Origin: Synechococcus sp. CS-1332 | GTDB lineage: Bacteria; Cyanobacteriota; Cyanobacteriia; PCC-6307; Cyanobiaceae | NCBI RefSeq assembly: GCF_025127995.1 | Contig: NZ_JAHLYP010000039.1 | Coordinates: 1 to 64,000 of the forward strand | DNA length: 64,000 nt | Direction of reading: 5' to 3' | Shown here: positions 1-64,000 of the stretch, in pieces | Position numbering within the stretch: the stretch's first letter is position 1 | Layout: each line of letters opens with the position of its first letter | Notes under the pieces: generated by a model | The model's input: only the letters and a program-made list of their open reading frames with translations | The model's database searches: none | What the model was told of the DNA's origin: nothing | Position numbers and translations under genes: made by a program

Positions 1-1
1 C

Positions 2-376
<375 letters not shown>

Positions 377-398
377 TCTTGCTCCCCTTCCGAGCTAT

Positions 399-428
399 GA
401 GCCCCCTGTGCAAGCAGGGGGCTTTTTC
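399..428 (+). terminator. Rho-independent terminator of psbA
   Basis: A 9-bp stem AGCCCCCTG / CAGGGGGCT with a 5-nt loop is followed directly by TTTTTC. It lies 23 bp after the psbA stop codon. Confidence 0.9.
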
Positions 429-520
429 ATGGTCGTCACATGGCCTTCATCCGCAGCCAGGATCTGCCGCCCCAGAGGCGAGTTGTCCGAGCCTTGTCTG
501 CAACGACTGCAGGCAACGCC

Positions 521-1228
521 ATGACGGCTGACGCTCACCATGACCCCTTGCCCTCCTGGCGGGAGGGGGCCGTCAAGAACGGCCTGCTCAACTTCGTTGA
601 AAGTGTGAGCAACCCTGGCAGCCCCGACTTCGTCGCGCCGGATGAACGGATCGCCGTGTTTGACAACGACGGCACGCTCTGGTCGGAGCAGCCGATGTAC
701 GTGCAGATGGCCTTTGCCCTTGAAAGGGCCAGGCAGCTGGTGGTCGAGCGCAGCGACCTGGCCCGGGATCCGCTCGTGGTCGCGGCGGCGGCCGAAGACA
801 TGGACACCCTGATGGGCGTTCCTTACACCGAGCTCGTTTACCAGCCGATGCTGGAACTGCTGGCCTACATGCGCGCCAGGAATTTCAGCAACTGGATCGT
901 GACCGGCGGTGGTGCAGAGTTCGTGCGGCTGTTCGCCGAAGCGGCCTACGGCATTCCACCGGATCGGGTGATCGGCTCGACCTTGCTGTTGCGCTACGGC
1001 GACGAGGACGGCCAGCCAACCCTGCGGCGCGAACCCGTGGTCGATTTCATCAACGATGGTGATGGCAAGCCGGTGGGCCTTCAGCGGGCGATCGGTCGCC
1101 GCCCGATCGCAGCCTTTGGTAACTCCGATGGCGACCTTGCAATGCTTCGCTGGACCACCGCTGGTGCAGGGCGGCGATTGGAGCCAGGTGTTTGGCTCTT
1201 CCCTGGACCAAGGGTGACCCTTCGATGA
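521..1228 (+). CDS. HAD-superfamily phosphatase, C-terminally shortened
   Basis: A HAD-type hydrolase (phosphoserine phosphatase-like or nonspecific acid phosphatase-like); the substrate cannot be read. Seen in order: motif I FDNDGTLW with the nucleophile Asp, a motif II region WIVTGGGAEF, a conserved Lys in GDGKPVG and motif IV AFGNSDGDLAML. Family members usually continue 25-35 residues after motif IV, often through an HHTDAERE-like segment. Here the frame diverges after WTTAGAGRRL into an unrelated short tail and stops. The ATG at 521 is preferred because the conserved region starts soon after it; an in-frame ATG at 440 would add 27 residues with no recognisable signal peptide. All catalytic motifs remain, so it may still be active, but a frameshifted or truncated relic is equally possible. 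Confidence 0.6.
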   Translation: MTADAHHDPLPSWREGAVKNGLLNFVESVSNPGSPDFVAPDERIAVFDNDGTLWSEQPMYVQMAFALERARQLVVERSDLARDPLVVAAAAEDMDTLMGVPYTELVYQPMLELLAYMRARNFSNWIVTGGGAEFVRLFAEAAYGIPPDRVIGSTLLLRYGDEDGQPTLRREPVVDFINDGDGKPVGLQRAIGRRPIAAFGNSDGDLAMLRWTTAGAGRRLEPGVWLFPGPRVTLR

Positions 1229-1326
1229 TCAGGCGTTCCCCCCCTTCCACCTGGTAGGAACGGTAGTGCCGTCGGCGCGCTTCGCCGTTCTTCCGCCTGC
1301 TGGATCGCTCCTTCGGATTCAGGGTC

Positions 1327-1800
1327 TTGGTCGCGGCAACGCTCTCCTTTGGAAGGCTTGCCCTGGCCAACCGTTTCGAACATTGTCATGATCCAGCGTG
1401 CCAACCCGATGGCCTGACCAGCGACTTTCTGGACATCGTCAGCATCGGCAATGTTGCGTCATTCAGTAGTGTTACCGCCGCCATCGTTTACCTGCTCGAA
1501 GCCACCAAGCGCAAAGAGCGGGAGCACCATGAACTGTTTGAACGTCTGCTGGTCCAGCGCCAGGCAAGCGCTTCCAACAGCCTCGGTCGGCTGAGGACTC
1601 TTGAGAATCTCTCCGCCGCAGGACTCTGGCAAGACGACTTCGATCTGGTCAGGGCTGACTTCAGTCATTCCGATCTGACCGGCGCTGATCTCAGAGGCGC
1701 CAATGATGCAGGGGCCAATGCCCCGGGAGCTGAACTGAACCAGATGCGCTTTGACGGGCGGCTTCAGGGCCAGGGCGGCTCAGACGTTGCCAACGGCTGA
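1327..1800 (+). CDS. Pentapeptide-repeat protein, probably a degraded fragment
   Basis: The reading frame has a hydrophobic stretch near residues 33-55 (IVSIGNVASFSSVTAAIVYL), a charged helical part (ATKRKEREHHELFERLL) and then a short run of A(D/N)LxG-like pentapeptides (FSHSDLTGADLRGAN). The repeat series then decays into non-repeating sequence. Pentapeptide repeats form a right-handed beta helix, but far too few repeats are present for a stable one. The only start at this point is TTG with no convincing ribosome binding site. I infer a decayed membrane-anchored pentapeptide protein rather than a working gene. It follows the shortened phosphatase, so this whole stretch looks eroded. Confidence 0.4.
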   Translation: MVAATLSFGRLALANRFEHCHDPACQPDGLTSDFLDIVSIGNVASFSSVTAAIVYLLEATKRKEREHHELFERLLVQRQASASNSLGRLRTLENLSAAGLWQDDFDLVRADFSHSDLTGADLRGANDAGANAPGAELNQMRFDGRLQGQGGSDVANG

Positions 1801-1810
1801 AGGTGCAGCC

Positions 1811-2173
1811 TCAGCCGACAAGCCTGGTCAGGGCCTCCTGCGATAGGGACGAATTGACGAAAGACAGGCCCGCGTAGGTGTTGAACCCGGTGTCCCTCAC
1901 CCAGCACACCTTGCAGCGGAGGCTGATCCTCGAAGCCGTGTCGTACTCGAGCACCAGGATGACAACGTCATCGTCCTCTTCGACGTCAAGAGTCCCCTGT
2001 CGCACCACACAGGCCCCCTTCTCGCTGACGTCGCGAAGGTTGACGAACACCGACTGCTTGGAGGCCAGCTTCAGGCTGACGGAGACACCGACAGGGACAT
2101 GGAGCCTTGGAGCACGGCGTTTCTCCTCAGGATGCAGATCGTTATCGTTGGTCATGAATGGCGCGACAGCCAT
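1811..2173 (-). CDS. PilZ-domain protein
   Basis: A single-domain protein of 120 residues. The PilZ signature is visible as KRRAPRLHVPV (RxxxR) near residue 19 and DVSEKGACVVRQG (DxSxxG) near residue 48, followed by beta-strand-like sequence ending in CWVRDTGFNTYAGLSF. PilZ domains usually bind cyclic-di-GMP and often act on motility or surface functions. Its output partner is unknown. A second protein of the same build lies at 36974-37393, with matching GACVVRxGxLxVxE and a similar C-terminal strand. The start could be the ATG at 2173 or the one six codons later at 2155; neither has a clear Shine-Dalgarno sequence. Confidence 0.75.
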   Translation of the reverse strand: MAVAPFMTNDNDLHPEEKRRAPRLHVPVGVSVSLKLASKQSVFVNLRDVSEKGACVVRQGTLDVEEDDDVVILVLEYDTASRISLRCKVCWVRDTGFNTYAGLSFVNSSLSQEALTRLVG

Positions 2174-2665
2174 CGCAATGGAGTGATCCGGTGTAATCCG
2201 GAAATTCTAGGTCTGGTTTTTTCCCAAGGCCACCACCTGCGTTCTGTAGGTTTTTGATCCGGCCCAGGCTGGAGCCGCATGGAGATCGGCTATGGTTGTT
2301 ACATCCGGCAGAAGCCGGCGAACCTGTAGTTCGCCTTCGCCGGATCCAGCACCGAGCCGCCCCGCGCTTCCTGGGGACGGTCCACCAGGTCCAGCAACGA
2401 CTGCCGTGTGCGATTCCCCGCGTGGGAACGGCAGCCTCCCGGTGCGAGATCCATATCCCCTTGTTCTCATTTCCTATGAACACCCTTTCCAGGCGTCCGT
2501 CGCCCTCGACTCGTCCCAGTTCGTCCCCTGCCGTCTCCAGCAGGGGCACCGCCTATCCCAGTTGCCTGCTGGTGGCCAGGCCGCCGCGCCACGACCCCTC
2601 CCAGCACCTCCTCACCTGGGAGGACCTGCTCGGCCGCCGCTGACGCTGCGTCCCTACCTGGCCGA
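2174..2665. other. Intergenic stretch without a supported gene
   Basis: About 490 bp between the divergent PilZ gene and the 3' end of the secreted-protein gene. Several open frames exist on both strands, but they are Pro/Arg/Ser-rich, lack family motifs and lack good starts. I see no RNA gene. The first 50 bp presumably hold the PilZ promoter. Confidence 0.4.
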
Positions 2666-3178
2666 TCAATCGTCGTCGTCGTCCCAGCCGCGGTGTTTCT
2701 CCAGCCCGTAGGCGCGCCCGGGGGGTGCCAACAGCACGCGATTGTCGTTCCGCTGGAAAGCACGCCAGCGATCGCGTGCCTCCTTGGCCTGCCTGGCCTG
2801 GGCGGCCCGCACCCGCGGCGCGTAGACGTTGCGGTACCAGTCGTCTCGGACGAACTGCACCGGCATGTTGCAAGCCTGATAAAGGCCGCAATAGCGCCCC
2901 CAGTCCCGGGCTTGATTCATGGGCACCCGCAGGTAGACCGGCTGAGTGGCGGCCTGGGTCCAGCGGTCGCGTCCCCTGGAATCGGGCCTGACGATGACCG
3001 GCCCGTAGCCGTAAACCGGCGGCGGGGTCTGGTTGCCGAGGTTGATCGGGCCGAAATATCCGGGCTGGCCCAGTTGCAGGGTCAGGGAGGTCTGGGCCTG
3101 GACCGGGGTGTAGACGATGCCAGCGCCACAGACCACCACCAGGGCGGCATGGAACAGGCGAGATGAACGGCTGATCAT
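2666..3178 (-). CDS. Small secreted protein, function unknown
   Basis: A 170-residue protein starting at the ATG at 3178, which is preceded by GGAG at a suitable distance. Residues 1-27 form a typical signal peptide: charged MISRSSRLF, hydrophobic core HAALVVVCGAGIVYT, and an AQA-type cleavage site. The mature part has a Pro/Tyr-rich segment (NQTPPPVYGYGPVIV), a pair of cysteines in YCGLYQACN, an Arg/Ala-rich helix and an Asp-rich C-terminus (GWDDDDD). It is probably exported to the periplasm or outside. No family was recognised. An upstream ATG at 3226 would bury the signal peptide and is rejected. Confidence 0.6.
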   Translation of the reverse strand: MISRSSRLFHAALVVVCGAGIVYTPVQAQTSLTLQLGQPGYFGPINLGNQTPPPVYGYGPVIVRPDSRGRDRWTQAATQPVYLRVPMNQARDWGRYCGLYQACNMPVQFVRDDWYRNVYAPRVRAAQARQAKEARDRWRAFQRNDNRVLLAPPGRAYGLEKHRGWDDDDD

Positions 3179-3279
3179 GGTGGAAGCTCCGTTGCCCCCC
3201 AAGACAAACGCTTCCGGATGACTCACCGCTTACCGGCGTGGGGGCCACCTGTGACCGGACGTGACAGGTCGGCGAGTCG

Positions 3280-3906
3280 TCAGGTGGCTGGGAGCGGCTC
3301 CAGCAGGCCATAGGGGGAGTAGTGACGTTCGATCCGGCAGCGGACATCGGCGTCAACCTGCCAGGTGAGCGACACCTGCACGGGCCCTGGCTGGGTTGGG
3401 TGATGAACGATCACCACCTCCACGTTGCCGTCCAGGCTCCAGCAGGTGGCGGATTCACCGTCCACCTCCATGGACTGCAGGCTGGCGATCAGTGGCGCGT
3501 CGGGGCCGGAATCCGTGACGCCCGGCCGCCATTCCCTGGCATAGGTGAGGCTGTCGACGCTGTCGACGCCATGGCGCAGCACGATCCGGCGGCGGCGGTC
3601 GCCGTGGGCGACGCACAGCTCGGCGATCCAGGGCCAGGGGCCGGTGCGATCGATGCCCAGGCTCCAGTGGCCGGCGGTACTGATCTGCATGGCCGCGGGC
3701 GGCTCGCTGAAGCGCATCGGCACGGTGCGCCCGGAGCTGAGGTAGGTGAGGGCGGCTTCGATGGTGCCGTCCTGGTCGGTGACCAGCAGGCGGGTGGGGA
3801 AACGTTCGATCTCGCGGCCATCGGGGCCCAGGCGGGCGAACAGTCCCTCCCAGCAGCCACCGTTCACCTCCATCAACCTCTGTCGGGGTGGGGCGCTCAA
3901 CGTCAT
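3280..3906 (-). CDS. Cyanobacterial DUF3598-like (lipocalin-type) protein, tentative
   Basis: A protein of about 208 residues, dominated by alternating beta-strand patterns. It opens with NGGCWEGLFARLGPDGREIE, where W-E-G-F plus a following strand resembles the start of lipocalin-fold cyanobacterial proteins such as DUF3598. Strands such as AAMQISTAGHWSLGIDR and IERHYSPYGLLEPL follow. Such beta-barrels may bind small hydrophobic ligands, but no ligand is predictable here. I place the start at the ATG at 3906 because similarity to the fold begins just after it; ATGs at 3942 and 4065 would only add low-complexity residues. The family assignment is from memory of the pattern and is uncertain; the coding call itself is stronger. 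Confidence 0.5.
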   Translation of the reverse strand: MTLSAPPRQRLMEVNGGCWEGLFARLGPDGREIERFPTRLLVTDQDGTIEAALTYLSSGRTVPMRFSEPPAAMQISTAGHWSLGIDRTGPWPWIAELCVAHGDRRRRIVLRHGVDSVDSLTYAREWRPGVTDSGPDAPLIASLQSMEVDGESATCWSLDGNVEVVIVHHPTQPGPVQVSLTWQVDADVRCRIERHYSPYGLLEPLPAT

Positions 3907-4075
3907 GGATGGCAGGGGGGAAGGCCCCCAGCATGGCGACATCAACCCGGCCAGCGAGACGTGGCTGACGGGGACTACCCGCCCATGGGGCTTGCCATTA
4001 TCCGGCGCACCGCGAATGAATCTGGCCGGTTGGGCTGATTGTGTTCTGAGCCGTAGGCAAGACAACTCAAAACGA

Positions 4076-4237
4076 TTAAACGAAATAGGCCACGATGAGT
4101 ACCAAAATCAGCACACCCAGGACCTCCACTCCAGAAATCCTGTAAAGGGGATGGCTGTCTTCGGCGAGCGTGAAGAGCCGATAGCGGCGCCTGATGGTGC
4201 GTTTCCTCAATATCTGAGTTGATTGCCGCTTTTGCAT
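4076..4237 (-). CDS. Very small protein with one C-terminal membrane helix
   Basis: About 53 residues from the ATG at 4237. It has a basic N-terminus (QILRKRTIRRRYRLF), a short linker and a hydrophobic C-terminal helix VEVLGVLILVLIVAYFV that ends the protein. The tail-anchored layout is typical of small cyanobacterial membrane proteins. A longer frame from 4330 adds Cys/Ala-rich sequence with no support. There is no recognised family and the call is weak. Confidence 0.35.
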   Translation of the reverse strand: MQKRQSTQILRKRTIRRRYRLFTLAEDSHPLYRISGVEVLGVLILVLIVAYFV

Positions 4238-4450
4238 AGCCCATCTCTGCCAGCGGCCAACGGCAGTCACGACGGCAGATGCTGCCGGATCGCGACCGCA
4301 GCAACACGGCTGGGTAATGCGGAAAATCATGTGATCTTAGCCGCCCTTTTAGGCTGTGAGTGCTTTGTTCACACCACGTTTCACTCCGGCGACCAGGCTC
4401 CGATGCGGGGCCATCACCATGGAGCTAGGCGCCACGCCTTCCTACCCGGT

Positions 4451-5731
4451 TTAGGAGTGCGCCGGGGGTTGGGGTTGCTGCCTCGGCGGCGCAGGCAGAC
4501 GGGTGCTCACCAGCCAGGCCAGCCCCACCAGCAAGGCGGAGCTCCACAGGCAAGCCTGCAGACCTCCCACAAGGAAGAGCCCGCCCGAGAGCACCGTGCC
4601 GAGCAGGCGGCCACCGGCATTGGCCATGTAGTAAAAGCCGACATTCATGCTCACCGATTCGGCATCCGTATAGGCCAGGATCATGTAGCTGTGGATGGAG
4701 GAATTCATGGCGAACACCACGCCGAAGGCCGCCAATCCCACCACCACCGCCACACCGGGATTCCCCACCTCGCGCCAGAGGGCGATGGCGATCAGGGCCG
4801 GAATGGCGGTGAGCAGACCGCTCCAGAATGTCACGGCGGAGACACCTGGAGGAGCGCTCTGGCCCCAACTGCGCCGCAGGGCTGGAGCCGACCCCTGCAC
4901 CACGCCATAACCCATCACCCACAGGCCCATGAAGCCCCCCACCTCCCAGTAGCGCCAGCCGAGCGTGGTCTGCAGGAACACCGGCAGGGCCACGACAAAC
5001 CACACATCCCTGGCGCCGAAAAGGAAGAACCGGGCCAGCGAGATCACGTTGATGCCGCGGGACTTGGAGAACAACGCTGTGAAGGCGGGCTTTTCCTTCA
5101 TCCTGCCGATCTCCCCGGGCAGCACCAGGGTGAGCAGGAAGGCCAGGAACAGGCCGGCCGCCATGGCACCGACGGCGGCATTGAATCCAATCGTGGCGAG
5201 CAGCAGGCCGCCGAGGAAGAACCCCACCCCTTTGAGGGCGTTCTTGGAGCCGGTGAGGATCGCCACCCACTGGAACAGCTGATTCTCGCCCTTACTGTGG
5301 TCGTCGGGGGTTTCCGGAACCACGGACTTGATGGCACTTTTGGCGCTCATCTTGTTGAGATCCTTGGCGATGCCACTGAGGGCCTGGGCCACCATCACGT
5401 AGGCCACGCTCCACCATTTCGGCCAGCTGTCGGCGACGGGCACCAGCATCAGCAGGGCCGCCACCTGCATCAAGGTGCCGGCCCAGAGGGTGAGGCGCAG
5501 GCCGAAACGGGCCCCCAGCCAACCGCCGTAGAGGTTGGTGATGATGCCGAAGAATTCGTAGAAGAGAAACAGAAAGGCGATCTCCAGGGTGCTGTAGCCC
5601 AGCTCCCGGAAGTGGAACACCACCAGCATGCGCAAGGCGCCGTCGGTGAGGGTGAAGCACCAGTAGTTGGCCGTGACGACGCCGTACTGCTGCAGGGCCG
5701 TGAGCGAATGGCCTAATCCGTGCAGTTTCAT
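4451..5731 (-). CDS. arsJ: ArsJ, MFS exporter of 1-arseno-3-phosphoglycerate
   Basis: A major facilitator superfamily protein of 426 residues with about twelve membrane helices. It matches the ArsJ branch: N-terminal QQYGVVTANYWCFTLTDGALR, then FHFRELGYSTLEIAFLFLFYE, the cytoplasmic DLNKMSAKSAIK loop and SYMILAYTDAESVSMNVGFY. ArsJ exports the arsenate ester made by the neighbouring GAPDH; outside the cell the ester falls apart to arsenate, so the pair gives arsenate resistance. That pathway is established for arsJ-gapdh pairs; the assignment here rests on sequence plus the adjacent genes. I use the ATG at 5731, 7 bp after the gapdh stop, because conserved sequence starts there; an ATG at 5773 would overlap gapdh. 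Confidence 0.9.
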   Translation of the reverse strand: MKLHGLGHSLTALQQYGVVTANYWCFTLTDGALRMLVVFHFRELGYSTLEIAFLFLFYEFFGIITNLYGGWLGARFGLRLTLWAGTLMQVAALLMLVPVADSWPKWWSVAYVMVAQALSGIAKDLNKMSAKSAIKSVVPETPDDHSKGENQLFQWVAILTGSKNALKGVGFFLGGLLLATIGFNAAVGAMAAGLFLAFLLTLVLPGEIGRMKEKPAFTALFSKSRGINVISLARFFLFGARDVWFVVALPVFLQTTLGWRYWEVGGFMGLWVMGYGVVQGSAPALRRSWGQSAPPGVSAVTFWSGLLTAIPALIAIALWREVGNPGVAVVVGLAAFGVVFAMNSSIHSYMILAYTDAESVSMNVGFYYMANAGGRLLGTVLSGGLFLVGGLQACLWSSALLVGLAWLVSTRLPAPPRQQPQPPAHS

Positions 5732-5738
5732 GGCCCGA

Positions 5739-6773
5739 TCACGCCCCCACGGGCCCATCCAGGCCGACCACATGGCAGGCCAGATCCGCCATCCGGCAGC
5801 TGTAGCCCCATTCGTTGTCGTACCAGGCGTAGACCTTCAGCTGGGTGCCATTGATCACCATCGTGGAGAGCGCATCGACGATCGAACTGCGGCAGTCGTT
5901 GAGGTAGTCGACCGACACCAGGGGCCGCTCCTCATAGCCCAGGATGCCCAGCAGCGGGCCCTCCGCCGCCGCCGCGAAAGCGCCGTTCACCTCCTCCACC
6001 GTCACGGCGCGCTCCAGCTCGAACACCGCATCGGTGAGCGAGGCATTGAGCAGGGGCACGCGCACGGCGTGGCCGTTGAGCTTGCCCTGCAGCTCCGGGA
6101 AGATCAGGCCGATGGCCTTGGCCGAGCCGGTGGTGGTGGGAATCAGGCTCTGCATGCAGGAGCGGGCCCGGCGCAGATCGCTCTTGAAGCTGTCGATCAC
6201 CACCTGGGTGTTGGTGATGTTGTGCAGGGTGGTGATCGAGCCATGGCGGATGCCGAAGCTCTGCTGCACCACCTGAACCACCGGCGCCAGGCAGTTGGTG
6301 GTGCAGGAGGCGGCGGTGAGGATCCGGTGCCGTTCCGGCCGGTAGGTGCCGTGGTTGATGCCGAAGACGATGTTGGGGATTTCGATGCCGTCCAGCTCGC
6401 CCTTCACGGGGCAGGCCACGATCACCCGTCGAACGCCGGCCTGTTGCAGGTAGGGGGCGAGGGTCTCGGGGGTCTTGAATTTGCCGCTGCACTCGAGCAC
6501 CAGTTCCACCCCCGCCGCCTGCCAGGGCACCTGCGCCGGATCGCTCTGCCGCGACCATCCCACCCGGGTTTCGTCCACCGTGAAACCATCGCCATCGGCC
6601 ACGGCCGGCCGGCTCCAGCGGCCATGCACCGAGTCGAACTCCAGCAGGTGGGCCGCGGTGGCGGCGTCGCCGGCGTTGTCGTTGACGTGCACCAGCTCGA
6701 TGCCCGGCCGGCCCCAGAGGGCACGGAACACCAGCCGTCCGATCCGCCCGAAGCCGTTGATGCCGATCTTCAC
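5739..6773 (-). CDS. ArsJ-associated glyceraldehyde-3-phosphate dehydrogenase
   Basis: A type I GAPDH of 344 residues. It has the NAD-binding start [20 protein letters not shown], the active-site SCTTNCLAP with catalytic Cys, the phosphate-site region [19 protein letters not shown] and the C-terminal [12 protein letters not shown]. In ars operons this enzyme uses arsenate in place of phosphate to make 1-arseno-3-phosphoglycerate, the substrate of ArsJ. The gene lies directly upstream of arsJ with a 7-bp gap and diverges from arsR across 53 bp, so this is the detoxification copy rather than the glycolytic or Calvin-cycle gap2. Expression is expected to be repressed by the adjacent ArsR. Confidence 0.92.
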
Positions 6774-6803
6774 AGCGCCTGCCGCGACATCTCCCTATCG
6801 TCA

Positions 6804-6821
6804 CATCAGCCACAGTTGATG
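6804..6821. promoter_or_regulatory. Candidate ArsR operator between arsR and gapdh
   Basis: The 53-bp divergent intergenic region contains the interrupted inverted repeat CATCA-N8-TGATG, six bp before the arsR ATG. ArsR/SmtB repressors bind imperfect dyads in this position. The assignment is inferred from location and symmetry only. Confidence 0.4.
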
Positions 6822-6826
6822 GATTT

Positions 6827-7180
6827 ATGGCCGGATTAAGGACGGCCCGCTCCTCCTCGGCTCTCTGTGAGCCGGCCCCCCTGCAGGCCGATGAGGCGCG
6901 CCTGCTGCTGCGGGCCCTGGCCGATCCGATCCGTCTGCAGGTGATCGAGGCCCTGGGCGACGGCGAACGCTGCGTCTGCGACCTCACCGGTGAGCTGGGC
7001 CTGGCCCAGTCGAAGCTCTCGTTTCACCTCAAGGTGCTCAAGGACACGGGCCTGCTGGCTGACCGCCAGAGCGGCCGCTGGGTGTATTACCGCCTGCAAC
7101 CCGACGCCCTGGAGCGCCTGCGGGCCTGGCTCGCTGACCTGGCGGCCAGCTGCACCGCCCCGGCCCAGCCCTGCTGCTGA
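6827..7180 (+). CDS. arsR: ArsR-family arsenic-responsive repressor
   Basis: A winged-helix repressor of 117 residues. It shows LLLRALADPIRLQVIEALGD, the metalloid-binding ERCVCDLTGELG (CxC of the classic alpha-3 site), the recognition helix LAQSKLSFHLKVLKDTGLL and the wing RQSGRWVYYRL. The C-terminus SCTAPAQPCC holds three more cysteines that may complete an As(III) site, as in ArsRs with CxC plus C-terminal ligands. It is transcribed away from gapdh-arsJ over a short shared promoter region, the usual autoregulated layout. Binding of As(III) would release the DNA and induce export. Confidence 0.93.
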   Translation: MAGLRTARSSSALCEPAPLQADEARLLLRALADPIRLQVIEALGDGERCVCDLTGELGLAQSKLSFHLKVLKDTGLLADRQSGRWVYYRLQPDALERLRAWLADLAASCTAPAQPCC

Positions 7181-7224
7181 GGGTCCGGGCGGCGCCATGC
7201 TGGGGCGCAGCACCGGCTCTCCCC

Positions 7225-7629
7225 ATGCTGCGCTTCCTGCTCAATCTCCTCTGGTTCGTGCTCGGGGGCTTCGTGATGGGTCTGGGCTGGTGGCTGGCCG
7301 GACTGGTGGCGGCGGTCACGATCGTGGGGATCCCCTGGGCCCGGGCCTGCTTCGTGATCGGCAACTTCTCCTTCTGGCCGTTCGGCTACGAGGCTGTCAG
7401 CCGCCGGGAGCTCACCGGCCGCATGGATTTCGGCACCGGACCTCTGGGGCTGATCGGCAACGTGATCTGGTTCCTGCTGGCCGGCTGGTGGCTGGCGATC
7501 GGCCATCTCAGCGCAGCGGTGGCCTGTTTCGTGACGATCGTGGGCATCCCCTTCGGCATCCAGCACATCAAGCTGGCCCTGATCGCCCTGGCCCCGATCG
7601 GCCTGCAGGTGGTGCCGGTGCGGCGCTAA
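7225..7629 (+). CDS. yccF: YccF-family inner membrane protein
   Basis: A 134-residue protein with two similar halves, each having a hydrophobic segment and a TIVGIPxG-type motif: AVTIVGIPWARACFVIGNFSFWPFG near residues 30-54 and CFVTIVGIPFGIQHIKL near residues 93-109. This duplicated motif is diagnostic of the YccF (DUF307) family, integral membrane proteins of unknown biochemical role. It starts at the ATG at 7225, 44 bp after arsR on the same strand, but no ars link is known. Its stop overlaps the stop of the convergent PIN-toxin gene by 4 bp. Confidence 0.85.
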   Translation: MLRFLLNLLWFVLGGFVMGLGWWLAGLVAAVTIVGIPWARACFVIGNFSFWPFGYEAVSRRELTGRMDFGTGPLGLIGNVIWFLLAGWWLAIGHLSAAVACFVTIVGIPFGIQHIKLALIALAPIGLQVVPVRR

Positions 7630-8048
7630 TCCAGTGCTGGAGCCAGGCCCAGGGCCGCGGCGGCCTGTCGCATCCGGCCGTCGAAGCTGGCCAGATGGGA
7701 GCAGCGGCTGTGCAGGGCCACCGCCAGGTGAAGGGCATCACCGGCCCGCAATCCGAGAGCTGGATCCTGAAGCAGCTCGGCCGCCTGGCGGAAACGGTCC
7801 CGGTCGAGGGAGCGCAGTTCCACCCCGCCCAGCAGCAGACGCTCGAAATGCTCTCCGGCAGCCATACGGGCCTCCGGGCTGAGGCCGTGGTGGCGCTGCT
7901 TGATGCCGAGGGCGCTGCGGGTCTCGGTGATCAGCCAGTCGCTGCTGATCAGGGTGCCGCGGCACTGCTCCAGCCACGCCAGCGCCCGTGGGCTGAGCGC
8001 TTCCGGGGTCAGCAGGGCGACCACGACGCTGGTGTCCAGGTAGATCAC
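7626..8048 (-). CDS. vapC: PIN-domain toxin (VapC type)
   Basis: A 140-residue PIN ribonuclease. It begins MIYLDTSVVVALL with the first catalytic Asp, has a conserved Glu in LITETRSALG near residue 42, and the later acids in GLRAGDALHLAVAL and HLASFDGRM. VapC toxins cleave RNA, commonly tRNA or rRNA, and are held inactive by a cognate antitoxin. The antitoxin gene lies immediately upstream with a 13-bp gap. The pair sits just outside the left end of the 20.8-kb integrative element. Confidence 0.85.
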   Translation of the reverse strand: MIYLDTSVVVALLTPEALSPRALAWLEQCRGTLISSDWLITETRSALGIKQRHHGLSPEARMAAGEHFERLLLGGVELRSLDRDRFRQAAELLQDPALGLRAGDALHLAVALHSRCSHLASFDGRMRQAAAALGLAPALD

Positions 8049-8061
8049 CGGTGGCCCTGCC

Positions 8062-8460
8062 TCACCAGCGCTCCTGGCCCCGGCACGCTTCCATCACCGA
8101 AGCGGTGAGGGGCATGGTGGCCTGCAGCTGGCGCAGCTCGGCGGCAAGCGCGGTGCGATCCAGTCGTTGCAGGGGCTCCAGGCTCAGTCGGCCGCCGGGC
8201 CCAACGACGATCTCGATCGGGTCACCTTCCCGTAGCCCGGCTTGACGCAGGCACTCGGCAGGGATCCGGACAGCAAGACTGTTGCCCCATCGGCGGATCG
8301 CCTGCTGGAAGTGCCGGACAGGATCCTCCGGTCGGCGAATGGGCTGGGGTTGATTGGCCTGGGAAGGCGTCAAGGCGTCCAGCTCGGCCGATGCCGACGC
8401 GCTGTAGATACGCGACTCTACATCTGCTGGTTGTGCTTCGAGCCATGGATCCCCACCCAT
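8062..8460 (-). CDS. vapB: AbrB/MazE-type antitoxin of the adjacent PIN toxin
   Basis: The C-terminal part shows a swapped-hairpin DNA-binding domain: FQQAIRRWGNSLAVRIP, AECLRQAGLREGDPIEIVV and GRLSLEP, followed by a toxin-binding tail ending ACRGQERW. The N-terminus is unsettled. The ATG at 8460 gives 132 residues, with about 45 low-similarity residues before the domain. A TTG at 8373 would give a more typical length and would leave the dyad TGTAGA-N8-TCTACA (8403-8422) upstream as a possible operator. The open frame continues across the attachment repeat, so insertion of the element has replaced the DNA just upstream of this operon and may have changed its promoter. Confidence 0.75.
   Translation of the reverse strand: MGGDPWLEAQPADVESRIYSASASAELDALTPSQANQPQPIRRPEDPVRHFQQAIRRWGNSLAVRIPAECLRQAGLREGDPIEIVVGPGGRLSLEPLQRLDRTALAAELRQLQATMPLTASVMEACRGQERW
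8403..8422. promoter_or_regulatory. Dyad, candidate vapBC operator
   Basis: A perfect 6-bp inverted repeat TGTAGA-N8-TCTACA. Toxin-antitoxin operators are commonly such dyads close to the antitoxin start. If it is the operator, the antitoxin begins downstream of it, for example at the TTG at 8373. Confidence 0.3.
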
Positions 8461-8466
8461 TTCCAC

Positions 8467-8515
8467 CAACGCCCCCTGATGGATTCGAACCATCGACCGG
8501 CTGCTTAGAAGGCAG
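8467..8515 (-). repeat. Left attachment repeat of the integrative element (tRNA-Arg 3' part)
   Basis: Forty-nine bp identical to 29265-29313, in direct orientation, offset 20,798 bp. It covers the 3' portion of tRNA-Arg(TCT), from the anticodon arm through the T arm and acceptor 3' strand, plus three flanking bases. It then diverges, so no full tRNA can be formed here. This is the expected footprint of site-specific integration into a tRNA gene. Confidence 0.93.
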
Positions 8516-8646
8516 ACGGTCACAGCTGAGAATGCTTTCTACGAAAGGATTTCTATTGGCGGAAAGTCTCGCGGGGTCTAAAATGGGTAAGTTCTCGGCC
8601 CCTTGTGGGACGTTCTTACCATTAGAGGGCCTTTTGGGGTTGGCAG

Positions 8647-9267
8647 TTGGCGCAGGCTAAGAGCCCCCATTTCGTGTTCCCCCGAGAACTGACAGGCAAG
8701 CCCCTCACGACAAATGAACTGGTAAACCACGCTCAAGCAGTTGGGGGCGGGTCATGGAAGTTTGAACCAGCTCGAACAATTCGCAATTGGGCCCGCAGAA
8801 GTGCCGAGGGCACCACGATTCAGAACCGCAAGCAAGGACCTTTTCCTTTGCTCTGCCAGTCTGACGGCGCCCCAGTGACTCTTGCCGATCGCCATCGGGT
8901 GGCCATTATGCAGATCAAGCCAGACACGCAAAGAGTTGGAAGACCCCCCAAGGGGTCCGAATGGCGCTTCCGGCTTGTAGAGCCACTGATTGATCCAGAC
9001 CTTGTGGCTTCCCAGCTAAGGATTAACCAGCTGGGTGGGTGGGTGCTGTTTAATCCTGAAACCAAGCAACTTGAAATCGGGGCGCTCTACCGGGACCCAC
9101 AAACAAATTCATGGCGCTTCGATCGAACTCTTGAAGATGCAGAAGTATTTGGAATCGACCTGGATTTGGTTCGAGACAGTATCGTCTTGCGCAGCGGTGG
9201 CGCCTGGCGGCCGCCAACATTAGATCCCAACAAGATTCAAGAAGAACTCATTAAACAGCTGGGCTGA
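8647..9267 (+). CDS. Unknown element-encoded protein
   Basis: A 206-residue protein beginning at TTG 8647, 131 bp inside the left end of the element; a GTG at 8674 is an alternative start. Visible parts: LTTNELVNHAQAVGGGSWKF and IRNWARRSAEGTTIQ, which look helical and could be a DNA-binding start, a PTTRVGRPPK-like basic stretch (TQRVGRPPKGSEWRF), then regular strand/helix sequence ending IQEELIKQLG. No family was recognised. It is transcribed rightward, opposite to most element genes, which is common for accessory or regulatory genes at element borders. Confidence 0.55.
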   Translation: MAQAKSPHFVFPRELTGKPLTTNELVNHAQAVGGGSWKFEPARTIRNWARRSAEGTTIQNRKQGPFPLLCQSDGAPVTLADRHRVAIMQIKPDTQRVGRPPKGSEWRFRLVEPLIDPDLVASQLRINQLGGWVLFNPETKQLEIGALYRDPQTNSWRFDRTLEDAEVFGIDLDLVRDSIVLRSGGAWRPPTLDPNKIQEELIKQLG

Positions 9268-9300
9268 GAAGTCGTGATTATTCATCCTGGAGCTGCCATC

Positions 9301-10530
9301 TTATGAATATTTGGCTTGATCAGTGAGCAACCTGTGCACATGCTCAACCTGTTCCAAGGAAAGGCGGAAATATTCTGACTGAGGGATACGAACTGCTTTA
9401 AACTCTGAATGAAGCACCCTTTCGATTTCACGGTAGTTAGCACATCGCGCGACATTGAGAACCTCATCTGGTCTTAATTGGCTCATCCGACTGAGTAGAT
9501 TTTGAGTTACTCCAATCTTAAACAAATCTCCATTTCTGACAAGATAAACAAATCCATGAGCGCCGGTATGGGGGTGATCATTTGGTGGACCGCTTGACTC
9601 TTCGAGCATCCTAAGTGCTTCAAGGAGATTGGAAACATATTCCTCCCTAACTAATCTGTTTTGAAAGTAACTGCGTTGCCACTGATCCCAGCGTTCATGA
9701 TCTTCAGGGTGCATATACTTCTGTCGCAGCGAGCGATTACGGGTTGAACAAACCTCATACTCCCTGACAAAAAAGTCCAGATACTGCGTCCTTAGCCTTG
9801 CAGGAAGGTCTTGGGATTGACCACTATTCCAAGCCTTCTTAATCTCTGGGAAAGAGTCTGGCGACTCTCCGTGATATCCCATTTCTTGCAGCCCTAGTTC
9901 GAGCCATTCCCTAAGGGAGGGTTTTGTCTTTTTATTGGCCAACAAAAGCTCATTATTGGCATCTTCAACTTTTCCTCTAACTGACTTTCGCCAAAAATCA
10001 AGGGCCCACACTTGTTCGCCAAAACCAATGCCATCTAGCTCAAATGTATTCCAGTAAAGAGACTGGAGCAAAAAATCAAGCGCTGCGAAATGCTCTTTGA
10101 ATGCAGTGAGCCTCTCATCTGCTCTATCTGATAAATTATCATCCCAGGGACCGACTTCTCCTTCGTGACTATTCTTCTGCTCTTCTGACAGGTACTTCAA
10201 ATAAGTACAATTCATAAACTCACTGTCTAATGAAGCGTCAATGAAGTCTTGCTCCAAAGACATCGCTATAGGCCTAGTCATGAACTCAGCAAGGCTGAGC
10301 TGGAGCAATATGTTGAGTTCTATTCTTCGTTCGCTTGGCATCCAGTCATTCCTCAGTTCATTGAGCCCTGATTTGATTCCTTGAAATTCTATGGCAATCC
10401 CCGATATTTCTTCTACACTTGGGACAAACAATGAAGCCTTTCCGCCAGCCCTAAGCCAGTCAGGAGGGTTCTCGACTATGGCCAGATACCTCTTTGTCAG
10501 TACAGCTGGGAGTGCACTCATGTCTTTCAT
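9301..10530 (-). CDS. Protein with C-terminal GIY-YIG (T5orf172-like) nuclease domain
   Basis: A 409-residue protein. The last 85 residues read GFVYLVRNGDLFKIGVTQNL, then SRMSQLRPDEVLNVARCANY, REIERVLHSEFKAVRIPQSE and YFRLSLEQVEHVHRLL. That is the T5orf172/MUG113 branch of GIY-YIG: a FVYLV/KIGVT core, the basic residue after it, the conserved acidic E in REIERVLH and the EYFRL strand. Such domains cut or bind DNA. The first 320 residues are helical and acidic, with no motif I recognise, and may be a sensor or targeting region. Lower GC than the chromosome supports transfer. It converges with the unknown protein at 8647-9267, leaving 33 bp between stops. The start could also be the ATG at 10521. 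Confidence 0.75.
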   Translation of the reverse strand: MKDMSALPAVLTKRYLAIVENPPDWLRAGGKASLFVPSVEEISGIAIEFQGIKSGLNELRNDWMPSERRIELNILLQLSLAEFMTRPIAMSLEQDFIDASLDSEFMNCTYLKYLSEEQKNSHEGEVGPWDDNLSDRADERLTAFKEHFAALDFLLQSLYWNTFELDGIGFGEQVWALDFWRKSVRGKVEDANNELLLANKKTKPSLREWLELGLQEMGYHGESPDSFPEIKKAWNSGQSQDLPARLRTQYLDFFVREYEVCSTRNRSLRQKYMHPEDHERWDQWQRSYFQNRLVREEYVSNLLEALRMLEESSGPPNDHPHTGAHGFVYLVRNGDLFKIGVTQNLLSRMSQLRPDEVLNVARCANYREIERVLHSEFKAVRIPQSEYFRLSLEQVEHVHRLLTDQAKYS

Positions 10531-10752
10531 GAAGTCCGACTAACCAGAAGTTATTTGGATTGTACCTGACCCTCAAGCATGGGTCTCTTTCGGCCATGAG
10601 ATATTGGCTTCTGCATCAAGGGCCACGCTGGCATCATCCGGTCAAGGTGTGGCTGACCATTGGAACCTATTGATAGGATGAGTCAGCTTGTAGCGAACAT
10701 CGGCCCTTCTGAACCCAGCCGCCAGCTGCACTAAGCGATCGACCACCAGGGC

Positions 10753-11313
10753 CTAGATCGCCTCCGATCTGCTCAGGTTCTGGACGTTCGCCGCAGCCCG
10801 ACACCTCGGCTCGTCAGCAGCAGGCCGGCGATACTCCGGGTGTTGTGGATTCCAAGGCTCCCCACAGTGCCCACAGCGCCAGGGGTCTTCGCCTTCGTTT
10901 TCGAGCCAGTCGGCCCACCACTCCATGCTGGTGGGGTCATGGACTGGGAAATCACGGGTAATCACAGTTTCGACCGCGCATTGAACGGCCAGCAGCTGAG
11001 CAGGCTCCAGCGGCGGCCAGCCCTGAGCAGCCAGCTCACGATTAACGATTGGCGTCATGGGGGCCCACAACGTGGCCACGATGTCAACAGGCTTGGGTTC
11101 AGGGCGTGAGGAGCTGTTAATTCGAAGCCGAGTGCAGGCAGCCACACGGTCGGCCAGTGGGGGCAAACCTGCTGGGGCCAGTTCCAGGAGGCGCTTCCCT
11201 GTTGGGCTGGATCGCAGGTAGTCCCTGAGGCTTCCATCTGTGATCAAACGGTAAAGCTGGCTCCTGTTGCGGCCGATACGCAAAGCTGCTTCTGAAATTG
11301 AATGTGCTGTCAT
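10753..11313 (-). CDS. Helix-turn-helix protein with a zinc knuckle
   Basis: A 186-residue protein. The N-terminus ISEAALRIGRNRSQLYRLIT resembles a MerR/excisionase-type helix-turn-helix that would read DNA. The central part is Pro/Leu-rich. Near residue 145 the sequence WRCGHCGEPWNP contains a C-x2-C pair typical of a small zinc knuckle, although the second pair is not clear. I infer a DNA-binding regulator or accessory factor of the element. It lies upstream on the same strand of the short ribbon-helix-helix, ParB-like and recombinase genes' end of the element, but the gaps are too long to assert one operon. Confidence 0.6.
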   Translation of the reverse strand: MTAHSISEAALRIGRNRSQLYRLITDGSLRDYLRSSPTGKRLLELAPAGLPPLADRVAACTRLRINSSSRPEPKPVDIVATLWAPMTPIVNRELAAQGWPPLEPAQLLAVQCAVETVITRDFPVHDPTSMEWWADWLENEGEDPWRCGHCGEPWNPQHPEYRRPAADEPRCRAAANVQNLSRSEAI

Positions 11314-11476
11314 TTGCAGGTAACTCTTAGGTTGTTAATGGAACACGGGGTAGGGGTTGGCATGGCTTTTCTGAGTTGTTTGTATCCTCATGTCTCATAC
11401 TTCTGGTGAGCTAAATAAACAATGAGTGCGGATAGAATCAATCCCCTCTATGCAGCGCTCAAAGGGACCCGCACTC

Positions 11477-11683
11477 TCACGCCAGCGGAGCACGACTGCC
11501 TAACCGCTCTAGGCCCTGGGCCAGCAGGGCACGGGCCAGGGCAGCGCGGGGGCAGCGCATTCGATCCGCCCACTCCTGCAGCTCAGTCGCCATCGGTGCC
11601 GGCAGCTTCAGCGGGACCGAAACCATCGGCTCACCAGGCCGGCGCATGTCTGGCAATACGAAAGGATCCAAAGAGGCCACCAA
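11477..11683 (-). CDS. Small ribbon-helix-helix-like DNA-binding protein
   Basis: About 68 residues from TTG 11683, preceded by AGGG, or 56 from the ATG at 11647. The core VSVPLKLPAPMATELQEWAD, then RMRCPRAALARALLAQGLER, has one strand and two helices in the order of an RHH (Arc/CopG) repressor. Proteins of this kind often control recombinase or partition genes. It follows the ParB-like gene on the same strand with a 46-bp gap. Confidence 0.5.
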   Translation of the reverse strand: MVASLDPFVLPDMRRPGEPMVSVPLKLPAPMATELQEWADRMRCPRAALARALLAQGLERLGSRAPLA

Positions 11684-11729
11684 AGAGCACCCTTCAGGCT
11701 AGGTATCTCGAATGGGCCAGCTCCAGCCA

Positions 11730-12752
11730 TCAACCGATTAGCGCGGCGATCGACTCCCTCAGCAGCTCCAGGTTCTCGTTCACGATCACGTTCGCGGGCC
11801 GCTTCGGGGTGATCTCACCAGCCAGCAGCCCCACCAGATCGGCCAAGGGGCCAGGGTGATTCACCAACTCTCCGAAGTAGGCGGCGCTGGTTTGCACCTG
11901 GGCCCTTGCCTGCCGGCTTCCTTCGGTGTCGATCACATTCCCTGCCGCGGCCAGCACGCTTGCCCCCTTTGGGAACGCTGCAGCAGAGAGGTCCCTGATC
12001 TCGGAGCGCAACCGGGCACGAATGGCGGCGCGAATCTCCAGCATCGGCTCCAGGTCGCTGCTCTCCAGTAGGTCCTCACAACCAGGCAGGCAGTTCTCGG
12101 TGAAGGGGCGAAGGTGTGCAAGGCGGGCGATCTCGGCGGCTTCCCTGGCCTTGGCGGCGGTCCAGTCGTTGCGGAGGGCCAGCTGGGCCAGCTGCCGTTG
12201 GATCGTGGCCGGGGCCTGGCTGCTGCCGATGGCGGCCGCCACATCCAGGGGCAGCTTCCCGATCGCCGCGGCCTGGAACAGATCAGGCGGTAGGTGAACC
12301 AGCTCCAGCGCCGTTCGTGTCGTTCGGCCGTCCCTCGGCACCCCGTAGGCGGCCAGCTCCCCAGGGCCCATAGCGGTATCCCTGAATAGCTTGGCGGCGT
12401 CGATTGCGGTGCCACGCTCCTCTGCAATGTTCTGGAGGGCGCCGATGGTGCGGGCCTCGATGGCGGTTGCTGCAGATAGAAACCGCACCGCCACCAGCTC
12501 AACACCACAGCGCAGGGCAAGGGCCAGTCGGTGGTGGCCGTTGACAACGAACGGACCAGGGCTTGGGTCTGACAGATCACGCCAAACAGTCAGAACACCG
12601 GCCAGGTCAGGATTCCAGCGGGCGGCATCTTGCAGGACCGGTGTTGTACCGGCGCGGCTTGTATGGAGCTTGAACTGGAAACGCTGTGCATCGACGCGGA
12701 TCGACGTGGCGGGGATCAATGCCAGTTCCATAAACCACTGAAGCCGCTGCAT
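11730..12752 (-). CDS. ParB/Srx-fold protein
   Basis: About 340 residues. The N-terminal region shows LIPATSIRVDAQRFQFKL, RWNPDLAGVLTVWRDLSD and VNGHHRLALALRCGVELVAV. The NGHHR box matches the ParB/sulfiredoxin-type fold, where G-x-H-R marks the nucleotide pocket. A helical middle section follows, with IAEERGTAIDAAKLFRD and PLDVAAAIGSSQAPATIQRQ, the region where ParB proteins have their helix-turn-helix. ParB-like proteins bind centromere-like sites or act as nucleases. No ParA is adjacent, so partition alone is unlikely. Starts at GTG 12758, ATG 12752 or ATG 12731 are all possible. Confidence 0.7.
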   Translation of the reverse strand: MQRLQWFMELALIPATSIRVDAQRFQFKLHTSRAGTTPVLQDAARWNPDLAGVLTVWRDLSDPSPGPFVVNGHHRLALALRCGVELVAVRFLSAATAIEARTIGALQNIAEERGTAIDAAKLFRDTAMGPGELAAYGVPRDGRTTRTALELVHLPPDLFQAAAIGKLPLDVAAAIGSSQAPATIQRQLAQLALRNDWTAAKAREAAEIARLAHLRPFTENCLPGCEDLLESSDLEPMLEIRAAIRARLRSEIRDLSAAAFPKGASVLAAAGNVIDTEGSRQARAQVQTSAAYFGELVNHPGPLADLVGLLAGEITPKRPANVIVNENLELLRESIAALIG

Positions 12753-12824
12753 CCACACGGAAAGTTAGGCAGGCTCAGGCCAGCCTCTGGGGCTGGTCAG
12801 GCAGGCGGCCAGGTGCTCATCCGG

Positions 12825-13436
12825 TCACCTCAGCAGCAGGCCACGGGCACCCTCGGCCCGTTCCTTGGCGGCATCCTGATCGAGGTACCGCTCCAGGGCG
12901 GCCAGGCTCTGGTGGCCGGTCATGGCGGCCACCTCGCGCAGGCTCAGCCCGGCGGCATGGGCGGCAGTGGCGGCGCTTCGGCGGAAGCTATGGCTGGAGA
13001 CGCCACCGACACCAACGACAGCGGCGAGGCGGGCGATCGCTGCCTGAGCACCTCTGACACTGAGCGGCTGGCCAGCGATGCCGGGAAAGATCCATCCCCG
13101 CTTCGAGGTGGGGCACACTTCGCGCCATGCCTGCAGCAGGCGGCAGGCCACGGGCGGCAAGGTCAGGCCACGCCCGACTCCTGTCTTCGTGATCTGACCA
13201 GGGATTGCCACGTTGTAGCCGTCAACGTCATCCCACGTCAGCAGGGTGACCTCACCCACGCGCATGGCCCCGGCTGTCATCAGGGCGATCAGGGCCGAGT
13301 CACGGGGACCGGCGGCCTCGATCATCGCGGTGATCTCGTCGGCATCCAGCACGGCGGCCCGCTTCACGGCGGTGGACTTCGGCGCCTTGTCCCTGAGGAG
13401 GGCACGTTCGGCGGAACGGCGGGAGGCGGCGGCCAT
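12825..13436 (-). CDS. Short tyrosine recombinase (catalytic domain only)
   Basis: A 203-residue protein covering the catalytic domain of a tyrosine recombinase: first Arg in GAMRVGEVTLLTWDDV, HSFRRSAAT (H-x-x-R), MTGHQSLAALERYLD with His and the nucleophile Tyr near residue 188. The N-terminal core-binding domain found in ordinary integrases is absent, although LDADEITAMIEAAGPRDSAL near the start is the usual beginning of the catalytic part. It is the second recombinase of the element, separate from the tRNA-proximal integrase. AGGAGG lies about 20 bp before the ATG, which is too far, so the start is not certain. A sigma70-like promoter lies directly upstream. Confidence 0.8.
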   Translation of the reverse strand: MAAASRRSAERALLRDKAPKSTAVKRAAVLDADEITAMIEAAGPRDSALIALMTAGAMRVGEVTLLTWDDVDGYNVAIPGQITKTGVGRGLTLPPVACRLLQAWREVCPTSKRGWIFPGIAGQPLSVRGAQAAIARLAAVVGVGGVSSHSFRRSAATAAHAAGLSLREVAAMTGHQSLAALERYLDQDAAKERAEGARGLLLR

Positions 13437-13460
13437 GGGGCGGGTGATCGGGCTCCTCCT

Positions 13461-13489
13461 ATTATGCGTCTTCTAGACAAAAGGCGCAA
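13461..13489 (-). promoter_or_regulatory. Sigma70-like promoter upstream of the short recombinase
   Basis: On the minus strand TTGCGC, a 17-bp spacer and CATAAT are followed at once by AGGAGGAG. Both spacing and position fit a promoter for the recombinase/ParB-like genes. It is predicted by eye. Confidence 0.4.
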
Positions 13490-13576
13490 CTCTGCCCAGA
13501 TCGCCTGCGGTGGTGTGGTCGCGGCGACTGCGGCGGGAGGGCGCGACTCACGGGGCCGTTATTGAGAATCGTCTGG

Positions 13577-13598
13577 GGAGTCTGGCGACGCTGCAGAC
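13577..13598 (+). repeat. Copy 1 of a 22-bp partly palindromic box
   Basis: GGAGTCTGGCGA followed by CGCTGCAGAC. The outer GTCTG...CAGAC is an inverted repeat. It matches the box at 13873-13894 in 20 of 22 positions, in direct orientation. Weaker relatives occur near 13624-13651 and 13821-13839. Confidence 0.6.
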
Positions 13599-13872
13599 AC
13601 TGACAATCGGATCAGCGTCTGGCGGAGTCGGCAGAGTCCGCGGACTGCAGCCGCCAGCAGTTCCAGCCGGTACGGGTCGCCGTGATCCCGCCACGGGTGA
13701 GGGGCGAGGATCCGGGCCTGACCCCAAGGATCCAGGCGGTTTCGGCGGTGCTTAGACCCAGCCCTGACCGGATCGCTCGCTAGGCGGCCTCCAGGCAGGC
13801 CGGGAAGGGGCCAGCCTCGGCGGACTGGGCGACGCTGCCGGTCCTGCCGTCACCGCCGTCAGGGCTGTCTGT

Positions 13873-13894
13873 GGAGTCTGGCGATCCTGCAGAC
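13873..13894 (+). repeat. Copy 2 of the 22-bp partly palindromic box
   Basis: GGAGTCTGGCGA followed by TCCTGCAGAC, differing from copy 1 at two central bases. Paired boxes next to a recombinase and a ParB-like gene could be recombination, centromere-like or operator sites (inference). Confidence 0.6.
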
Positions 13895-14415
13895 CGCCTT
13901 GGAGGTCAGCGATCCGTATTTCGCCCCGGCCGACCCAGGCAGGCGGTCGCAGTCGTGGAGGTCGAGGGCCAGCTCGACGCCGATGGGATCCTGGAAGGAC
14001 AGCATGCCGTAGGCGCCGGGATGGTCAGGGCCGCGGCACACTTCGAACATATCAAGACCAGGCGAACCTGGGGGGCGCTGTCCATGTTCCACCCGCTCCG
14101 CTGGCGCTCCAGGGTGGCCGGCGACAACCTTGCGACCTGGATGCTGCGGCAGGGCCGAGACGAAGGGCGCTGGGCGCGGGGGTACGCCATCGCCTCATAT
14201 AGATCCTGTGGAGGTTATGGACAGATGCAGTGGTCGGCGTCGCCTTCGGTGATCAAGATGTTCACCGGCGCTACGGTCTGACGGTTGGGGCTCCTCGGGT
14301 CGTCGAGGTTGAGGACAACCTCAACCGGGGGCGGTTCAGGTTCTGGATGCTCAGAGCGGGCCTCATGCAATGCAAGGTTGTTCCTGTCCAACCCGAAACA
14401 CGAGCGTTGGCGTCT

Positions 14416-15177
14416 TTAGGGCTCTCCTGAGAAACGTAAGTCTTCTGGAAGACGAAGGGTGAAGCTTCCGTGTTTCAAGTAGTACTCTGCTACCTTAACG
14501 CGCTGTTGCCAGTATTGGATCTTTTGTTTGTCACTAATAGCAATTGCTGCAGCAAGCTCATCCTCAGCGGTAGCCAAAAGATGCTCAATTATTTGCTGAA
14601 CTCTAGCTTGGTATAGCCCACGCGCCTCGTCACTCAATGCAAGGTGCTTGATCCCAAGCTCAAGTCCTGCCATGCCCATTAAGCAGAACATACAAACAGA
14701 ACCCTCTACTAGCTCAATAAGCTCGTTCTCTTCTTCAGGTGTTGGTACAAAAAAGGTTTCTGTATAGCCCCCCCATCGACGCTCTTGAAGCTTTGGCACA
14801 GCCTGCCGCCACCGCTGTCCCACATGAAGAGAAAACTGCTCTGAGATCCAAGCTTCTGCTCTGGTGAGGTTGCCTCGATTTACCACTAGATCTTCAAAAT
14901 GACACGATTCCCATACGAATTCTCCGATCTCAGGATTCATGGCTCGTATGATTCGCGTCTTGAGTTGTGCGATCCCAATCTTGACGAACCCTGGATAGTT
15001 TCTCATCCGTGCTAGATATAGCACGGATTCAGACGTAGCATCTCGCATTTCACCGCGCAGAAAAGCCTCAATGGAATCAAACTTGCTTTCTTGTAGAGGA
15101 TCTCTAAACTTCCACCAGAACTTTTCATCAGGTCCGGTCAGGTCAGTGAGGTAATCGAGGTCGCACTCCGATTCCAC
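14416..15177 (-). CDS. GIY-YIG-like (T5orf172-type) protein
   Basis: A 253-residue protein starting at GTG 15177. Residues about 50-150 contain VLYLARMRNYPGFVKIGIAQ, LKTRIIRAMNPEIGEFVWES, then NLTRAEAWISEQFSLHVG and GGYTETFFVPTPEEENELIE. This has the T5orf172 order: a tyrosine strand, KIGI, a conserved Arg, a Glu-containing helix (RAEAWISEQF) and a final ETFF strand. The C-terminal 100 residues are helical with no known motif. It is likely a DNA nuclease or a nuclease-derived DNA-binding protein. It is distinct in architecture from the other two GIY-YIG-like proteins of this element. Confidence 0.65.
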   Translation of the reverse strand: MESECDLDYLTDLTGPDEKFWWKFRDPLQESKFDSIEAFLRGEMRDATSESVLYLARMRNYPGFVKIGIAQLKTRIIRAMNPEIGEFVWESCHFEDLVVNRGNLTRAEAWISEQFSLHVGQRWRQAVPKLQERRWGGYTETFFVPTPEEENELIELVEGSVCMFCLMGMAGLELGIKHLALSDEARGLYQARVQQIIEHLLATAEDELAAAIAISDKQKIQYWQQRVKVAEYYLKHGSFTLRLPEDLRFSGEP

Positions 15178-15209
15178 TGGTTTCTAGCAATGTGGTCTAC
15201 ATTCTGCAC

Positions 15210-15398
15210 TCAAGAGCCCGGCTCCAGCAGGTGGTCGCCGAAAGCCGTCGCCCCGGGGAGCAGCTCCATCAGCTGGTGCAGGCCCAGCAGCTCGGCGTAT
15301 GCGTTGCTGGCAGATCCGTCTATCCTGGCCACTGCCGTCACGAACGACCCCAGAACCTGGGCCGGGGTTTGCTCGTGGCGCTTCGCCATTCGGAGCAA
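15210..15398 (-). CDS. Small unknown protein
   Basis: Sixty-two residues from the ATG at 15398: MLRMAKRHEQTPAQVLGSFV, then ARIDGSASNAYAELLGLHQL and a short acidic tail. The composition is protein-like and helical. It sits 18 bp after the stop of another small frame on the same strand. No family is recognised. Confidence 0.35.
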   Translation of the reverse strand: MLRMAKRHEQTPAQVLGSFVTAVARIDGSASNAYAELLGLHQLMELLPGATAFGDHLLEPGS

Positions 15399-15416
15399 CG
15401 TTCGGACGGCGGCCCC

Positions 15417-15620
15417 CTAAATCAGGGCGGTGAGGCGCTCCAGCCGGCGGACTTGCATCTCCTGATTCCGCAGGAACCTTTGGAGGCTTCGCGATGGCTG
15501 GCGGCGCGGCTCTCGCTGATCTCCGCGGTAACGGCGGCTCAGGCGGACGGTCGGGTGTGGGCGGCCCAGCCACCATCCGGGACCAGAGACGGCCGATAAG
15601 CCGGCGGCGGCAGTGCTCAT
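15417..15620 (-). CDS. Small basic protein, possibly frameshifted
   Basis: Sixty-seven residues; the last 40 (RRYRGDQREPRRQPSRSLQR, then FLRNQEMQVRRLERLTALI) look like a basic helical protein. The N-terminal part reads poorly. A different frame starting at 15666 (MPAPLALDLLLHALTDEHCR, then RRLIGRLWSRMV) reads better and could be the true N-terminus of the same gene if a frameshift lies near 15530. Function unknown. Confidence 0.3.
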   Translation of the reverse strand: MSTAAAGLSAVSGPGWWLGRPHPTVRLSRRYRGDQREPRRQPSRSLQRFLRNQEMQVRRLERLTALI

Positions 15621-15734
15621 CGGTGAGGGCGTGCAGCAGCAGATCCAAGGCGAGGGGGGCAGGCATCGAGGGGCAGAAGCTCCCCTCAGGGTTCCCGGGG
15701 GCGGTCAGAGATCTGTTGGTGTTCAGGTGCCAAG

Positions 15735-15998
15735 TCAGCCCGATCGGACGCCGGCACCCCCCTTCTGCTCAATCTTGCTGTCAATTACCAGCTTTGCCCT
15801 CTCCACGCATTCATCGAGTGTTTTAAACGGAAGGCCAGGCAGTATTCCTGTGGGTTCTTGCTCGGGCTCAGTAATCTCATACATATACCCATAACCAGGA
15901 ACAGGTGTAACTGAGATATGCCAATCCTTGTAGAGGATTCCGTCCCCAAGAATGTCGGGCAATGGTGATGGGTCGTCCATGGTTCTTGACCGTTTCAT
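15735..15998 (-). CDS. Small unknown protein
   Basis: Eighty-seven residues, or 81 from the ATG at 15980. The core ILYKDWHISVTPVPGYGYMY, EITEPEQEPTGILPGLPFKT and LDECVERAKLVIDSKIEQ has alternating strands and one closing helix, with codon use like a real gene. The shape resembles small single-domain alpha/beta proteins found on phages and islands, but I cannot name a family. It lies in the low-GC cargo part of the element. Confidence 0.5.
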   Translation of the reverse strand: MKRSRTMDDPSPLPDILGDGILYKDWHISVTPVPGYGYMYEITEPEQEPTGILPGLPFKTLDECVERAKLVIDSKIEQKGGAGVRSG

Positions 15999-16598
15999 TA
16001 GTGCCAGTCGTAGCTCACACGCGCCTCCACGACAAGGGGGAGAATGTCCTTCACGTAGGCGCTAAGGCGATGGCTCGCCGCTCAGGCGGGTCGCCCGCCA
16101 GTATCCCGTGCGAATTCGCCCCAGCAGGCCCTGAAATGCCGCCGCCGCCAGGCCCACTGCTCGGCCTGCCATCGCTGTTCATCCGCCCTCATCCGCTCCA
16201 CCCAGGCGGCAACCTCCGGACCCATCGCGGCCAGGTCCGCCTCCAGCTACAACACCAGCTGGGGTGGTTCCAGGCTCGATCTGCCGGACATCCCACCGAC
16301 TCCGCTGAGCGGAACCAGTGACCTGCTCGATCAGGTCAGGGAGGCATGGTCGCTGGTAGTTGGGCCGGGATGAGTGGAAAACCGTCTTCCCACCCGTCAG
16401 CTAGGGCGCCCGCACGCTGTCTTGGTTGGAGCGGTCCCTCCGTGGAATCACCACTGGACTGAACTGGCGCGGCAGCTGGGGCGGCTGGTGAATAAAGTTC
16501 AGAGAAAATTTAACATTGGAAGCTTTCAGTTTCAGCCATTCAGCCAGTCTGGCTCTACCTTGGACTCATAGCACTGTCGTGAACAAGACTAGGAAGTT
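15999..16598. other. No gene supported
   Basis: About 600 bp before the zinc-ribbon gene. Open frames are short and rich in Pro/Arg. The last 100 bp turn AT-rich (AAAGTTCAGAGAAAATTTAAC) and probably contain the promoter of the downstream gene. The ribosome binding site AGGAAG is at 16591-16596. Confidence 0.35.
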
Positions 16599-18719
16599 GT
16601 GGCCAAACTAGTTCCAGGAGTCAACGACCTTGCAACGCTGTTCCCTGAGATTGCTGCACAGGCTGACGGGTGGGATCCAACAACGGTCACCGCTAAGAGT
16701 GGAAAGCGGCTTGGCTGGCGTTGTGTACGTGGTCATAAATGGGAGACTGTGGTATCGCGTAGGACTCCACCATCTAGTTGCGGATGCCCCTATTGCTCTG
16801 GCAATCGAGTACTGGAAGGCTTTAACGATCTTGCCACGTTGTACCCAGATGTAGCAAAGGAAGCAGACGGTTGGGACCCGAGGATGGTCACCGTTGGCAG
16901 CGTGAAGAAGCTGACATGGAGCTGTGAAAAGGGACACAAATGGGTTGCGACGGTATTAAATAGGACACCACCGTCGAGCACAGGTTGTCCTGTCTGTCGT
17001 GGACGAAAGCTACTAGAGGGTTACAACGATCTTGCTGCACATTTCCCTAAAGTTGCTAAACAGGCTTATGGCTGGGATCCGAGCAAGGTCAATGCCAGCA
17101 GTGTGCGGAAACTCCCTTGGCTTTGCAGTAGAGGGCATATATGGGAAGCGGTTGTTTCAAACAGGACACCACCTACGTCCACTGGCTGTCCAGTCTGTTC
17201 AGGCAGGAGAGTTCTTGCAGGCTTCAACGACTTGGCAAGCATCTATCCAGAGATAGCAGCAGAGGCTGATGGTTGGGACCCATGTACTGTGACTGTCAAG
17301 TCCGGCAAGAGGCAGTGGTGGCGATGTGTTAGGGGTCACTCATGGCATTCTCCAGTTTCTGAAAGGACCCCACCCAGTAGTAGCGGTTGTCCCATTTGTT
17401 CGGGGAGACAAGTTCTTCCAGGTTTCAACGATTTGGGAACCCTCTACCCTATGATTGCGGCACAGGCAGATGACTGGAATCCATCGACAGTTACGCCTGG
17501 TAGCCAGCGCAAAGTGGCTTGGCGATGTGCAGTTGGTCATACTTGGCGTGCGACAGTTTCTGACAGAACACCACCGGCAAATACTGGCTGCCCTGTCTGC
17601 AAAGGCAGGCAAGTGCAGGCAGGCTTCAATGACCTAGCAACCCGTTACCCTAACATTGCGGCAGAAGCCTATGGCTGGGATCCGACGACAGTTACCTCTA
17701 AATCCCACTTGAAGCTTCGTTGGCGTTGTGTGCGTGGGCATGAGTGGGAAGCAACTGTATCAACTAGAACTCCTCCAATAAGTGCTGGTTGCCCATATTG
17801 CTCTGGCAATAAAGTTCTTGCAGGCTTTAATGATCTTGCGACAGTCTATCCAGATATTGCTGCACAGGCATATGGGTGGGACCCTAAAACAGTTTCTGCA
17901 GGCAGCTGCAAAAAGCTGACCTGGCGGTGTAGAGAGGGGCATTTCTGGGTTGCACAAGTTGGGAATAGAACTCCACCCCAAGGGCTTGGTTGTCCAATCT
18001 GTTCGGGGCATCAAGTGCTTCCTGGCTTTAATGACCTGGCCACGCTGTTCCCTGAGATAGCAGCGCAAGCTGACGGGTGGGATCCATCAACGGTCACCCG
18101 TGGCAGCAAGCAAAAGCATCTTTGGCGATGCTGGCTTGGACACACTTATCGTGCCAGCATCGGCAGTAGGACCCCGCCTAGAAACTCAGGGTGTCCATTT
18201 TGCGCAGGCAAACAAGTACTTGCTGGATTTAATGATTTAGCAACCTTGTTTCCTGAGGTAGCTAATCAAGCAGATAAATGGGACCCCGCTTCAGTGGCTG
18301 GAAAATCAAGCAAGATGATGCCTTGGCGTTGCAAGAAAGGCCACACATGGAATGCGACTGTAGTTAACCGCACTGGGAATAGTAGTGGCTGCCCAGAGTG
18401 TGCCGAGTTTGGTTTCAAGCGAGAACTGCCAGCTTGGTTCTACTTGCTTGAACGGCCAGGTGAACAACAGCTAGGCATCACCAACCGAAGGGAAGGTCGC
18501 GTCTATGAGCATTACCTAAACGGTTGGGTGCTGATAGAGATGATTGGCCCCTTCCCTGGTGAAATTGTCCTAGCGACTGAGATTAGATTCAAGAAGTGGC
18601 TTCGGAAGGAAGTCGGCCTCGTGCCAGGCACCCATGAAAACTGGTTTACTGCTCGGATGGAAGTGCAGTCGCTGGCAGAATTGAAGGAAAGAAGCGGCAT
18701 CGAGACCGACCTTTTCTAA
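16599..18719 (+). CDS. Nine-fold zinc-ribbon repeat protein with C-terminal GIY-YIG-like domain
   Basis: A 706-residue protein starting at GTG after AGGAAG. Residues about 8-605 are nine tandem units of about 67 residues. Each opens with a GFNDLATLYPxIAxQADGWD-like strand/helix, then TVTxxSxKxLxWRC, GHxWxxxVxxRTPP and GCPxCSG. Each unit supplies C, H, C and C as zinc ligands, the pattern of the DUF4379-type treble-clef ribbon. Residues about 606-706 (PAWFYLLERPGEQQLGITNR, then a GPFPGEIVLATEIRFKKWL segment and ENWFTARMEVQSLAEL) look like a T5orf172/GIY-YIG nuclease. Related ribbon arrays are known joined to endonuclease domains in phage, giant-virus and island proteins; the ribbons probably recognise DNA or an end structure. 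The long array length is unusual. Confidence 0.8.
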   Translation: MAKLVPGVNDLATLFPEIAAQADGWDPTTVTAKSGKRLGWRCVRGHKWETVVSRRTPPSSCGCPYCSGNRVLEGFNDLATLYPDVAKEADGWDPRMVTVGSVKKLTWSCEKGHKWVATVLNRTPPSSTGCPVCRGRKLLEGYNDLAAHFPKVAKQAYGWDPSKVNASSVRKLPWLCSRGHIWEAVVSNRTPPTSTGCPVCSGRRVLAGFNDLASIYPEIAAEADGWDPCTVTVKSGKRQWWRCVRGHSWHSPVSERTPPSSSGCPICSGRQVLPGFNDLGTLYPMIAAQADDWNPSTVTPGSQRKVAWRCAVGHTWRATVSDRTPPANTGCPVCKGRQVQAGFNDLATRYPNIAAEAYGWDPTTVTSKSHLKLRWRCVRGHEWEATVSTRTPPISAGCPYCSGNKVLAGFNDLATVYPDIAAQAYGWDPKTVSAGSCKKLTWRCREGHFWVAQVGNRTPPQGLGCPICSGHQVLPGFNDLATLFPEIAAQADGWDPSTVTRGSKQKHLWRCWLGHTYRASIGSRTPPRNSGCPFCAGKQVLAGFNDLATLFPEVANQADKWDPASVAGKSSKMMPWRCKKGHTWNATVVNRTGNSSGCPECAEFGFKRELPAWFYLLERPGEQQLGITNRREGRVYEHYLNGWVLIEMIGPFPGEIVLATEIRFKKWLRKEVGLVPGTHENWFTARMEVQSLAELKERSGIETDLF

Positions 18720-18857
18720 CCTTGCCGTTGGCCCCGCTAGTAAGCTTGCCGGAATTTTAAGGTAGAGGCCATCCAACACCGCCCAGAATTCGTTACGCCC
18801 TAGCAGAGGAAGGCACAGCAGTAGCCAGGGCACAGGCAGGGAACGAAACCCGACATC

Positions 18858-19052
18858 TCAAATAAGCCCGTAAGGACTGCTGGCATCCAGAACCTTCAGA
18901 AGCTCAGACAGTACCTTCCGCACCGCTGGTCCCTTCTCAGGGTCGTGGACTGCACCGAATGCGCGGGCGGTCATGCGGCTCTCGATCTCCTGCAGGGTGT
19001 TGGTCGTGTCCATCAGCAGCTGGATGGAGATGTCAGCTGGCGAGAAGGTCAT
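18858..19052 (-). CDS. Small unknown protein
   Basis: Sixty-four residues: MTFSPADISIQLLMDTTNTL, QEIESRMTARAFGAVHDPEK and GPAVRKVLSELLKVLDASSP. It is strongly helical in pattern and could be a small adaptor or antitoxin-like protein. There is no clear Shine-Dalgarno and no recognisable family. It converges with the zinc-ribbon gene. Confidence 0.4.
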   Translation of the reverse strand: MTFSPADISIQLLMDTTNTLQEIESRMTARAFGAVHDPEKGPAVRKVLSELLKVLDASSPYGLI

Positions 19053-19246
19053 GGGATTGAATGAAGCTGCTGTCAGTGTTCCCGGCCGCAGTCATCGCGT
19101 CGTTTGAGGAGACTCCCCCCAAGCTCTACAGCAAGCAAGTTCTCTGTGAAATGTCTGAATAAGTGCTCAGTGAAAAAACACAACAAGACAGGGACGTGTG
19201 ACTCACAAGCTGTTTGCGAGGAATGACGGGGTTGGCCAGACCTTCC

Positions 19247-19789
19247 CTAGGACCCGACGAAACGTGCGGAGAGTTTTTCGTGTTGCCGGCAGACATGCCG
19301 GAATAGCGCGAGATCAGCAGCCGTGAGATCTGCACTGTTCGGGTGTTCCTCGTACTGCGCTCGATTGGCTCGGGCCAATAATAATATCAGTTTGTCGTCT
19401 GAAAACTGTTCGCGTCCTTTAAGATGTTCTGTGATCTTCGCTCTAGGAAAAGGATCTCCAAACTCAACCTCTGCAGTTGATCCAAAATCCTTCATGTCAA
19501 AGACTGCTCGCATCGCGCTCAATAGATTTCCGCTTAGCAGACAGCGCCAAGCATTGTAAATCCGATGATTGAGATGTGGCGCGCCGAGGGCACTAGTAGT
19601 AGTAATGTGGCACGTAGTGAAGAGTCCGACTAGCGGGGCATATATCTCTGTGAAGCGCTTGGCTTGTCGTTCATTATTTAGATCTACCTTCGCTTGACGG
19701 TAGCCGTTAGTTCTACCAAAAGCGTAAGCGCCACCAATTATCGCTAACGCCGCCACAAGTGCAGAGAACGCTGTCCAGAAGTCATTCAT
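19247..19789 (-). CDS. Membrane-anchored unknown protein
   Basis: A 180-residue protein. Residues 5-25 (WTAFSALVAALAIIGGAYAF) form one membrane helix with a short outside N-terminus. A basic stretch GRTNGYRQAKVDLNNERQAK follows, then a cytoplasmic helical domain containing LVGLFTTCHITTTSALGAPH and HLNHRIYNAWRCLLSGNLLS. Single-helix anchors with a cytoplasmic helical domain occur in phage-defence and signalling proteins, but no catalytic motif is visible, so I give no function. The next gene upstream on the same strand is 48 bp away and may be co-transcribed. Confidence 0.55.
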   Translation of the reverse strand: MNDFWTAFSALVAALAIIGGAYAFGRTNGYRQAKVDLNNERQAKRFTEIYAPLVGLFTTCHITTTSALGAPHLNHRIYNAWRCLLSGNLLSAMRAVFDMKDFGSTAEVEFGDPFPRAKITEHLKGREQFSDDKLILLLARANRAQYEEHPNSADLTAADLALFRHVCRQHEKLSARFVGS

Positions 19790-19837
19790 ATGAGCCTAGG
19801 ACTTAGCCATGAGGAGTGGTAATGGCAGGCAGCTAAA

Positions 19838-20281
19838 CTAAGCTTTTACCTGCTTGGTCGTAGAATTCAGGAAATCATTGACTACCTCTTGAAGCTTGTC
19901 CTCGAACATCCAATCTTTCCAAGTACTTTTATCGTAGGTCTTTCCATCCGTGGTCTGGAAGTCCTTCCCATCATCGCCAGTAAAACTCTTCGTTATTTCG
20001 ATGCGGCAATCCTCTCTTCGTCCTATGAGTTGCAACTGACGGCGTGCCCCATCTTTGCGTCGCAAAGTGAAGGTAATCCCTGAGGGATCGCTATTCACTT
20101 CGGCGTGGACATCTCGCACCCTAAGTTTCTCCTTGTAGGAATTGGCCATTGGTGCTAGTCGACTCAGAACCTCTTTTAGAAAGTCAAGGTTCTCAGCCTT
20201 CTCCTTGATAGCCAACTCGCTCGCAGTCGCGATGGAAGAGAGCTTTAAGTCAACGCCTCTGAAAAAGTCGTCACTGTTCAT
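19838..20281 (-). CDS. Unknown protein, likely co-transcribed with the membrane protein
   Basis: A 147-residue protein starting at the ATG at 20281, with AAGGAG nine bases upstream. The N-terminal half is helical (FFRGVDLKLSSIATASELAI, then ENLDFLKEVLSRLAPMANSY); the C-terminal half has strands (ITFTLRRKDGARRQLQLIGR, CRIEITKSFTGDDGKDFQT) and a closing helix. No family is recognised. It lies 48 bp upstream of the membrane-anchored protein gene, so the two may work together. Confidence 0.55.
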   Translation of the reverse strand: MNSDDFFRGVDLKLSSIATASELAIKEKAENLDFLKEVLSRLAPMANSYKEKLRVRDVHAEVNSDPSGITFTLRRKDGARRQLQLIGRREDCRIEITKSFTGDDGKDFQTTDGKTYDKSTWKDWMFEDKLQEVVNDFLNSTTKQVKA

Positions 20282-21388
20282 AAGGTCGCTCCTTGGCCTC
20301 TGCAGAGGTTGAGTAGTGAGATGGAATGGCGGCAGTATAAGGCAGCTGTCGTAAGAGAATGGTGATTACGAAGCCAAACTCATGGGTGGGCAGACCCGCA
20401 CAACAACTCATGACCGCTTCGCTAACAGCATATGAGCGCTTGATACTGAAGGCAACAATGTGAAATCCCTCTCATGGCGATGGCGCTTTGGTGGGAGCCT
20501 CCAAGCCCAGGCTTCTTCTGCGAGTCCGAAAATGCCGATAGTACTGTCACACCAACATAGTTCGGCAAAACATAAAGCCTACTTTAGGAACAGTGAAGAC
20601 CCTTGATCGCAACTTATCCTGCTGTCCAAGAGTTCACAACACCCCATCTGGACTGCTGGTAGCCAGTACCGTCAGCAGCTTCAAAAGACCCAAGCAATGT
20701 AGTCACTTTGTCGATGAGTGCCAGCTCGGCCACTGGGATAATGAGATATGCCAATGGACAATATCCTTTCCCCGTGAGCGTACTTGTTCAGCCTGAGACG
20801 ATCGAGATGGCAGAGTCCAGCATATCTGGCACTTGGTGGACATACACAATCGACAGGTCACCAGGGAAAAACATCAATGAGGTTGCTGAGCCCCATACAT
20901 AATGAAATCCATGATTCGGGGATATGCCAGAAGATGGATGCTCCGGACAATCGTCAATTTTAGGCAAGCTTTGGCTTGTATGAACTGGCCGAATCAAGAT
21001 TGTTTTAATCTTCTTGAAGTTCATCTAGGGTGGGTCTAGGCAACCAAATTATTCGTCTGAGCCAAGGCGCAGGACTCATGTTCCTAGCTTGGGGAATACT
21101 CTCGCACTGGGAAGTTGTCCAGACCTTGCCTAACGCCAAGATCAGAATCGGGCAGGGTCTTATCTAGGCAAGCGGGGAAGCCCCCCATCTCTTGCATTTG
21201 AATGATGTGGGCATGACCTTAATCCATGAGAATAGAAAATGCGCTTGGTTGCTTAATGGCTTCCGCAATGGAAATCTGAGATCAAGGAAGGGGCATGAAT
21301 CTCATGCCCCACTTGCTGTTGTTAACTCTTGGCTAATCTAGGGCCTTTTAGCTTAAAGGTAATGATGGAGACTTAAGTGAGCTCGGCC
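20282..21388. other. 1.1-kb stretch with no supported gene
   Basis: Lower-GC DNA. The longest frames are 20708-20902 on the plus strand and 20788-21024 on the minus strand, about 64 and 78 codons. They overlap each other and neither has a convincing start or motif. I see no tRNA, repeat array or strong terminator. It may hold regulatory RNA or decayed genes. Confidence 0.35.
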
Positions 21389-21733
21389 CTAGATACCGAA
21401 GTATGCACAAGCCACTTTCTGATCTGCGACATAGACACATACGTCAATGCCAATCGGGATCTTTACTCCTAATACTGTTTTATATTTAACTTCCAGACAT
21501 GCCTTGGCAATGCTGCCATTTGGCACCCAGTCAGGCACATCAATACACTTCTTCCCAATCTTTAAGGGGAGTTCAACGCAAACTTTGCCGTTTTCAACTG
21601 CTAGGGAAATGCATTCTGCTAAAAGTGAAAAGACCTCTGGGGAGAAGTCTTCACCCAATGCTAAATCCTGATTCTCATACCGAGTCCATAAGGCATCAAA
21701 TTTTTCCTTATCAAAACCAGGAACTTCAGACAT
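21389..21733 (-). CDS. Small unknown protein
   Basis: A 114-residue protein: MSEVPGFDKEKFDALWTRYE, NQDLALGEDFSPEVFSLLAE, then a strand-rich half with VCVELPLKIGKKCIDVPDWV, CLEVKYKTVLGVKIPIGIDV and CVYVADQKVACAYFGI. It combines an acidic helical N-terminus with a beta-rich C-terminus holding five cysteines. It could be an immunity-type or secreted-partner protein, but this is only an impression. It stands alone, with long gaps on both sides. Confidence 0.5.
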   Translation of the reverse strand: MSEVPGFDKEKFDALWTRYENQDLALGEDFSPEVFSLLAECISLAVENGKVCVELPLKIGKKCIDVPDWVPNGSIAKACLEVKYKTVLGVKIPIGIDVCVYVADQKVACAYFGI

Positions 21734-22511
21734 GAAAGTGTCAAATATGGAACTTAAAGAGCATACATTGCGTCGATAATGGTGGGGCGTTCTTTCATAA
21801 GACGTATTACTCTAAAGGCTTAAGCAGTCCTTTACCTATAGAGCCTCTCTGCTACAGGTTAAGGTTCAGTAAATGATTTTTTTGCCCAACTGTGCTTTGG
21901 CGAGTCCGTTGCCAACCCTCATCCCAAGGCCTTGGGTGGGATAAGATCTCCTGGTCGGCAACTCTAATCTCTTCCAGCGTAATGCCCTTGCTGGTGTTGT
22001 GATTACGCTGACGAGAACTTAGCCGGGTCCGAGAACTAGATGTTCACATTGCCAAGGTAGGTTCGCTGTACATATCATCCGACGCGGACCTCGAATCAGC
22101 ACATGCGTCTAGAGCATCATGGCCTTCACGTCACTGTGCCACTGTCCGCCTGCGGGGAGCCTGTAGCCAGCCGCTCCACAACCATGCCCCGCTACCTATG
22201 GCAACTCGACGCCGACGGCTGGCCTCTCGAACGCATCGACATCCTTACCGGAGAGCACGTCCCCGTCTTAACTGCCGGGCCATTATGAGTCGCTCCACCA
22301 AGGGCTGGTGTCATCAAATTGTATGCTACTTCCCTCGAGTCATTGAAGTAGATTCACTTCTTGGCGGGGATTTACTCTGCCGCAACACAATAGACAACAT
22401 AGAATTAAAGCAAAGCCAGGAATCTGGAACGAAACACATGTAAACGAGATCTACGCGCCGGAACGCGCATTGGTGCAAAGCACCATAAACTTCGATAAAT
22501 GGGTTTTTAAC
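21734..22511. other. No gene supported; possible small remnant
   Basis: A 780-bp gap. A short plus-strand frame at 22187-22288 (MPRYLWQLDADGWPLERIDI) looks coding but has only about 33 codons and no ribosome binding site, so it may be a remnant. The rest shows nothing I can name. Confidence 0.3.
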
Positions 22512-23933
22512 TCAGATAAGAAGTGTGTACTTTCCAAGTTGTACGTCGGCGACGGTCGCCTCGATACGAGGCTTGCGGTAGTAGCGCAGGATTGGGCCCC
22601 AACGCCGGACCTCCCCAGACTCCATGATGTCCTCAACTGTGTATAAGCGCAACGTGATTCCATACTCCTCAATGTACAGAGTGGCACCCCCTTCTGTAAC
22701 AGCGGAGAAGACCACCTCAGCGACAACCCTTCGATTCACTCTGGTTTCGCTTGTGAACGTCTTCTTGGCTTGTCCTGTTCTAACCAACTCGAAAATGTCA
22801 GAATGTTGACTGCTGCTGCCAAGCAGCACATCGCTGACCGAGCCAGTGAGATTGGACACCGATGCAGCGCCTTTCCAAAGCGCGGCCGTCTCGTTGTCTT
22901 GAAGAAGATGCTCGGTGAGTTCAGTCTGCACCGTGGCATTGGTCATGCCTGTAGCCTTTGCCACTATTATTTTCCCTGAGTAAAAGCCATCGCGCCAATC
23001 TAGCTCCGTGACTGGATCGTAGGTGTTTTGGATAATAAGTTCACGAGAGCCATTCGGGTAGTGCGCCTCCTCTTTGATCTCCACGCTGTACAAACTCGGT
23101 CCACCTTGAGGCGAGGGCCGAATCGTGACCGCAGTGAAAGGCGATGACATTGAATCAAACCAAGTTCCAATCCACTCTCGCCTGGCAGGCACCTGAACGG
23201 CGTGATACCGCCTTTTTCGAAGCTTCTCGGAGGTGCCAAATTGGGGCATTGATTCCGAAGTGACGGTGATATCCATCTGGTACCGTGGCTGGTGGCAACC
23301 TTCAGGTACCTCATCAATCGGTTCGGACTCTAGTGTTAGCGAGCCTACTGCGGTCGATTGGCCAAAGTTATCTCGGTTCCAAGTTAAGGTCTTTCTGAAA
23401 ACTATCCCAGTACACTTCGGCCAGTCTGCAAAGAAAGAAGATATGATCTTTTTGATGGCTTCGCCGCCAAGCCCCTTCGCCGCAGCTGCTACATAGGCAG
23501 CGAAATTCTTGGTTTGTTCCCCACCTAGGGCTAATCCCGCTGCGCCACCGGCAGCCGCAACCCCAAGCGCTGTGACAAGTTTGGTAACTGCATATGGGTC
23601 GTCTACACCACGGATATTCCAAAGCGTTATTGAAACATCCCAATTGGCGAGCGAATCATCTGGCAAGTCCACAACCAGTTCCCAATCAATATTTCGTCCG
23701 TAGCCCCAGGCGTTGTCGTCACGAATGAGCGCAAAGCTATCGCCGGGACCAAAGTGGGGATCAATCCGCGGGCCGTTGGTAATACCTAGAGGCGAAGAGA
23801 GCCTCATGTCTGGAGTCGGAACTTGACCCGCTGGAGCGATCCAGAAAGCAACGTTCAACGTGTCGTGGTAATCGCCCGCATTTCGAGACTGCAAGCATCG
23901 TATGGTATCAAGTTTTATCCGGTATGAAGCCAT
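22512..23933 (-). CDS. Unknown 473-residue protein with internal Gly/Ala hydrophobic segment
   Basis: The N-terminal 110 residues are beta-rich: MASYRIKLDTIRCLQSRNAG, DTLNVAFWIAPAG, then FALIRDDNAWGYGRNIDWEL and WDVSITLWNIRGVDDPYAV. About residues 115-160 follow, with LVTALGVAAAGGAAGLALGG and FAAYVAAAAKGLGGEAIKKI, a hydrophobic or amphipathic helical pair. A long beta-rich half then runs to the end (CTGIVFRKTLTWNRDN, RRYHAVQVPARREWIGTWFD, ATLYIEEYGITLRLYT). Beta domains around a Gly/Ala helical hairpin are seen in pore-forming or effector-type proteins, but no known toxin family is recognised. There is no signal peptide. It is the nearest gene to the iteron cluster. Confidence 0.6.
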   Translation of the reverse strand: MASYRIKLDTIRCLQSRNAGDYHDTLNVAFWIAPAGQVPTPDMRLSSPLGITNGPRIDPHFGPGDSFALIRDDNAWGYGRNIDWELVVDLPDDSLANWDVSITLWNIRGVDDPYAVTKLVTALGVAAAGGAAGLALGGEQTKNFAAYVAAAAKGLGGEAIKKIISSFFADWPKCTGIVFRKTLTWNRDNFGQSTAVGSLTLESEPIDEVPEGCHQPRYQMDITVTSESMPQFGTSEKLRKRRYHAVQVPARREWIGTWFDSMSSPFTAVTIRPSPQGGPSLYSVEIKEEAHYPNGSRELIIQNTYDPVTELDWRDGFYSGKIIVAKATGMTNATVQTELTEHLLQDNETAALWKGAASVSNLTGSVSDVLLGSSSQHSDIFELVRTGQAKKTFTSETRVNRRVVAEVVFSAVTEGGATLYIEEYGITLRLYTVEDIMESGEVRRWGPILRYYRKPRIEATVADVQLGKYTLLI

Positions 23934-24291
23934 CTCCCTTATTCCTCAACTGATAGAAATAATTTGCAGGCACTTACTAGAGTGCATAACCAATCCTTGC
24001 AGTATCGGCATGACCGCAATGCTTGGCTTCACATCACGCAACAAGATGCTCAATCCTCGGATCGGCGTCTGAACCCCCACTGTGCTGTACCCAGCTCCAA
24101 AGGAGGACGCCCCGGCCATCCGATGGCCACCGTGTTATGGATCCCCTTGATGCCGCGTTGGGATTTACTCAGCGACCAGCGATGGAGGATGCCCTGATTG
24201 AGGTGCCATCTCACGTCGATTCATGGAGACCGAGGCAGGGCTCTGCACTGGAGCCAAAGGTAGCGATCTCGCATGAAACTCTCCGTTTTGG
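23934..24291. other. Non-coding stretch before the iteron cluster
   Basis: About 360 bp between the start of the 473-residue protein gene and the first iteron. It probably contains that gene's promoter and, with the iterons, may be part of a replication origin. No open frame is convincing. Confidence 0.35.
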
Positions 24292-24466
24292 TGGGTTCTT
24301 GGGTTCTCCCCATGCAGGGGAACGAATCTGATGGGTTCAACACTGGGTTCACTGAGTTCTTTGCCGACATCCGCCTGAACCCAAAGAATCCACCCTGAAC
24401 CCAGCAAGAACCCAATCTTGAACCCACCAAACCCCTTGCAGTGACTGGAATGAACCCAAGAACCCA
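24292..24466. repeat. Iteron-like cluster of ten TGGGTTC/GAACCCA heptamers, candidate origin
   Basis: Four copies of TGGGTTC on the plus strand start at 24292, 24300, 24332 and 24344. Six copies of its complement GAACCCA start at 24377, 24397, 24408, 24420, 24452 and 24460. All lie within 175 bp. The two orientations are segregated, so the cluster is a large imperfect inverted repeat. It ends 5 bp from the stop codon of the primase-polymerase/helicase gene. Clustered short repeats beside a replication gene are the usual form of a plasmid-type origin or an initiator operator; this function is inferred. Confidence 0.75.
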
Positions 24467-24470
24467 CCTT

Positions 24471-26714
24471 TCAACCCTCATCAACCAGATAAAGGGTCGG
24501 CCGTGAGTCGCGGATCCTCTTGAGGAATCCTTGGATCACCAGCGATTCGCACTGCTTCCGAACCCCAACCATCTGCGACTGTTCAGGGTTGGCGCCGTAG
24601 ATCACCTCAGCGATCTCCCGCACGGCCGAGCCTTTCGGTGATGCCAGCCCGCCAATGGTTTCCAGCACCTGGGTCTGCTGCTCGGAGTTGGGGACTTCGG
24701 TCTGCTTCGCTTCGGTCTTCCGCTGCTTCTGCCATGCCGCGTGCTCGGCAAGGCGGATCCACTGGCCAGTACCACCGTCCAGGCTGATCACAAGGTCACA
24801 GCCTCGGCTGCTGCGGCCTTCCATGGCCAGACGCCGCTCAGGGATGTCCTTCATGGGCAGGCTGCCGACCTTGCCCGCGTTCAGGTAGTGCAACGTGATG
24901 ATGCTGTTGGCCGCGCCGGCGATGGCGCTGTGGCCGCTCAGGGCTTCGGTGCCGGTGCCGTCGGTGCTCTTGTTGCAGTGATGGATCAGTACCAGGGATC
25001 CGCCGGCATCCATGACGCCTTGTTTGATGTCGTAGAGCAGGGCGCCGATCTCGGGGTCGTTCTCCCCGAAAGGACAGGATCGGGTGATGGACCGCAACGA
25101 ATCAACGATCACCACCGCGCCAGGGTTGGCCGTGATGGCGCTGTGGAGCTGGTCTAGATCGTGTTCAGTGACGCGAAACCGGCGGACCCACAGCAGACGC
25201 GGGTGGTTCCAGATCGCCAGCTTCTCCAGCTGCTCGGCGGTGTCGGCGTCGCCCTGGTCATCGCTGACCAGGATCACCGGGGCCAATGTCGGTGGTCTGC
25301 CGAAACTGATGAAGTCTTCCTGCAGCAGCAGTGCTCGGGCAGCCGCAACAGCGAGGCGAGATTTTCCGACCTTGGGACGGCCGCCGATGATCGTCAGGTC
25401 GCCGGCAGGGATCAGGCCAGGGATCAGCCAGCGGATTACCGGTTTCGGCATGGCATCACGATCAGCAGCTGTGAGCAGCGAGAAAGTGTTGCCCACGCGT
25501 CGGTCGAGGGCCTGAAGCACCTCGGCGCCGATCTCCTTATCGCGGATGGATCCCTTGAGTTTCAGTGCATCAATTGCATGGCGAAGTCGCACGATGCGCC
25601 GAAGGGTGTTTCGTTCGGTGCTGACCAGTGCATTGATGCAGTGGCGGAAGCACTCCAGCCGGCGGGAAAGGCTGAGGGTGGTTGGTTTTCGTTTTTTCGG
25701 CTTCGGTTTAGCTACCAGCGGCGGCTGCTGGACCCGTGGCCGCTTCGAGCTGATCGAAACCACGTTGCTGGTCTCCCTGCGGTGGAACGCCAGCCGGTTC
25801 AGCAGCTTGTGCTCTGGTGTCGAGGGCCTCGGGTGCTGATCGGCTGCCCCCTCGAAGCGGGCCCAGGCGGCACGGGTGTCGAAGGCGGCGCCGCCGATGG
25901 TGTCAGGGCAGTGGGAGAGGTAGCAGGAGAAGGCATCACGGGCGGTTTCTTCTGCTGCTGCACCCTGGGCCTGCAGCCAGGCTTCCACGGCGATCAGCTC
26001 AAGGGAGAGGCGCAGCCCGTCCTCATTGCAGGATCCCTCCCGGCTGCCGGTGACGATCAGGTCCTTGGCCGGTTTGCTGATGAACTCCCGGAACGGCACG
26101 GGGGTGCCTGTAGCCGGCTGAGGTGCTTTGTGGGCCTGCAGCAGCGGCGACGGTTGCGGGGGCGCTGCCTTCAGTGGCATCTGGTCCAGCAGCCAGGCGG
26201 GTGCCTCGGCTAGTTCCACCTCCCACGGAGCGCAGCCCTCGACCCAGCGGTAGCCGTCTGTTTCGGGGTGGGCGCCGAGGATCACGGACTGCTGGCCAGC
26301 CCACCGAAATTCCAGGGGGCCGAGCGTTGCGATGCGGTGATCAAGGGCAGCCCAGCGGTCGGGCGGCACCTTGAACGCAATCTGTTTTCGATCAAGCTTG
26401 GTGCTGGTCCAGGCGATCGAAGGTGGAAGATCGGAACTAGGCCGCCCGTAGGTCTTCTGGAAAGTCGGTTCACCATCTGGCCCATCGAAGTCGGTGGCCA
26501 TTGTGCTGGTGATCGGGCCCAGCCGCAGGCCAACCGCAGGCGCCAGGTTGAGGGCCTCAGCTGAGAAGGTGGGCCAGTCTGTCCACCCTTTGCTGCTTTT
26601 CGTTACTGGGTTGAAGGGACGTTTGTTGCGATCAACTGGTATCAGCCCCGGCAGCCACAGGAGAGGAAGCTGGGGCAACGGCCAGCCTGGTTGGGAGGAT
26701 GCAGCAGTCATCAC
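24471..26714 (-). CDS. Bifunctional primase-polymerase / RepA-like helicase
   Basis: A 747-residue replication protein. Residues about 20-180 are a prim-pol domain: LIPVDRNKRPFNP, VGLRLGPITSTMATDFDGPD with DFD (75-77) as metal ligands, then EFRWAGQQSVILGAHPETDG and APAWLL. A basic linker (PKPKKRKPTT near 337-346) follows. Residues about 430-660 form a RecA-type ATPase: Walker A IIGGRPKVGKSRLA (443-456), Walker B AVVIVDSLRS (533-542), and VLIHHCNKSTDGTGTEALSG with SGHSAIAGAANSIITL. The C-terminus looks like a winged helix. It would prime and unwind the element after excision. The start is GTG 26714 (after GAGGAG), overlapping the upstream stop by 4 bp. Confidence 0.88.
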   Translation of the reverse strand: MMTAASSQPGWPLPQLPLLWLPGLIPVDRNKRPFNPVTKSSKGWTDWPTFSAEALNLAPAVGLRLGPITSTMATDFDGPDGEPTFQKTYGRPSSDLPPSIAWTSTKLDRKQIAFKVPPDRWAALDHRIATLGPLEFRWAGQQSVILGAHPETDGYRWVEGCAPWEVELAEAPAWLLDQMPLKAAPPQPSPLLQAHKAPQPATGTPVPFREFISKPAKDLIVTGSREGSCNEDGLRLSLELIAVEAWLQAQGAAAEETARDAFSCYLSHCPDTIGGAAFDTRAAWARFEGAADQHPRPSTPEHKLLNRLAFHRRETSNVVSISSKRPRVQQPPLVAKPKPKKRKPTTLSLSRRLECFRHCINALVSTERNTLRRIVRLRHAIDALKLKGSIRDKEIGAEVLQALDRRVGNTFSLLTAADRDAMPKPVIRWLIPGLIPAGDLTIIGGRPKVGKSRLAVAAARALLLQEDFISFGRPPTLAPVILVSDDQGDADTAEQLEKLAIWNHPRLLWVRRFRVTEHDLDQLHSAITANPGAVVIVDSLRSITRSCPFGENDPEIGALLYDIKQGVMDAGGSLVLIHHCNKSTDGTGTEALSGHSAIAGAANSIITLHYLNAGKVGSLPMKDIPERRLAMEGRSSRGCDLVISLDGGTGQWIRLAEHAAWQKQRKTEAKQTEVPNSEQQTQVLETIGGLASPKGSAVREIAEVIYGANPEQSQMVGVRKQCESLVIQGFLKRIRDSRPTLYLVDEG

Positions 26715-26950
26715 CGCTCCTCATCATTGATCCCGGCTTCAAGCCGGTTGAGCTGCTCTTCAAGGCGAGCTTCTTCAGCCTCTGCATCGTCAATGAGGGA
26801 GGAAAGCCGGATCTCCTCATATGCCGATAGACCCTCGCCGTCTTCGTAACATTCCTGATCGTTCCAGATCCCTTGAAGGTACAAGACCCGGTTTTTGACG
26901 CGCCAGAGCTGTCGCTGAAGTTCAAGTTCGTTTCTAGAGGTGGTGCTCAA
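26711..26950 (-). CDS. Small coiled-coil protein, translationally coupled
   Basis: Seventy-nine residues from TTG 26950: ELELQRQLWRVKNRVLYLQG, an acidic loop, then IRLSSLIDDAEAEEARLEEQ and LNRLEAGINDEER. Two heptad-like helices suggest a coiled coil or a small helical dimer. Its start overlaps the preceding stop (TTGA) and its stop overlaps the primase start (GTGA), so it is made together with them. It may be a loader or regulator of the helicase, inferred only from coupling. Confidence 0.65.
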   Translation of the reverse strand: MSTTSRNELELQRQLWRVKNRVLYLQGIWNDQECYEDGEGLSAYEEIRLSSLIDDAEAEEARLEEQLNRLEAGINDEER

Positions 26951-27549
26951 AGCAGCGGCCCCCCTTCACCAGGCCCGAACCCCAGCCGCTCAACCAGGTC
27001 TGGGTGGGCCGGGTATGCAGCCTTGCCGGCAACGATGCTGCCGATCTCAACGGCCTCGATCGGGCACGTTCCTTCCCGCATCCGTTGCAGCTGGTCGTAA
27101 GCCTTCAGGGTTCGATCGGAGATCAGGAAGGCCCTCACGATTTCGCCGCGGCCGTCAACGGTGTATGCCAATGTGAAGGGGCCGTGTCTCTGGCAGTCCT
27201 TCGGGTTGGGTTCCGGGAAGGGAAATATCTCCCGTAGCCAGGGCGGCTTGGGTGTCCCCGGGGGCTTCTTGTTCCAGATCACCGCCACCTCTCGGGCAAC
27301 GGCCGCCGCTCGACATGGCTTAGCCGAACTGGCCCCACTGACCCCTGGCTGCAAGGCCCTGTCGCGCCAGGCGCTGGGGACGGGTTCTGGGTCCGGCGGC
27401 GCGGGTCGGGCATCCGGCTCTATCGGCTGCAGCAGGAGATTGTTGCGGACTTTGCCCTGCAGCTGCGGCAGTAGGGCTCGCCTGCTGCTTGTGTTTAAAG
27501 TTGGGGCCAGACTTGCTTCCAAGCCCCCGTCGGATGGGGGCTTTTTCAT
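26947..27549 (-). CDS. Unknown element protein in the replication operon
   Basis: A 200-residue protein. The N-terminal 90 residues are low complexity and Pro/Ala/Arg-rich; the C-terminal 100 are globular: REIFPFPEPNPKDCQRHGPF, TLAYTVDGRGEIVRAFLISD and RTLKAYDQLQRMREGTCPIE. The ATG at 27549 forms an ATGA overlap with the stop of the excisionase-like gene. That supports this start, even though the first codons coincide with a GC-rich hairpin that reads like a terminator on the other strand. Function unknown; likely a replication or regulatory accessory. Confidence 0.6.
   Translation of the reverse strand: MKKPPSDGGLEASLAPTLNTSSRRALLPQLQGKVRNNLLLQPIEPDARPAPPDPEPVPSAWRDRALQPGVSGASSAKPCRAAAVAREVAVIWNKKPPGTPKPPWLREIFPFPEPNPKDCQRHGPFTLAYTVDGRGEIVRAFLISDRTLKAYDQLQRMREGTCPIEAVEIGSIVAGKAAYPAHPDLVERLGFGPGEGGPLL
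27521..27547 (+). terminator. Hairpin with T-tract pointing rightward
   Basis: AGCCCCC / GGGGGCT with a 7-nt loop, followed by TTTTTC on the plus strand. It would stop plus-strand transcription before the integrase-excisionase region. No plus-strand gene ends here. On the minus strand the same DNA encodes the first residues of the 200-residue protein. Confidence 0.6.
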
Positions 27550-27776
27550 GAGCGACCTGCCTCCGCCTTGGGGCGAGGAATCTGTTTGCTGCGTTTGGCC
27601 AGGGTGGTTTCAACAGCGGGAAGATCCCATCGCAAATTGGGCTTGCGCAGGCCCAGGCCATGCGCCGTGAAATGTACGCCAGGGCGCAGGATGTCAGCGG
27701 CGCGGAGTCGCGTCAGCGTGTTTCTGGTCACACGCAGCGCGGCCTGCACCTCACCAGTGGTGAAGGAAAAAGTCAT
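27546..27776 (-). CDS. Excisionase-like helix-turn-helix protein
   Basis: Seventy-six residues beginning MTFSFTTGEVQAALRVTRNT, then LTRLRAADILRPGVHFTA. This is the MerR/AlpA-type winged-helix layout (EVxxxLxVTRxTLxRLRxxGxLxPG) of recombination directionality factors. A basic tail ends KQIPRPKAEAGRS. It lies 148 bp downstream of the integrase stop on the same strand and begins the coupled replication operon. A role in excision and in controlling that operon is therefore likely. Confidence 0.7.
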   Translation of the reverse strand: MTFSFTTGEVQAALRVTRNTLTRLRAADILRPGVHFTAHGLGLRKPNLRWDLPAVETTLAKRSKQIPRPKAEAGRS

Positions 27777-27859
27777 CTTTATAAAAAGTGAACGCAGGGG
27801 GGGACTTGATGCCCCACGTCGTCATTCTATGGCCAAAATGTGCCGCTGGAGAGATATAA

Positions 27860-27891
27860 AAATGGTATTGTTCTCTCGATCGTTACCATTT
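27860..27891. promoter_or_regulatory. 8-16-8 inverted repeat between integrase and excisionase
   Basis: AAATGGTA-N16-TACCATTT is perfect and lies 84 bp upstream of the excisionase-like start. It may be an operator for the replication operon or a binding site of the excisionase. A looser AATGGGTAAG...CTTACCATT pair occurs near the left end at 8582-8623. Confidence 0.4.
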
Positions 27892-27924
27892 CCGCCAGAT
27901 CGCAGATACGGACGGAGCAGTGAA

Positions 27925-29121
27925 TCAGTCCCCGGCCCTGGCTGTCACCAGCGCCCCCACCTTGCTCAGCAGCCCCGGCCCGTCCAGGCGTCGGCCGTAA
28001 GTGGCCAGGTGGACCGCTGGGGAGTGGCCCATGAGCTCGGCGGCCTCACGCACGTGCAGGCCCAGGTCCAGGCCCAGCCGCAACGCGAAGGCATGGCGCA
28101 GGCCATAGGAGCTCAGGTCGTCGGGCATGTGGAGCCGACGCAGCTGCTGGGTCATGTGTTCGCCAGGGCTGGCGGCTTTCTGGCTCCAGCCAGGAAGCTC
28201 ATGGGCCCGCCACCGTTCGAGCAGGCCGTGGCAGTCCGCCGGCCAGCCGGCGGGGGGAACGGCTGGCACTCGCCGCGGCCGAGTGGCTCCCTTGCTTGAG
28301 ATTTTCGATCGGGTGACCACCGCCACCGGCACCCCGTCCGGCCCGGCCTTCAACTGCAGCCCGATCAATTCCTGCGGCCGCAGACCGAACACCGCCAGAC
28401 AGTCCCAGGCCAGCAGATCGCCGCCCAGCAAATGGGGGCTCGCTTGGATCCGCTCGCGCAGCCGTTCGATCTCCAGATCCGTGAAGGCTCGCACCCCCGC
28501 CGGATCGGCCGCGGCCTTGCCGTTACCCCGCAGCTGGGCCAGCTCATCGGGCCAGGGCCAAGCCGCTTCCTTCCACAGTCGCCGGGCCCGGTCGTATGCC
28601 ATCTGCCGGGCCCTGCTGTTTGCTGGCCAATTGCGCAGGTAGACATCCAGCAGGGCCGAATCACTGGCCCAGCGTTGTGCTCCCGCGGTGGCCACCAGCC
28701 GGCGCAGGTAGGGGGCCCAGGTTCGATCCCAGGTCCGGGGGGCAATGCGCTCGCCCACGAGCTGGGAGCGCAGCTGTTCGCTCAGCTGCTCCAGGTGCTG
28801 GGGCAGAAGGTGGCTTTCATCGCCGGCCGCGGGAGTGGCGTTCGGGTCGGGCCATCGCCAGGTGCCGGCCATAACGGCATCGAACACCGCGCAGGCTTCG
28901 CTCAGGGCCGCCGTGGACGTTGCCGGGCCGGGAGGGGTCGCCAGGCTCAGGGCCCTTTGCGTTGGGGCCTGATCTGGCGGATCTCCAGGCCGCGGCGGGA
29001 GCTCGGCGCTCAGCAGGCGCAGCCGATCGCGGTGCAGTTGCAGGAACCAGCCGGAACGACCCAGCCGGTGGGCCTTAAAGGCACGGCTCAGGTTCTTGAG
29101 CCAGGGAGCGGCAGTGGCCAC
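27925..29121 (-). CDS. int: Tyrosine integrase of the tRNA-Arg element
   Basis: A 398-residue integrase. Residues about 1-200 are an N-terminal DNA-binding and core-binding region (AWLKNLSRAFKAHRLGRSGW; RTWDRTWAPYLRRLVATAGA). The catalytic domain follows: FTDLEIERLRERIQ, the first Arg in VFGLRPQELIGLQL, SYGLRHAFALRLGL (H-x-x-R replaced by L-R-H-A, with Arg and His present), AAELMGHSPAVHLATYGRRL with the second His and the nucleophile Tyr near residue 374. It starts 144 bp from the 49-bp repeat inside the tRNA. It should catalyse insertion into the 3' part of tRNA-Arg(TCT), with the excisionase-like protein favouring exit. Confidence 0.9.
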   Translation of the reverse strand: MATAAPWLKNLSRAFKAHRLGRSGWFLQLHRDRLRLLSAELPPRPGDPPDQAPTQRALSLATPPGPATSTAALSEACAVFDAVMAGTWRWPDPNATPAAGDESHLLPQHLEQLSEQLRSQLVGERIAPRTWDRTWAPYLRRLVATAGAQRWASDSALLDVYLRNWPANSRARQMAYDRARRLWKEAAWPWPDELAQLRGNGKAAADPAGVRAFTDLEIERLRERIQASPHLLGGDLLAWDCLAVFGLRPQELIGLQLKAGPDGVPVAVVTRSKISSKGATRPRRVPAVPPAGWPADCHGLLERWRAHELPGWSQKAASPGEHMTQQLRRLHMPDDLSSYGLRHAFALRLGLDLGLHVREAAELMGHSPAVHLATYGRRLDGPGLLSKVGALVTARAGD

Positions 29122-29264
29122 GGCTTACCCACGGGTCAAATCTGGGTAAAAGTCTGGCACTTTCTGGGATTTTCGGGGTCTTTCTCGCCCATGGCGAGGC
29201 CAGAGCCATTTCTGAAAAGGCTTGTCCTGACTGGCCCTATCTCTGTCTGGGACTGGGCTTCAGT

Positions 29265-29313
29265 CAACGCCCCCTGATGGATTCGAACCATCGACCGGCT
29301 GCTTAGAAGGCAG
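29265..29313 (-). repeat. Right attachment repeat within tRNA-Arg(TCT)
   Basis: Identical over 49 bp to 8467-8515. It comprises three flanking bases and the tRNA from its 3' end through the anticodon arm. The intact tRNA is kept at this end because the element brings a replacement 3' portion. Confidence 0.93.
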
Positions 29314-29341
29314 CTGCTCTATCCAGCTGAGCTAAGGGAGC
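29268..29341 (-). tRNA. tRNA-Arg (anticodon TCT)
   Basis: Read on the minus strand: acceptor GCTCCCT pairs with AGGGGGC (one G-T pair), the D arm is GCTCAGCTGGATAGAGC, the anticodon loop is CTTCTAA with anticodon TCT, and the T loop is GGTTCGAATCC. The length is 74 nt with a G discriminator; CCA is not encoded. It decodes AGA (and probably AGG). It is the integration site of the 20.8-kb element. Confidence 0.95.
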
Positions 29342-29424
29342 ACGGAGCGCATTGTGCCAGCGTTCGGTGGCGAGGGCACTCCGGTAGCCACCCGTACAGT
29401 GGGCAACCGCGCTTGAACCGTTCC

Positions 29425-30366
29425 ATGGCCGCCACCCGGCTCAGCGACAGCCAGAAAACCGAACTGGTTGGGAGCTTCCGGGAGGGTGCCAGCAGCCAGG
29501 AGCTGGCGGAACGTTTCGGCTGCAGCCCCAACACGGTCAACCGGGTGGTGCGCTCGGAGCTGGGGGAGGCGGAGTACGAGCGCGTCAAGACCGAGCGCTC
29601 CCGTCGTCGCAGTCGGCCGCCGGTGGGGGCGGCCGAGCCCACCGAGGCTCTGCAGACAGCGCTGGAGATCAGCAGCCCCGAGCCCAGTCCCGAGCCCAGT
29701 CCCGAACCCGCCCCGGAACTGTTGGGCCTGGAGCCCACTCCGGACCCCATCAAGGCTCTGGCCCCCGAGGAGCCTGAGCCCGACACCGCATCCGCACCCG
29801 CGCCCGTTCGCAAGGTCTTGCCGGATCCCCCCCGCCGTCTGTCCGTGCCGGCCCCGGTGAGGGCAGAGGTGGTGGCGGAAGACGGCCCCGCCGTGCTCGC
29901 CATCGAGGATGCCGACGACTTCGGCGCCGACGACGACGACCTGCTGACGAGCGAGGACGACGACAGCGAGGACGGCACCGACGGGGAGATCAACCCGTTC
30001 CAGCCGATCCCCGTGGTGGTGCTCGACGACGGCGCTGCGGCCGGTGGTGAGGGCAGGCTCCAGCCCCTGGTGGCCGCCGCGCTGCCAGCCAGCGCCTACA
30101 TGCTGGTGGACAAGACGGTGGAACTGCAGGCCCGGCCGCTTAGTGAGTTTCCCGAGCTGGGCCGGCTTCCCGCCACCGAACTCGACCGCCAGGCCTTGGT
30201 GGTGTTCCTCAATCCTCGCCAGGCCAAACGCCAGTGCGGCCGCACCCAGCGCGTGATCAAGGTGCCCGACCTCAAGGTGTTCGAGCTCACGGCCCCTTAC
30301 CTCCTGGCCCAGGGCATCAGCCGGGTGGTGATCGAGGGAGCCCTCTACGCGCTGCCGGGCAGCTGA
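29425..30366 (+). CDS. Helix-turn-helix protein with acidic linker and conserved C-terminal domain
   Basis: A 313-residue protein from the ATG at 29425. The N-terminus LSDSQKTELVGSFREGASSQ, ELAERFGCSPNTVNRVVR is a resolvase-like helix-turn-helix. A disordered Pro/Glu-rich section follows, with EPSPEPSPEPAPE repeats near residue 85, then an Asp-rich stretch (DDFGADDDDLLTSEDDDSED). The C-terminal 100 residues are ordered: AYMLVDKTVELQARPLSEFP, ELGRLPATELDRQALVVFLN and RVIKVPDLKVFELTAPYLLA. I know this layout from picocyanobacterial conserved hypothetical proteins but not a function. It is presumably a DNA-binding regulator. An in-frame TTG at 29413 is rejected in favour of the ATG. Confidence 0.75.
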   Translation: MAATRLSDSQKTELVGSFREGASSQELAERFGCSPNTVNRVVRSELGEAEYERVKTERSRRRSRPPVGAAEPTEALQTALEISSPEPSPEPSPEPAPELLGLEPTPDPIKALAPEEPEPDTASAPAPVRKVLPDPPRRLSVPAPVRAEVVAEDGPAVLAIEDADDFGADDDDLLTSEDDDSEDGTDGEINPFQPIPVVVLDDGAAAGGEGRLQPLVAAALPASAYMLVDKTVELQARPLSEFPELGRLPATELDRQALVVFLNPRQAKRQCGRTQRVIKVPDLKVFELTAPYLLAQGISRVVIEGALYALPGS

Positions 30367-30370
30367 GGCC

Positions 30371-30613
30371 TCAGCCCTCTTCGTCGGCGGGAGTGTTTCC
30401 GGGCAGCAGCAGCGCCGCGCTGGCGCCGCCGCTGATGACCCCCAGGACCAGGGCCACGCCCACGATGAAACCGGCAGGCAACGGGGCGCTGCGGGCGAAG
30501 CCGAAGCGCAGCTGGGGCCGCTGCTCCAGGTTCTGGGCCCCCAGGCAGAGCAGGGCCAGCAGCAGGGTGCCGCCGAGCAGGCTGCCGCACAGGAGGCGCA
30601 GGCGCAGAAGCAT
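30371..30613 (-). CDS. Small two-helix membrane protein (LapA-like)
   Basis: Eighty residues with two membrane helices: LLCGSLLGGTLLLALLCLGA near 8-27 and LPAGFIVGVALVLGVISGGA near 45-64. Between them is QNLEQRPQLRFGFARSAPLP. A QN...L.F segment followed by LP-G-F and a glycine-rich second helix is the layout of LapA/DUF1049 proteins, which in other bacteria take part in envelope assembly. It converges with the helix-turn-helix gene and sits 39 bp downstream of rsmI. Confidence 0.6.
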   Translation of the reverse strand: MLLRLRLLCGSLLGGTLLLALLCLGAQNLEQRPQLRFGFARSAPLPAGFIVGVALVLGVISGGASAALLLPGNTPADEEG

Positions 30614-30652
30614 CGCAGCAGGAGCGGGGTTGGGGCCCAGTCTGCCCTGGCT

Positions 30653-31525
30653 TCAGAGCGGCGGGGCCGGCTCCTGGTGCAGCAGGGCATAGAGGGCCCG
30701 GCGGCTGTGGCCGCTGCTGACCGCCAGGCTGCGGGCGGCCTCCCGATTGCTGAGGCCGCCCCGCACCAGCTCCGCCAGGGCGTGGCGCAGGGCGGTTTCG
30801 TCCCAGACGGGGGCGGCCGCCGGCGGGGCACCGCCGAGCACCAGGGTGCACTCCCCCTGGGGCGGGATGCGTTGGAAATGCTCCAGGGCCGCCACCACAC
30901 TGGGGCCCACCTGTTCCTCGTGGCGCTTGGTGAGCTCCCGGGCCACCTGCAGGGGCCGGTCGCCCAGCACCGCCAGCAGGTCTTCGAGCAGGGCCAGCAG
31001 CCGGTGGGGGGCTTCGAACAGCACCATCGTTCGCTCCTCGCTGGCCAGGGCCTCGAGCCGCTGGCGCCGGGGCCCGCCCTTCGGCGGCAGGAACCCTTCG
31101 AAGCAGAAGCGGCCCGACGGCAGGCCACTGCTCACCAGAGCGGTGGTGACGGCGCTGGGGCCGGGGATGCAGATCACCTGGCGGCCTGCGGCGCGGGCGG
31201 CCGCCGCCAGCTCCTGGCCGGGATCGGACACCCCCGGCAGGCCGGCATCGCTGATCAGGGCGATCGCTTCGCCCGCCTCCAGGGCCGCCAGCAGCTGGGG
31301 GATGCGGGCCGTCTGGTTGTGCTGGTGGAAGCTCAGCAGGGGCACGCGCAGGCCGAGGTGATGCAGCAGCAGGCCGCTGCGGCGGGTGTCCTCGCAGGCG
31401 ACCCGGGTGGCCCCCGCCAGCACCCGCCGGGCCCGGGGGGAGAGGTCGTCGAGGTTGCCGATGGGGGTGCCCACCAGATAGAGAACGCCGGCGGCGGGTT
31501 CCTGCTCCTGCACCGGTTCCTGCAC
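30653..31525 (-). CDS. rsmI: RsmI, 16S rRNA (cytidine-1402 2'-O)-methyltransferase
   Basis: A 290-residue SAM-dependent methyltransferase of the tetrapyrrole-methylase fold. It shows LYLVGTPIGNLDDLSPRARR, CEDTRRSGLLL, SFHQHNQTARIPQLL, GEAIALISDAGLPGVSDPGQ, PGPSAVTTALVSSGLPS and GFLPPKG, all hallmarks of RsmI. The enzyme 2'-O-methylates C1402 in the ribosomal P site. The C-terminal HTH-like AVSSGHSRRALYALLHQ is also typical. The gene starts at a GTG, leaving 20 bp to the divergent cysQ gene, so the two share a compact promoter region. Confidence 0.95.
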   Translation of the reverse strand: MQEPVQEQEPAAGVLYLVGTPIGNLDDLSPRARRVLAGATRVACEDTRRSGLLLHHLGLRVPLLSFHQHNQTARIPQLLAALEAGEAIALISDAGLPGVSDPGQELAAAARAAGRQVICIPGPSAVTTALVSSGLPSGRFCFEGFLPPKGGPRRQRLEALASEERTMVLFEAPHRLLALLEDLLAVLGDRPLQVARELTKRHEEQVGPSVVAALEHFQRIPPQGECTLVLGGAPPAAAPVWDETALRHALAELVRGGLSNREAARSLAVSSGHSRRALYALLHQEPAPPL

Positions 31526-31545
31526 AATGCCTGTTTCCCGCGTCC

Positions 31546-32481
31546 ATGATGCCGTCTCCCTTCGCCCTGCCCGACGGCATCGGCTGTGAACCCCTGCTGG
31601 CCGAGCTGCGCCGGCTGGCCTGGGGCGCGGCCGACATCCTGCGGGCCTACGCCCGCGGCGAACAGCCCCCCTTCGGCTTCCCGCTGGCCCTGAGCGTCGA
31701 CCATGGCGGCGAGGGGCCGGTGTCGGCGGCCGACCTGGCGGTGAACCGCTGGCTGCTGGATGGCCTGGCGGCGGCCTTTCCGGCTGCCGGCTGGACCCTG
31801 CTGAGCGAGGAGACCGCCGCCGAGGTGCTGGTGCCGGGCCAGCCGCTGGACGCCGAATGGCTGTGGATCCTCGATCCCCTCGATGGCACCAAGGATTTCC
31901 TGCAGGGCACGGGCGAGTACGCCGTCCATCTGGCCCTGGTGCACGGCCAGCGGCCGGTGCTGGGGGTGGTGCTGCTGCCGGAGCCGGAGGAGCTCTGGTT
32001 CGGGCTGCTGGGCGCCGGTGGGGCCGGCAGCGGTGCAGGGGAGGCCTGGCGGGAGAACCGGGCCGGCGACTGCTTCGCCCCTGCCCTGAGCAGCCGCAGG
32101 GAGGATCTGGTGCTGGTGGCCAGTCGCAACCACCGCGACGACCGCCTGGAGCAGTTGCTGGCCGACCTGCGTCCCGCCCGCAGCCTGGCGATCGGCAGTG
32201 TCGGCGGCAAGGTGGCCACGATCCTGCGGGGGGAGGCCGACCTCTACATCTCGCTTTCGGGCCGCAGTGCCCCCAAGGACTGGGACATGGCGGCCCCGGA
32301 AGCGGTGCTGCGCGCCGCCGGTGGCGGCTTCGACCATGCCGATGGCCGGCCCCTGCTCTACAACACGGGCGACGTGCGTCAGGCCGGCTGCCTGATCGCC
32401 AGCAACGGAACGGCCCATACCGGGATCTGCCGCCGTGCCGCTAGAGCGATGGCGGTGATCGATCCGGGCTTTGCGGTGTGA
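31546..32481 (+). CDS. cysQ: CysQ-type 3'(2'),5'-bisphosphate nucleotidase
   Basis: A member of the inositol-monophosphatase superfamily, 311 residues. Metal-binding motifs are visible: LLSEETAAEV (Glu of motif A), WILDPLDGTKDFLQGTGEYA (motif B, with the KDFL of CysQ) and SAPKDWDMAAPEAVLRAAGG (WDxAA motif C). It hydrolyses PAP or PAPS, recycling the nucleotide left after sulfation and controlling sulfur flux. ATGs at 31546 and 31549 are both possible starts. It diverges from rsmI and converges with pnp. Confidence 0.9.
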   Translation: MMPSPFALPDGIGCEPLLAELRRLAWGAADILRAYARGEQPPFGFPLALSVDHGGEGPVSAADLAVNRWLLDGLAAAFPAAGWTLLSEETAAEVLVPGQPLDAEWLWILDPLDGTKDFLQGTGEYAVHLALVHGQRPVLGVVLLPEPEELWFGLLGAGGAGSGAGEAWRENRAGDCFAPALSSRREDLVLVASRNHRDDRLEQLLADLRPARSLAIGSVGGKVATILRGEADLYISLSGRSAPKDWDMAAPEAVLRAAGGGFDHADGRPLLYNTGDVRQAGCLIASNGTAHTGICRRAARAMAVIDPGFAV

Positions 32482-32482
32482 G

Positions 32483-32504
32483 GGCCTGGCCGGCTGGCCA
32501 GGCC
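32483..32504. terminator. Hairpin between convergent cysQ and pnp
   Basis: A perfect 9-bp stem GGCCTGGCC / GGCCAGGCC with a 4-nt loop, two bp after the cysQ stop. There is no T-tract, so termination is inferred from its place between convergent genes. Confidence 0.4.
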
Positions 32505-32513
32505 CCGTGCCGA

Positions 32514-34643
32514 TCAGACCGCCGCCGGCTCCTGCTGCTCCACGCCCCGCAGGGTGAGGTTGATGCGGCCGCGGTTGTCGATCTCCCGCACCCGCACCGT
32601 CACCTGGTCGCCGACGTTGACGACATCTTCGACCTTTTCGACCCGCGATTCCGACAGCTGGGAGATGTGGATCATCCCCTCCTTGCCGGGCAGGATCTCG
32701 ACGAAGGCACCGATCGGGATCACACGGGTGACCGAACCGTTGAACACTTCGCCTTCGCTGACGCGACGGGTGAGGCCCTCGATGATGCGCTGGGCCTCTT
32801 CGGCGGCGGCGCCGTCATGGCTGGCGATCGTGACGATGCCGCCGTCCTCGATGTCGATCTTGGTGTTGGTGCGCTCGGTGATGCCCTTGATGGTGCGTCC
32901 GCCGGGGCCGATCACGGTGCCGATCAGTTCCGGATCAATGCGGAAGCTGAGCAGCCGCGGGGCATGGGGCGAGAGGGTGTCTCGGGGCTTGTCGATCGCC
33001 TCGAGCATCTTGCCAAGGATGTGCAGCCGGGCCGGGCGGGCCTGGTTGATCGCTTCGGCAACGGTCTTGACCGCCAGACCGGAGATCTTCATGTCCATCT
33101 GCAGGGCGGTGATGCCCTTCTCGGTGCCGGCCACCTTGAAGTCCATGTCGCCGAGGAAATCCTCGATGCCCTGGATGTCGGTGAGGATCCGCACCTCGTC
33201 GCCCTCCTTGATCAGGCCCATGGCGGCGCCGCTGACGGGGGCGGCCAGGGGAACGCCGGCATCCATCAGGGCCAGGGTGCTACCGCACACCGAACCCATC
33301 GAGGTGGAGCCGTTGGAACTGAGGCACTCCGACACCACCCGCAGCACGTAGGGGAAGCTCTCCTTGGAGGGCAGCACGGGGATCAGAGCCCGCTCGGCCA
33401 GGGCGCCGTGGCCGATCTCGCGGCGACCGGGGGAGCGCATCGGGCGCGTCTCCGCCACCGAATAGGGGGGGAAGTTGTAGTGGTGGAGGTAGGTCTTCTC
33501 GCTGATGGGGTTGAGATCGTCCATCTCCTGGGCATCGCTCGGGGTGCCGAGGGTGGCGCAGGAGAGCACCTGGGTGAGCCCCCGCTGGAACAGGCCCGAG
33601 CCATGCACCCGCTTGGGCAGCACGCTGACGGCCGCCTGAATCGGGCGCACCTCGTCGAGGCTGCGGCCATCCACCCGCTTGCCTTCGGTGATGATCTGCT
33701 GCCGCATCAGCTTCTTGGTCAGGCTCTTGTAGGTGTTGCCAAGAACCTTGCCGTTGCTGCTGACCGCCACCCGGATCGGATCGTCTTCCTTGAGGGCGGC
33801 GATCTTGTGGCTGACGTCGGCCTTGATGGCGTCGAGCTTCTCGTCGCGCTCACCCTTGGTCTGGCTGAATTGCTTGAGCACCTCACCGATGCCACCGGCG
33901 CATTCCTGTTCCAGGAACGAGGGCAGGGCGGGGTCGTCGCTGCGCTCCTCGGGGAGCACCTGCTCGATGCCGAGTTCCTTGAGCAGCTCGAGCTGGGCCC
34001 GCAGCAGTTCGCCCACGGCTTCGTAGCCGAAATCGATCGCCTCGATCACATCCTGTTCGGGCAGCTGGTTGGCGCCCGCTTCCACCATCACCACGCCGGC
34101 AGGCGAGCCAGCCACAACCAGATCCAGTTCGCTGCGCTCGATCTCGCGGAAGCTGGGGTTGAGCACGAAGTCGTCACCCAGCAGGCCCACGCGCACGGCG
34201 GCCATCGGGCCCATGAAGGGGATCTTCGCCAGCAGGGTGGCCATCGAGGCACCGGTGACGGCGAGCACGTCGGGCGGAACCCGCTCATCCAGGGACATGC
34301 AGGTGGCGACGATCTGGAGGTCGTCGCGCAGCCAGCCCGGGAACAGGGGGCGCATCGGCCGGTCGATCAGGCGGCAGGTGAGGATGGCTCGCTCGGGGGG
34401 GCGGGCCTCACGACGAAAGAAACTGCCGGGGATGCGGCCGGCGGCGTAGAGACGCTCTTCGTAGTCGCAGATCAGGGGAAGGAAATCGATGCCGTCCCGG
34501 CCTTTCGAGCGGGTGGCGGTGACCAGGATCGACGTATCGCCGCATTCCACCATTACCGAGCCCCCGGCCTGGGGCGCAAATCGGCCGCTGGTCAGCCGGA
34601 TCTCCCGACCATCGAAGGAGATCGACTGAGTGTGTCCTTGCAC
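32514..34643 (-). CDS. pnp: Polynucleotide phosphorylase
   Basis: A 709-residue 3'-to-5' phosphorolytic exoribonuclease. In order: the first RNase PH domain ([11 protein letters not shown]-like [20 protein letters not shown]), an all-helical linker, the second RNase PH domain ([40 protein letters not shown]), a KH domain with [18 protein letters not shown] near residue 557, and an S1 domain ([32 protein letters not shown]) near 620-690. It forms a trimeric ring acting in mRNA decay and quality control. A Glu/Pro tail follows S1. The full usual length is present. Confidence 0.97.
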
Positions 34644-34702
34644 TGGGCGTTATGTCCGTTTTGTTGTCACGCACCATTCTCGCATCCGCCCCCGCCCGGC
34701 CA

Positions 34703-34729
34703 TGAAGAAGGCGCCCTCCAGGGGCGCCT
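34703..34729 (-). terminator. Terminator after rpsN
   Basis: On the minus strand GGCGCCC-CTGGA-GGGCGCC is followed by TTCTTC, 46-72 bp after the rpsN stop. The stem is strong; the T-tract is interrupted. Confidence 0.65.
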
Positions 34730-34774
34730 GCTGCGGCTGAGAGCCGTTGCGGCAAGGGGCTTTCGCCCCGGTGC

Positions 34775-35077
34775 TCACCAGCTCGACTTCACCACGCCCG
34801 GGAGTTCACCCTTGTGGGCCCGCTCGCGCAGCTGGTTGCGGCAGAGACCGAAATCGCGGTAGAAGCCACGGGGCTTGCCGGTGGCCCAGCAGCGGTTGCG
34901 GATGCGGTTGGGGGCGCTGTTGCGGGGCAGCGACTGCAGCTTGCGGTGGATCTCCAGGCGCTCCATCGGATCGCCGGCCGCATCGAAGGCCTCCTTGAGG
35001 GCGGCACGGCGCGTCGCGAAACGCTCCACGATCTTGCGGCGCTTGACGTCACGCGCGATCATCGACTTCTTCGCCAT
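34775..35077 (-). CDS. rpsN: 30S ribosomal protein S14
   Basis: A 100-residue S14 of the long, zinc-free type: [20 protein letters not shown] at the start, then [40 protein letters not shown] and [14 protein letters not shown]. It binds 16S rRNA in the head of the small subunit. It is monocistronic here, lying between pnp and nth on the same strand, as often seen in picocyanobacteria. Confidence 0.98.
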
Positions 35078-35099
35078 GCGGCCGGAGGAGGGGGAAACT

Positions 35100-35786
35100 T
35101 CAGCCTGTCACCTTACCTCTTGGCGCGGCCGGAGTGGGTTCGGGGCCCGGATGGCTGGGGCAGAGGTCGGCGAGGCCGCAGCCCTGGCAGCGGGGCTTGC
35201 GGGCCACACAGACGGCCCGACCGTGGAAGATCAGCCGGATCGAGAGGGTTTCCCACTCGGGTCTGGGCACCAGCTTCATCAGGTCGGGTTCGATTCGCTT
35301 CGGGTCGGCGTGGCGGGTGAGCCCGAGCCGGTTGGACAGCCGTTTCACGTGCGTATCCACCGTGACGCCGGCGTTGATGCCGAAGGCGTGGGCCAGCACC
35401 ACGTTGGCGGTCTTTCGGGCCACCCCCGGCAGGGGCAGCAGCTCCTCCATCGAGGCCGGCACGGCGCCGCCGTGGCGTTCCATCAGCAGCCGGGAGGCGG
35501 CCACGATGTGTTTGGCCTTGTTGCGGAAAAAGCCGGTGGATTGCACGTAGGGCTCCACCGCCTCACTTTCGACGGCCGCGGCGGCGGCGGCATCGGGGAA
35601 GCGCTCGAACAGGGCCGGCGTCACCTTGTTGACCCGCTCGTCGGTGCACTGGGCCGAGAGCATGGTGGCCACCAGCAGCTCGTAGGGGGTGCGCCAGTCG
35701 AGGGAGCAGGTGGCGTGGGGATACAGGGCGCCGAGCCGATCCAGGATCAGCGGCGCCCGGGTCCGGGGGCTGGGAAAGCGGGGCAC
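35100..35786 (-). CDS. nth: Endonuclease III
   Basis: A 228-residue DNA glycosylase/AP lyase for oxidised pyrimidines. It has the start region [20 protein letters not shown]-like sequence ([20 protein letters not shown]), the helix-hairpin-helix [20 protein letters not shown] with the catalytic Lys in ARKTA, and [17 protein letters not shown] with the catalytic Asp. A C-x6-C-x2-C-x5-C [4Fe-4S] cluster motif ([17 protein letters not shown]) follows. It lies one bp downstream-adjacent to rseP on the same strand (rseP stop at 35788, nth start at 35786 in reading direction). Confidence 0.96.
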
Positions 35787-35787
35787 C

Positions 35788-36876
35788 TCAGCGGCTGAGC
35801 AGCTGCTGGATCGCCGGCAGCTGGCTGGTGTCCTTGACGATCAACACCAGGGAGAGGCCCACCAGGAACACGAACCCCGACTGCATGAAGGCCATCTGGT
35901 AGCGGTCGGCCAGGGGGCGGCCCCGCACCCCCTCCAGCAGCAGCAGGGCGAACTGGCCGCCGTCGAGCAAGGGCAGGGGCAGGGCATTGAGCACCGCCAG
36001 GTTGATCGAGATCAGGGCGGTGAACAGGAACAGGCTGCTGCCGCCCTGGCTGGCCAGGGACGCCCCCATCTCAACGATCTTCACCGGGCCCGACACCTGG
36101 GGAGCGGTTTCACCGAAGTGGGTGATCAGGGTGCCGAAGCCTTCGACGGTGCGGCGCGTGAGGGCGACGACGTCGTGGTTGGCCTGAAGGATCGGCTCCA
36201 GCGGGCTGGTGGGGGGCCGGAAGGATTCGCTGCCGTTGGGCTGCAGCTGGGCGCCGATGCGGCCGATGCCGCCGTTGTCGCTGGGGGTAAGGGGCAGGGT
36301 CACCGTGGTGCCGTTGCGGTCGGCCTGCAGGCGCAGGGTGCGGCCGGGGGCGTCCTTGATGCGGCCCACCAGGGCCATCACCGCCTCCTGGCCGCCTGCC
36401 AGGGGGGTGCCATCGATCGCCACGATGCGGTCGCCGGGCTGGAGGCCGGAGCCGGCGGCTGCCTGGCCCGGCTGCACGGCGGCCACCACCACGCCGGGGG
36501 TGGCGCTGAAGCCGGAGGGGATGCCCAGCACCAGCCCCTGGGCCAGCAGCACGCTCCAGGCCAGCAGCAGGTTGGCGATCACGCCGGCGGCGATCACCAG
36601 GGCCCGCTGGGCCAGGGGGCGGTTGCGCATCAGGTCGGGATCATCGGCAGGGATGGTGCTGTCCTCCTCGTCGTCGGGGAAGGAGACGAACCCCCCCAGG
36701 GGGATTGCCCGCAGGGCGAACAGCACGCCGCGCCGCCGCCGCTGGATCAGGGCCGGACCGAAGCCGATCGAGAAGCCACTGACCCGGATGCCCTGCCAGG
36801 TGGCGGCGAAGAAGTGGCCGGCTTCGTGCACCAGGATCAGTCCCGCCAGGATCGCCAACGCCGTCAGTACACCCAT
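35788..36876 (-). CDS. rseP: RseP-type site-2 intramembrane metalloprotease
   Basis: A 362-residue membrane protease. It has LAGLILVHEAGHFFAATWQG (HExxH zinc site in the first helix), a GFGPALIQRRRRGVLFALRA loop with IPLGGFVSF, a single PDZ domain near residues 115-205 (GVVVAAVQPGQAAAGSGLQP, GDRIVAIDG) and the second active-site motif LNALPLPLLDGGQF. Site-2 proteases release membrane-bound regulators or clear signal-peptide remnants. The ATG at 36876 is the start because the protease begins directly with its first helix. Upstream in-frame codons to 37116 run into the promoter and the divergent PilZ gene. Confidence 0.93.
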   Translation of the reverse strand: MGVLTALAILAGLILVHEAGHFFAATWQGIRVSGFSIGFGPALIQRRRRGVLFALRAIPLGGFVSFPDDEEDSTIPADDPDLMRNRPLAQRALVIAAGVIANLLLAWSVLLAQGLVLGIPSGFSATPGVVVAAVQPGQAAAGSGLQPGDRIVAIDGTPLAGGQEAVMALVGRIKDAPGRTLRLQADRNGTTVTLPLTPSDNGGIGRIGAQLQPNGSESFRPPTSPLEPILQANHDVVALTRRTVEGFGTLITHFGETAPQVSGPVKIVEMGASLASQGGSSLFLFTALISINLAVLNALPLPLLDGGQFALLLLEGVRGRPLADRYQMAFMQSGFVFLVGLSLVLIVKDTSQLPAIQQLLSR

Positions 36877-36973
36877 TCCGTCTGCCGATTCAATCGGGGT
36901 CCATTCTGCGGGAACCGTCCCGGCAGCGGGGGTGTGGCCCAGGGCAGTGGCACCTGAGGGACAGCGCGATACG

Positions 36974-37393
36974 ATGGATGTGTCGATGCCGACATCCGCC
37001 TGCATGTCACCGGAACAGACTGAAGGCGAAGGGCAGCTGGAGGAACTGCGCACCTCATTGCGCCACGCTCTGCCCCCGGGGGTCTCCGCCAGCATCCGGC
37101 TCAGCTCCGGCCGCACGGTTTACGTCACGGTGGGTGACATCAGCCGGACTGGGGCCTGCGTCGTCCGGCGCGGGGATCTGGAGGTCGTGGAAAACGAAGA
37201 AGTGCTTCTCGACGTGAGCGACTACGAGCAGCATCAGAACGTTTCCCTGTCGGCCCGCGTGCAGTGGGTGAGTACCCGTAGCTACAACACGCTCGTCGGC
37301 CTCGTATTCACCGAAGGCCCCCTATTGCCGGGCACCATGCTGGATCAGTATCTCGACAGAACCCTGATGCCGCGGGGCTCCGGCGACAGTTGA
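36974..37393 (+). CDS. PilZ-domain protein, paralogue of the one at 1811-2173
   Basis: About 139 residues from the ATG at 36974; ATGs at 36986 and 37004 are alternatives. An RxxxR (RTSLR) lies near residue 29, and VTVGDISRTGACVVRRGDLE supplies DxSxxG, followed by strands including VSLSARVQWVSTRSYNTLVG. It probably binds cyclic-di-GMP. It stands directly upstream (105 bp) of the pilin cluster and diverges from rseP. This makes a link to type IV pilus control plausible, but that is inferred from position only. Confidence 0.75.
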   Translation: MDVSMPTSACMSPEQTEGEGQLEELRTSLRHALPPGVSASIRLSSGRTVYVTVGDISRTGACVVRRGDLEVVENEEVLLDVSDYEQHQNVSLSARVQWVSTRSYNTLVGLVFTEGPLLPGTMLDQYLDRTLMPRGSGDS

Positions 37394-37498
37394 ACGGGTT
37401 TGGATGCGCTACGACAAGCCTGCTAATGCCCGGGAGCACGATGTGACTAGAATTTGGGGATCGGCTGAGTGGATGTTCAGCCAGCTGGTGCTGTTGCC

Positions 37499-40105
37499 GT
37501 GAACTCAAGACTTCTGCTTCACCTGCTGACGGCCACGTCGAAACGACGTCGAGGTCAGGCGGGTTTCTCCATGGTGGCCGGCATCCTGGTGCTGCTGGCT
37601 TTGGTGGTCGGCACCGTTGGGCTGTCTAGCCTGGTGTCCAGCAACTTGCTGGGCAGCCGCGAGCAGGGCTCCAGCAGTGAGGCCCGCAGCGCCGCCGAGG
37701 CCGGCATCGACGAGATCATCGCCACCTGGAACCAGCCCCAGAACCGCAAGCTGCTGGTGTCGGGCCAGGCGATGAGCACCTGGGCCAGCTCCACCAACCT
37801 CCAGAGCCCTTGCGTCACCACCGACGGCAAGGCCACCCGGCCGGGGGTCACCGGCCTGCCGACGACCCAGGCCAAGAGCTTCGGCGACGGTGAATTTCGC
37901 GATGTGGAAAACCCCACCAAGGCCAACACCGGCGACCGCCAGTTCGCCCTGGTGCGCGTCACCTACTCGGCCGGTCCCGCCGCCAATACCAACCGCCGGG
38001 CGATTTCGGTGTCCTCCACCAAGACGGGCGGCGTGACCACGGTGGGACCAGGCTTCACCGGCAACTTCAGCGACCTGAACAACCTCGACGATCCCGACGG
38101 CACCGTCACAACCCTCCAGCCGGGCTCCAACAGCGGCTTCATCACCGTCGAGGTCCAGGGCCGGGTGATGCGGGGCGGCACCGCCGTGGCCACCGCCACG
38201 GTGACCCGGGAATTCGAAGTGCTGCCCAAGTGCTGCGGGGCCTCCTTCGGCTCGAATGCGGCCACCAACCTGGGCGCCGACAAGCGGGCCTGCGGCGTCG
38301 AGTTCGGCCTGATCACCGGCATCAACGGCGGCACCCATTTCTCCTATTACGCCAACGACCGCTTCACTACCGTCAATAAGGCGAATCAGGTCGTGAACGT
38401 CTCGGGAATGATTGGTATTGTCAATCCTGGACAAACTGTGTTTGATCGCGCCAGCTGTCGGGTCGGCCCCCGCGCGAATTCTGGCACGAGCGGTTGCCCG
38501 GCCGGTACAAGCGCAGATCCTTTGTTTGATTCGGCCACTGACCCAGGTTGGAGATCAAACATTCTCAGTAATAGCTGCGGTAACTTCACTGCGGCTGAGT
38601 TATTCACCGGCAACAGGTGTGGAACAGCCAGTGATCGGCTCGGAACATCCATCTCCGGTATTCCGATTGTCCCCGGCTCAGTCACCCTTCCACCGGTTTC
38701 CACTTATCTCTACAGTTGGACTCCAAATGGTTGGGCCGCCAACACAATTCCTTTGGGAAATGCGGCCTACCAGACCTTGGTAAGTACGAACACAGCGTAC
38801 AGATCAGTCATTCGCACACGAAACGACACCACCCCTCCCAGGGTTGAAATTTGTACCGCTGCGACCTGTACAAACACGTCCTGGAGAGTGATTTCTGACG
38901 ATCGCATTGCTGATTCCTTCGGCACAGGCGATTACACAGGAACTTCTGGCAACTTGAATCCTTGGGTTGGGGGGGGGTCACCCTTCAGCGCTGGTGGGCC
39001 ATGGCTAGAAACAGATCCCACTTCCGGCGGGAGCTCCACAGGCAAGGTTCGAATCGTGTCCAACGCGGTAGTTTTCAATGCTGACGCTACAGCGAGCGCG
39101 GCTAATACCATGCGCCTACAAAGAGGTCTGGATCTCTCCGGTTTTACAGGTGCTCCTGATCCAAGAATCAGTTTCAGGTACCAAGGAACCAACCTGGCAG
39201 CAGCGGACACGCTACTCGTGGAGGCTTCCGCCAACGGAACGGCCTGGGTGACGTTGGGCACGGTGGCTGGCAACAATACGGCATCCACGCAGACTTATAC
39301 GATTCCTGCGGCTCAAGTCGGTACGAACACCCGGATCCGATTCACATCAAATTCAGCATTGACAAGCACTAAACGTATTACCTTGGATGACATCCAGGTT
39401 GCCCCCCGAGGCGGCTTGAATAGTTGGTGTGAATACTCAGCGACGGCTCCGGTCACGAGCACTCCTGGATTCCTTTGCCTGGGGCCGACGATTGATCTGA
39501 GTGCGGGCGGCACCGTCATCATGGACACAACAGGTGGGCCGTTGAGCTTCTATTACAGCGAACCCACCGACACCCGTGGGAATACCTCGGCAACAGCCCT
39601 ATTGCGAACGGGCAATGCAGCAACCATCCAGCATGTCAAGTGTGCAGTACAAGCTAGTAACGCCTGCGCAACTGCGATCCCTGATTCGGATCCCTATTCT
39701 GATGTTGGTGTGCCGGATCGTTTGAATTTCTTTGGCAGAGATACTAACCCGGGAGGCACATCTCTTCAATACCTTGCGATTGGTACGGAAGGGGCTGCGG
39801 TAGGAACTACAGGTAGAATCTCAAGAGCTTGGTTCTATTTTCCATGGGGGGCCTTGAGGCTTGTCTCCGACGGATGTGCCACTGGTGCCACACCCGCAGG
39901 TTTTCTGGGTGACAACAGCTGGAGCATCAACGGCAGGGTCTGGGTGAGCAGCTTCCGCCCCTGCGGCGCCTTCCACTTCCGCATTCCGCCGTCCTCCTCG
40001 GTAGGCCTCTCCGCGGCCTTCGCCACCGGTTTCAACCCCGACTACGTCCAGTGGACGGGCGTGGATTGGGTGGCGAGGGCCGTGACATCCTCCCGTAACT
40101 ATTGA
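37499..40105 (+). CDS. Large PilX-like pilin with inserted jelly-roll-like domain (cluster A)
   Basis: About 868 residues, starting at GTG 37499 (GTG 37469 possible). A prepilin-type leader RRRGQAG is followed by FSMVAGILVLLALVVGTVGL without Glu at position 5, then SSSEARSAAEAGIDEIIATW, as in PilX-type minor pilins. A cysteine-rich middle (VLPKCCGASFGSNAATNLGA) follows. Residues near 505-640 (LQRGLDLSGFTG, ISFRYQGTNLAAADTLLVEA, TRIRFTSN, RITLDDIQVAP) read like an extracellular jelly-roll ligand-binding domain. The end, FRPCGAFHFRIPPSSSVGL, returns to pilin-like sequence. The part 38390-39900 is clearly lower in GC than both ends, suggesting domain exchange. It may form the pilus tip and bind a surface or sugar. 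Confidence 0.8.
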   Translation: MNSRLLLHLLTATSKRRRGQAGFSMVAGILVLLALVVGTVGLSSLVSSNLLGSREQGSSSEARSAAEAGIDEIIATWNQPQNRKLLVSGQAMSTWASSTNLQSPCVTTDGKATRPGVTGLPTTQAKSFGDGEFRDVENPTKANTGDRQFALVRVTYSAGPAANTNRRAISVSSTKTGGVTTVGPGFTGNFSDLNNLDDPDGTVTTLQPGSNSGFITVEVQGRVMRGGTAVATATVTREFEVLPKCCGASFGSNAATNLGADKRACGVEFGLITGINGGTHFSYYANDRFTTVNKANQVVNVSGMIGIVNPGQTVFDRASCRVGPRANSGTSGCPAGTSADPLFDSATDPGWRSNILSNSCGNFTAAELFTGNRCGTASDRLGTSISGIPIVPGSVTLPPVSTYLYSWTPNGWAANTIPLGNAAYQTLVSTNTAYRSVIRTRNDTTPPRVEICTAATCTNTSWRVISDDRIADSFGTGDYTGTSGNLNPWVGGGSPFSAGGPWLETDPTSGGSSTGKVRIVSNAVVFNADATASAANTMRLQRGLDLSGFTGAPDPRISFRYQGTNLAAADTLLVEASANGTAWVTLGTVAGNNTASTQTYTIPAAQVGTNTRIRFTSNSALTSTKRITLDDIQVAPRGGLNSWCEYSATAPVTSTPGFLCLGPTIDLSAGGTVIMDTTGGPLSFYYSEPTDTRGNTSATALLRTGNAATIQHVKCAVQASNACATAIPDSDPYSDVGVPDRLNFFGRDTNPGGTSLQYLAIGTEGAAVGTTGRISRAWFYFPWGALRLVSDGCATGATPAGFLGDNSWSINGRVWVSSFRPCGAFHFRIPPSSSVGLSAAFATGFNPDYVQWTGVDWVARAVTSSRNY

Positions 40106-40725
40106 TGGCCACCCTCTCCCGCCACGGGACGTTCCGGCTGTTGCTGCTCCACTCCAGGGTGCCGGTGGCTGTTGGTTTCACCATCATTGAGCCCCTGGTG
40201 CTGGCCATCCTGTTGTCCATCGTCGTCTCTGGAACGGCGGTGGTGCTCACCAGCATCAATCGATCCTCGGTCGAATCCAGACGGGTCGTGACGATGAATC
40301 AGCAGATTGATTCCAATCTCGCCGAAATCAAGCAGCTCAGCGGCCGGCTCACCTGTTGTTCCTCTGTCTGCACCGTCGCTACGCCAACTGTGGTTGGAAC
40401 CACGGCCAACTGCGCCACCGCCAACCCCCTGGATCCCCGCTATTTCTTCCCCCAACGGGACGATCCCGCCACCACCGCCACGATCGCCGGCACCAGCCCC
40501 GCCACCGCCGACGAGCGCCGGGCGGTTGATCAGCTTTGCGCGAGCGGCGCCTTCATGACGCCCCTGCTCACGGCCGTGAATGGAACGGCCGTGATCGCTG
40601 GTGTCACCCGCACCGCCTCCATTCAGACCAACAACACCATTCGCGTCATTTTCAACGATGATGTCAATGGGCGCGTCACGCGTGTGGCCAACATCACCCC
40701 GCCGATGGCCCGGTGGTGCCCATGA
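40105..40725 (+). CDS. PilV-like minor pilin (cluster A)
   Basis: A 206-residue prepilin. The leader ends PVAVG before FTIIEPLVLAILLSIVVSGT, a class III signal with Glu5, although Pro follows the Glu. The rest contains CCSSVC and many Thr/Ala strands, ending ARWCP. The ATG at 40105 overlaps the last base of the upstream stop (TGATG). The C-terminal WCP and the general layout match the cluster B protein at 46560-47168, so these are paralogues. It would be processed by PilD and join the pilus priming complex. Confidence 0.8.
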   Translation: MATLSRHGTFRLLLLHSRVPVAVGFTIIEPLVLAILLSIVVSGTAVVLTSINRSSVESRRVVTMNQQIDSNLAEIKQLSGRLTCCSSVCTVATPTVVGTTANCATANPLDPRYFFPQRDDPATTATIAGTSPATADERRAVDQLCASGAFMTPLLTAVNGTAVIAGVTRTASIQTNNTIRVIFNDDVNGRVTRVANITPPMARWCP

Positions 40726-41312
40726 GCCGCTTCCGCCCAAGCACCCCTGCTGGCTTCACTGTGGTGGAGCTGATGGTGACGGTGGCCGTGCTCGGCATCG
40801 TCAGTTCCGTGGCGTTCAACGTTTCCCAATCCAGCTGGCGCCGCGAGCGCGCCAGTGCCGCCACGTTCGAGTTGTCCGCCTGGCTGGATCAGATTTCCAG
40901 ATCACCCGAACAGAACGGAACCAGCTGCCAGGTGACCGTGAACACCGGCACCCTGGCCTCCGGGGCCGTGCTCGCCTCCGTCAGCCCCGCCAACTGCGCC
41001 ACCGAGTCGAATGTTCTGCTTCCGGCCATCAACAACAACCAGTCGTTTCAGGTCGCTGTGTCCGTGGCGAATGCTGTGACTTCTGTGGGTACCTCGCAGT
41101 GGTGGTTCACGCCTCGGGGGGCGATCAGCACCACCGCCCCAGCCGCCAACACAGGGAGTACGGTTTCCGACATCAGTGTCCGCATCAGTGTGGCTGGCAC
41201 GGTGCCGGTGCGTTGTGTTCGGCTCTCCGGCACCCTTGGCCTGCTGCGCATGGGTCGCAACAACGCCACCGGCGACCCCAACACGAACTGCACCGATTGG
41301 AGCGTCCGTTGA
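40722..41312 (+). CDS. FimT/GspH-like minor pilin (cluster A)
   Basis: A 196-residue prepilin. PAGFTVVELMVTVAVLGIVS is a textbook class III signal with Glu5, followed by SQSSWRRERASAATFELSAW and LDQI, as in FimT/GspH proteins. CQVTVNTGTL and WWFTPRGAI occur in the middle and VPVRCVRLSGTLGLLRMG near the end. The ATG at 40722 overlaps the previous stop as ATGA, indicating coupling. The cluster B protein at 45988-46560 has the same landmarks (WRRERVNAVATELAGWLE, FTPRGTV, LRCVRISEGLGL). Confidence 0.85.
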   Translation: MSRFRPSTPAGFTVVELMVTVAVLGIVSSVAFNVSQSSWRRERASAATFELSAWLDQISRSPEQNGTSCQVTVNTGTLASGAVLASVSPANCATESNVLLPAINNNQSFQVAVSVANAVTSVGTSQWWFTPRGAISTTAPAANTGSTVSDISVRISVAGTVPVRCVRLSGTLGLLRMGRNNATGDPNTNCTDWSVR

Positions 41313-41313
41313 G

Positions 41314-41973
41314 ATGATGCATCCTTCCTCCCGGCTTTCCCTGGCCACCAGCCGGAACCTCCCAAGCGCGCGTGGTTTCACCATGGTGGAACTGCTGATC
41401 GGCATCACCCTGGGGGGGATCGCTGTTGCTGCCGCTGCCAGTGTGATGGTGTCGCACATGAATTCCACCAATGCCACGATGTGGGCGGTGCAGCTGCAAC
41501 GCGACCTCAGCAAGTTCAATTTTCTGGTGAATTCTGAAGCGAATGAGGCATGCCGGCTGCAATCCGGCACGCCTCCCGCGAACGACACCGTCTGCACACC
41601 AGGCACCGTTGCAGTCCCTGTGAGCTGTGCGACTGTCACCGGCCCGGCCACGAACTTCAACCTGCTCGTTCCTATGGACGTGGCCAATAATGATCCGGAG
41701 GAGCGGGTGATTACCTACAGCTTCAATGCGGGCACGGGCCAGGTGCTGCGCTCAGGCCCGCGGATTCTCAGCAATGGCCGGCTGGATGCCACGGTGGCCA
41801 ACAACCAGACCGGTTCGGTGGTACTTGATGGTGTCACCGCCTTCACCCCCACGGTGTCTAACGATTGCCGCTCGGCGACGATCGTATTGACCCTTTCCGT
41901 TCCCACCACCACCGCTACTTTCCCACCACAGACGATTCGCGTGGCGGCAGGTGCAGAACAGTTCATCCGTTAG
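41314..41973 (+). CDS. PilW-like minor pilin (cluster A)
   Basis: A 219-residue prepilin from the ATG at 41314, one bp after the previous stop. ARGFTMVELLIGITLGGIAV is a class III signal with Glu5, then VMVSHMNSTNATMWAVQLQR and DLSKFNFLVNSEANEACRLQ. Strands such as RVITYSFNAGTGQVLRSGPR and a closing FPPQTIRVAAGAEQFIR follow. It matches the cluster B PilW-like protein (QDHWGRINHLLDSEITES; ITYTLNDRTLTRSGPP) in arrangement. It completes a four-gene pilin operon that runs into a methyltransferase gene 12 bp later. Confidence 0.85.
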   Translation: MMHPSSRLSLATSRNLPSARGFTMVELLIGITLGGIAVAAAASVMVSHMNSTNATMWAVQLQRDLSKFNFLVNSEANEACRLQSGTPPANDTVCTPGTVAVPVSCATVTGPATNFNLLVPMDVANNDPEERVITYSFNAGTGQVLRSGPRILSNGRLDATVANNQTGSVVLDGVTAFTPTVSNDCRSATIVLTLSVPTTTATFPPQTIRVAAGAEQFIR

Positions 41974-41984
41974 CCCGCGCCTGC

Positions 41985-43622
41985 ATGCACTGGGATCGGG
42001 GCTACTACTCGCAATCCACCTATACCTGCGGCACCTACCGGGAACTGTCTCCGATCTGGCTTGATTTCGCCTCCCTGGTCAAGGGGCATACGCCCCCCAG
42101 GCCCACGGAAGGTAGCCCTTTCTCCTATCTGGAGCTGGGCAGTGGCATGGGTTTCGGCCTGTGTCTTATGGCCGCCAACTACCCCGAAGGATCCTTTGTC
42201 GGCGTTGATTTCCACCCTGAGCACATCAGCCATTCGCAGTGGCTGGCGGATCAGCTGGGCCTGAACAACATCCGCTTTCTCGAAGCGGACTTCGTGGTGC
42301 TGCAGCAGGATGCCTCACCCCTGGGCCTGACCCCAGGCCACAACGGTCTCTACCACTACGTCTGTGCCCACGGCATCGCCACCTGGATCGCCGAACCCGT
42401 GCAGGCGGCCCTCCTGGAGCTGGCCGCTGCGGCCCTGATCCCAGGTGGTCTGTTCTACTGCTCCTACAACACCCACCCGGGCTGGCTGGCGCGGTCGGCG
42501 TTTCAGAAGCTCTACTCCCTGGAGTTGGACCGCAGTGATCCTTCCCAGCCCATGGCGACGATCCACAAAACCGTGGCCAGCCTGCGGCGGCTGATCGGAT
42601 CCGACGAGTCGCCCACGCCGATGGGCAGGTCTTTTCCCTCACTGGAAGCGGAGCTCGACTGGATCAGCCAGGACAACCCGGACTATCTCTGCGGGGAATT
42701 CGGCTGCCAGGGCTGGGCGCCGCTCTATGTGTCTGACATGCATCAACGCTGCAGTCAGCACAAGTTGCGCCATCTCGGCAGCGCCACCCTGCCGGAACTG
42801 TTCGATGAGCTGCTTGCACCGTCATTGAAGGAAGCCGTCTTTGAGGAGGCGAATCCCCTCATCCGCCAGACCCTGATCGATCTGGCCACGAACAAGGCCT
42901 TTCGCCGCGATCTGTTCGTCAAAGGAGCCCTGCCGCTGACGCGCCTTCAGGCTGAGGAACGGCTGGCGGCCCTGGTGGTGCAGGGCCAGGAGACCACACC
43001 ACCTGGCCCTGGGGGCCAGAAGGCCGAGGAGCCTTACCTGTTCACCACCACCTTCGGCCAGGTGGTGGGCGATCCCAAGATCTACGGGCCAATCGATGCG
43101 GCGTTGCGGGAGGGTCGTCGCACCCTGGCTGAGCTGGTGGCCATCAGTGGCCAGGCACCCGAAGGGGTGCTGCCGATCGTGGCGATGCTGCTCCATGACG
43201 GCCGGATCGGCCTCGATCGCGGTGCGGTGGGAGTGGCGGCGGCCGAGGAGGCCCAGCGTGTCAACGTCATCCTGTTCCGGCTGATCGAGCAGGGCAAGCC
43301 CTACGGCTCCCTGCTGTTGCCGCAGCTCGGGACGGTGAGCGCCATCTCCCCGGTGGAAGTCCTGATCCACCGGGCCGTTGTGGAGGGTCTGGAGGGACCG
43401 ATGCTGAGCACCTGCGTGCTGATGGGTCTGGAGCAGATGGGTGTGCAGCTGCTCGAGGCCGATAAGACGGTTGTGGCGGATCCAGACGCCCAGATCGGCA
43501 CCATCGAGCGCATTGCCTCTGACTTCATCGGCCTGCGGCTGCCCATGTTGCAACGGCTGGGGGCCCTGCCAAAATCGCTGGCGCCTCAGGAGACGGCCGT
43601 GATCGCCTCCGCTCCGAAGTAG
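41985..43622 (+). CDS. SAM-dependent methyltransferase with regulatory domain (cluster A)
   Basis: A 545-residue protein from the ATG at 41985. The class I methyltransferase core shows [20 protein letters not shown] (48-67; E-G-G SAM loop) and [10 protein letters not shown] (acidic residue of strand 2). [14 protein letters not shown] and [14 protein letters not shown] follow, the last very characteristic of proteins with the methyltransferase regulatory domain (PF10119). The middle and C-terminal 300 residues form that all-helical domain ([20 protein letters not shown]). It follows the pilin operon by 12 bp on the same strand and has a paralogue at 49463-51046. A role in pilin or surface modification is inferred. 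Its last 37 bp overlap the 3' end of serS. Confidence 0.85.
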
Positions 43623-44878
43623 GGCACCAGCGCCTGGGGCAGCTTCACGCTGCCATCGGCCTGCTGGCCCGCCTCCAGCAGGGCAGCCATGGTGCGGCCC
43701 ACCGCCAGACCACTGCCGTTCAGGGTGTGCAGCAGGCGGGTGGTCTTGCCGTCACGGAAGCGGATCGAGGCCCGCCGGGCCTGGAAATCGCCGCAGCTGC
43801 TGCAGCTGGAGATCTCCCGGTAGGTGCCGGCCCCCGCCAGCCACACCTCCAGGTCGTAGGTGCGAACGGCGGAGAAGCCCAGATCGCCGGTGCACAGCTC
43901 CAGGCGCCGGTAGGGCAGTTCCAGGGCCTCGAGGATCGCCTCGGCATCGCCGGTGAGCTGCTCGTGGGCCGCTTCCGAGTCCTCGGGGCGGCAGAACCAG
44001 TAGAGCTCCACCTTGTTGAACTGGTGCAGGCGGATCAGGCCCCGGGTGTCGCGGCCGTAGGAGCCGGCTTCGCGGCGGAAGCAGGGGGTGTAGGCGGCGT
44101 ACTTCAGCGGCAGGGCTTCGGCGGCGAGCACCTCGCCGCGGTGGAAGGAGGTGACCGGCACCTCGGCGGTGGGGGTGAGCCAGAGGTCGTCCTCGGCGCA
44201 GCGGAAGCTTTCCTCGGCGAACTTGGGCAGCTGGCCCGAGGCGGTGAGGCTGGCGGTGTTCACCAGGACCGGCGGCAGCACCTCGGTGTACCCCCGCCCG
44301 GCGTGGCGATCGAGCATGAAGTTGATCAGGGCCCGCTCCAGCCGGGCCCCCTGGCCCAGCAGGGTCACGAAGCGGCTCTGGGCGATGCGCACCGAGCGCT
44401 CGGTGTCGACGATGCCCAGCCGCTCGGCGATCTGCCAGTGCTCCTGGAGCTTTTCGACGCCGGCAGCGGCCTGCCTCGGGGTGCCCCAGCGCTTCACCTC
44501 GACGTTGTCGGCCTCGCTGCGGCCCGTGGGGCAGAGGGGCGAGGGCAGGTTGGGCAGCACCATCAACTGCTCCAGCAGCTGGGTCTCGATCCCCTTCTCC
44601 TGCTCCTCCAGCTCCGCCACCTGTTGCTTGATGCGGTTGCCCTGCTCTCGCAGCTCCTTCACCTCGTCCCCGCCCGGGGCGGCTCCGGCCCGGATGCGTT
44701 CGCCCACCTCGCGGCCGATGCGGTTGCCCTCCGCCTGCAACTCGCTGCGTTGCTGCTCCAGATCGCGCGCCTGCAGGGCCAGCTGCTGCAGGCCTGAGAG
44801 GTCGGTGGCCAGACCGCGCCGCGCCAGGGGGGCGGTGATCAGCGTCGGGTCGTTGCGCAGCAGGCGCTGATCCAGCAC
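43586..44878 (-). CDS. serS: Seryl-tRNA synthetase
   Basis: A 430-residue class II synthetase. The N-terminal 110 residues form the antiparallel coiled coil that grips the tRNA long arm ([40 protein letters not shown]). The catalytic part has [20 protein letters not shown] (motif 1 region), [20 protein letters not shown] (motif 2), and [20 protein letters not shown] (motif 3 Arg). It charges tRNA-Ser and supplies seryl-tRNA for selenocysteine-free translation. It starts at the ATG at 44878. From memory, serS and rseP are near neighbours in related genomes, so the pilin genes between them may be an insertion (inference). Confidence 0.97.
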
Positions 44879-44904
44879 GGAGAGACCATCGTCTTTTGGG
44901 CAGC

Positions 44905-45438
44905 CTACGGACCGGGCGTTCGTTCGATCACCTCACGATCGCAGCGGCCATAGGCCTCAGCCGCGGTGGGCAGCAGATCCATGCCGTTACGGATCTCCGG
45001 CGGCAGCAGCCGTTCCAGTTCCGCCAGCGCGGCGTCATAGGCCTGCTGGGCGGCGCGGACCTCCTCGCTTTCGGGGGCATAGCGCTTGGAGGCCAGCATC
45101 AGGGGCTTGGCGGCGTTGGTCAGGCGGGCCGAGGCCGCCCGCACGTCGTCCTGGTGCACCCGGCAGTAGCGGTAGCGATCAATGGGCGCAGCGGCCGGTG
45201 GCGTGGCCACCACCGCCGGGGGGCTGGCTGGGGCCGGCGGCTTGCGTTGCCCTTTGAGGGCGGCGGCCAGGCAGGCGGCATTGCGTTTCAGGGCCTCCTC
45301 GGGACTGGCGGCGCTTTCGGCCTCACCGCGGCAAGCGGCCCGCTGCTCGTCGCTCACCACCACCTGGCTCCGCTGGCAGCCGATCAACAGCAGGGGCAGC
45401 AGCAGAGGCAGCAGCAGGGCGGGATGGCGGCGGCGCAT
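44905..45438 (-). CDS. Predicted lipoprotein
   Basis: A 177-residue protein with a lipoprotein signal: MRRRHPALLLPLLLPLLLIG, then Cys at 21 (lipobox LLIGC). The mature part has several cysteines (RAACRGEAESAASPEEALKR, NAACLAAALKG, RYRYCRVHQDDVRAASARLT, GRCDREV), a Pro/Ala linker, and helical repeats. Regularly placed cysteines suggest disulphides in the periplasm. It lies 11 bp after the last cluster B pilin gene on the same strand and may belong to that operon, perhaps as a pilus-associated envelope protein. Confidence 0.7.
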   Translation of the reverse strand: MRRRHPALLLPLLLPLLLIGCQRSQVVVSDEQRAACRGEAESAASPEEALKRNAACLAAALKGQRKPPAPASPPAVVATPPAAAPIDRYRYCRVHQDDVRAASARLTNAAKPLMLASKRYAPESEEVRAAQQAYDAALAELERLLPPEIRNGMDLLPTAAEAYGRCDREVIERTPGP

Positions 45439-45449
45439 CGGGGTGGCGT

Positions 45450-45983
45450 TCAGGGGTAGCTGGAGGTGCGCGAGCGGCTGGAGCTGGAGAGTCCCGTGAA
45501 CGATGCCCCCAGCCCATCGGCTATGGCCAAGGTGTAGGCGGGCTCGCGGCTGTTGGTGATCGTGGGCGCGAAGGCATCGACGTTGGTGAGCAGCACTGAG
45601 GACACATTGGGGGTGCCCGCTGTGAGATTCAGGGTGCCGTTGTCGTTGATGGGCGGGCCCGATCGGGTCAGGGTGCGGTCGTTGAGGGTGTAGGTGATCG
45701 TCTGACCGCCCGCGAGGGTGAGGGTGAGGGAGGTGTTGGCAACGGCGGTCGCCGAGGCCGATTCGGTGATCTCACTGTCGAGCAGATGGTTGATGCGGCC
45801 CCAGTGGTCCTGCAGGCGCCGGACCGATTCCTGCTGGGCGGAGACGCGGATCTGGGTCACCATCACATTGCTGCCGGTGGCGAAGATCACGCCCATGATC
45901 ACCGAGGTGATCAGCAGTTCGACCAGGGTGAAGCCCCGGTGCCAGTGGGGGCGACGTCGGAGGCGGGTGGTGAGGTCTTTCAT
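45450..45983 (-). CDS. PilW-like minor pilin (cluster B)
   Basis: A 177-residue prepilin. HRGFTLVELLITSVIMGVIF is the class III signal, with Glu5, followed by VMVTQIRVSAQQESVRRLQD and HWGRINHLLDSEITESASAT. A strand-rich part ITYTLNDRTLTRSGPPINDN and a Ser-rich tail close the protein. It is the last gene of a four-pilin operon, 4 bp after the upstream FimT-like gene, and is the counterpart of 41314-41973. Confidence 0.85.
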   Translation of the reverse strand: MKDLTTRLRRRPHWHRGFTLVELLITSVIMGVIFATGSNVMVTQIRVSAQQESVRRLQDHWGRINHLLDSEITESASATAVANTSLTLTLAGGQTITYTLNDRTLTRSGPPINDNGTLNLTAGTPNVSSVLLTNVDAFAPTITNSREPAYTLAIADGLGASFTGLSSSSRSRTSSYP

Positions 45984-45987
45984 AGCT

Positions 45988-46560
45988 TCAGAGGGTGCCG
46001 CCGTAGCTGCTGTCGGGGCAGGTGCCGCCGGTGGAGTTGCTGGCGCCGACGCTGATCAGGCCGAGGCCTTCGGAGATGCGCACGCAACGCAGGGGGCCGC
46101 TGGTGCCCGTCAGGGAGATCTCGATCACGATCGGGCTGGTGAGTTGGCTGTTGGCGGCTGCGGCGTTGACCGTGCCGCGGGGGGTGAACTTGAAGCTGGT
46201 GTTGCCGCCAGGGGCAATCACGTAGGTGGAGGAGCCCATGGTTCCGCTGATCTGCAGCGGCTGGCCAGTCAGACAGTTGTTGGCGATGGTGGGGTTGGAA
46301 ATCAATTCCGAGGCGGTGGCGAGGGTGGCGCCGGGCGTCAGGCTGCCGCCGCTGATGCTCACCTGGCAGGCGTTGCCCTTGAGGGAGGTGCGCCGCACCG
46401 TTTCCAGCCAGCCCGCCAGTTCGGTGGCCACCGCGTTGACCCGCTCCCGCCGCCATTCATTGCCGGAGGCGTTGATCCCGACGGCCGAAAGGATGCCCAC
46501 CACAGCCACCACCACGGTGAGTTCGACCAGGCTGAAACCGGCGTGGGAGGGGTGTTTCAT
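45988..46560 (-). CDS. FimT/GspH-like minor pilin (cluster B)
   Basis: A 190-residue prepilin starting at the ATG at 46560, which overlaps the upstream stop as ATGA, the same overlap as in cluster A. HAGFSLVELTVVVAVVGILS is the class III signal. It continues WRRERVNAVATELAGWLETV, CQVSISGGSLTPGATLATAS, FKFTPRGTVNAAAANSQLTS and LRCVRISEGLGLISVGASN. These landmarks match the cluster A protein at 40722-41312 one for one. A longer frame to 46806 has no pilin sense and is rejected. Confidence 0.87.
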   Translation of the reverse strand: MKHPSHAGFSLVELTVVVAVVGILSAVGINASGNEWRRERVNAVATELAGWLETVRRTSLKGNACQVSISGGSLTPGATLATASELISNPTIANNCLTGQPLQISGTMGSSTYVIAPGGNTSFKFTPRGTVNAAAANSQLTSPIVIEISLTGTSGPLRCVRISEGLGLISVGASNSTGGTCPDSSYGGTL

Positions 46561-47168
46561 CAGGGGCACCAGGCGACGGTGGTGGGCACGAGGGTGACCC
46601 GGCGCAGCAGTTCGCCGCTCGTGCTGTTGGTGTAGGTGATCGTGTAGCGGTGCAGATTGCGGGTCACGTTGGTACCGAATTCGCTGATGGTCTGTTGTCC
46701 CTGGTTGTTCGGGTCGATCTGGTAAGTGATGCCGGCCGTTGTCAGGGCCGACGGGGCGGCGCCGATGTCCGCCAGCAATGGGGTGATCAGACTCGTGGAG
46801 TTGCACAGGGCTTCGAAGCTGTTGCCGGCGGTGCTGTTGCCCGTGGCGGCTGAGGAGGTGGGCAAAGGAAAGAAATCGTTCTTGCCGAGCTCCAGGGTTC
46901 CGAGGCTGGTGCAGGTGCCGGAGCTGCAGGTGTAGCGGTCGTTCAGCCGCCGCACCCGGGCCAGATCCGTGTCCACCAAGGCCTGCTGGCGGTAGCGCAG
47001 GCTGGCCGCCGCTGAACTCCGGTTCGATTCCACGAACAGGACCGACGTGCCGGTGAGGGCCAGCACCAGCAGCACCGACGACACCATCAGCTCCACCAGG
47101 GAGAAGCCGCCTGAACCCCGCGTGCGCCGGCGCGGCGGCTGGAAGGGGGTGGGGGGGGAGCGTTTCAC
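46560..47168 (-). CDS. PilV-like minor pilin (cluster B)
   Basis: A 202-residue prepilin. SGGFSLVELMVSSVLLVLAL is the class III signal with Glu5, then VLFVESNRSSAAASLRYRQQ and LVDTDLARVRRLNDRYTCSS. It ends TLVPTTVAWCP. The paired CSSGTC and the final WCP parallel the cluster A protein at 40105-40725. It begins 6 bp after the large PilX-like gene and overlaps the next gene by the ATGA tetranucleotide. Confidence 0.85.
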   Translation of the reverse strand: MKRSPPTPFQPPRRRTRGSGGFSLVELMVSSVLLVLALTGTSVLFVESNRSSAAASLRYRQQALVDTDLARVRRLNDRYTCSSGTCTSLGTLELGKNDFFPLPTSSAATGNSTAGNSFEALCNSTSLITPLLADIGAAPSALTTAGITYQIDPNNQGQQTISEFGTNVTRNLHRYTITYTNSTSGELLRRVTLVPTTVAWCP

Positions 47169-47174
47169 GGTGGA

Positions 47175-48803
47175 TCAGGAATAGGTGTGTCGCTTGACGG
47201 CTCTGGTGATGTAATCAATGGCGAAGGTTTCATACATCGAATCATCGCTGCCGCAGAACTTCATCAGGCCACAGACGCTCTCCAGATCACTCGGAGAGAT
47301 TGTCACGGTGATGTTGCCGTTGGCCCTGAAATCGTTTGTCCAGATCACCCCCTTGAAATCCGGTGTGCCACCCATCTCGACGTTGCCGAGCGGGAAGTAC
47401 AGGAACATGCTCTGGGAAGCACCGTTGCCGTTGCCGAGATCCAGGAACTGGGCCCCGCAGGGGGCGGGGGCCCCAGTTCGGCAGCCGAACAGGGCCATGT
47501 CAGCGGCGCGCGGGGCGCCCTGGGTGGTGGTGGTGCAGGTGATGGCACCGACATCGGAATCGCACTGGAAGATGCCCGAGGAGCCGTTGCCCCGCGTGAC
47601 GCTCTTCTGGCCACTGGTGGAGGCGTTAGGGAAGTGAAGCCTCACGGGAATCGACTCGGCGGCAGTGGTGCCGCTGGTGTCGATGAACAATTCAACGTTG
47701 TTGCTGGTGCTGAGGCGGTTCAGACTGCAGGAAATGGTCTGGAAGGTGCCGGGGGGCGACGCCCCTCCGTTGACATCCTCCCGGCTGCAGAGCGTGTTCC
47801 AGGGGGCCGGCCAGGTGGCGAAGTTGCGGGTGGCCAGGGTCAGGTCGCTGCTCACCGTGACGTTGCAGGAGGCCGGGGGCGTGGCGCTGCGGCAGGTGGT
47901 GTTGGCGGTGGGCAGGGGGGGAGGCAGGTTGATGTCGACCACGTTCACGCTGGTTCTGGAGAGGCCGTCGACGCAACCCGATGGGCTGGTGGCGATGCAG
48001 GTGACCGGATCGACGTTGAGGTTGTAGGAGCCACCGGAGATCACCAGATCGCCGGTGTTGTCGTCGGCGGCCCCGGCGACGAAGCCGAAGTTCGGTGCCA
48101 GGGCGCAGCGGCGGATGTCGTTGCCGAAGGCATTGCCCAGGCCGCGCAGGCTGCGGTCGAGGCATTTGGGCACCACCTCCAGGGTCTGCTGCAGGGTGCT
48201 GGTGGCCACGACGGCGCCGCCGCGGAGGGCGAAGCCACGCACGGTGAGGGTGAGCTCCCCGGTGGTGGGGGGCACGGCGGCGGCACCACTCATGGGGTTG
48301 GCCACCGTGCCCTGCCGCACGAGGGCGGCCGTGGCGCCGGAGCAGTCCACGTCCACCAGTCGCCATTGCTGCTGGGAGCCATCGCCGACGTTGAGCGTCT
48401 GGGCGGTGGGGATCGTGGTGCTGGTGAGGAAGGTGGCGCCAATGTTGGCGAAGGCCCGCCCATCCACCACCTTGACGGCGTTGTTGGCGGCGATGGCGGA
48501 CGGCGTGGCCGTCTCCAGCAGGCAGGCGTTGACCAGGAGCTGGCGATTGCGGTGGCGATTGAGCTCGCTGACCACGGCCGCCATGCCGATGTCGGCGGCA
48601 GCCTTCGCATCGCGGCCCTGGCTCTGATAAGCAGAGGCCAGCTCGGCCATGCTGGAACGGTTCGAGATCGCCAGGCTTCCCAGCAGCACCGCCATGACGA
48701 TCAGAAAGGTGGCCGCCATCGAACCGCGGGTTCCGGAGGGCCGCCGGCCGCCCCCACGTCTGGACGAGCCAGCGAGTGCGCGTAGCAGTAGGTGTCTCGT
48801 CAT
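47175..48803 (-). CDS. PilX-like large minor pilin (cluster B)
   Basis: A 542-residue protein from the ATG at 48803, after GGAGGGGGGGAG. The N-terminus is RGSMAATFLIVMAVLLGSLA followed by SAYQSQGRDAKAAADIGMAA and VVSELNRHRNRQLL, a PilX-type helix without the canonical Glu5. The middle has LEVVPKCLDRSLRGLGNAFG and several CxxC-like cysteines; the end has YFPLGNVEMGG-like sequence and VWWTNDFRANGN-like strands near FKGVIWTNDFRANGNITVTI. It aligns in landmarks with the 868-residue cluster A protein (R-K/Q-LL, VLPKC, final RAV motif) but lacks the jelly-roll segment and is uniformly GC-rich. It is the first gene of the cluster B operon. Confidence 0.8.
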   Translation of the reverse strand: MTRHLLLRALAGSSRRGGGRRPSGTRGSMAATFLIVMAVLLGSLAISNRSSMAELASAYQSQGRDAKAAADIGMAAVVSELNRHRNRQLLVNACLLETATPSAIAANNAVKVVDGRAFANIGATFLTSTTIPTAQTLNVGDGSQQQWRLVDVDCSGATAALVRQGTVANPMSGAAAVPPTTGELTLTVRGFALRGGAVVATSTLQQTLEVVPKCLDRSLRGLGNAFGNDIRRCALAPNFGFVAGAADDNTGDLVISGGSYNLNVDPVTCIATSPSGCVDGLSRTSVNVVDINLPPPLPTANTTCRSATPPASCNVTVSSDLTLATRNFATWPAPWNTLCSREDVNGGASPPGTFQTISCSLNRLSTSNNVELFIDTSGTTAAESIPVRLHFPNASTSGQKSVTRGNGSSGIFQCDSDVGAITCTTTTQGAPRAADMALFGCRTGAPAPCGAQFLDLGNGNGASQSMFLYFPLGNVEMGGTPDFKGVIWTNDFRANGNITVTISPSDLESVCGLMKFCGSDDSMYETFAIDYITRAVKRHTYS

Positions 48804-48954
48804 CGCTCCCCCCCCTCCGCTTCCATAGACCAAAAAAGTTGGTAACAGCAGTGTTCTTGCGGCAACTTCAAGTTACGATGAGAACCGCCTTTCTCCCTGA
48901 GGTGCTCTGCTGAATCAGCTGGGAGGCGCGGAAGAGAAAGATGACAAATGGTCA

Positions 48955-48984
48955 TAAAAAAGCCTTCCCGGTGGGAAGGCTTCC
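48955..48984 (-). terminator. Terminator of the Nfu-type gene
   Basis: On the minus strand AAGCCTTCCC-ACC-GGGAAGGCTT continues into TTTTAT, 22 bp after the stop. The 10-bp stem is perfect and the T-tract good. Confidence 0.88.
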
Positions 48985-49006
48985 TCCGGCATCTTTCAGA
49001 CTGGAT

Positions 49007-49291
49007 TCAAAGAACCTGCACCACTTCGCTCACTTCCGGAATCGATTCACGCATTTTTCGCTCGATGCCCATCTTGAGGGTCATGGTGCTGCTGGGGCAG
49101 GAGCCGCAGGCGCCCTGCAGACGCACCTTCACAACCGGTCCGTCGATCTCGACGATTTCGACGTTGCCGCCATCGGCCATCAGGTAGGGACGCAGCTCGT
49201 CGAGCACCCGCTCGACGTTCTCGATCGTGAGGGCGCGGGGGTCGGTGCCGGTTTCGGGGCTGGCGGTCTCGGTGGTCACGTCGGTGGTCAT
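49007..49291 (-). CDS. Nfu-type iron-sulfur cluster scaffold (NifU C-terminal domain)
   Basis: A 94-residue protein made only of the NifU-like C-terminal domain: [40 protein letters not shown], then [24 protein letters not shown] is the cluster-binding CxxC. Such stand-alone Nfu proteins pass [4Fe-4S] clusters to photosystem I and other targets in cyanobacteria. It is a single gene ending in a strong terminator. It is transcribed in the same direction as cluster B but separated from it. Confidence 0.93.
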
Positions 49292-49386
49292 CGCTAAGGA
49301 GAGAGCTTTCCAGAAGCTTAGGAAGCCCTGGGCCGAATCAGACGAGGCGCGCGGTCGGCTGGTGGGGCGCCAGCTGGTGGTCGACG

Positions 49387-49429
49387 CTCAGTAAACGGCC
49401 CCCGCAGATGGCAGGGGCCGTTTCCTGAG
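49387..49429. other. Strong hairpin upstream of methyltransferase B
   Basis: Arms CTCAG-T-AAACGGCCCC and GGGGCCGTTT-C-CTGAG pair over 15 bp with one mismatch and an 11-nt loop. It lies 34 bp before the methyltransferase ATG and is followed by only a short T run inside the stem. It could stop leftward or rightward read-through, or act as a leader structure. Confidence 0.5.
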
Positions 49430-49462
49430 CCATCCTGCGCCCAAAGCGCTTGCCTCGCCGGG

Positions 49463-51046
49463 ATGGATTCCAAGCCCGCCTATCCCATCGACAAGACCTA
49501 TGGGGCCTTCATCCACCGGGAGTTGTCGGTGTCCTGGCTTGTGCTGGCGACGCTCATGGGCGGTCGCCACCGGCTCGATCCCGGCCTGGTCAGCACGGGG
49601 TTCCGCTACCTGGATCTCGGCTGCGGCCATGGCTTGAACCTGCTGTTCAACGCCGCCGCCCACCCGCAGGCCAGCTTCTACGGGCTGGATCTGAACCCCA
49701 CCCACATCGCCGAGGCCAGCGCCAAAGCAGAGGCCCTAGGCCTGAGCAATGTGCACTTCGCCCTGGCGGATCTGACGACCTTCGCGGCAGGCCGGCCCAG
49801 CACCGGCCCCTGCTGCAGCTGGCCGGAGGCGTATGACGTCGTGGTCGCCCATGGGCTGGCGAGCTGGGTGGGCGAGGCGGTGAGGAACGCTCTTGTGGCT
49901 GCGGCGGGCAACCTGCTGCGGCCGGGCGGGATTTTCTACTGCTCCTACAACACCTACCCGGGCTGGCTGTCGCGCAGCACCCTGCAGATGCTGAGCGTGG
50001 AGGAGGCCCTGCGCGCCGGGGGCAGCACCTCAGTGGCGGGCATTCGCAAGGCTGCGCAGACCCTCACAGGCTTCACGGGCACCGAGGAGAACACCTTGCC
50101 TCTCGGCAAGGAACTGCCGGGGCTCAGAGCCCTGGTCGAGGCTCTTCAGCCCATGCCGGAGGCGTATCTGGTGGGGGAATACCAATCGGCCCATCAACCC
50201 CTGTATGTGGGCCCTATGCACCGCCTCTGTGCGGCCCATGGCCTCAGCCACATCGGCTCGGCCACGCTGCCGGAGATGTTCCCGGACATGCTGGATGACG
50301 AGCGGCGCACCCAGGTGATGGGGGCGGTCGATCTGTCGATGCGGGAGGTGCTGCTGGATCTGGCCATCAACCAGACGTTCCGGCGCGATCTTTTTGCCAA
50401 GGGCCCCTGCCCACCCTCTCGGCCGTGGCGTCGCCAGGCCATGGCGGATCTTTCCCTTCACCTGGGCGCCGCATCGGAGAAGGACACCAATGAGTTCTCA
50501 ACGAGTCTCGGTCGGCTTGGCGTTGATGCCGACTTCATGGGGGCCTTGAAGGGCACCCTCGCCGATCGGCCCGTGAGCCTGGGCTGGCTCCTGGATCAGG
50601 CCTCGCTGGATCTCGACGACCTGCTGATGCGGCTCTCCGTTCTCATCGGCGCGGGAGTGATCGGCGTCGGTGTCCCGGCCCAGGCCGGTGCTGAGGCTTT
50701 ACAGCGTTCCGTCGCCGGCTTCAACCGACTCGGCCTCGAGCAGACCACGGCGGGTGAGGAGATCGGGGCCTTGCTCTCGCCGGTGCTTCTGCAACCGATC
50801 CCCATCAGCGTGCTGGAGGCGTTCTTCCTGCAGGTTGCCCATGCGGATCTGGCTTCCGAAGACGTGGTGCAGCTGGTGTGGATGGGGATCTCCATGGCCG
50901 GCGGCAATGTGAAGGACAAGCAGGGACAACCGATCGAGGACCCTGAGCAGGCCCTGAGTCAGCTGCAGGAGTTCTGGGAGACCTTCGCCCGCGAGCGGCT
51001 GCCGCTGCTGCGGCGACTCGGCATCGCCTCTGCCGCCGCTGCCTAG
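49463..51046 (+). CDS. SAM-dependent methyltransferase with regulatory domain (cluster B side)
   Basis: A 527-residue paralogue of 41985-43622. It shows [23 protein letters not shown] loop [20 protein letters not shown] (48-67), [40 protein letters not shown] and [20 protein letters not shown], then the helical regulatory domain with [20 protein letters not shown]. The near-identity of FYCSYNTxPGWL in both proteins shows they are one family. It runs away from the cluster B operon across the Nfu gene. Its substrate is unknown. The ATG at 49463 is the only start that keeps the conserved N-terminus. Confidence 0.85.
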
Positions 51047-51096
51047 GATCGATCCATCTTGCGGTGGCTCTTGGGGTCGCCGGTTGCTGTTCCCCT

Positions 51097-52905
51097 ATGA
51101 CCGACGTTCCCGCCCAGCGGATCCGTAATTTCTGCATCATCGCCCACATCGACCACGGCAAATCGACCCTGGCCGATCGGTTGTTGCAGGACACCGGCAC
51201 CGTGGCGGCCCGGGACATGCAGGCCCAGTTCCTGGACAATATGGAACTGGAGCGGGAGCGGGGCATCACGATCAAGCTCCAGGCCGCCCGCATGGAGTAC
51301 AAGGCGGCCGACGGCCAGACCTACATCCTCAACCTGATCGACACGCCGGGCCACGTCGACTTTTCCTATGAGGTGAGCCGTAGCCTGCTGGCCTGCGAGG
51401 GCGCCCTGCTGGTGGTGGATGCCAGCCAGGGGGTGGAGGCCCAGACGCTGGCCAACGTGTATCTGGCGCTGGAGAACGATCTGGAGATCATTCCGGTGCT
51501 CAACAAGATCGACCTGCCCGGGGCCGATCCCGATCGGATCAAGACGGAGATCGAGGCGATCATCGGGCTCGACACGTCGATGGCCATTAACTGCTCCGCC
51601 AAGACTGGCCTGGGGGTGCCCGAGATCCTGCAGGCGGTGGTGGATCGGGTGCCGGCGCCGCAGGACCAGGCGGATGAACCGCTGCGGGCCCTGATCTTCG
51701 ACTCCTACTACGACCCCTACCGGGGCGTGATCGTCTACTTCCGTGTGATCAGCGGCGTGATTGCCCGCAAGGACAAGGTGCTGCTGATGGCCAGCGGCAA
51801 GGTGGTGGAACTCGACGAGGTGGGCGTGATGGCGCCGGACCAGCGCCAGGTGGACAGCCTGCATGCGGGCGAGGTGGGCTATCTGGCCGCCTCGATCAAG
51901 GCGGTGGCCGATGCCCGCGTCGGCGACACGATCACCCTGGCGGCCAATCCGGCGACCGAGCCGCTGCCGGGCTATGCCGAAGCCACACCGATGGTGTTCT
52001 GCGGCCTGTTCCCCACCGACGCCGACCAATACCCCGACCTGCGCGAGGCCCTCGACAAGCTGCAGCTCTCTGATGCGGCGCTGAAGTTTGAGCCCGAAAC
52101 CAGCAGCGCCATGGGCTTCGGCTTCCGCTGCGGCTTCCTGGGCCTGCTGCACATGGAGATCGTGCAGGAGCGGCTGGAGCGGGAGTACGACCTTGATCTG
52201 ATCGTCACCGCCCCTTCGGTGATCTACCAGGTGAACATGATCGACGGCAGCACCTTGATGGTGGACAACCCCGCCACCCTGCCCGATCCCCAGAAGCGGG
52301 AATCGATCGAAGAGCCCTATGTGAAGCTGGAGATCTACACCCCCAACGTGTACAACGGCGCCCTGATGGAGCTGTGCCAGGAGCGGCGCGGCGAGTTCAT
52401 CGACATGAAGTTCATCACCACCGATCGGGTGACGCTCCACTACGAGATGCCGCTGGCGGAGGTGGTGACCGATTTCTTCGATCAGATGAAGAGCCGCACC
52501 AAGGGCTATGCATCGATGGAGTACAGCCTGATCGGGTACCGCCGCAACGAACTGGTTCGGCTCGATGTGCTGATCAACGGCGAACGGGCCGATCCGCTCA
52601 CCACGATCGTGCATCGCGATAAGTCGTACAACGTGGGCAAGAGTCTGGTGGAGAAGCTCAAGGAGCTGATCCCACGGCAGCAGTTCAAGATTCCAATCCA
52701 GGCCTCGATCGGCAGCCGCATCATCGCCAGCGAAAGCATCAGCGCCATCCGTAAGGACGTGCTGGCCAAGTGCTACGGCGGCGACATCTCCCGCAAGAAG
52801 AAGCTGCTCAAGAAGCAGGCCAAGGGCAAGAAGCGCATGAAGGCGATGGGCCGGGTGGAGGTGCCCCAGGAGGCCTTCATGGCGGTGCTGAAGCTGAATC
52901 AGTGA
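51097..52905 (+). CDS. lepA: Elongation factor 4
   Basis: A 602-residue translational GTPase. It starts [21 protein letters not shown]1 is [15 protein letters not shown]2 region [17 protein letters not shown]3 [19 protein letters not shown]4 [11 protein letters not shown]5 [10 protein letters not shown]. LepA-specific C-terminal parts are present ([40 protein letters not shown]). It promotes back-translocation or remodelling of stalled ribosomes. The ATG at 51097 is chosen over 51064 because the family starts there. It follows the methyltransferase by 50 bp on the same strand. Confidence 0.97.
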
Positions 52906-53227
52906 GCTGGGTCTGAAGCTGCGGGCCTGGCCTGAAGCCTGTGGCTGGCGAGGAGTGGCCGGTCAAGGGGGCCGTTCGGGATCGAAAGGATCAGCTCGCT
53001 TGCGTGCGGCCATGCGGCAGAGGGCTTGTCCCTGGTCGGAAGGACTTTCAGCGCACGGCCTGACCTCCCGCAGCGCAAAACGGATTCTGTACAGGATGTA
53101 CAGACCCGGACATCCACCGCGCAACACCTCCACTTCCTCCGGCCGACAGCGAGTTTCCCGGCCCACAGGCTGACCTCTGGGGCGCAGTTTCCTCGCCCAG
53201 CGGTTCCACCCCGCCACCGGGCCGTTC
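52906..53227. other. Intergenic region with a 17-bp palindrome
   Basis: About 320 bp between convergent lepA and the membrane-protein gene. No supported gene. It contains CTGTACAGGATGTACAG at 53087-53103, which recurs in related form inside the large palindrome at 57290-57338. Confidence 0.4.
53087..53103. repeat. Palindromic CTGTACANNATGTACAG box, copy 1
   Basis: CTGTACA-GGA-TGTACAG, seven-bp perfect arms. The related copy is at 57306-57322 with CAA in the centre. Role unknown: possibly a repressor site or the core of a small repeated element. Confidence 0.55.
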
Positions 53228-53848
53228 CTAATCCGTCGAGCGCCTCCGGTGCTCCTGCACCGGCCCCATGGCGTCGGTGCGGAAGAACAGGGCCGGGGTG
53301 AGCCCCACCCGCTGCATCTGGCGCCGTCCACGGAGCTGCATCACGACCAGCCCGGCGCCGGTGATGCCCTGCAGGAGCAGGGTGGTGACCAGGCGCACGG
53401 GGTTGAGCAGGTGCTCCTGGAGGGGGGAGAGGGGTGCCAGCTGGCGCTGGCTGAACAGGGTGGCAGCGTCATGGATCGTGACCGCCGGCAGCAGCAGCAG
53501 GAGCAGCAGCCCCAGGGGCAGCAGGGTGCGGTGAAGGGCGCCGGTCCAGGGCTGCTCCCGGCGGTGGCGCCGGTGGCCGCCGCCGATCAGGTAGAGGCCG
53601 AACCCCACGGGCAGCAGCGGCAGGGCGGGGGAGAGGCCGATCAGGCCGTTGAGCCGGCCGGCGGGAGCATCGACACTGGCGAAGCTGCCGGCCAGCAGCA
53701 GGGTGCTCAACTCCAGTACCAGCAGCAGCAACCCCACCAGCCGCAGCTGGCCCAGGGAATAGTCCAGCTGGTGGCGATTCACGATGCTGTCGACCTCATC
53801 GCGGGTGTCCGTGTGCCGGCGATGGTTCATGGGCCGCTGGTGCATCAT
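53228..53848 (-). CDS. Four-helix membrane protein, possibly HpsJ-like
   Basis: A 206-residue protein with about four hydrophobic segments: LGQLRLVGLLLLVLELSTLL (33-52), ALPLLPVGFGLYLIGGG (75-91), TLLPLGLLLLLLLPAVTIHD (108-127) and VTTLLLQGITGAGLVVMQLR (154-173). The layout, with a short N-terminal acidic region and a large loop between helices 3 and 4, resembles HpsJ-type proteins that lie with pseudopilin and polysaccharide-secretion genes in filamentous cyanobacteria. That match is from memory and is tentative. The basic C-terminus (RRRSTD) should be cytoplasmic. Confidence 0.5.
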   Translation of the reverse strand: MMHQRPMNHRRHTDTRDEVDSIVNRHQLDYSLGQLRLVGLLLLVLELSTLLLAGSFASVDAPAGRLNGLIGLSPALPLLPVGFGLYLIGGGHRRHRREQPWTGALHRTLLPLGLLLLLLLPAVTIHDAATLFSQRQLAPLSPLQEHLLNPVRLVTTLLLQGITGAGLVVMQLRGRRQMQRVGLTPALFFRTDAMGPVQEHRRRSTD

Positions 53849-53924
53849 TCCCTTGGCAACACTGACAGGCCAAGCGCGGATCAGGGATCGTCAAGCCAGA
53901 TCTGAAATTCAGCCGGTGTCAGGA

Positions 53925-54302
53925 TCAACAAGGGGGCAGCTGGTTCTTCAGGTTGAGCAGATCGCCATCCCCGCTGACGAGGACCGGCACGCCAGCCGCC
54001 AGGGCCAGGTCGAGAAAGACCTGGTCCTTCAGATCACGAACCTGGAGCTGACCAGCCTTGATGGGGCCGGCGTGAGTTTCACACCAAGGCAGCACATCCG
54101 CCAGCAGCCGATCGATGTCTGGCCGCGTGAGCCGAAACTTGGGGTAGGCAAGCACTCGGATCAGTTCGCGGGCGGAGGATTCGCTCAGCACAGGTGTGAT
54201 GGCGGCGCTCTGCCAGGTCCGGCGCAGCCAGGCCAGGCGGCCGTTCTCAAACAGCAGCGCCGACACCAACACAGTCGTGTCGAGAACAACGCGGATGGTC
54301 AC
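53925..54302 (-). CDS. PIN-domain toxin (PIN_3/COG1569 type)
   Basis: A 125-residue PIN protein: VTIRVVLDTTVLVSALLFEN (first Asp), TPVLSESSARELIRVLAYPK (Glu), LQVRDLKDQVFLDLALAAGV and PVLVSGDGDLLNL (later acids). The GTG at 54302 overlaps the antitoxin stop as GTGA, which fixes the start; an in-frame ATG at 54317 would lie inside the antitoxin gene. It is a predicted RNase toxin controlled by the upstream antitoxin. Confidence 0.85.
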   Translation of the reverse strand: MTIRVVLDTTVLVSALLFENGRLAWLRRTWQSAAITPVLSESSARELIRVLAYPKFRLTRPDIDRLLADVLPWCETHAGPIKAGQLQVRDLKDQVFLDLALAAGVPVLVSGDGDLLNLKNQLPPC

Positions 54303-54523
54303 TCCTGGCGAGACCATGCAACAGCGGCGGCGACATCCGCTTCTGTGATCCCCAGCTGCTGCAGGCGGGTCCGAGCGTTGGAGGCAGCATTTGGGTGGAC
54401 GGGTGTGAGCACGATGCGACCGTTCTCGGTGGCCACGTCGTAGTAGTCGGCGATCCCGACAGCCTCCACCACGGCCTTGGGCAAGGTGAGCTGGTTCTTG
54501 CTGGTGCGCTTGGCAAGGACCAT
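54299..54523 (-). CDS. AbrB/SpoVT-type antitoxin
   Basis: A 74-residue protein: MVLAKRTSKNQLTLPKAVVE, AVGIADYYDVATENGRIVLT. This is the swapped-hairpin AbrB DNA-binding domain (SKNQLTLPK, DYYDV, GRIVL). The tail QLGITEADVAAAVAWSRQE would clamp the PIN toxin. It is translationally coupled to the toxin by a 4-bp overlap and presumably represses its own operon. Confidence 0.85.
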   Translation of the reverse strand: MVLAKRTSKNQLTLPKAVVEAVGIADYYDVATENGRIVLTPVHPNAASNARTRLQQLGITEADVAAAVAWSRQE

Positions 54524-54615
54524 GGACGCAGCCGGCTTTGCCCGGAAACAAGGATTCCTTGCTTTACCTGCTGTCCTCGGCTGGGAACTCTTAAGGAGAC
54601 GTTGCTGTCACCGCC

Positions 54616-55134
54616 ATGGCCTTATTGGTTTGCCGCCATCTTCCCCCCCGATCGCAGGGGTTCGTGCTGCCCCTGACCATGGGGGCCTCCCTGGTGCTGC
54701 TGCTGGGCAGCCTCTCGGCCCACACCGCCAGCCTCCAGGTGCGCCTGCAGGGGATCCGGGAGCAGCAGCAGCGCCAGGCGGAAGACCGGTTGGCCTCGGC
54801 GGGCCAGCAGCTGCTGGCCGATCTTCACCGCAGCCAACCCTGCCTGCTGACGCTGCCGCTGGCGCAGTGGGACTCCCAGGGGCTGGCCTGCGCTCCCGCC
54901 CAGGCGATCGCCTCCCTCAAGGCCGGCCAGGTGCTGGGCAGCTCCTACCGGCTGGTGAGCTGGCGCCCGGAGCTGGCCCCGGCCGAGTTGCTGCTGGAGC
55001 TGGCCGCCGCCGGCAACGAGCCCAGGCGCCAGGGGGCCTTCGCGGTGGAGCTGCTTCCCGCCCAGCCCCCCGCCCAGCCGCAGCCGCAGATCATCGACGT
55101 GCGCCTGGTGGGGCTGCGGGGGGTGGCGCCATGA
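54616..55134 (+). CDS. PilX-like pilin component (cluster C)
   Basis: A 172-residue protein. Leader RSQG then FVLPLTMGASLVLLLGSLSA is a type IV pilin-like hydrophobic helix without Glu5, followed by LQGIREQQQRQAEDRLASAG and QQLLADLHRSQPC. It ends with a Pro-rich AQPPAQPQPQIIDVRLVGLR. It is the first gene of a four-gene run with overlaps. It resembles the small PilX-type proteins that open minor-pilin operons in picocyanobacteria, and shows no clear similarity to the larger A and B PilX-like proteins. Confidence 0.7.
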   Translation: MALLVCRHLPPRSQGFVLPLTMGASLVLLLGSLSAHTASLQVRLQGIREQQQRQAEDRLASAGQQLLADLHRSQPCLLTLPLAQWDSQGLACAPAQAIASLKAGQVLGSSYRLVSWRPELAPAELLLELAAAGNEPRRQGAFAVELLPAQPPAQPQPQIIDVRLVGLRGVAP

Positions 55135-55541
55135 GCCTGCTGGAACTGCTGATCGGATCAACGGTGTTTGCCGCGGCGGCGAGCTCCTCGCTGCAGCTCT
55201 GGGCCCTGGCGGGCGCGGCGGCTGTGGCCGAGGAGCGTCAGCAGCAGCGGATGGAGCAGGCAGAGGCCGCGTTGGTGCGAGCCGAAACGGCCCTGCGCCG
55301 CCTCGCCCCAGGCGGCGGCGACTGCACAACGGCCGCCTCCCAGGTGCTGCAGGTGCTGGCGGCCGACCCTCTGGCCCAGGGGTTGGCGCGTGTGCTGGAG
55401 CCGTCGGCCAGCGGCGATGGGGTGGTGCTGCGGTTGGTGGTGCAGGGGGAGGCCACACCGCGCCAGCGGCTCTATGTGCCGGCGGTTCTGGGGCTCTGCG
55501 GGCCCGTGCAGCAGCAGGGAGGGAGCGGTGGCAACCCCTGA
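55131..55541 (+). CDS. Prepilin-like protein with short leader (cluster C)
   Basis: A 136-residue protein starting at the ATGA overlap with the previous stop. MSLLELLIGSTVFAAAASSS is unusual: the pilin helix, with Glu5-like E, begins almost at the N-terminus, so the leader is only one residue or absent. EERQQQRMEQAEAALVRAET and ALRRLAPGGGDC follow. A missing leader could mean it is not cut by the prepilin peptidase, or that the real start lies inside the upstream gene. The helix pattern and neighbours still make it a pilin-class protein. Confidence 0.65.
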   Translation: MSLLELLIGSTVFAAAASSSLQLWALAGAAAVAEERQQQRMEQAEAALVRAETALRRLAPGGGDCTTAASQVLQVLAADPLAQGLARVLEPSASGDGVVLRLVVQGEATPRQRLYVPAVLGLCGPVQQQGGSGGNP

Positions 55542-56025
55542 GCCTGGCGGCTTCACGCTGCCCGAAACCCTGCTGGCCCTGGTGCTGGTGGGCCTGCTGG
55601 CCCAGCTGGGGCTGTCCTCCGCCAGCACGGAGCTGGCCGCCGCCCGGCTCGATGGCGCCAGCCGCCGGGTGATGGTCGGGCTCGAGCGGGGGCGCGATGC
55701 TGCCCTGCGCCTTGGCCAGCCCTGCGCCCTGGCGCTCACCGCCAGCGGCTGGCAGGAGCCCCAGGGCAGCAGCCTGCCCGCCTGCGAAGGAGCAGGCATC
55801 GATCTCGGCGAGGGCCTGGGCGGCGGGCCGGAGGTAACCGTCAGCCACAACCTGCCGCAGGTGGTGCGCTTCACCAGCAACGGGCTGATCATCGACGGCG
55901 GCACCGTGCTGCTCAGCACCGAGGGCACCGACCTGGTGCGCTGTGTGGTGGTGGCCCTGCCGCTGGGGGTGACACGCCTGGGACGGCAGGGCTCGGGCGG
56001 CTGCCTGCCGGGTCCGCGGCCCTGA
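55528..56025 (+). CDS. FimT/GspH-like prepilin (cluster C)
   Basis: A 165-residue prepilin. The GTG at 55528 follows GGGAGGGAGC closely and gives leader VATPEPGG before FTLPETLLALVLVGLLAQLG, a class III signal with Glu5. Then RRVMVGLERGRDAALRLGQP, CALALTASGWQEPQ, VRFTSNGLIIDGGTVLLS and VVVALPLGVTRLGRQG follow, the last two in the position of the GspH/FimT C-terminal strands. It overlaps the end of the previous gene by 14 bp. It is very GC-rich like its neighbours. Confidence 0.75.
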   Translation: MATPEPGGFTLPETLLALVLVGLLAQLGLSSASTELAAARLDGASRRVMVGLERGRDAALRLGQPCALALTASGWQEPQGSSLPACEGAGIDLGEGLGGGPEVTVSHNLPQVVRFTSNGLIIDGGTVLLSTEGTDLVRCVVVALPLGVTRLGRQGSGGCLPGPRP

Positions 56026-56057
56026 GCCGTCCTTTCCCTATCCATCGGAGTTTCGCC

Positions 56058-56636
56058 ATGGCGTTGTTGCGTTCCAGGACGATCACAGCCGCCGGAGCGG
56101 CGGGGTTCACGTTGGTGGAGCTGCTGCTGGCGGCCTGCCTCGGGTTGCTGGTGTGGGGGGTTGTGCTGCAGGCGCTGGTGGCGGATGGCCGCCAGGTCGA
56201 CCGAATGGTGCGCCAGCTGCGGGAGCGGGGCCAACAGAAGCGGGTGCTGGCCCTGCTGCGGGGCGACCTGCTGCTGGCCGAGCGGGTGGACCTCGCCCAC
56301 GGGGTCGGTGCCGCCTGCGGCCTTGGGTGGCGGGATCCGGTGCTGCAGCTGCAGACGCCGGCCGGCCCGATCACCTACACGGTGGGCAGCGCCCCCAGCG
56401 CCATCTGGCGGGGCCGGGTGCTGATGCGCTGCGGCCCGGCCTTCGGGCTGCACGGCGAACCAAGCGCGGGTGCGGCCCAGAACAGGGTGCTGCTGGATGG
56501 GCTCGCCGATCCAGGTCTGGAGGCCGCCTCAGAGCCGGACGGCCTGCTGCGCCTGCAGCTGCGGCAGGAGTTCGAGCCTGCCGGGGGTGGAATCCAGCGG
56601 ATCGAAACGACCGTGCGGATGGGGGCGGGGGGGTGA
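56058..56636 (+). CDS. PilW/GspJ-like prepilin (cluster C)
   Basis: A 192-residue prepilin. AAGFTLVELLLAACLGLLVW is a class III signal with Glu5, then VLQALVADGRQVDRMVRQLR and VLALLRGDLLLAERVDLAHG. PITYTVGSAPSAIWRGRVLM and FEPAGGGIQRIETTVRMGAG are near the end. It has RBS-like CGGAG eight bases upstream. A heavily damaged second copy of this gene exists at 59648-59906. Its 3' end overlaps the run-on frame of the damaged DUF5615 toxin on the other strand. Confidence 0.8.
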   Translation: MALLRSRTITAAGAAGFTLVELLLAACLGLLVWGVVLQALVADGRQVDRMVRQLRERGQQKRVLALLRGDLLLAERVDLAHGVGAACGLGWRDPVLQLQTPAGPITYTVGSAPSAIWRGRVLMRCGPAFGLHGEPSAGAAQNRVLLDGLADPGLEAASEPDGLLRLQLRQEFEPAGGGIQRIETTVRMGAGG

Positions 56637-56856
56637 GCAACAGGATCCGCACCCGCTCCCGGCGCTCGTCGGCAACAACCAGTGCCCCCTGCTCGATCTC
56701 TTCGGCGTAGGTCTTGAGCACAGAGAGCACGAGGTGCCCAATCACTTCTGGCAGCACGTTGAAACAGCGCACTTGAAGGATGCTGGGTCCGTTGTCGCTA
56801 CTGAGAGCGAGCATCGTCCGAACAGACAGGTTCATGTCGACCAGCAACCTGTCCAT
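56371..56856 (-). pseudogene. DUF5615-type (PIN-like) toxin with internal deletion and lost stop
   Basis: The first residues MDRLLVDMNLS are a normal DUF5615 start. The next, MLALSSDNGPSILQVRCFNV, normally stands about 60 residues further on, after the second acidic motif. The central part of the PIN-like fold is therefore missing. ALVVADERRERVRILLL is the usual C-terminal strand. The frame then runs on through the 3' end of the opposing prepilin gene, so the original stop is lost. The DUF433 antitoxin partner is intact and its stop overlaps this start (TGATG). The toxin is very probably inactive. Confidence 0.7.
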
Positions 56857-57083
56857 CAGTTCAGGACCAGTGCCTCTTCCCGCTCTTCCATGCGCCAGGC
56901 GGCATAGGCCAGAGACTCATCGATGTCGGCCTCTTCGATCTGCGGGTAGGACTGGAGGATCCTCTCCCGGCTGCTGCCACTGGCGATCAGCCCAACGATC
57001 GTGCTGACCGTGATACGCAGCCCGCGTATGCAAGGCTTGCCGCCCATAACGGCCGGATCGTGGCTGATGCGAGTAAACAACAT
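56856..57083 (-). CDS. DUF433 antitoxin
   Basis: A 75-residue protein: RISHDPAVMGGKPCIRGLRI, TVSTIVGLIASGSSRERILQ and YPQIEEADIDESLAYAAWRM. GGKPCIRGLRITV, L-x-ASG and YP-x-L-like spacing are diagnostic of the DUF433 helix-turn-helix antitoxin usually paired with a DUF5615 toxin. The toxin next to it is damaged, so this antitoxin may be a leftover. Confidence 0.85.
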   Translation of the reverse strand: MLFTRISHDPAVMGGKPCIRGLRITVSTIVGLIASGSSRERILQSYPQIEEADIDESLAYAAWRMEEREEALVLN

Positions 57084-57289
57084 GGTCTAATCGTAGGCCG
57101 TGACCCTTTGACGAGCGAGCGTGGAGGTCATCTGTTGCGGGAACAAATCGCGGAGATGCTCCGAATGGGTAGGGAATGAGACTTCTCCCCTCCACCGAGC
57201 CAGTTAGCGGCAGGATCCGCGCCCGCACCAGCGTCATGGGCTGTCAGCAAGTTCCAGACTGGAGAGCAGCGGCAGGGTGCAGGAGGTTC

Positions 57290-57338
57290 TGACCCATTTT
57301 CCAGGCTGTACACAATGTACAGCCTGGAAAATGGGTCA
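57290..57338. repeat. Perfect 49-bp palindrome
   Basis: Two perfect 23-bp arms surround CAA. The left arm starts TGACCCATTTTCCAGG and the right arm ends CCTGGAAAATGGGTCA, with CTGTACACAATGTACAG in the centre. There is no T-tract. It sits between the DUF433 gene and the Uma2 pseudogene. It could form a cruciform or a very stable RNA hairpin, or be the end of a small mobile element. Confidence 0.9.
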
Positions 57339-57440
57339 TGGCATGGGTGAGTCGACTGTCGAGATCCACGAAGACTCTCTCCACGCTCACAGAAGGTGAG
57401 CCACCCTTGCGAAAAGCCACGCAGGGTCATCACCCGGCGT

Positions 57441-58089
57441 TCAGGCCTCCCAGATCTCTGTCAGCTCCAGGCTCAACCCGGGGAATCGCTCTCCACCCTC
57501 GAGCGTCATTGCCCCTTGGAGGCGCTGGGGCTCGCCATCGGCGACGCTGCTCCAGATCTCGAAAGCCTGCTGCTCGGGGATCAGCAGCCAGCCCAGTTGG
57601 GCGCCATTAGCATGGTAAGCAGCCATCTTGCGGCGCAGGGCGGTGAGGCCACGGGGGCCTTCGTCACCGGGGTTGGCGAGTTCGACCAGCAGATCGGGGC
57701 AGAAGGGCGGGAAACTGAGGCGCTCCTCTGCGGTGAGCGCTTGCCAGCGCTCCAGGCGCACCAGAGAGGCATCGGGACTGAGCACCGAGCCAACTCCTGC
57801 GGAGAAGCCTTGCGGCTACTGGCAGAGGAAAGCCCGTGGAACTGTCGAACACCCGCCAGCCTCCCACGCCGTCGGCCCAGGCCAGCAAGCGCATCAACAC
57901 ACGGCTGTTGCGGGCGCCGGTTTCACCACCTGTGGGCGTCATGTGGATGAGATGACCTTCGGCGGTGAGTTCCAGCACCGCCTGGGGGTTGGCGATGCAC
58001 ACAGCGGTGAAATGCTCGGGGCTGAGGCGCAGATCAGCAGGCAGGTGCAAGGGCGCCATTGCATCGGCATCTGGAGCTGCAAGCATCAT
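57441..58089 (-). pseudogene. Uma2-family (PD-(D/E)XK-like) gene with frameshift
   Basis: The 5' half (58089 down to about 57790) reads LSPEHFTAVCIANPQAVLEL, TPTGGETGARNSRVLMRLLA and WADGVGGWRVFDSSTGFPLP, typical of Uma2. The rest continues in another frame from 57785: LSPDASLVRLERWQALTAEE, FCPDLLVELANPGD with the conserved acidic pair, and AAYHANGAQLGWLLIPEQQA. The shift lies near 57790-57830, just before the SPDAS motif. Uma2 proteins are abundant cyanobacterial putative nucleases of unknown role. Unless sequencing error explains it, this copy is inactive. Confidence 0.8.
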
Positions 58090-58119
58090 GGTCCCAGCGC
58101 AAGCTTTAAAGCCAGTTTA

Positions 58120-59091
58120 ATGGAGATCCCCAGGCTGAAGTTGGGATCCCGAACGGACAACGAGCTTGTCGCCGATCGGACAACTTCATTGTTGGCGACC
58201 ATCTTGGTTGGCGATGTATGGGGCATGCCTATTCCAGTTAAGGGCATCCAGCTCAGACTTGGCAGTAGCTACGTGTTTGGTGCTCGATTTAAGCGTGTTT
58301 GCTTTCTAGACTGGGGGATCATTTCAGCTGACTCCTCCCGCCGGACTGACGTTGTTCTGGGTGAAGACGTTCTTGATCTTAAACCCTGCATCGAACTTGG
58401 GATTTGTGGAATGATTCATTCTATTACACGGCATTACCATCCATGTGAGCCTGCTAAGGCCAGCCAGTTGCTGGATACACTCCATTTTAATTTGAGCCTA
58501 GGAATCTTGGATTCGGTTACTCTTTTGTTAGAGGATGATGCTGATCTGTCAGTCTTTCCTGAGGCTAAAACCATGAAAATTGGCCGCAGGACTACATTTG
58601 CAGACTTTCTAGATTGCGTTTCAGAGTTGGCCGAAGATGATGGTCATGCAGTATATGCTAACAACGACATAATGATGAGCATCGATATCGCAGAAGCGGC
58701 TGCAAGGTTGACCATGAACATCTCAATGATCGCCTTGACAAGGCGTGAGCTTGATGGCGCGCTGCCATCCATTGAGAATCCCTCCTGGTCGCAAGACACA
58801 TGGATCATCAAAACGCATCGCATCAGCAGGATGCTCAAGGAGACCGTGAGACATTCGTTGGGAATTGCAGGTTGCAAGAACATCTTTGCGGCACAGCTTG
58901 TCGCAAATGGTTGCAGTCTTTGGAATCCTTCGCTTGACGTCTCTACGATTCACAATGATCCATCTCGCTGTTTGACGTATTCACGAGATCGCAGATACAA
59001 TGAATTCTTTGCCATTCCGCTTCTCTGTCATTTGATTGATGTGGAGTCGGCCATTTCGGATTATGAGTTCACATTTTGTGCGAAAAGCTGA
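58120..59091 (+). CDS. Putative glycosyltransferase-like protein
   Basis: A 323-residue protein from the ATG at 58120. GDVWGMPIPVKGIQLRLGSS opens a region without clear motifs. VYANNDIMMSIDIAEAAARL gives an ND dyad in the position of a GT-A metal site; MIALTRRELDG, SWSQDTWIIKTHRISR, LGIAGCKNIFAAQLVANGCS and LWNPSLDVSTIHNDPSRC follow. This N-D-I, LTRRE, SQDxWI, GxxGCxN and NPS-x-H order is one I associate with cyanobacterial glycosyltransferase-like hypothetical proteins. Lower GC than its surroundings suggests transfer. With the O-GlcNAc-transferase-like protein downstream, it may modify pilins or surface glycans. Confidence 0.55.
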   Translation: MEIPRLKLGSRTDNELVADRTTSLLATILVGDVWGMPIPVKGIQLRLGSSYVFGARFKRVCFLDWGIISADSSRRTDVVLGEDVLDLKPCIELGICGMIHSITRHYHPCEPAKASQLLDTLHFNLSLGILDSVTLLLEDDADLSVFPEAKTMKIGRRTTFADFLDCVSELAEDDGHAVYANNDIMMSIDIAEAAARLTMNISMIALTRRELDGALPSIENPSWSQDTWIIKTHRISRMLKETVRHSLGIAGCKNIFAAQLVANGCSLWNPSLDVSTIHNDPSRCLTYSRDRRYNEFFAIPLLCHLIDVESAISDYEFTFCAKS

Positions 59092-59365
59092 TCTTGCCTT
59101 AGTGGTACGTTTATCGAGGGGCGTGATCGGGTTGTGATTCAACACATTGAACGCTCTTGTCAGAGATTCAAATTGCACGGTCCGTGTGAATATGTTGCGA
59201 ATTCTTCGTTCCCGATAGCTTTTTGCTTGATTTTTAGTTGTGTATGGCTGATCAACCAATGCCGTTGTCGACCACTTGTACGCCGGCCGCATGTGTTCGA
59301 CTTAAATCTGGTTGAGGGCACTCAGTTTGCGCTGTCGGCTGACAGCCTAGGCCTGGCCAGAAGGC

Positions 59366-59518
59366 GCATCAGCAAATGGCTGTTGCGGGTACCGGTTTCA
59401 CCTCCTCTGGGTTGGCGATGCACATAGCAGCGAATGGCTCGGGGCTGAGGCTCGGGTCAGCGGGCTGCGCCAAGGGGGCCAAGGCGTCGCTCTGAGCGGC
59501 TTGAAGTGCAAGCGTCAT
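59366..59518 (-). pseudogene. Degraded N-terminal fragment of a second Uma2 gene
   Basis: The minus strand reads DALAPLAQPADPSLSPEPFA, AMCIANPEEV, then jumps to VPATAIC. About 150 bp clearly resemble the 5' part of the Uma2 gene at 57890-58089 (shared GTTGGCGATGCACA and GCTCGGGGCTGAGG), with an internal deletion. The rest is missing. It is a relic of a duplication. Confidence 0.7.
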
Positions 59519-59647
59519 GGCACCAGCGCCAACGTTGGCAACTTCTTCGATTGGATCTTCAGCCTGGGATGGGGGCTTGTATGGCTTCCTGATGGCAGAG
59601 CCTCGGCAGTTCGGGAATGACCCCGCCCCTCGGGGTGCTCCGCCTTG

Positions 59648-59906
59648 CTCCTTATCCACCGGAGCTGTGTCTTGGCGCTATCGCGTTCCGTGATGATGTA
59701 GGCGGGGTTTTCGCTCGTGGAACTGCTGGTGGCGGTGAGCTTCGGGCTGCTGGTGTGGGGGGGGGGTGCTGTAGTGCATGGCGGCGGACGTCAGCCGGGA
59801 GTAGCCCTACGAGCTGCAGCGCGGCAGCTTCAGTAGAAGTTCGAGGCCGCGGTTGGAGGGCTGCAGAGGATCGAGACGGAGACCCGCATGGGGACGAGCG
59901 GCTGAA
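59648..59906 (+). pseudogene. Degraded copy of the last cluster C prepilin
   Basis: Nucleotide landmarks repeat those of 56030-56636: TCCTTATCCACCGGAG, GGTTTTCGCTCGTGGAACTG, GGGCTGCTGGTGTGGGGGG, then GGATCGAGACGGAGACC and CGCATGGGGACGAGCGGCTGA near the end. About 300 bp of the middle are deleted, and stops and shifts break the frame (for example TAG after GTGCTG). No protein can be made. Confidence 0.75.
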
Positions 59907-60152
59907 GGCTCGGCACGTTTTAACGCTTCTGCATCGGGTGCTTCGGGGGACGGCGGCCCAGCCCGAAAGGCGCCTCTGCTCACGGCTGCGGCGGGCATCA
60001 GCGCCCATTTTGGGGCAATCCAATCTCTGAGATGGGGGCAGTGTGTAGCGAAAAATCTCTTCCGTAATGGCCAATTCATGCGACGTCGCCCAAGAATTAA
60101 GCCGGGGATGCCCAGGGCACCTAAGGGGCCATCAGAGGTCGACAAACCCAAG

Positions 60153-62363
60153 ATGTTTGATGGTAAGATGAATCTAATCGATCCCCTACAATTGTCTGTT
60201 GTTTCTTCTGAGCCAGCCTGGTGCATCCAGGAGCAGTTGGAGATTCCAGTCAGCCTGAGGGAGCGTATTCAAGCAGCTAGTGAGCAGTTTGAGGCGGAGA
60301 ATCAAGCGGACGCAGTAAGTATTCTGGCTGAATTGCTGGAGCAGAACCACGCTACTCCCGAGGAATGGTTGAGCCTCGCGCAGGCTGGGATCCGGTTGCA
60401 GCAGATGGATCAGGCGAGGGTTGCGTGTGGCTTTGCCATCACGCAGGGGCACCTGTCGGCGCGAAGCTGGAGCCTCTATGGGGGACTGCTTTACGAGCTT
60501 GGTGAGGCCGAGGAAGCCGAAGCTGCCTTCAGGCACGCCCTTTCGATGGACCCTCAGTCGACATCATTGATCTACCGACTGGGTACGTTCCTGTTAGAGC
60601 AAGGGCGGCCTGATGAGGCCGTTGACCTCTATGGAGATTTCTTCCATCATGGCGTCGAGCGATCGGACTCTTCCGGCCTGGGCGATATCTACGCGAGCTG
60701 TGGTCTTGCGATGATCGGAATGGGGAAAAATGAAGAGGCTCTGGAAGTCTTGTTAGGGCTTTTCTCTTTTGACTCCGAGCACAAGGACTTCAATTATCTG
60801 ATGGGACTGGCCCTGAAGAATCTCAAGGAGTATGAGCAAGCTGCTGACTTCTTCAGGAAGTCTCTGCCCCAGCGGGACCATGGTGTGGATACCGTCATCA
60901 CGCTCGCTGATTGCCTGCGGCAGATGGATCGGCCTGATCTGGGTGCCCAGGAATATGAAGCGGCCATCAAGAACTTCCCGCACAACCCCGAGCATGAGGT
61001 TCTGTCTCTGAACATGGCGCAGATGTATTTCCGGCTTGGGGATAATGACCGTGCCCGGAGTATTTACGATCAGGTGTTGTCGGATGATCCGGGGAATGTC
61101 CTGGCGTCCTATCTCCTCCTGGCCCTGTTGTCGACCTGTGGCAAACCGGAGGTGACTCGAATGAAAGCAGTAGCCGCTCATATGTGGCGTTCATTTCGGG
61201 GTTCTCAGTCCACTCTTATTGTGATGTCCTCGAGCCATGTGCCGGAGGCTCCGTCAGCCGGGCCATCGGCAGACGCTTGCCAGGATGTCATCAAGATCGG
61301 CATCCTGTCTTCAGAGATTGGGGATCATGTCGTTGGCATGTTCATGACCCCCTTGCTCGAGAACTATGACCGAGACAAGTTCAGAATTGATCTGATCTCC
61401 TGTCGTGATTGGAGTGATCCCCGTTCTGATTATCTCTGTTCGTTGGCGAGTGCATCTCATCGTTTGGCTGGCCTCAATGATATCGAGGCACGGGAGTTCA
61501 TCCGCCAGCAGCAGTACGATATCATCTTGGAAACCTCGGGCTACACCCACTCAGCCAGCCTGTTCATTCTTGCGGAGCGCTGCGCTCCGGTGCAGTGCCA
61601 TTACATCGGCTTTCACGCCACTACGGGCCTGGACACCATCGATTACTTCATCGGTGATGATGAACTTCTCTCCCCAGAACTGGTCCGGGACTTTTCGGAG
61701 AAACCATGGAGGTTGCCGCGGCCTTGGATGGCCCGAAGCTATTCCGATGGGTTGCCGGCCGCCTGCTCGAGAGCTACCCATGATGGACCGGTCTTTGGTA
61801 GTTTCAGTTCCCTTCAGAAGCTCACCGACCAGACGCTTTGTTTCTGGGGAGAGGCTCTTCAGGCCGTTCCGGGCAGCCTGCTTATTCTCAAGGATCGGCT
61901 GACGGTAGTGCCGATGCTGCGTGAGAAGATTCTCAAGGCTCTGGCCTGCTTTGGTGTGGATCCAGATCGGGTTTCCTTCCTCGGGAAGACAATCTCCTGG
62001 CAGGAGCACATGGATGCTTTCAATCTCATCGATATTGGCTTTGACACAACGCCTTGGAGTGGAGCGACCACAGCTTTTGACACTCTTTCCATGGGGGTAC
62101 CCCTGATCGGCATCCGTGGCAATGCCACCTCCGGTCGGATGAGCAGCTCCGTGCTGAAGGCGATTGGACACGCCGATTGGATCAGCAGCACCCCGCAGGA
62201 GTTCAGCAGGATTGCCCAGCGGCTGGCGGCTGATCATGGTCGGCATCGGCAAGGGAAAAAGCTCTTGCAGGATCAGGTGCTTGCTAGTTGTCTGTTCGAT
62301 GGCGCAGGGCTGGCAAGGGAGCTGGAACGCTCCTTCACCCAGATGCTCTCCCGGGTTCCCTGA
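60153..62363 (+). CDS. TPR protein with O-GlcNAc-transferase (GT41)-like domain
   Basis: A 736-residue protein from the ATG at 60153 (60168 possible); upstream in-frame sequence comes from the prepilin relic and is not used. Residues about 40-330 are tetratricopeptide repeats (WSLYGGLLYELGEAEEAEAA, FRHALSMDPQS; NYLMGLALKNLKEYEQAADF). The catalytic part resembles GT41/SPINDLY: ILSSEIGDHVVGMFMTPLLE, ETSGYTHSASLFILAERCAP, CHYIGFHATTGLDTIDYFIG, FGSFSSLQKLTDQTL, then DIGFDTTPWSGATTAFDTLS, MGVPLIGIRGN. Such enzymes add sugars to Ser/Thr of proteins. Next to pilA and after a glycosyltransferase-like gene, pilin glycosylation is a reasonable inference. Confidence 0.85.
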   Translation: MFDGKMNLIDPLQLSVVSSEPAWCIQEQLEIPVSLRERIQAASEQFEAENQADAVSILAELLEQNHATPEEWLSLAQAGIRLQQMDQARVACGFAITQGHLSARSWSLYGGLLYELGEAEEAEAAFRHALSMDPQSTSLIYRLGTFLLEQGRPDEAVDLYGDFFHHGVERSDSSGLGDIYASCGLAMIGMGKNEEALEVLLGLFSFDSEHKDFNYLMGLALKNLKEYEQAADFFRKSLPQRDHGVDTVITLADCLRQMDRPDLGAQEYEAAIKNFPHNPEHEVLSLNMAQMYFRLGDNDRARSIYDQVLSDDPGNVLASYLLLALLSTCGKPEVTRMKAVAAHMWRSFRGSQSTLIVMSSSHVPEAPSAGPSADACQDVIKIGILSSEIGDHVVGMFMTPLLENYDRDKFRIDLISCRDWSDPRSDYLCSLASASHRLAGLNDIEAREFIRQQQYDIILETSGYTHSASLFILAERCAPVQCHYIGFHATTGLDTIDYFIGDDELLSPELVRDFSEKPWRLPRPWMARSYSDGLPAACSRATHDGPVFGSFSSLQKLTDQTLCFWGEALQAVPGSLLILKDRLTVVPMLREKILKALACFGVDPDRVSFLGKTISWQEHMDAFNLIDIGFDTTPWSGATTAFDTLSMGVPLIGIRGNATSGRMSSSVLKAIGHADWISSTPQEFSRIAQRLAADHGRHRQGKKLLQDQVLASCLFDGAGLARELERSFTQMLSRVP

Positions 62364-62430
62364 CCGCTGGCCGGATCCCGGATCCCAGGGCGGAACCGGA
62401 CCAGCCCGGACGGATGACTCCAGTGGCCAC

Positions 62431-62458
62431 GAAAAATGGCGGGCACTGGGGCCCGCCT
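62431..62458 (-). terminator. Terminator of pilA
   Basis: On the minus strand GGCGGGC-CCCAGT-GCCCGCC is followed by ATTTTTC, about 50 bp after the pilA stop. It may also serve the convergent TPR gene. Confidence 0.85.
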
Positions 62459-62508
62459 GGTTGTTTGCTTGAGCACCGAACCATGGGCAGGAAAGGCCCA
62501 GGCGGAAA

Positions 62509-62949
62509 TCAGCCGAAGGTGCAGGTCATCGCGCCAGTGCCAGAAGCAACCGTGACGGTGACTGACGAACTACCTGTTGTGGAGGTTTGGCCGAGGCACC
62601 TAACGCCTGCGGCTCCAGCTGTAAAGCCTCCAGATACAGTGCCTTGGCCAGTAGTAGAGCAGGAAGTAGTCGTCCCGGCACCAGATGCGGAGGTCGGTAT
62701 TGCACCTACGCCCCCAGAAGCCACGAAGGTGGCACATTCCTTGGCCAGGCCGATCACCTCACCCACGCGGGCACCGGCGGAGGCGGCGGCCCGTGCGCCC
62801 AGGAAGTTGGGCAGTGCGACGGCGGAGAGGATGCCCACGATCGCCACCACGATCATCAGCTCGATCAGGGTGAAGCCCTTGGCCACCTTGGATTTCTTCT
62901 CGCGCAGGCTGCGCATCAGGGCGAGTTTGGTCTTGGGGGAGATGTTCAT
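62509..62949 (-). CDS. pilA: Type IV major pilin (PilA)
   Basis: A 146-residue prepilin. The leader of about 25 residues ends KVAKG, followed by FTLIELMIVVAIVGILSAVA and LPNFLGARAAASAGARVGEV. This is the canonical major pilin helix with Glu5 and P22. The C-terminal part is Ser/Thr/Gly-rich with cysteines (ECATFVASGGVGAIPTS, CSTTGQG, VRCLGQTSTTGSSSVTVTVA, GAMTCTFG) that can form the D-loop disulphide. The Ser/Thr-rich surface is a plausible glycosylation target for the neighbouring TPR-transferase. It is transcribed divergently from the histidine kinase, across 237 bp. Confidence 0.93.
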   Translation of the reverse strand: MNISPKTKLALMRSLREKKSKVAKGFTLIELMIVVAIVGILSAVALPNFLGARAAASAGARVGEVIGLAKECATFVASGGVGAIPTSASGAGTTTSCSTTGQGTVSGGFTAGAAGVRCLGQTSTTGSSSVTVTVASGTGAMTCTFG

Positions 62950-63186
62950 CGGAAAGCTCAGAGCTCTTTACAAAACCTAGCTTATGCAATGAAATTGCCT
63001 TTCGTCCACGACGGAGAACCCTCCTACCCGGAAGGGGCTGTAATGATTGTCTAAGCTGCTAAACCATTGCTGCGACTGAGATCCTGAGGACTTCGTCGCC
63101 CTGAGCCTGAGCGTTATTGGAGGACCTTTCATTGTCCACTAGCATCAAATTCGAGTGGGATCTTGTCGAGGTCTAATGATTCTCTA

Positions 63187-64000
63187 ATGAATCTATCTCC
63201 ATTCTCTCGGTCGTTGGGGCCCCTGAGGCCAGCCTCCCAGGCCTTCTCGATCCGGCGGCGGCTTCTGGGACTCAGTCTGCTGGCCGTTTTGGGCGGCTAT
63301 GCCCTGCTGATCGTGGCCACAGCGCTGCTGGCCAGCCAGGAACGGCGCAGCCAGCACCGTGCCACTGCGGCCAGCGTGCGTCGAGTGCTGCTTGCGCGCA
63401 AGCCTGTTCCCCATACCTTTGAGGCCATCAGCACCACCATGGCCCAGTTGATCAGCCCCAATTTTCTGGGCTGGGTCGAGACCGACCAGGGGGTTCCCTT
63501 TGGCGCTGCCGATCAGATCCGGTTGTTCTCGATTCCCACCGGACTGCCACTGACCCGCCTCCCCGGCCTCAAGAGGGGATCTGAACAGGTGGCGGTGGTG
63601 CGGGCTGGAGAATTTACCTATCTCACCAGTTCGCAGCAGATTCAGCTGGGGGCGCGCACCGTACGCCTCCGCTTCCTGGAGGACATTACCCAGAAACTGG
63701 CCCAGCAGCGGCTGCTGCTGATTCTTCTGTCGGCGGCGGCCGGTGTGGCCACCCTGTTCACGGGGCTGTTGCTGCGGCCCGTGCTCGTGCGGGGCCTCTC
63801 GCCCCTGCATGATCTCGGCCTGCGCATGCAGGCGATAAGTTCCGACAGCCTCGACAGCCAGCGGGTGTTGGTGGCCTCCCAGCCCAAGGAACTGGTGCCG
63901 ATCGCCTTGGCCTTCAATGATCTGCTCGATCGTCTCTCGGCCTCCTGGGAGCGCCAGCGGGGCTTCGCCAATGGCGTGAGCCATGAGCTGCGAACCCCCA
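63187..64000 (+). CDS. Sensor histidine kinase (partial, cut by window end)
   Basis: The first 271 residues of a membrane histidine kinase. A first helix near 25-47 (LLGLSLLAVLGGYALLIVAT), an extracytoplasmic sensor of about 120 residues, and a second helix near 180-200 (LLLILLSAAAGVATLFTGLL) are seen. HAMP-like sequence follows (LLRPVLVRGLSPLHDLGLRM; LVPIAFNDLLDRLSASWERQ), then FANGVSHELRTP with the phosphoacceptor His at the window edge. The kinase ATPase domain is outside the window. Its position opposite pilA allows a role in pilus control, but no response regulator is in view. Confidence 0.92.
   Translation, partial: MNLSPFSRSLGPLRPASQAFSIRRRLLGLSLLAVLGGYALLIVATALLASQERRSQHRATAASVRRVLLARKPVPHTFEAISTTMAQLISPNFLGWVETDQGVPFGAADQIRLFSIPTGLPLTRLPGLKRGSEQVAVVRAGEFTYLTSSQQIQLGARTVRLRFLEDITQKLAQQRLLLILLSAAAGVATLFTGLLLRPVLVRGLSPLHDLGLRMQAISSDSLDSQRVLVASQPKELVPIALAFNDLLDRLSASWERQRGFANGVSHELRTP

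What the first reader, a model, noticed from the sequence alone, without database searches (positions are those of the whole stretch)
9301..18719. Three differently built GIY-YIG/T5orf172-like proteins in one element
A 409-residue protein with a C-terminal domain, a 253-residue protein with an N-terminal/central domain and a 706-residue zinc-ribbon protein with a C-terminal domain all lie within 9.5 kb. They share the Y-L/KIG core but little else. Such a set could be a DNA-targeting, homing or anti-phage system, or weapons against competing elements. The combination is not one I recognise.
Basis: partly seen in the sequence, partly recalled or inferred. Interest (0 to 1): 0.75.

Follow-up and report, generated by a model that had tools for sequence, protein, structure and literature searches.

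The report
Three DNA-cutter genes in mobile element
A cyanobacterium carries a 20.8-kb mobile DNA element inserted in a tRNA gene, and among its cargo are three differently built genes that probably encode DNA-cutting enzymes with separate DNA-recognition parts, most likely weapons against viruses or rival elements; each part has known relatives, but the set of three was not found in any other element examined.

Summary
The three genes are real and at the stated coordinates. They are cargo of a 20,798-bp element inserted in a tRNA-Arg(TCT) gene, bounded by a perfect 49-bp direct repeat; six related genomes keep the empty site. Its backbone (integrase, small HTH-like protein, Prim-Pol/AAA helicase) recurs in related tRNA-Arg/Val elements and resembles phage satellites or tycheposons.
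P1 has a clear T5orf172/MUG113 GIY-YIG domain. P3 has nine DUF4379 zinc modules plus a C-terminal domain that Pfam misses but profile, motif and (modest) structural evidence place in GIY-YIG. P2 belongs to a small family without a model in four libraries, probably GIY-YIG.
They are not one conserved system: no other element examined has all three. One Prochlorococcus 4.8-kb tRNA-Asn element has a P3-type gene beside a degenerate P1-type gene; two P2-family genes lie between tRNA-derived repeats.
Best reading: separately acquired, homing-endonuclease-like modular nucleases used as defence or competition cargo. In a complete sister element, the slot between primase and second integrase holds a type IIG restriction enzyme. 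Homing, regulation and modification-dependent restriction remain possible. New variant of a known kind.

The parts
8467..8515 (+). left attachment-site copy (49 bp), identical to the 3' part of tRNA-Arg(TCT)
   Evidence: perfect direct repeat D2; its core has only two matches in the window at up to 3 mismatches, 0.01 expected; empty sites in relatives
9301..10530 (-). P1, 409 aa: residues 1-320 unassigned, C-terminal T5orf172/MUG113 GIY-YIG domain (326-400) with Y329, KIG 338-340, R348, E370, H374
   Evidence: Pfam E 1.3e-13; residues; relatives match the domain only; GC3 0.43
11730..12758 (-). 342-aa protein matching residues 1021-1317 of PHROG 21; ParB-like by my own reading of the sequence (recalled, no Pfam hit)
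   Evidence: GC3 0.75
12825..13436 (-). Int2, 203-aa tyrosine-recombinase catalytic domain; shared with the complete sister element L099
   Evidence: PF00589 E 2.6e-24; L099 match E 2e-92
14416..15177 (-). P2, 253 aa: probable GIY-YIG domain about residues 50-143, helical tail about 147-236 in the model; GTG start
   Evidence: no library hit; family members L003, L121, L122, L123; hhalign against P1 domain 0 of 200 shuffles, probability 39%; model pLDDT 61
15735..15998 (-). 87-aa ORF whose homologue lies directly beside the P3 homologue in G088; possible P3 partner
   Evidence: E 1e-15 at L105:10195-10632; found in 3 of 197 genomes, own included; in G009 on a short contig without P3
16599..18719 (+). 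P3, 706 aa: nine DUF4379 treble-clef repeats at a constant spacing of 67 aa (201 bp), then a GIY-YIG domain of about 100 aa
   Evidence: repeats D1; model pLDDT 90; Slx1 GIY-YIG match, modest; phage CapR/T5orf172 proteins
22512..23933 (-). 473-aa protein of unknown function; a close copy lies on contig C34 of the same genome beside a partial Prim-Pol copy
   Evidence: E 1e-268 in L136; Prim-Pol fragment 87% identical with one stop
24471..26714 (-). Prim-Pol plus AAA_25 helicase (replication module)
   Evidence: Pfam 5.4e-11 and 4.3e-21
27546..27776 (-). 76-aa HTH_17-like protein (excisionase/AlpA type is my inference), backbone gene
   Evidence: HTH_17 E 0.0058, 17.3 bits against a cut-off of 27; match in 13 of 16 integrase loci
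27925..29121 (-). Int1, integrase beside the tRNA gene
   Evidence: PHROG 1 integrase E 6.8e-8; PF00589 only 0.034, below cut-off; close relatives beside tRNA-Arg/Val
29265..29313 (+). right attachment-site copy, overlapping tRNA-Arg(TCT) 29267-29342(-)

Best explanation
Shown: the region 8467-29313 is a tRNA-Arg-integrated mobile element with a satellite-like backbone (integrase, small HTH-like protein, Prim-Pol/AAA helicase). P1, P2 and P3 are AT-richer cargo, each with a GIY-YIG-type domain (P2 probable) and a different accessory part. Inferred: each is a DNA endonuclease. Its accessory part (nine zinc modules in P3, the 320-residue N-terminus in P1, the flanks of P2 or a partner protein) selects a DNA target absent from, or hidden in, the host and the element, and the GIY-YIG domain nicks or cuts it. 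The element benefits because incoming phages or rival elements are cut: homing-endonuclease-like nucleases used as defence or competition cargo. A crude motif scan found no methyltransferase signature in the element, so protection of self would have to come from target choice or modification dependence, not from a cognate methylase.
For: Element: perfect 49-bp repeat ending in the tRNA; empty site contiguous in 6 of 11 loci examined. Backbone shared: of 16 integrase-related loci, 11 have a called tRNA-Arg(TCT) or tRNA-Val(TAC), 13 the HTH gene and 8 Prim-Pol, several loci being cut by contig ends. Cargo slot: the complete 8.8-kb sister element L099 has Int1-HTH-Prim-Pol-o200-[cargo]-Int2 between 50-bp tRNA-Val repeats and its cargo ORF is a type IIG restriction enzyme-methyltransferase (PADLOC E 2.3e-301); in the window P2 and P3 lie in that same interval. 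Other defence hits in related loci: HmaA in L089, SoFic in L095. Composition: GC3 0.43-0.46 for P1-P3 against 0.75-0.80 for Int1, Prim-Pol, Int2 and the ParB-like gene. Active-site R and E present in all three by motif. P3 C-terminus under constraint against L112, pN 0.20, pS 0.71. Relatives inside small tRNA-bounded elements: L129 and L114 by rule, L126 by eye; controls 0 of 57 positions in 19 stretches. No relatives of P1, of P2 or of the P3 C-terminus in IMG/VR scans, nor of P1 and P2 in phage records.
Against: No activity was measured. P2's fold is not settled: low-confidence model and no informative match. P3's Slx1 match is of middling Z (5.1), and P3 has Q in place of the usual Y/K of YIG. 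The P1-type gene in L114 has lost several motif residues (my reading) and Pfam does not see the domain, so some family members may have no nuclease function. The P3 zinc array does have phage relatives: 25 phage records, all under 60% identity, none covering 80%, and phage RcXuper joins such an array to a GIY-YIG-like end. IMG/VR scans use short exact peptide patterns and can miss relatives. Other cargo of unknown function is as AT-rich as P1-P3 (GC3 0.40-0.55). Defence hits: 109 ORFs from 10 of 17 element loci were scanned, with 25 of 85 matched families shown; of 10 ORFs scanned singly 3 matched and 7 did not. The far end of the HmaA element was not located, and SoFic lies in an adjoining tandem tRNA-Val segment. 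P1 lies outside the slot shared with L099. Only 3 of 18 relative genes meet the tRNA-bounded rule.
Confidence: 0.45

Rival explanations
1. They are free-standing homing endonucleases: selfish genes that cut a cognate site lacking them and are copied in, living in the element as hitch-hikers.
For: The domain plan (modular zinc or HTH parts plus GIY-YIG/T5orf172) is that of the homing-endonuclease genes described in PMC10448857 (passages); the P3 model finds phage proteins named homing endonuclease, CapR-homology and T5orf172; sporadic distribution: P3 C-terminus in 4 of 197 and P2 in 2 of 197 relatives, own genome included.
Against: No viral relatives of P1, P2 or the P3 C-terminus in the scans made; some relatives sit in tRNA-bounded elements; the element inserts as a unit. 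Allelic empty sites for the single genes were not tested.
Confidence: 0.25
2. They act as DNA-binding regulators, or in the element's own life cycle (control of helper-phage genes, processing of its replication or attachment sites), with the GIY-YIG domain serving binding or nicking of one site.
For: PLE CapR is a regulator derived from T5orf172-type DNA-binding parts, and I-TevI is also a repressor (PMC10448857 passages); the element has a Prim-Pol replication module.
Against: The 16 related loci do not carry the genes, so they are not needed for that life cycle; R and E of the active site are kept in all three by motif.
Confidence: 0.15
3. At least one of them (P3 being the likeliest) is a modification-dependent (type IV-like) restriction enzyme that reads modified phage bases.
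For: A single-gene GIY-YIG defence enzyme of this type, CMoRE, is described in PMC12923530 (passages); no methyltransferase motif found in ORFs of the element by a crude scan; nine similar zinc modules could sense a modification (inference).
Against: No link to the CMoRE sensing domain was tested; cyanophage base modifications were not examined.
Confidence: 0.1

Closest known systems
T5orf172/GIY-YIG homing endonucleases with CapR, DUF723 or related zinc arrays in phages (PMC10448857, passages; PHROG 681)
   Same: [quoted passage not shown] PHROG 681 matches the P3 array (6e-47) and weakly the P1 domain (0.032)
   Different: Carried by an integrated cyanobacterial element; the P3 C-terminus and the P2 domain are subfamilies without a Pfam match; P1's N-terminus has no recognised DNA-binding domain
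Group II intron homing endonucleases in phages with CapR/DUF4379/DUF723-like modules (PMC12350094, one passage)
   Same: Three to five zinc-type modules of about 60 aa followed by a nuclease domain
   Different: Their nuclease domain is EDxHD/Vsr-like, not GIY-YIG, and they lie in introns
Odn of phage ICP1 and the PLE satellite conflict (PMC8263062 and PMC10448857, passages)
   Same: GIY-YIG (T5orf172) domain joined to a swappable DNA-binding part and used in phage-satellite conflict
   Different: There the phage holds the nuclease against the satellite; here the satellite-like element holds three. No RepA_N match was reported for P1-P3 in the Pfam scan
Tycheposons of Prochlorococcus (seen only through PMC10872708 passages; the original paper recalled)
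   Same: tRNA-bounded, tyrosine-recombinase-bearing cargo elements in picocyanobacteria; tandem tRNA fragments in relatives (L126, L095)
   Different: Their tRNA genes and recombinases were not compared with these; membership not established
Phage-inducible chromosomal islands (recalled core: integrase, AlpA-like regulator, primase-helicase)
   Same: Integrase, small HTH-like protein and Prim-Pol/AAA helicase in that order
   Different: No packaging or capsid-interference gene recognised among the ORFs scanned; phage induction not testable
CMoRE/PD-T4-3 type IV restriction enzyme (PMC12923530, passages)
   Same: Single-gene defence built on a GIY-YIG domain
   Different: N-terminal nuclease with a C-terminal sensor; no sequence link tested
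Plant EFFECTOR OF TRANSCRIPTION proteins (PMC6585611, search listing only)
   Same: Variable number of zinc-binding repeats plus a GIY-YIG domain
   Different: Plant family; homology not tested

Membership tests
T5orf172/MUG113 (P1) | Pfam score over the curated cut-off | tested here: met
   51.8 bits against cut-offs 20 and 22.3
GIY-YIG superfamily (P3 C-terminus) | profile similarity to a GIY-YIG family and conserved Y, R, E | tested here: met
   hhalign against the P1-domain family 0 of 200 shuffles, probability 86% (72% without Rhodococcus); Y615, R634, E661, conserved in relatives
GIY-YIG superfamily (P3 C-terminus) | GIY-YIG fold | tested here: inconclusive
   model pLDDT 90 with hairpin-helix-strand-helix order; Slx1 Z 5.1, rmsd 3.4, 88 residues, a middling Z from a second look at Foldseek's hits; plain Foldseek against PDB found only the zinc part among top rows; viral models 84 matches at E 0.001 spanning zinc module and domain
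GIY-YIG superfamily (P2) | profile similarity and fold | tested here: inconclusive
   0 of 200 shuffles but probability 39%; motif residues present; model pLDDT 61, no informative match
DUF4379 array (P3) | repeated treble-clef modules over cut-off | tested here: met
   336 bits against 24.5, 9 stretches; nine repeats, spacing 67 aa
tRNA-integrated mobile element | attachment repeats, integrase, empty site in relatives | tested here: met
Phage satellite (PICI-like) | integrase, AlpA-like regulator, primase-helicase | tested here: inconclusive
   integrase and Prim-Pol/AAA met; the HTH gene is below the Pfam cut-off
Phage satellite (PICI-like) | induction and packaging by a helper phage | not testable with these tools
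   -
Tycheposon | same recombinase and tRNA set as described for Prochlorococcus | not tested
   original paper not held; only PMC10872708 passages seen
Homing endonuclease gene | cleavage of the allelic site lacking the gene and copying into it | not testable with these tools
   -
Known anti-phage system in PADLOC | match over most of the protein | tested here: not met
   P1 hits PDC-S57 only in the GIY-YIG part (1.2e-8); P3 hits one REase_II profile over 30 residues; P2 none

The most novel reading that the evidence does not exclude
A cyanobacterial phage-satellite-like element carries a battery of three separately addressed GIY-YIG nucleases, one of them from an undescribed nuclease-domain family (the P2 family) whose relatives carry different front parts (a zinc-module array, an HTH array, a PspC domain). 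The P3 array of nine variable zinc modules reads a long DNA target. The element uses them to cut helper phages or rival elements: the mirror image of the ICP1-PLE conflict, where the phage holds such a nuclease.
Probability: 0.25. Interest if true: 0.75.

Novelty: new variant of a known kind. Interest (0 to 1): 0.5.

Why it matters
If right, homing-endonuclease-type nucleases have been taken up as cargo weapons by tRNA-integrated elements of picocyanobacteria, extending the ICP1-PLE type of conflict to cyanobacteria. The P2 family would be an additional GIY-YIG subfamily. Arrays of similar DUF4379 modules with strongly variable positions (5 to 9 units in the four array homologues whose start is on the contig and the window's own) raise a testable question: do they read DNA module by module? 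The genes are single and short enough to test by cloning.

Tried and rejected
One three-gene system: rejected for lack of conservation. 0 of 16 fetched integrase-sharing loci carry any of the three families and 0 of 8 IMG/VR integrase loci. The 16 loci are the strongest matches, which had matches in 137 of 197 genomes; strong fragments in G011:C151, G075 and G099:C123 were not fetched.

Element carried by known virus contigs: Prim-Pol gave no IMG/VR relative. Int1 gave 8 at 56-61% identity, with no tRNA called on them; whether these are packaged elements was not resolved.

Direct relatives elsewhere: P1 and P2 none in plasmids. P3: 69 plasmid records and 25 phage records. In the four proteins I translated, the zinc array is followed by GIY-YIG (Rhodococcus), GIY-YIG-like (phage RcXuper, Pfam GIY-YIG E 0.01, below cut-off), and, by my reading of the sequence, Vsr-like (Streptomyces) and SNF2 helicase (Crinalium) ends.

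Structure look-up: for the P3 model, plain Foldseek against PDB found only the zinc part with confidence. For P2, Foldseek and the second look returned mainly helical matches and no GIY-YIG chain in the rows shown; this is not evidence against. PDB sequence search: P1 none, P3 one weak DUF4379 chain (E 0.29).

CapR Pfam model in 101 family genomes: 0 matches. P3 C-terminus in 273 genomes of the phylum: only the own genome. Of the five genomes matched by the P2 profile, one is the own genome; I set aside L124 (G445; the ORF reads to me as pyrF) and L125 (second place in G447, two stops).

tRNA-repeat count: strict rule 3 of 18 gene positions, in 2 of 17 loci (L129, L114). L126 was added by eye because both repeat copies are tRNA-Pro fragments away from the intact gene. 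Several loci are cut by contig ends.

The 87-aa ORF as an obligate P3 partner: not supported, since G009 has it on a 4.7-kb contig with no P3 in view.

Literature: searches 'DUF4379' with and without 'GIY-YIG', 'zinc-ribbon, GIY-YIG, defense', 'GIY-YIG, genomic island, anti-phage, satellite' and 'phage satellite, cyanobacteria, Synechococcus, integrase, tRNA': the listings showed no title or abstract reporting such a set; only open-licence PMC papers are held, and I did not read those listed. A search for satellite-encoded nicking nucleases was not followed up.

Full report
What is there. The window is the first 64 kb of a 77-kb contig of a 2.97-Mb genome. It is picocyanobacterial by inference: genomes that the tool puts in the same family have contigs of the same lengths as named Prochlorococcus and Synechococcus contigs. 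Three ORFs stand at the stated coordinates. P1 (409 aa) ends in a T5orf172/MUG113 domain; P3 (706 aa) is nine DUF4379 modules plus a C-terminus that Pfam does not name; P2 (253 aa) has no match in Pfam, PADLOC, PHROGs or NCBIfam.

The element. ARAGORN finds one tRNA, Arg(TCT), at 29267-29342(-). A perfect 49-bp repeat of its 3' part lies at 8467-8515. A search of 42 genomes of the genus with the right flank matched 40; I examined the loci returned for 11 genomes other than the own one. In six (G003, G007, G017, G022, and with shorter left flank G005 and G041) left and right flanks are contiguous around a single copy of the 49 bp. The insert is therefore 20,798 bp. In the other five the left flank is absent or matches only in part. 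G019 has a tRNA fragment 20.5 kb from its tRNA-Arg, so an element of similar size may sit there.

Backbone. From the tRNA inward: Int1 (27925-29121), a 76-aa HTH-like protein, a 200-aa protein, Prim-Pol/AAA helicase (24471-26714), and further in Int2 (12825-13436). Of 16 loci fetched for Int1, 11 have a called tRNA-Arg(TCT) or tRNA-Val(TAC) (6 and 5), 13 the HTH gene and 8 Prim-Pol; several are cut by contig ends. L099 is a complete 8.8-kb sister element between identical 50-bp tRNA-Val repeats with Int1, HTH, Prim-Pol, the 200-aa protein and Int2. Its one large cargo ORF, between the 200-aa protein and Int2, is a type IIG restriction enzyme. P2 and P3 lie in the matching interval of the window's element; P1 lies outside it, between Int2 and the left repeat. 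PADLOC over 109 ORFs of 10 of the 17 element loci matched 85 families, 25 shown; scanned singly, 3 of 10 ORFs matched: the type IIG enzyme, HmaA (L089, far end of the element not located) and SoFic (L095, in an adjoining tandem tRNA-Val segment). These three account for most of the 85, so a few further hits went unseen.

Cargo composition. GC at third codon positions is 0.43, 0.46 and 0.46 for P1, P2 and P3, against 0.75-0.80 for Int1, Int2, Prim-Pol and the ParB-like gene and 0.67-0.84 for three host genes. Other cargo of unknown function is AT-rich too (0.40-0.55). Later acquisition than the backbone, from an AT-richer source, is the simplest reading; it does not single out the three genes.

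P3. The nine repeats stand at a constant 67 aa. Over 38 repeats of 7 proteins the three cysteines, two W, two P, two A and one R are invariant and the presumed zinc histidine nearly so; G, N and D at the repeat start are invariant partly by construction, as repeats were picked by that motif; other positions vary strongly. Within the window's array pN is below pS in 36 of 36 repeat pairs. Homologues with the same C-terminus, from a scan of genome contigs: 8 loci, one Synechococcus and seven Prochlorococcus. The C-terminus keeps Y, R, H and E in these rows. The model of last repeat plus C-terminus has pLDDT 90 and the GIY-YIG order of elements. A second look at Foldseek's PDB matches gives Slx1 chains at Z 5.1 and below, which is middling. 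Against viral models 84 matches reach E 0.001, and of the 50 shown several are named CapR-homology, T5orf172, homing endonuclease or GIY-YIG. The window-to-L112 comparison gives pN 0.20 and pS 0.71 (pS is near saturation, and saturated against L113 and L114). A DUF4379 array joined to the same kind of C-terminus occurs in a Rhodococcus plasmid, and one joined to a GIY-YIG-like end in a Rhodobacter phage; by my reading of the sequences, arrays in Streptomyces and Crinalium plasmids carry other effectors. In phage records P3 matches 25, by the array and at under 60% identity.

P2. A first relative, L003, came from 197 genomes (E 4.7e-4). A two-row profile over 386 genomes of the phylum then gave L121, L122 and L123, plus L124 (set aside as chance) and a second, broken place in G447 (L125). 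L003 has DUF4379 and CapR modules over cut-off and L121 an HTH array; L123 has a sub-threshold DUF723 match and zinc-ribbon-like stretches by eye; L122 has a PspC domain. Invariant columns of the five-row alignment include Y54, K66, G68, R106, A109, E113 and W135 of P2; an R just after the KIG (R75 in P2) is present in each row by eye but does not align in one column. The profile match to the P1 domain beats all of 200 shuffles, but hhalign probability is 39% and the structure model is poor. I hold GIY-YIG membership of P2 as probable, not shown.

P1. Of 197 relatives 29 have a match, own genome included. Apart from the self match none of the places listed reaches below query residue 303, so the N-terminus is an orphan in that set. 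Most of these relatives are open frames of about 115-250 aa.

Where the relatives live. By a strict rule (gene between two copies of a repeat of 20 bp or more, one overlapping a tRNA 3' end), 3 of 18 relative genes are inside such a structure, in 2 of 17 loci: L129 (P2 family, tRNA-Val, with a KilA-N gene and a remnant of an Int1-type integrase, E 5e-9) and L114 (P3-type and P1-type genes side by side, tRNA-Asn). The L114 P1-type gene is found by my P1-domain profile (5.7e-12) but not by Pfam, and its motif is degenerate. L126 (P2 family) lies between two tRNA-Pro fragments 2.2 kb apart, near an integrase-like ORF (PF00589 E 0.001, below cut-off); I counted it by eye. Controls: 0 of 57 positions in 19 stretches taken at round coordinates from seven of the same genomes. 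The numbers are small and several test loci are truncated.

Reading. Three modular nucleases of homing-endonuclease build, separately acquired by one satellite-like element. The slot argument (a restriction enzyme in the matching place of the sister element) and the lack of relatives of P1, P2 and the P3 C-terminus in five IMG/VR scans favour defence or competition over homing. The published ICP1-PLE case shows that such domains are used in phage-satellite conflict (PMC8263062, PMC10448857, passages). What the proteins cut is unknown. Confidence: element 0.95; P1 GIY-YIG 0.97, P3 0.9, P2 0.75; DNA cleavage by at least one 0.75; defence or competition role 0.45-0.5.

Novelty. The domains and the P3 plan are known; the P2 family lacks a match in the four protein-family libraries searched (for P2 itself); the set of three in one tRNA-integrated element was not found elsewhere in the loci examined.

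Noticed in passing
window 15735-15998(-) and L105:10195-10632(+): An 87-aa ORF near P3 has a homologue directly downstream of the P3 homologue in G088; found in 3 of 197 genomes (own included), once without P3 in view. Possible partner or immunity gene.
   Followed up: partly
L121 / L126:10035-11879: The HTH array of this P2-family protein matches NCBIfam Cbp1 (CRISPR repeat-binding protein) at 1.7e-28, 99 bits against a cut-off of 140; an HTH array fused to a nuclease-like domain.
   Followed up: no
G000 contig C34 (L136:6097-8376): Second copy of the 473-aa ORF (E 1e-268) beside a partial Prim-Pol 87% identical to the window's: remnant of a sister element; a tmRNA gene lies about 6.5 kb away on the same stretch.
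   Followed up: partly
window 11730-12758(-): 342-aa protein matches residues 1021-1317 of a 1362-residue PHROG 'portal protein' profile; ParB-like by eye.
   Followed up: no
L107, L127, L128: Prochlorococcus-family stretches around the relatives hold several direct repeats of about 20-90 bp that are not tRNA fragments; their position relative to genes was not checked.
   Followed up: no
window 24290-24468: Imperfect 61-bp inverted repeat (75%) just downstream of the Prim-Pol gene; candidate origin or terminator.
   Followed up: no
L104:8457-17998: A 9.5-kb tRNA-Pro-bounded stretch in G007 with a full-length Prim-Pol relative (57%) and the HTH gene but no Int1 match: same replication module, presumably with another integrase.
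   Followed up: no
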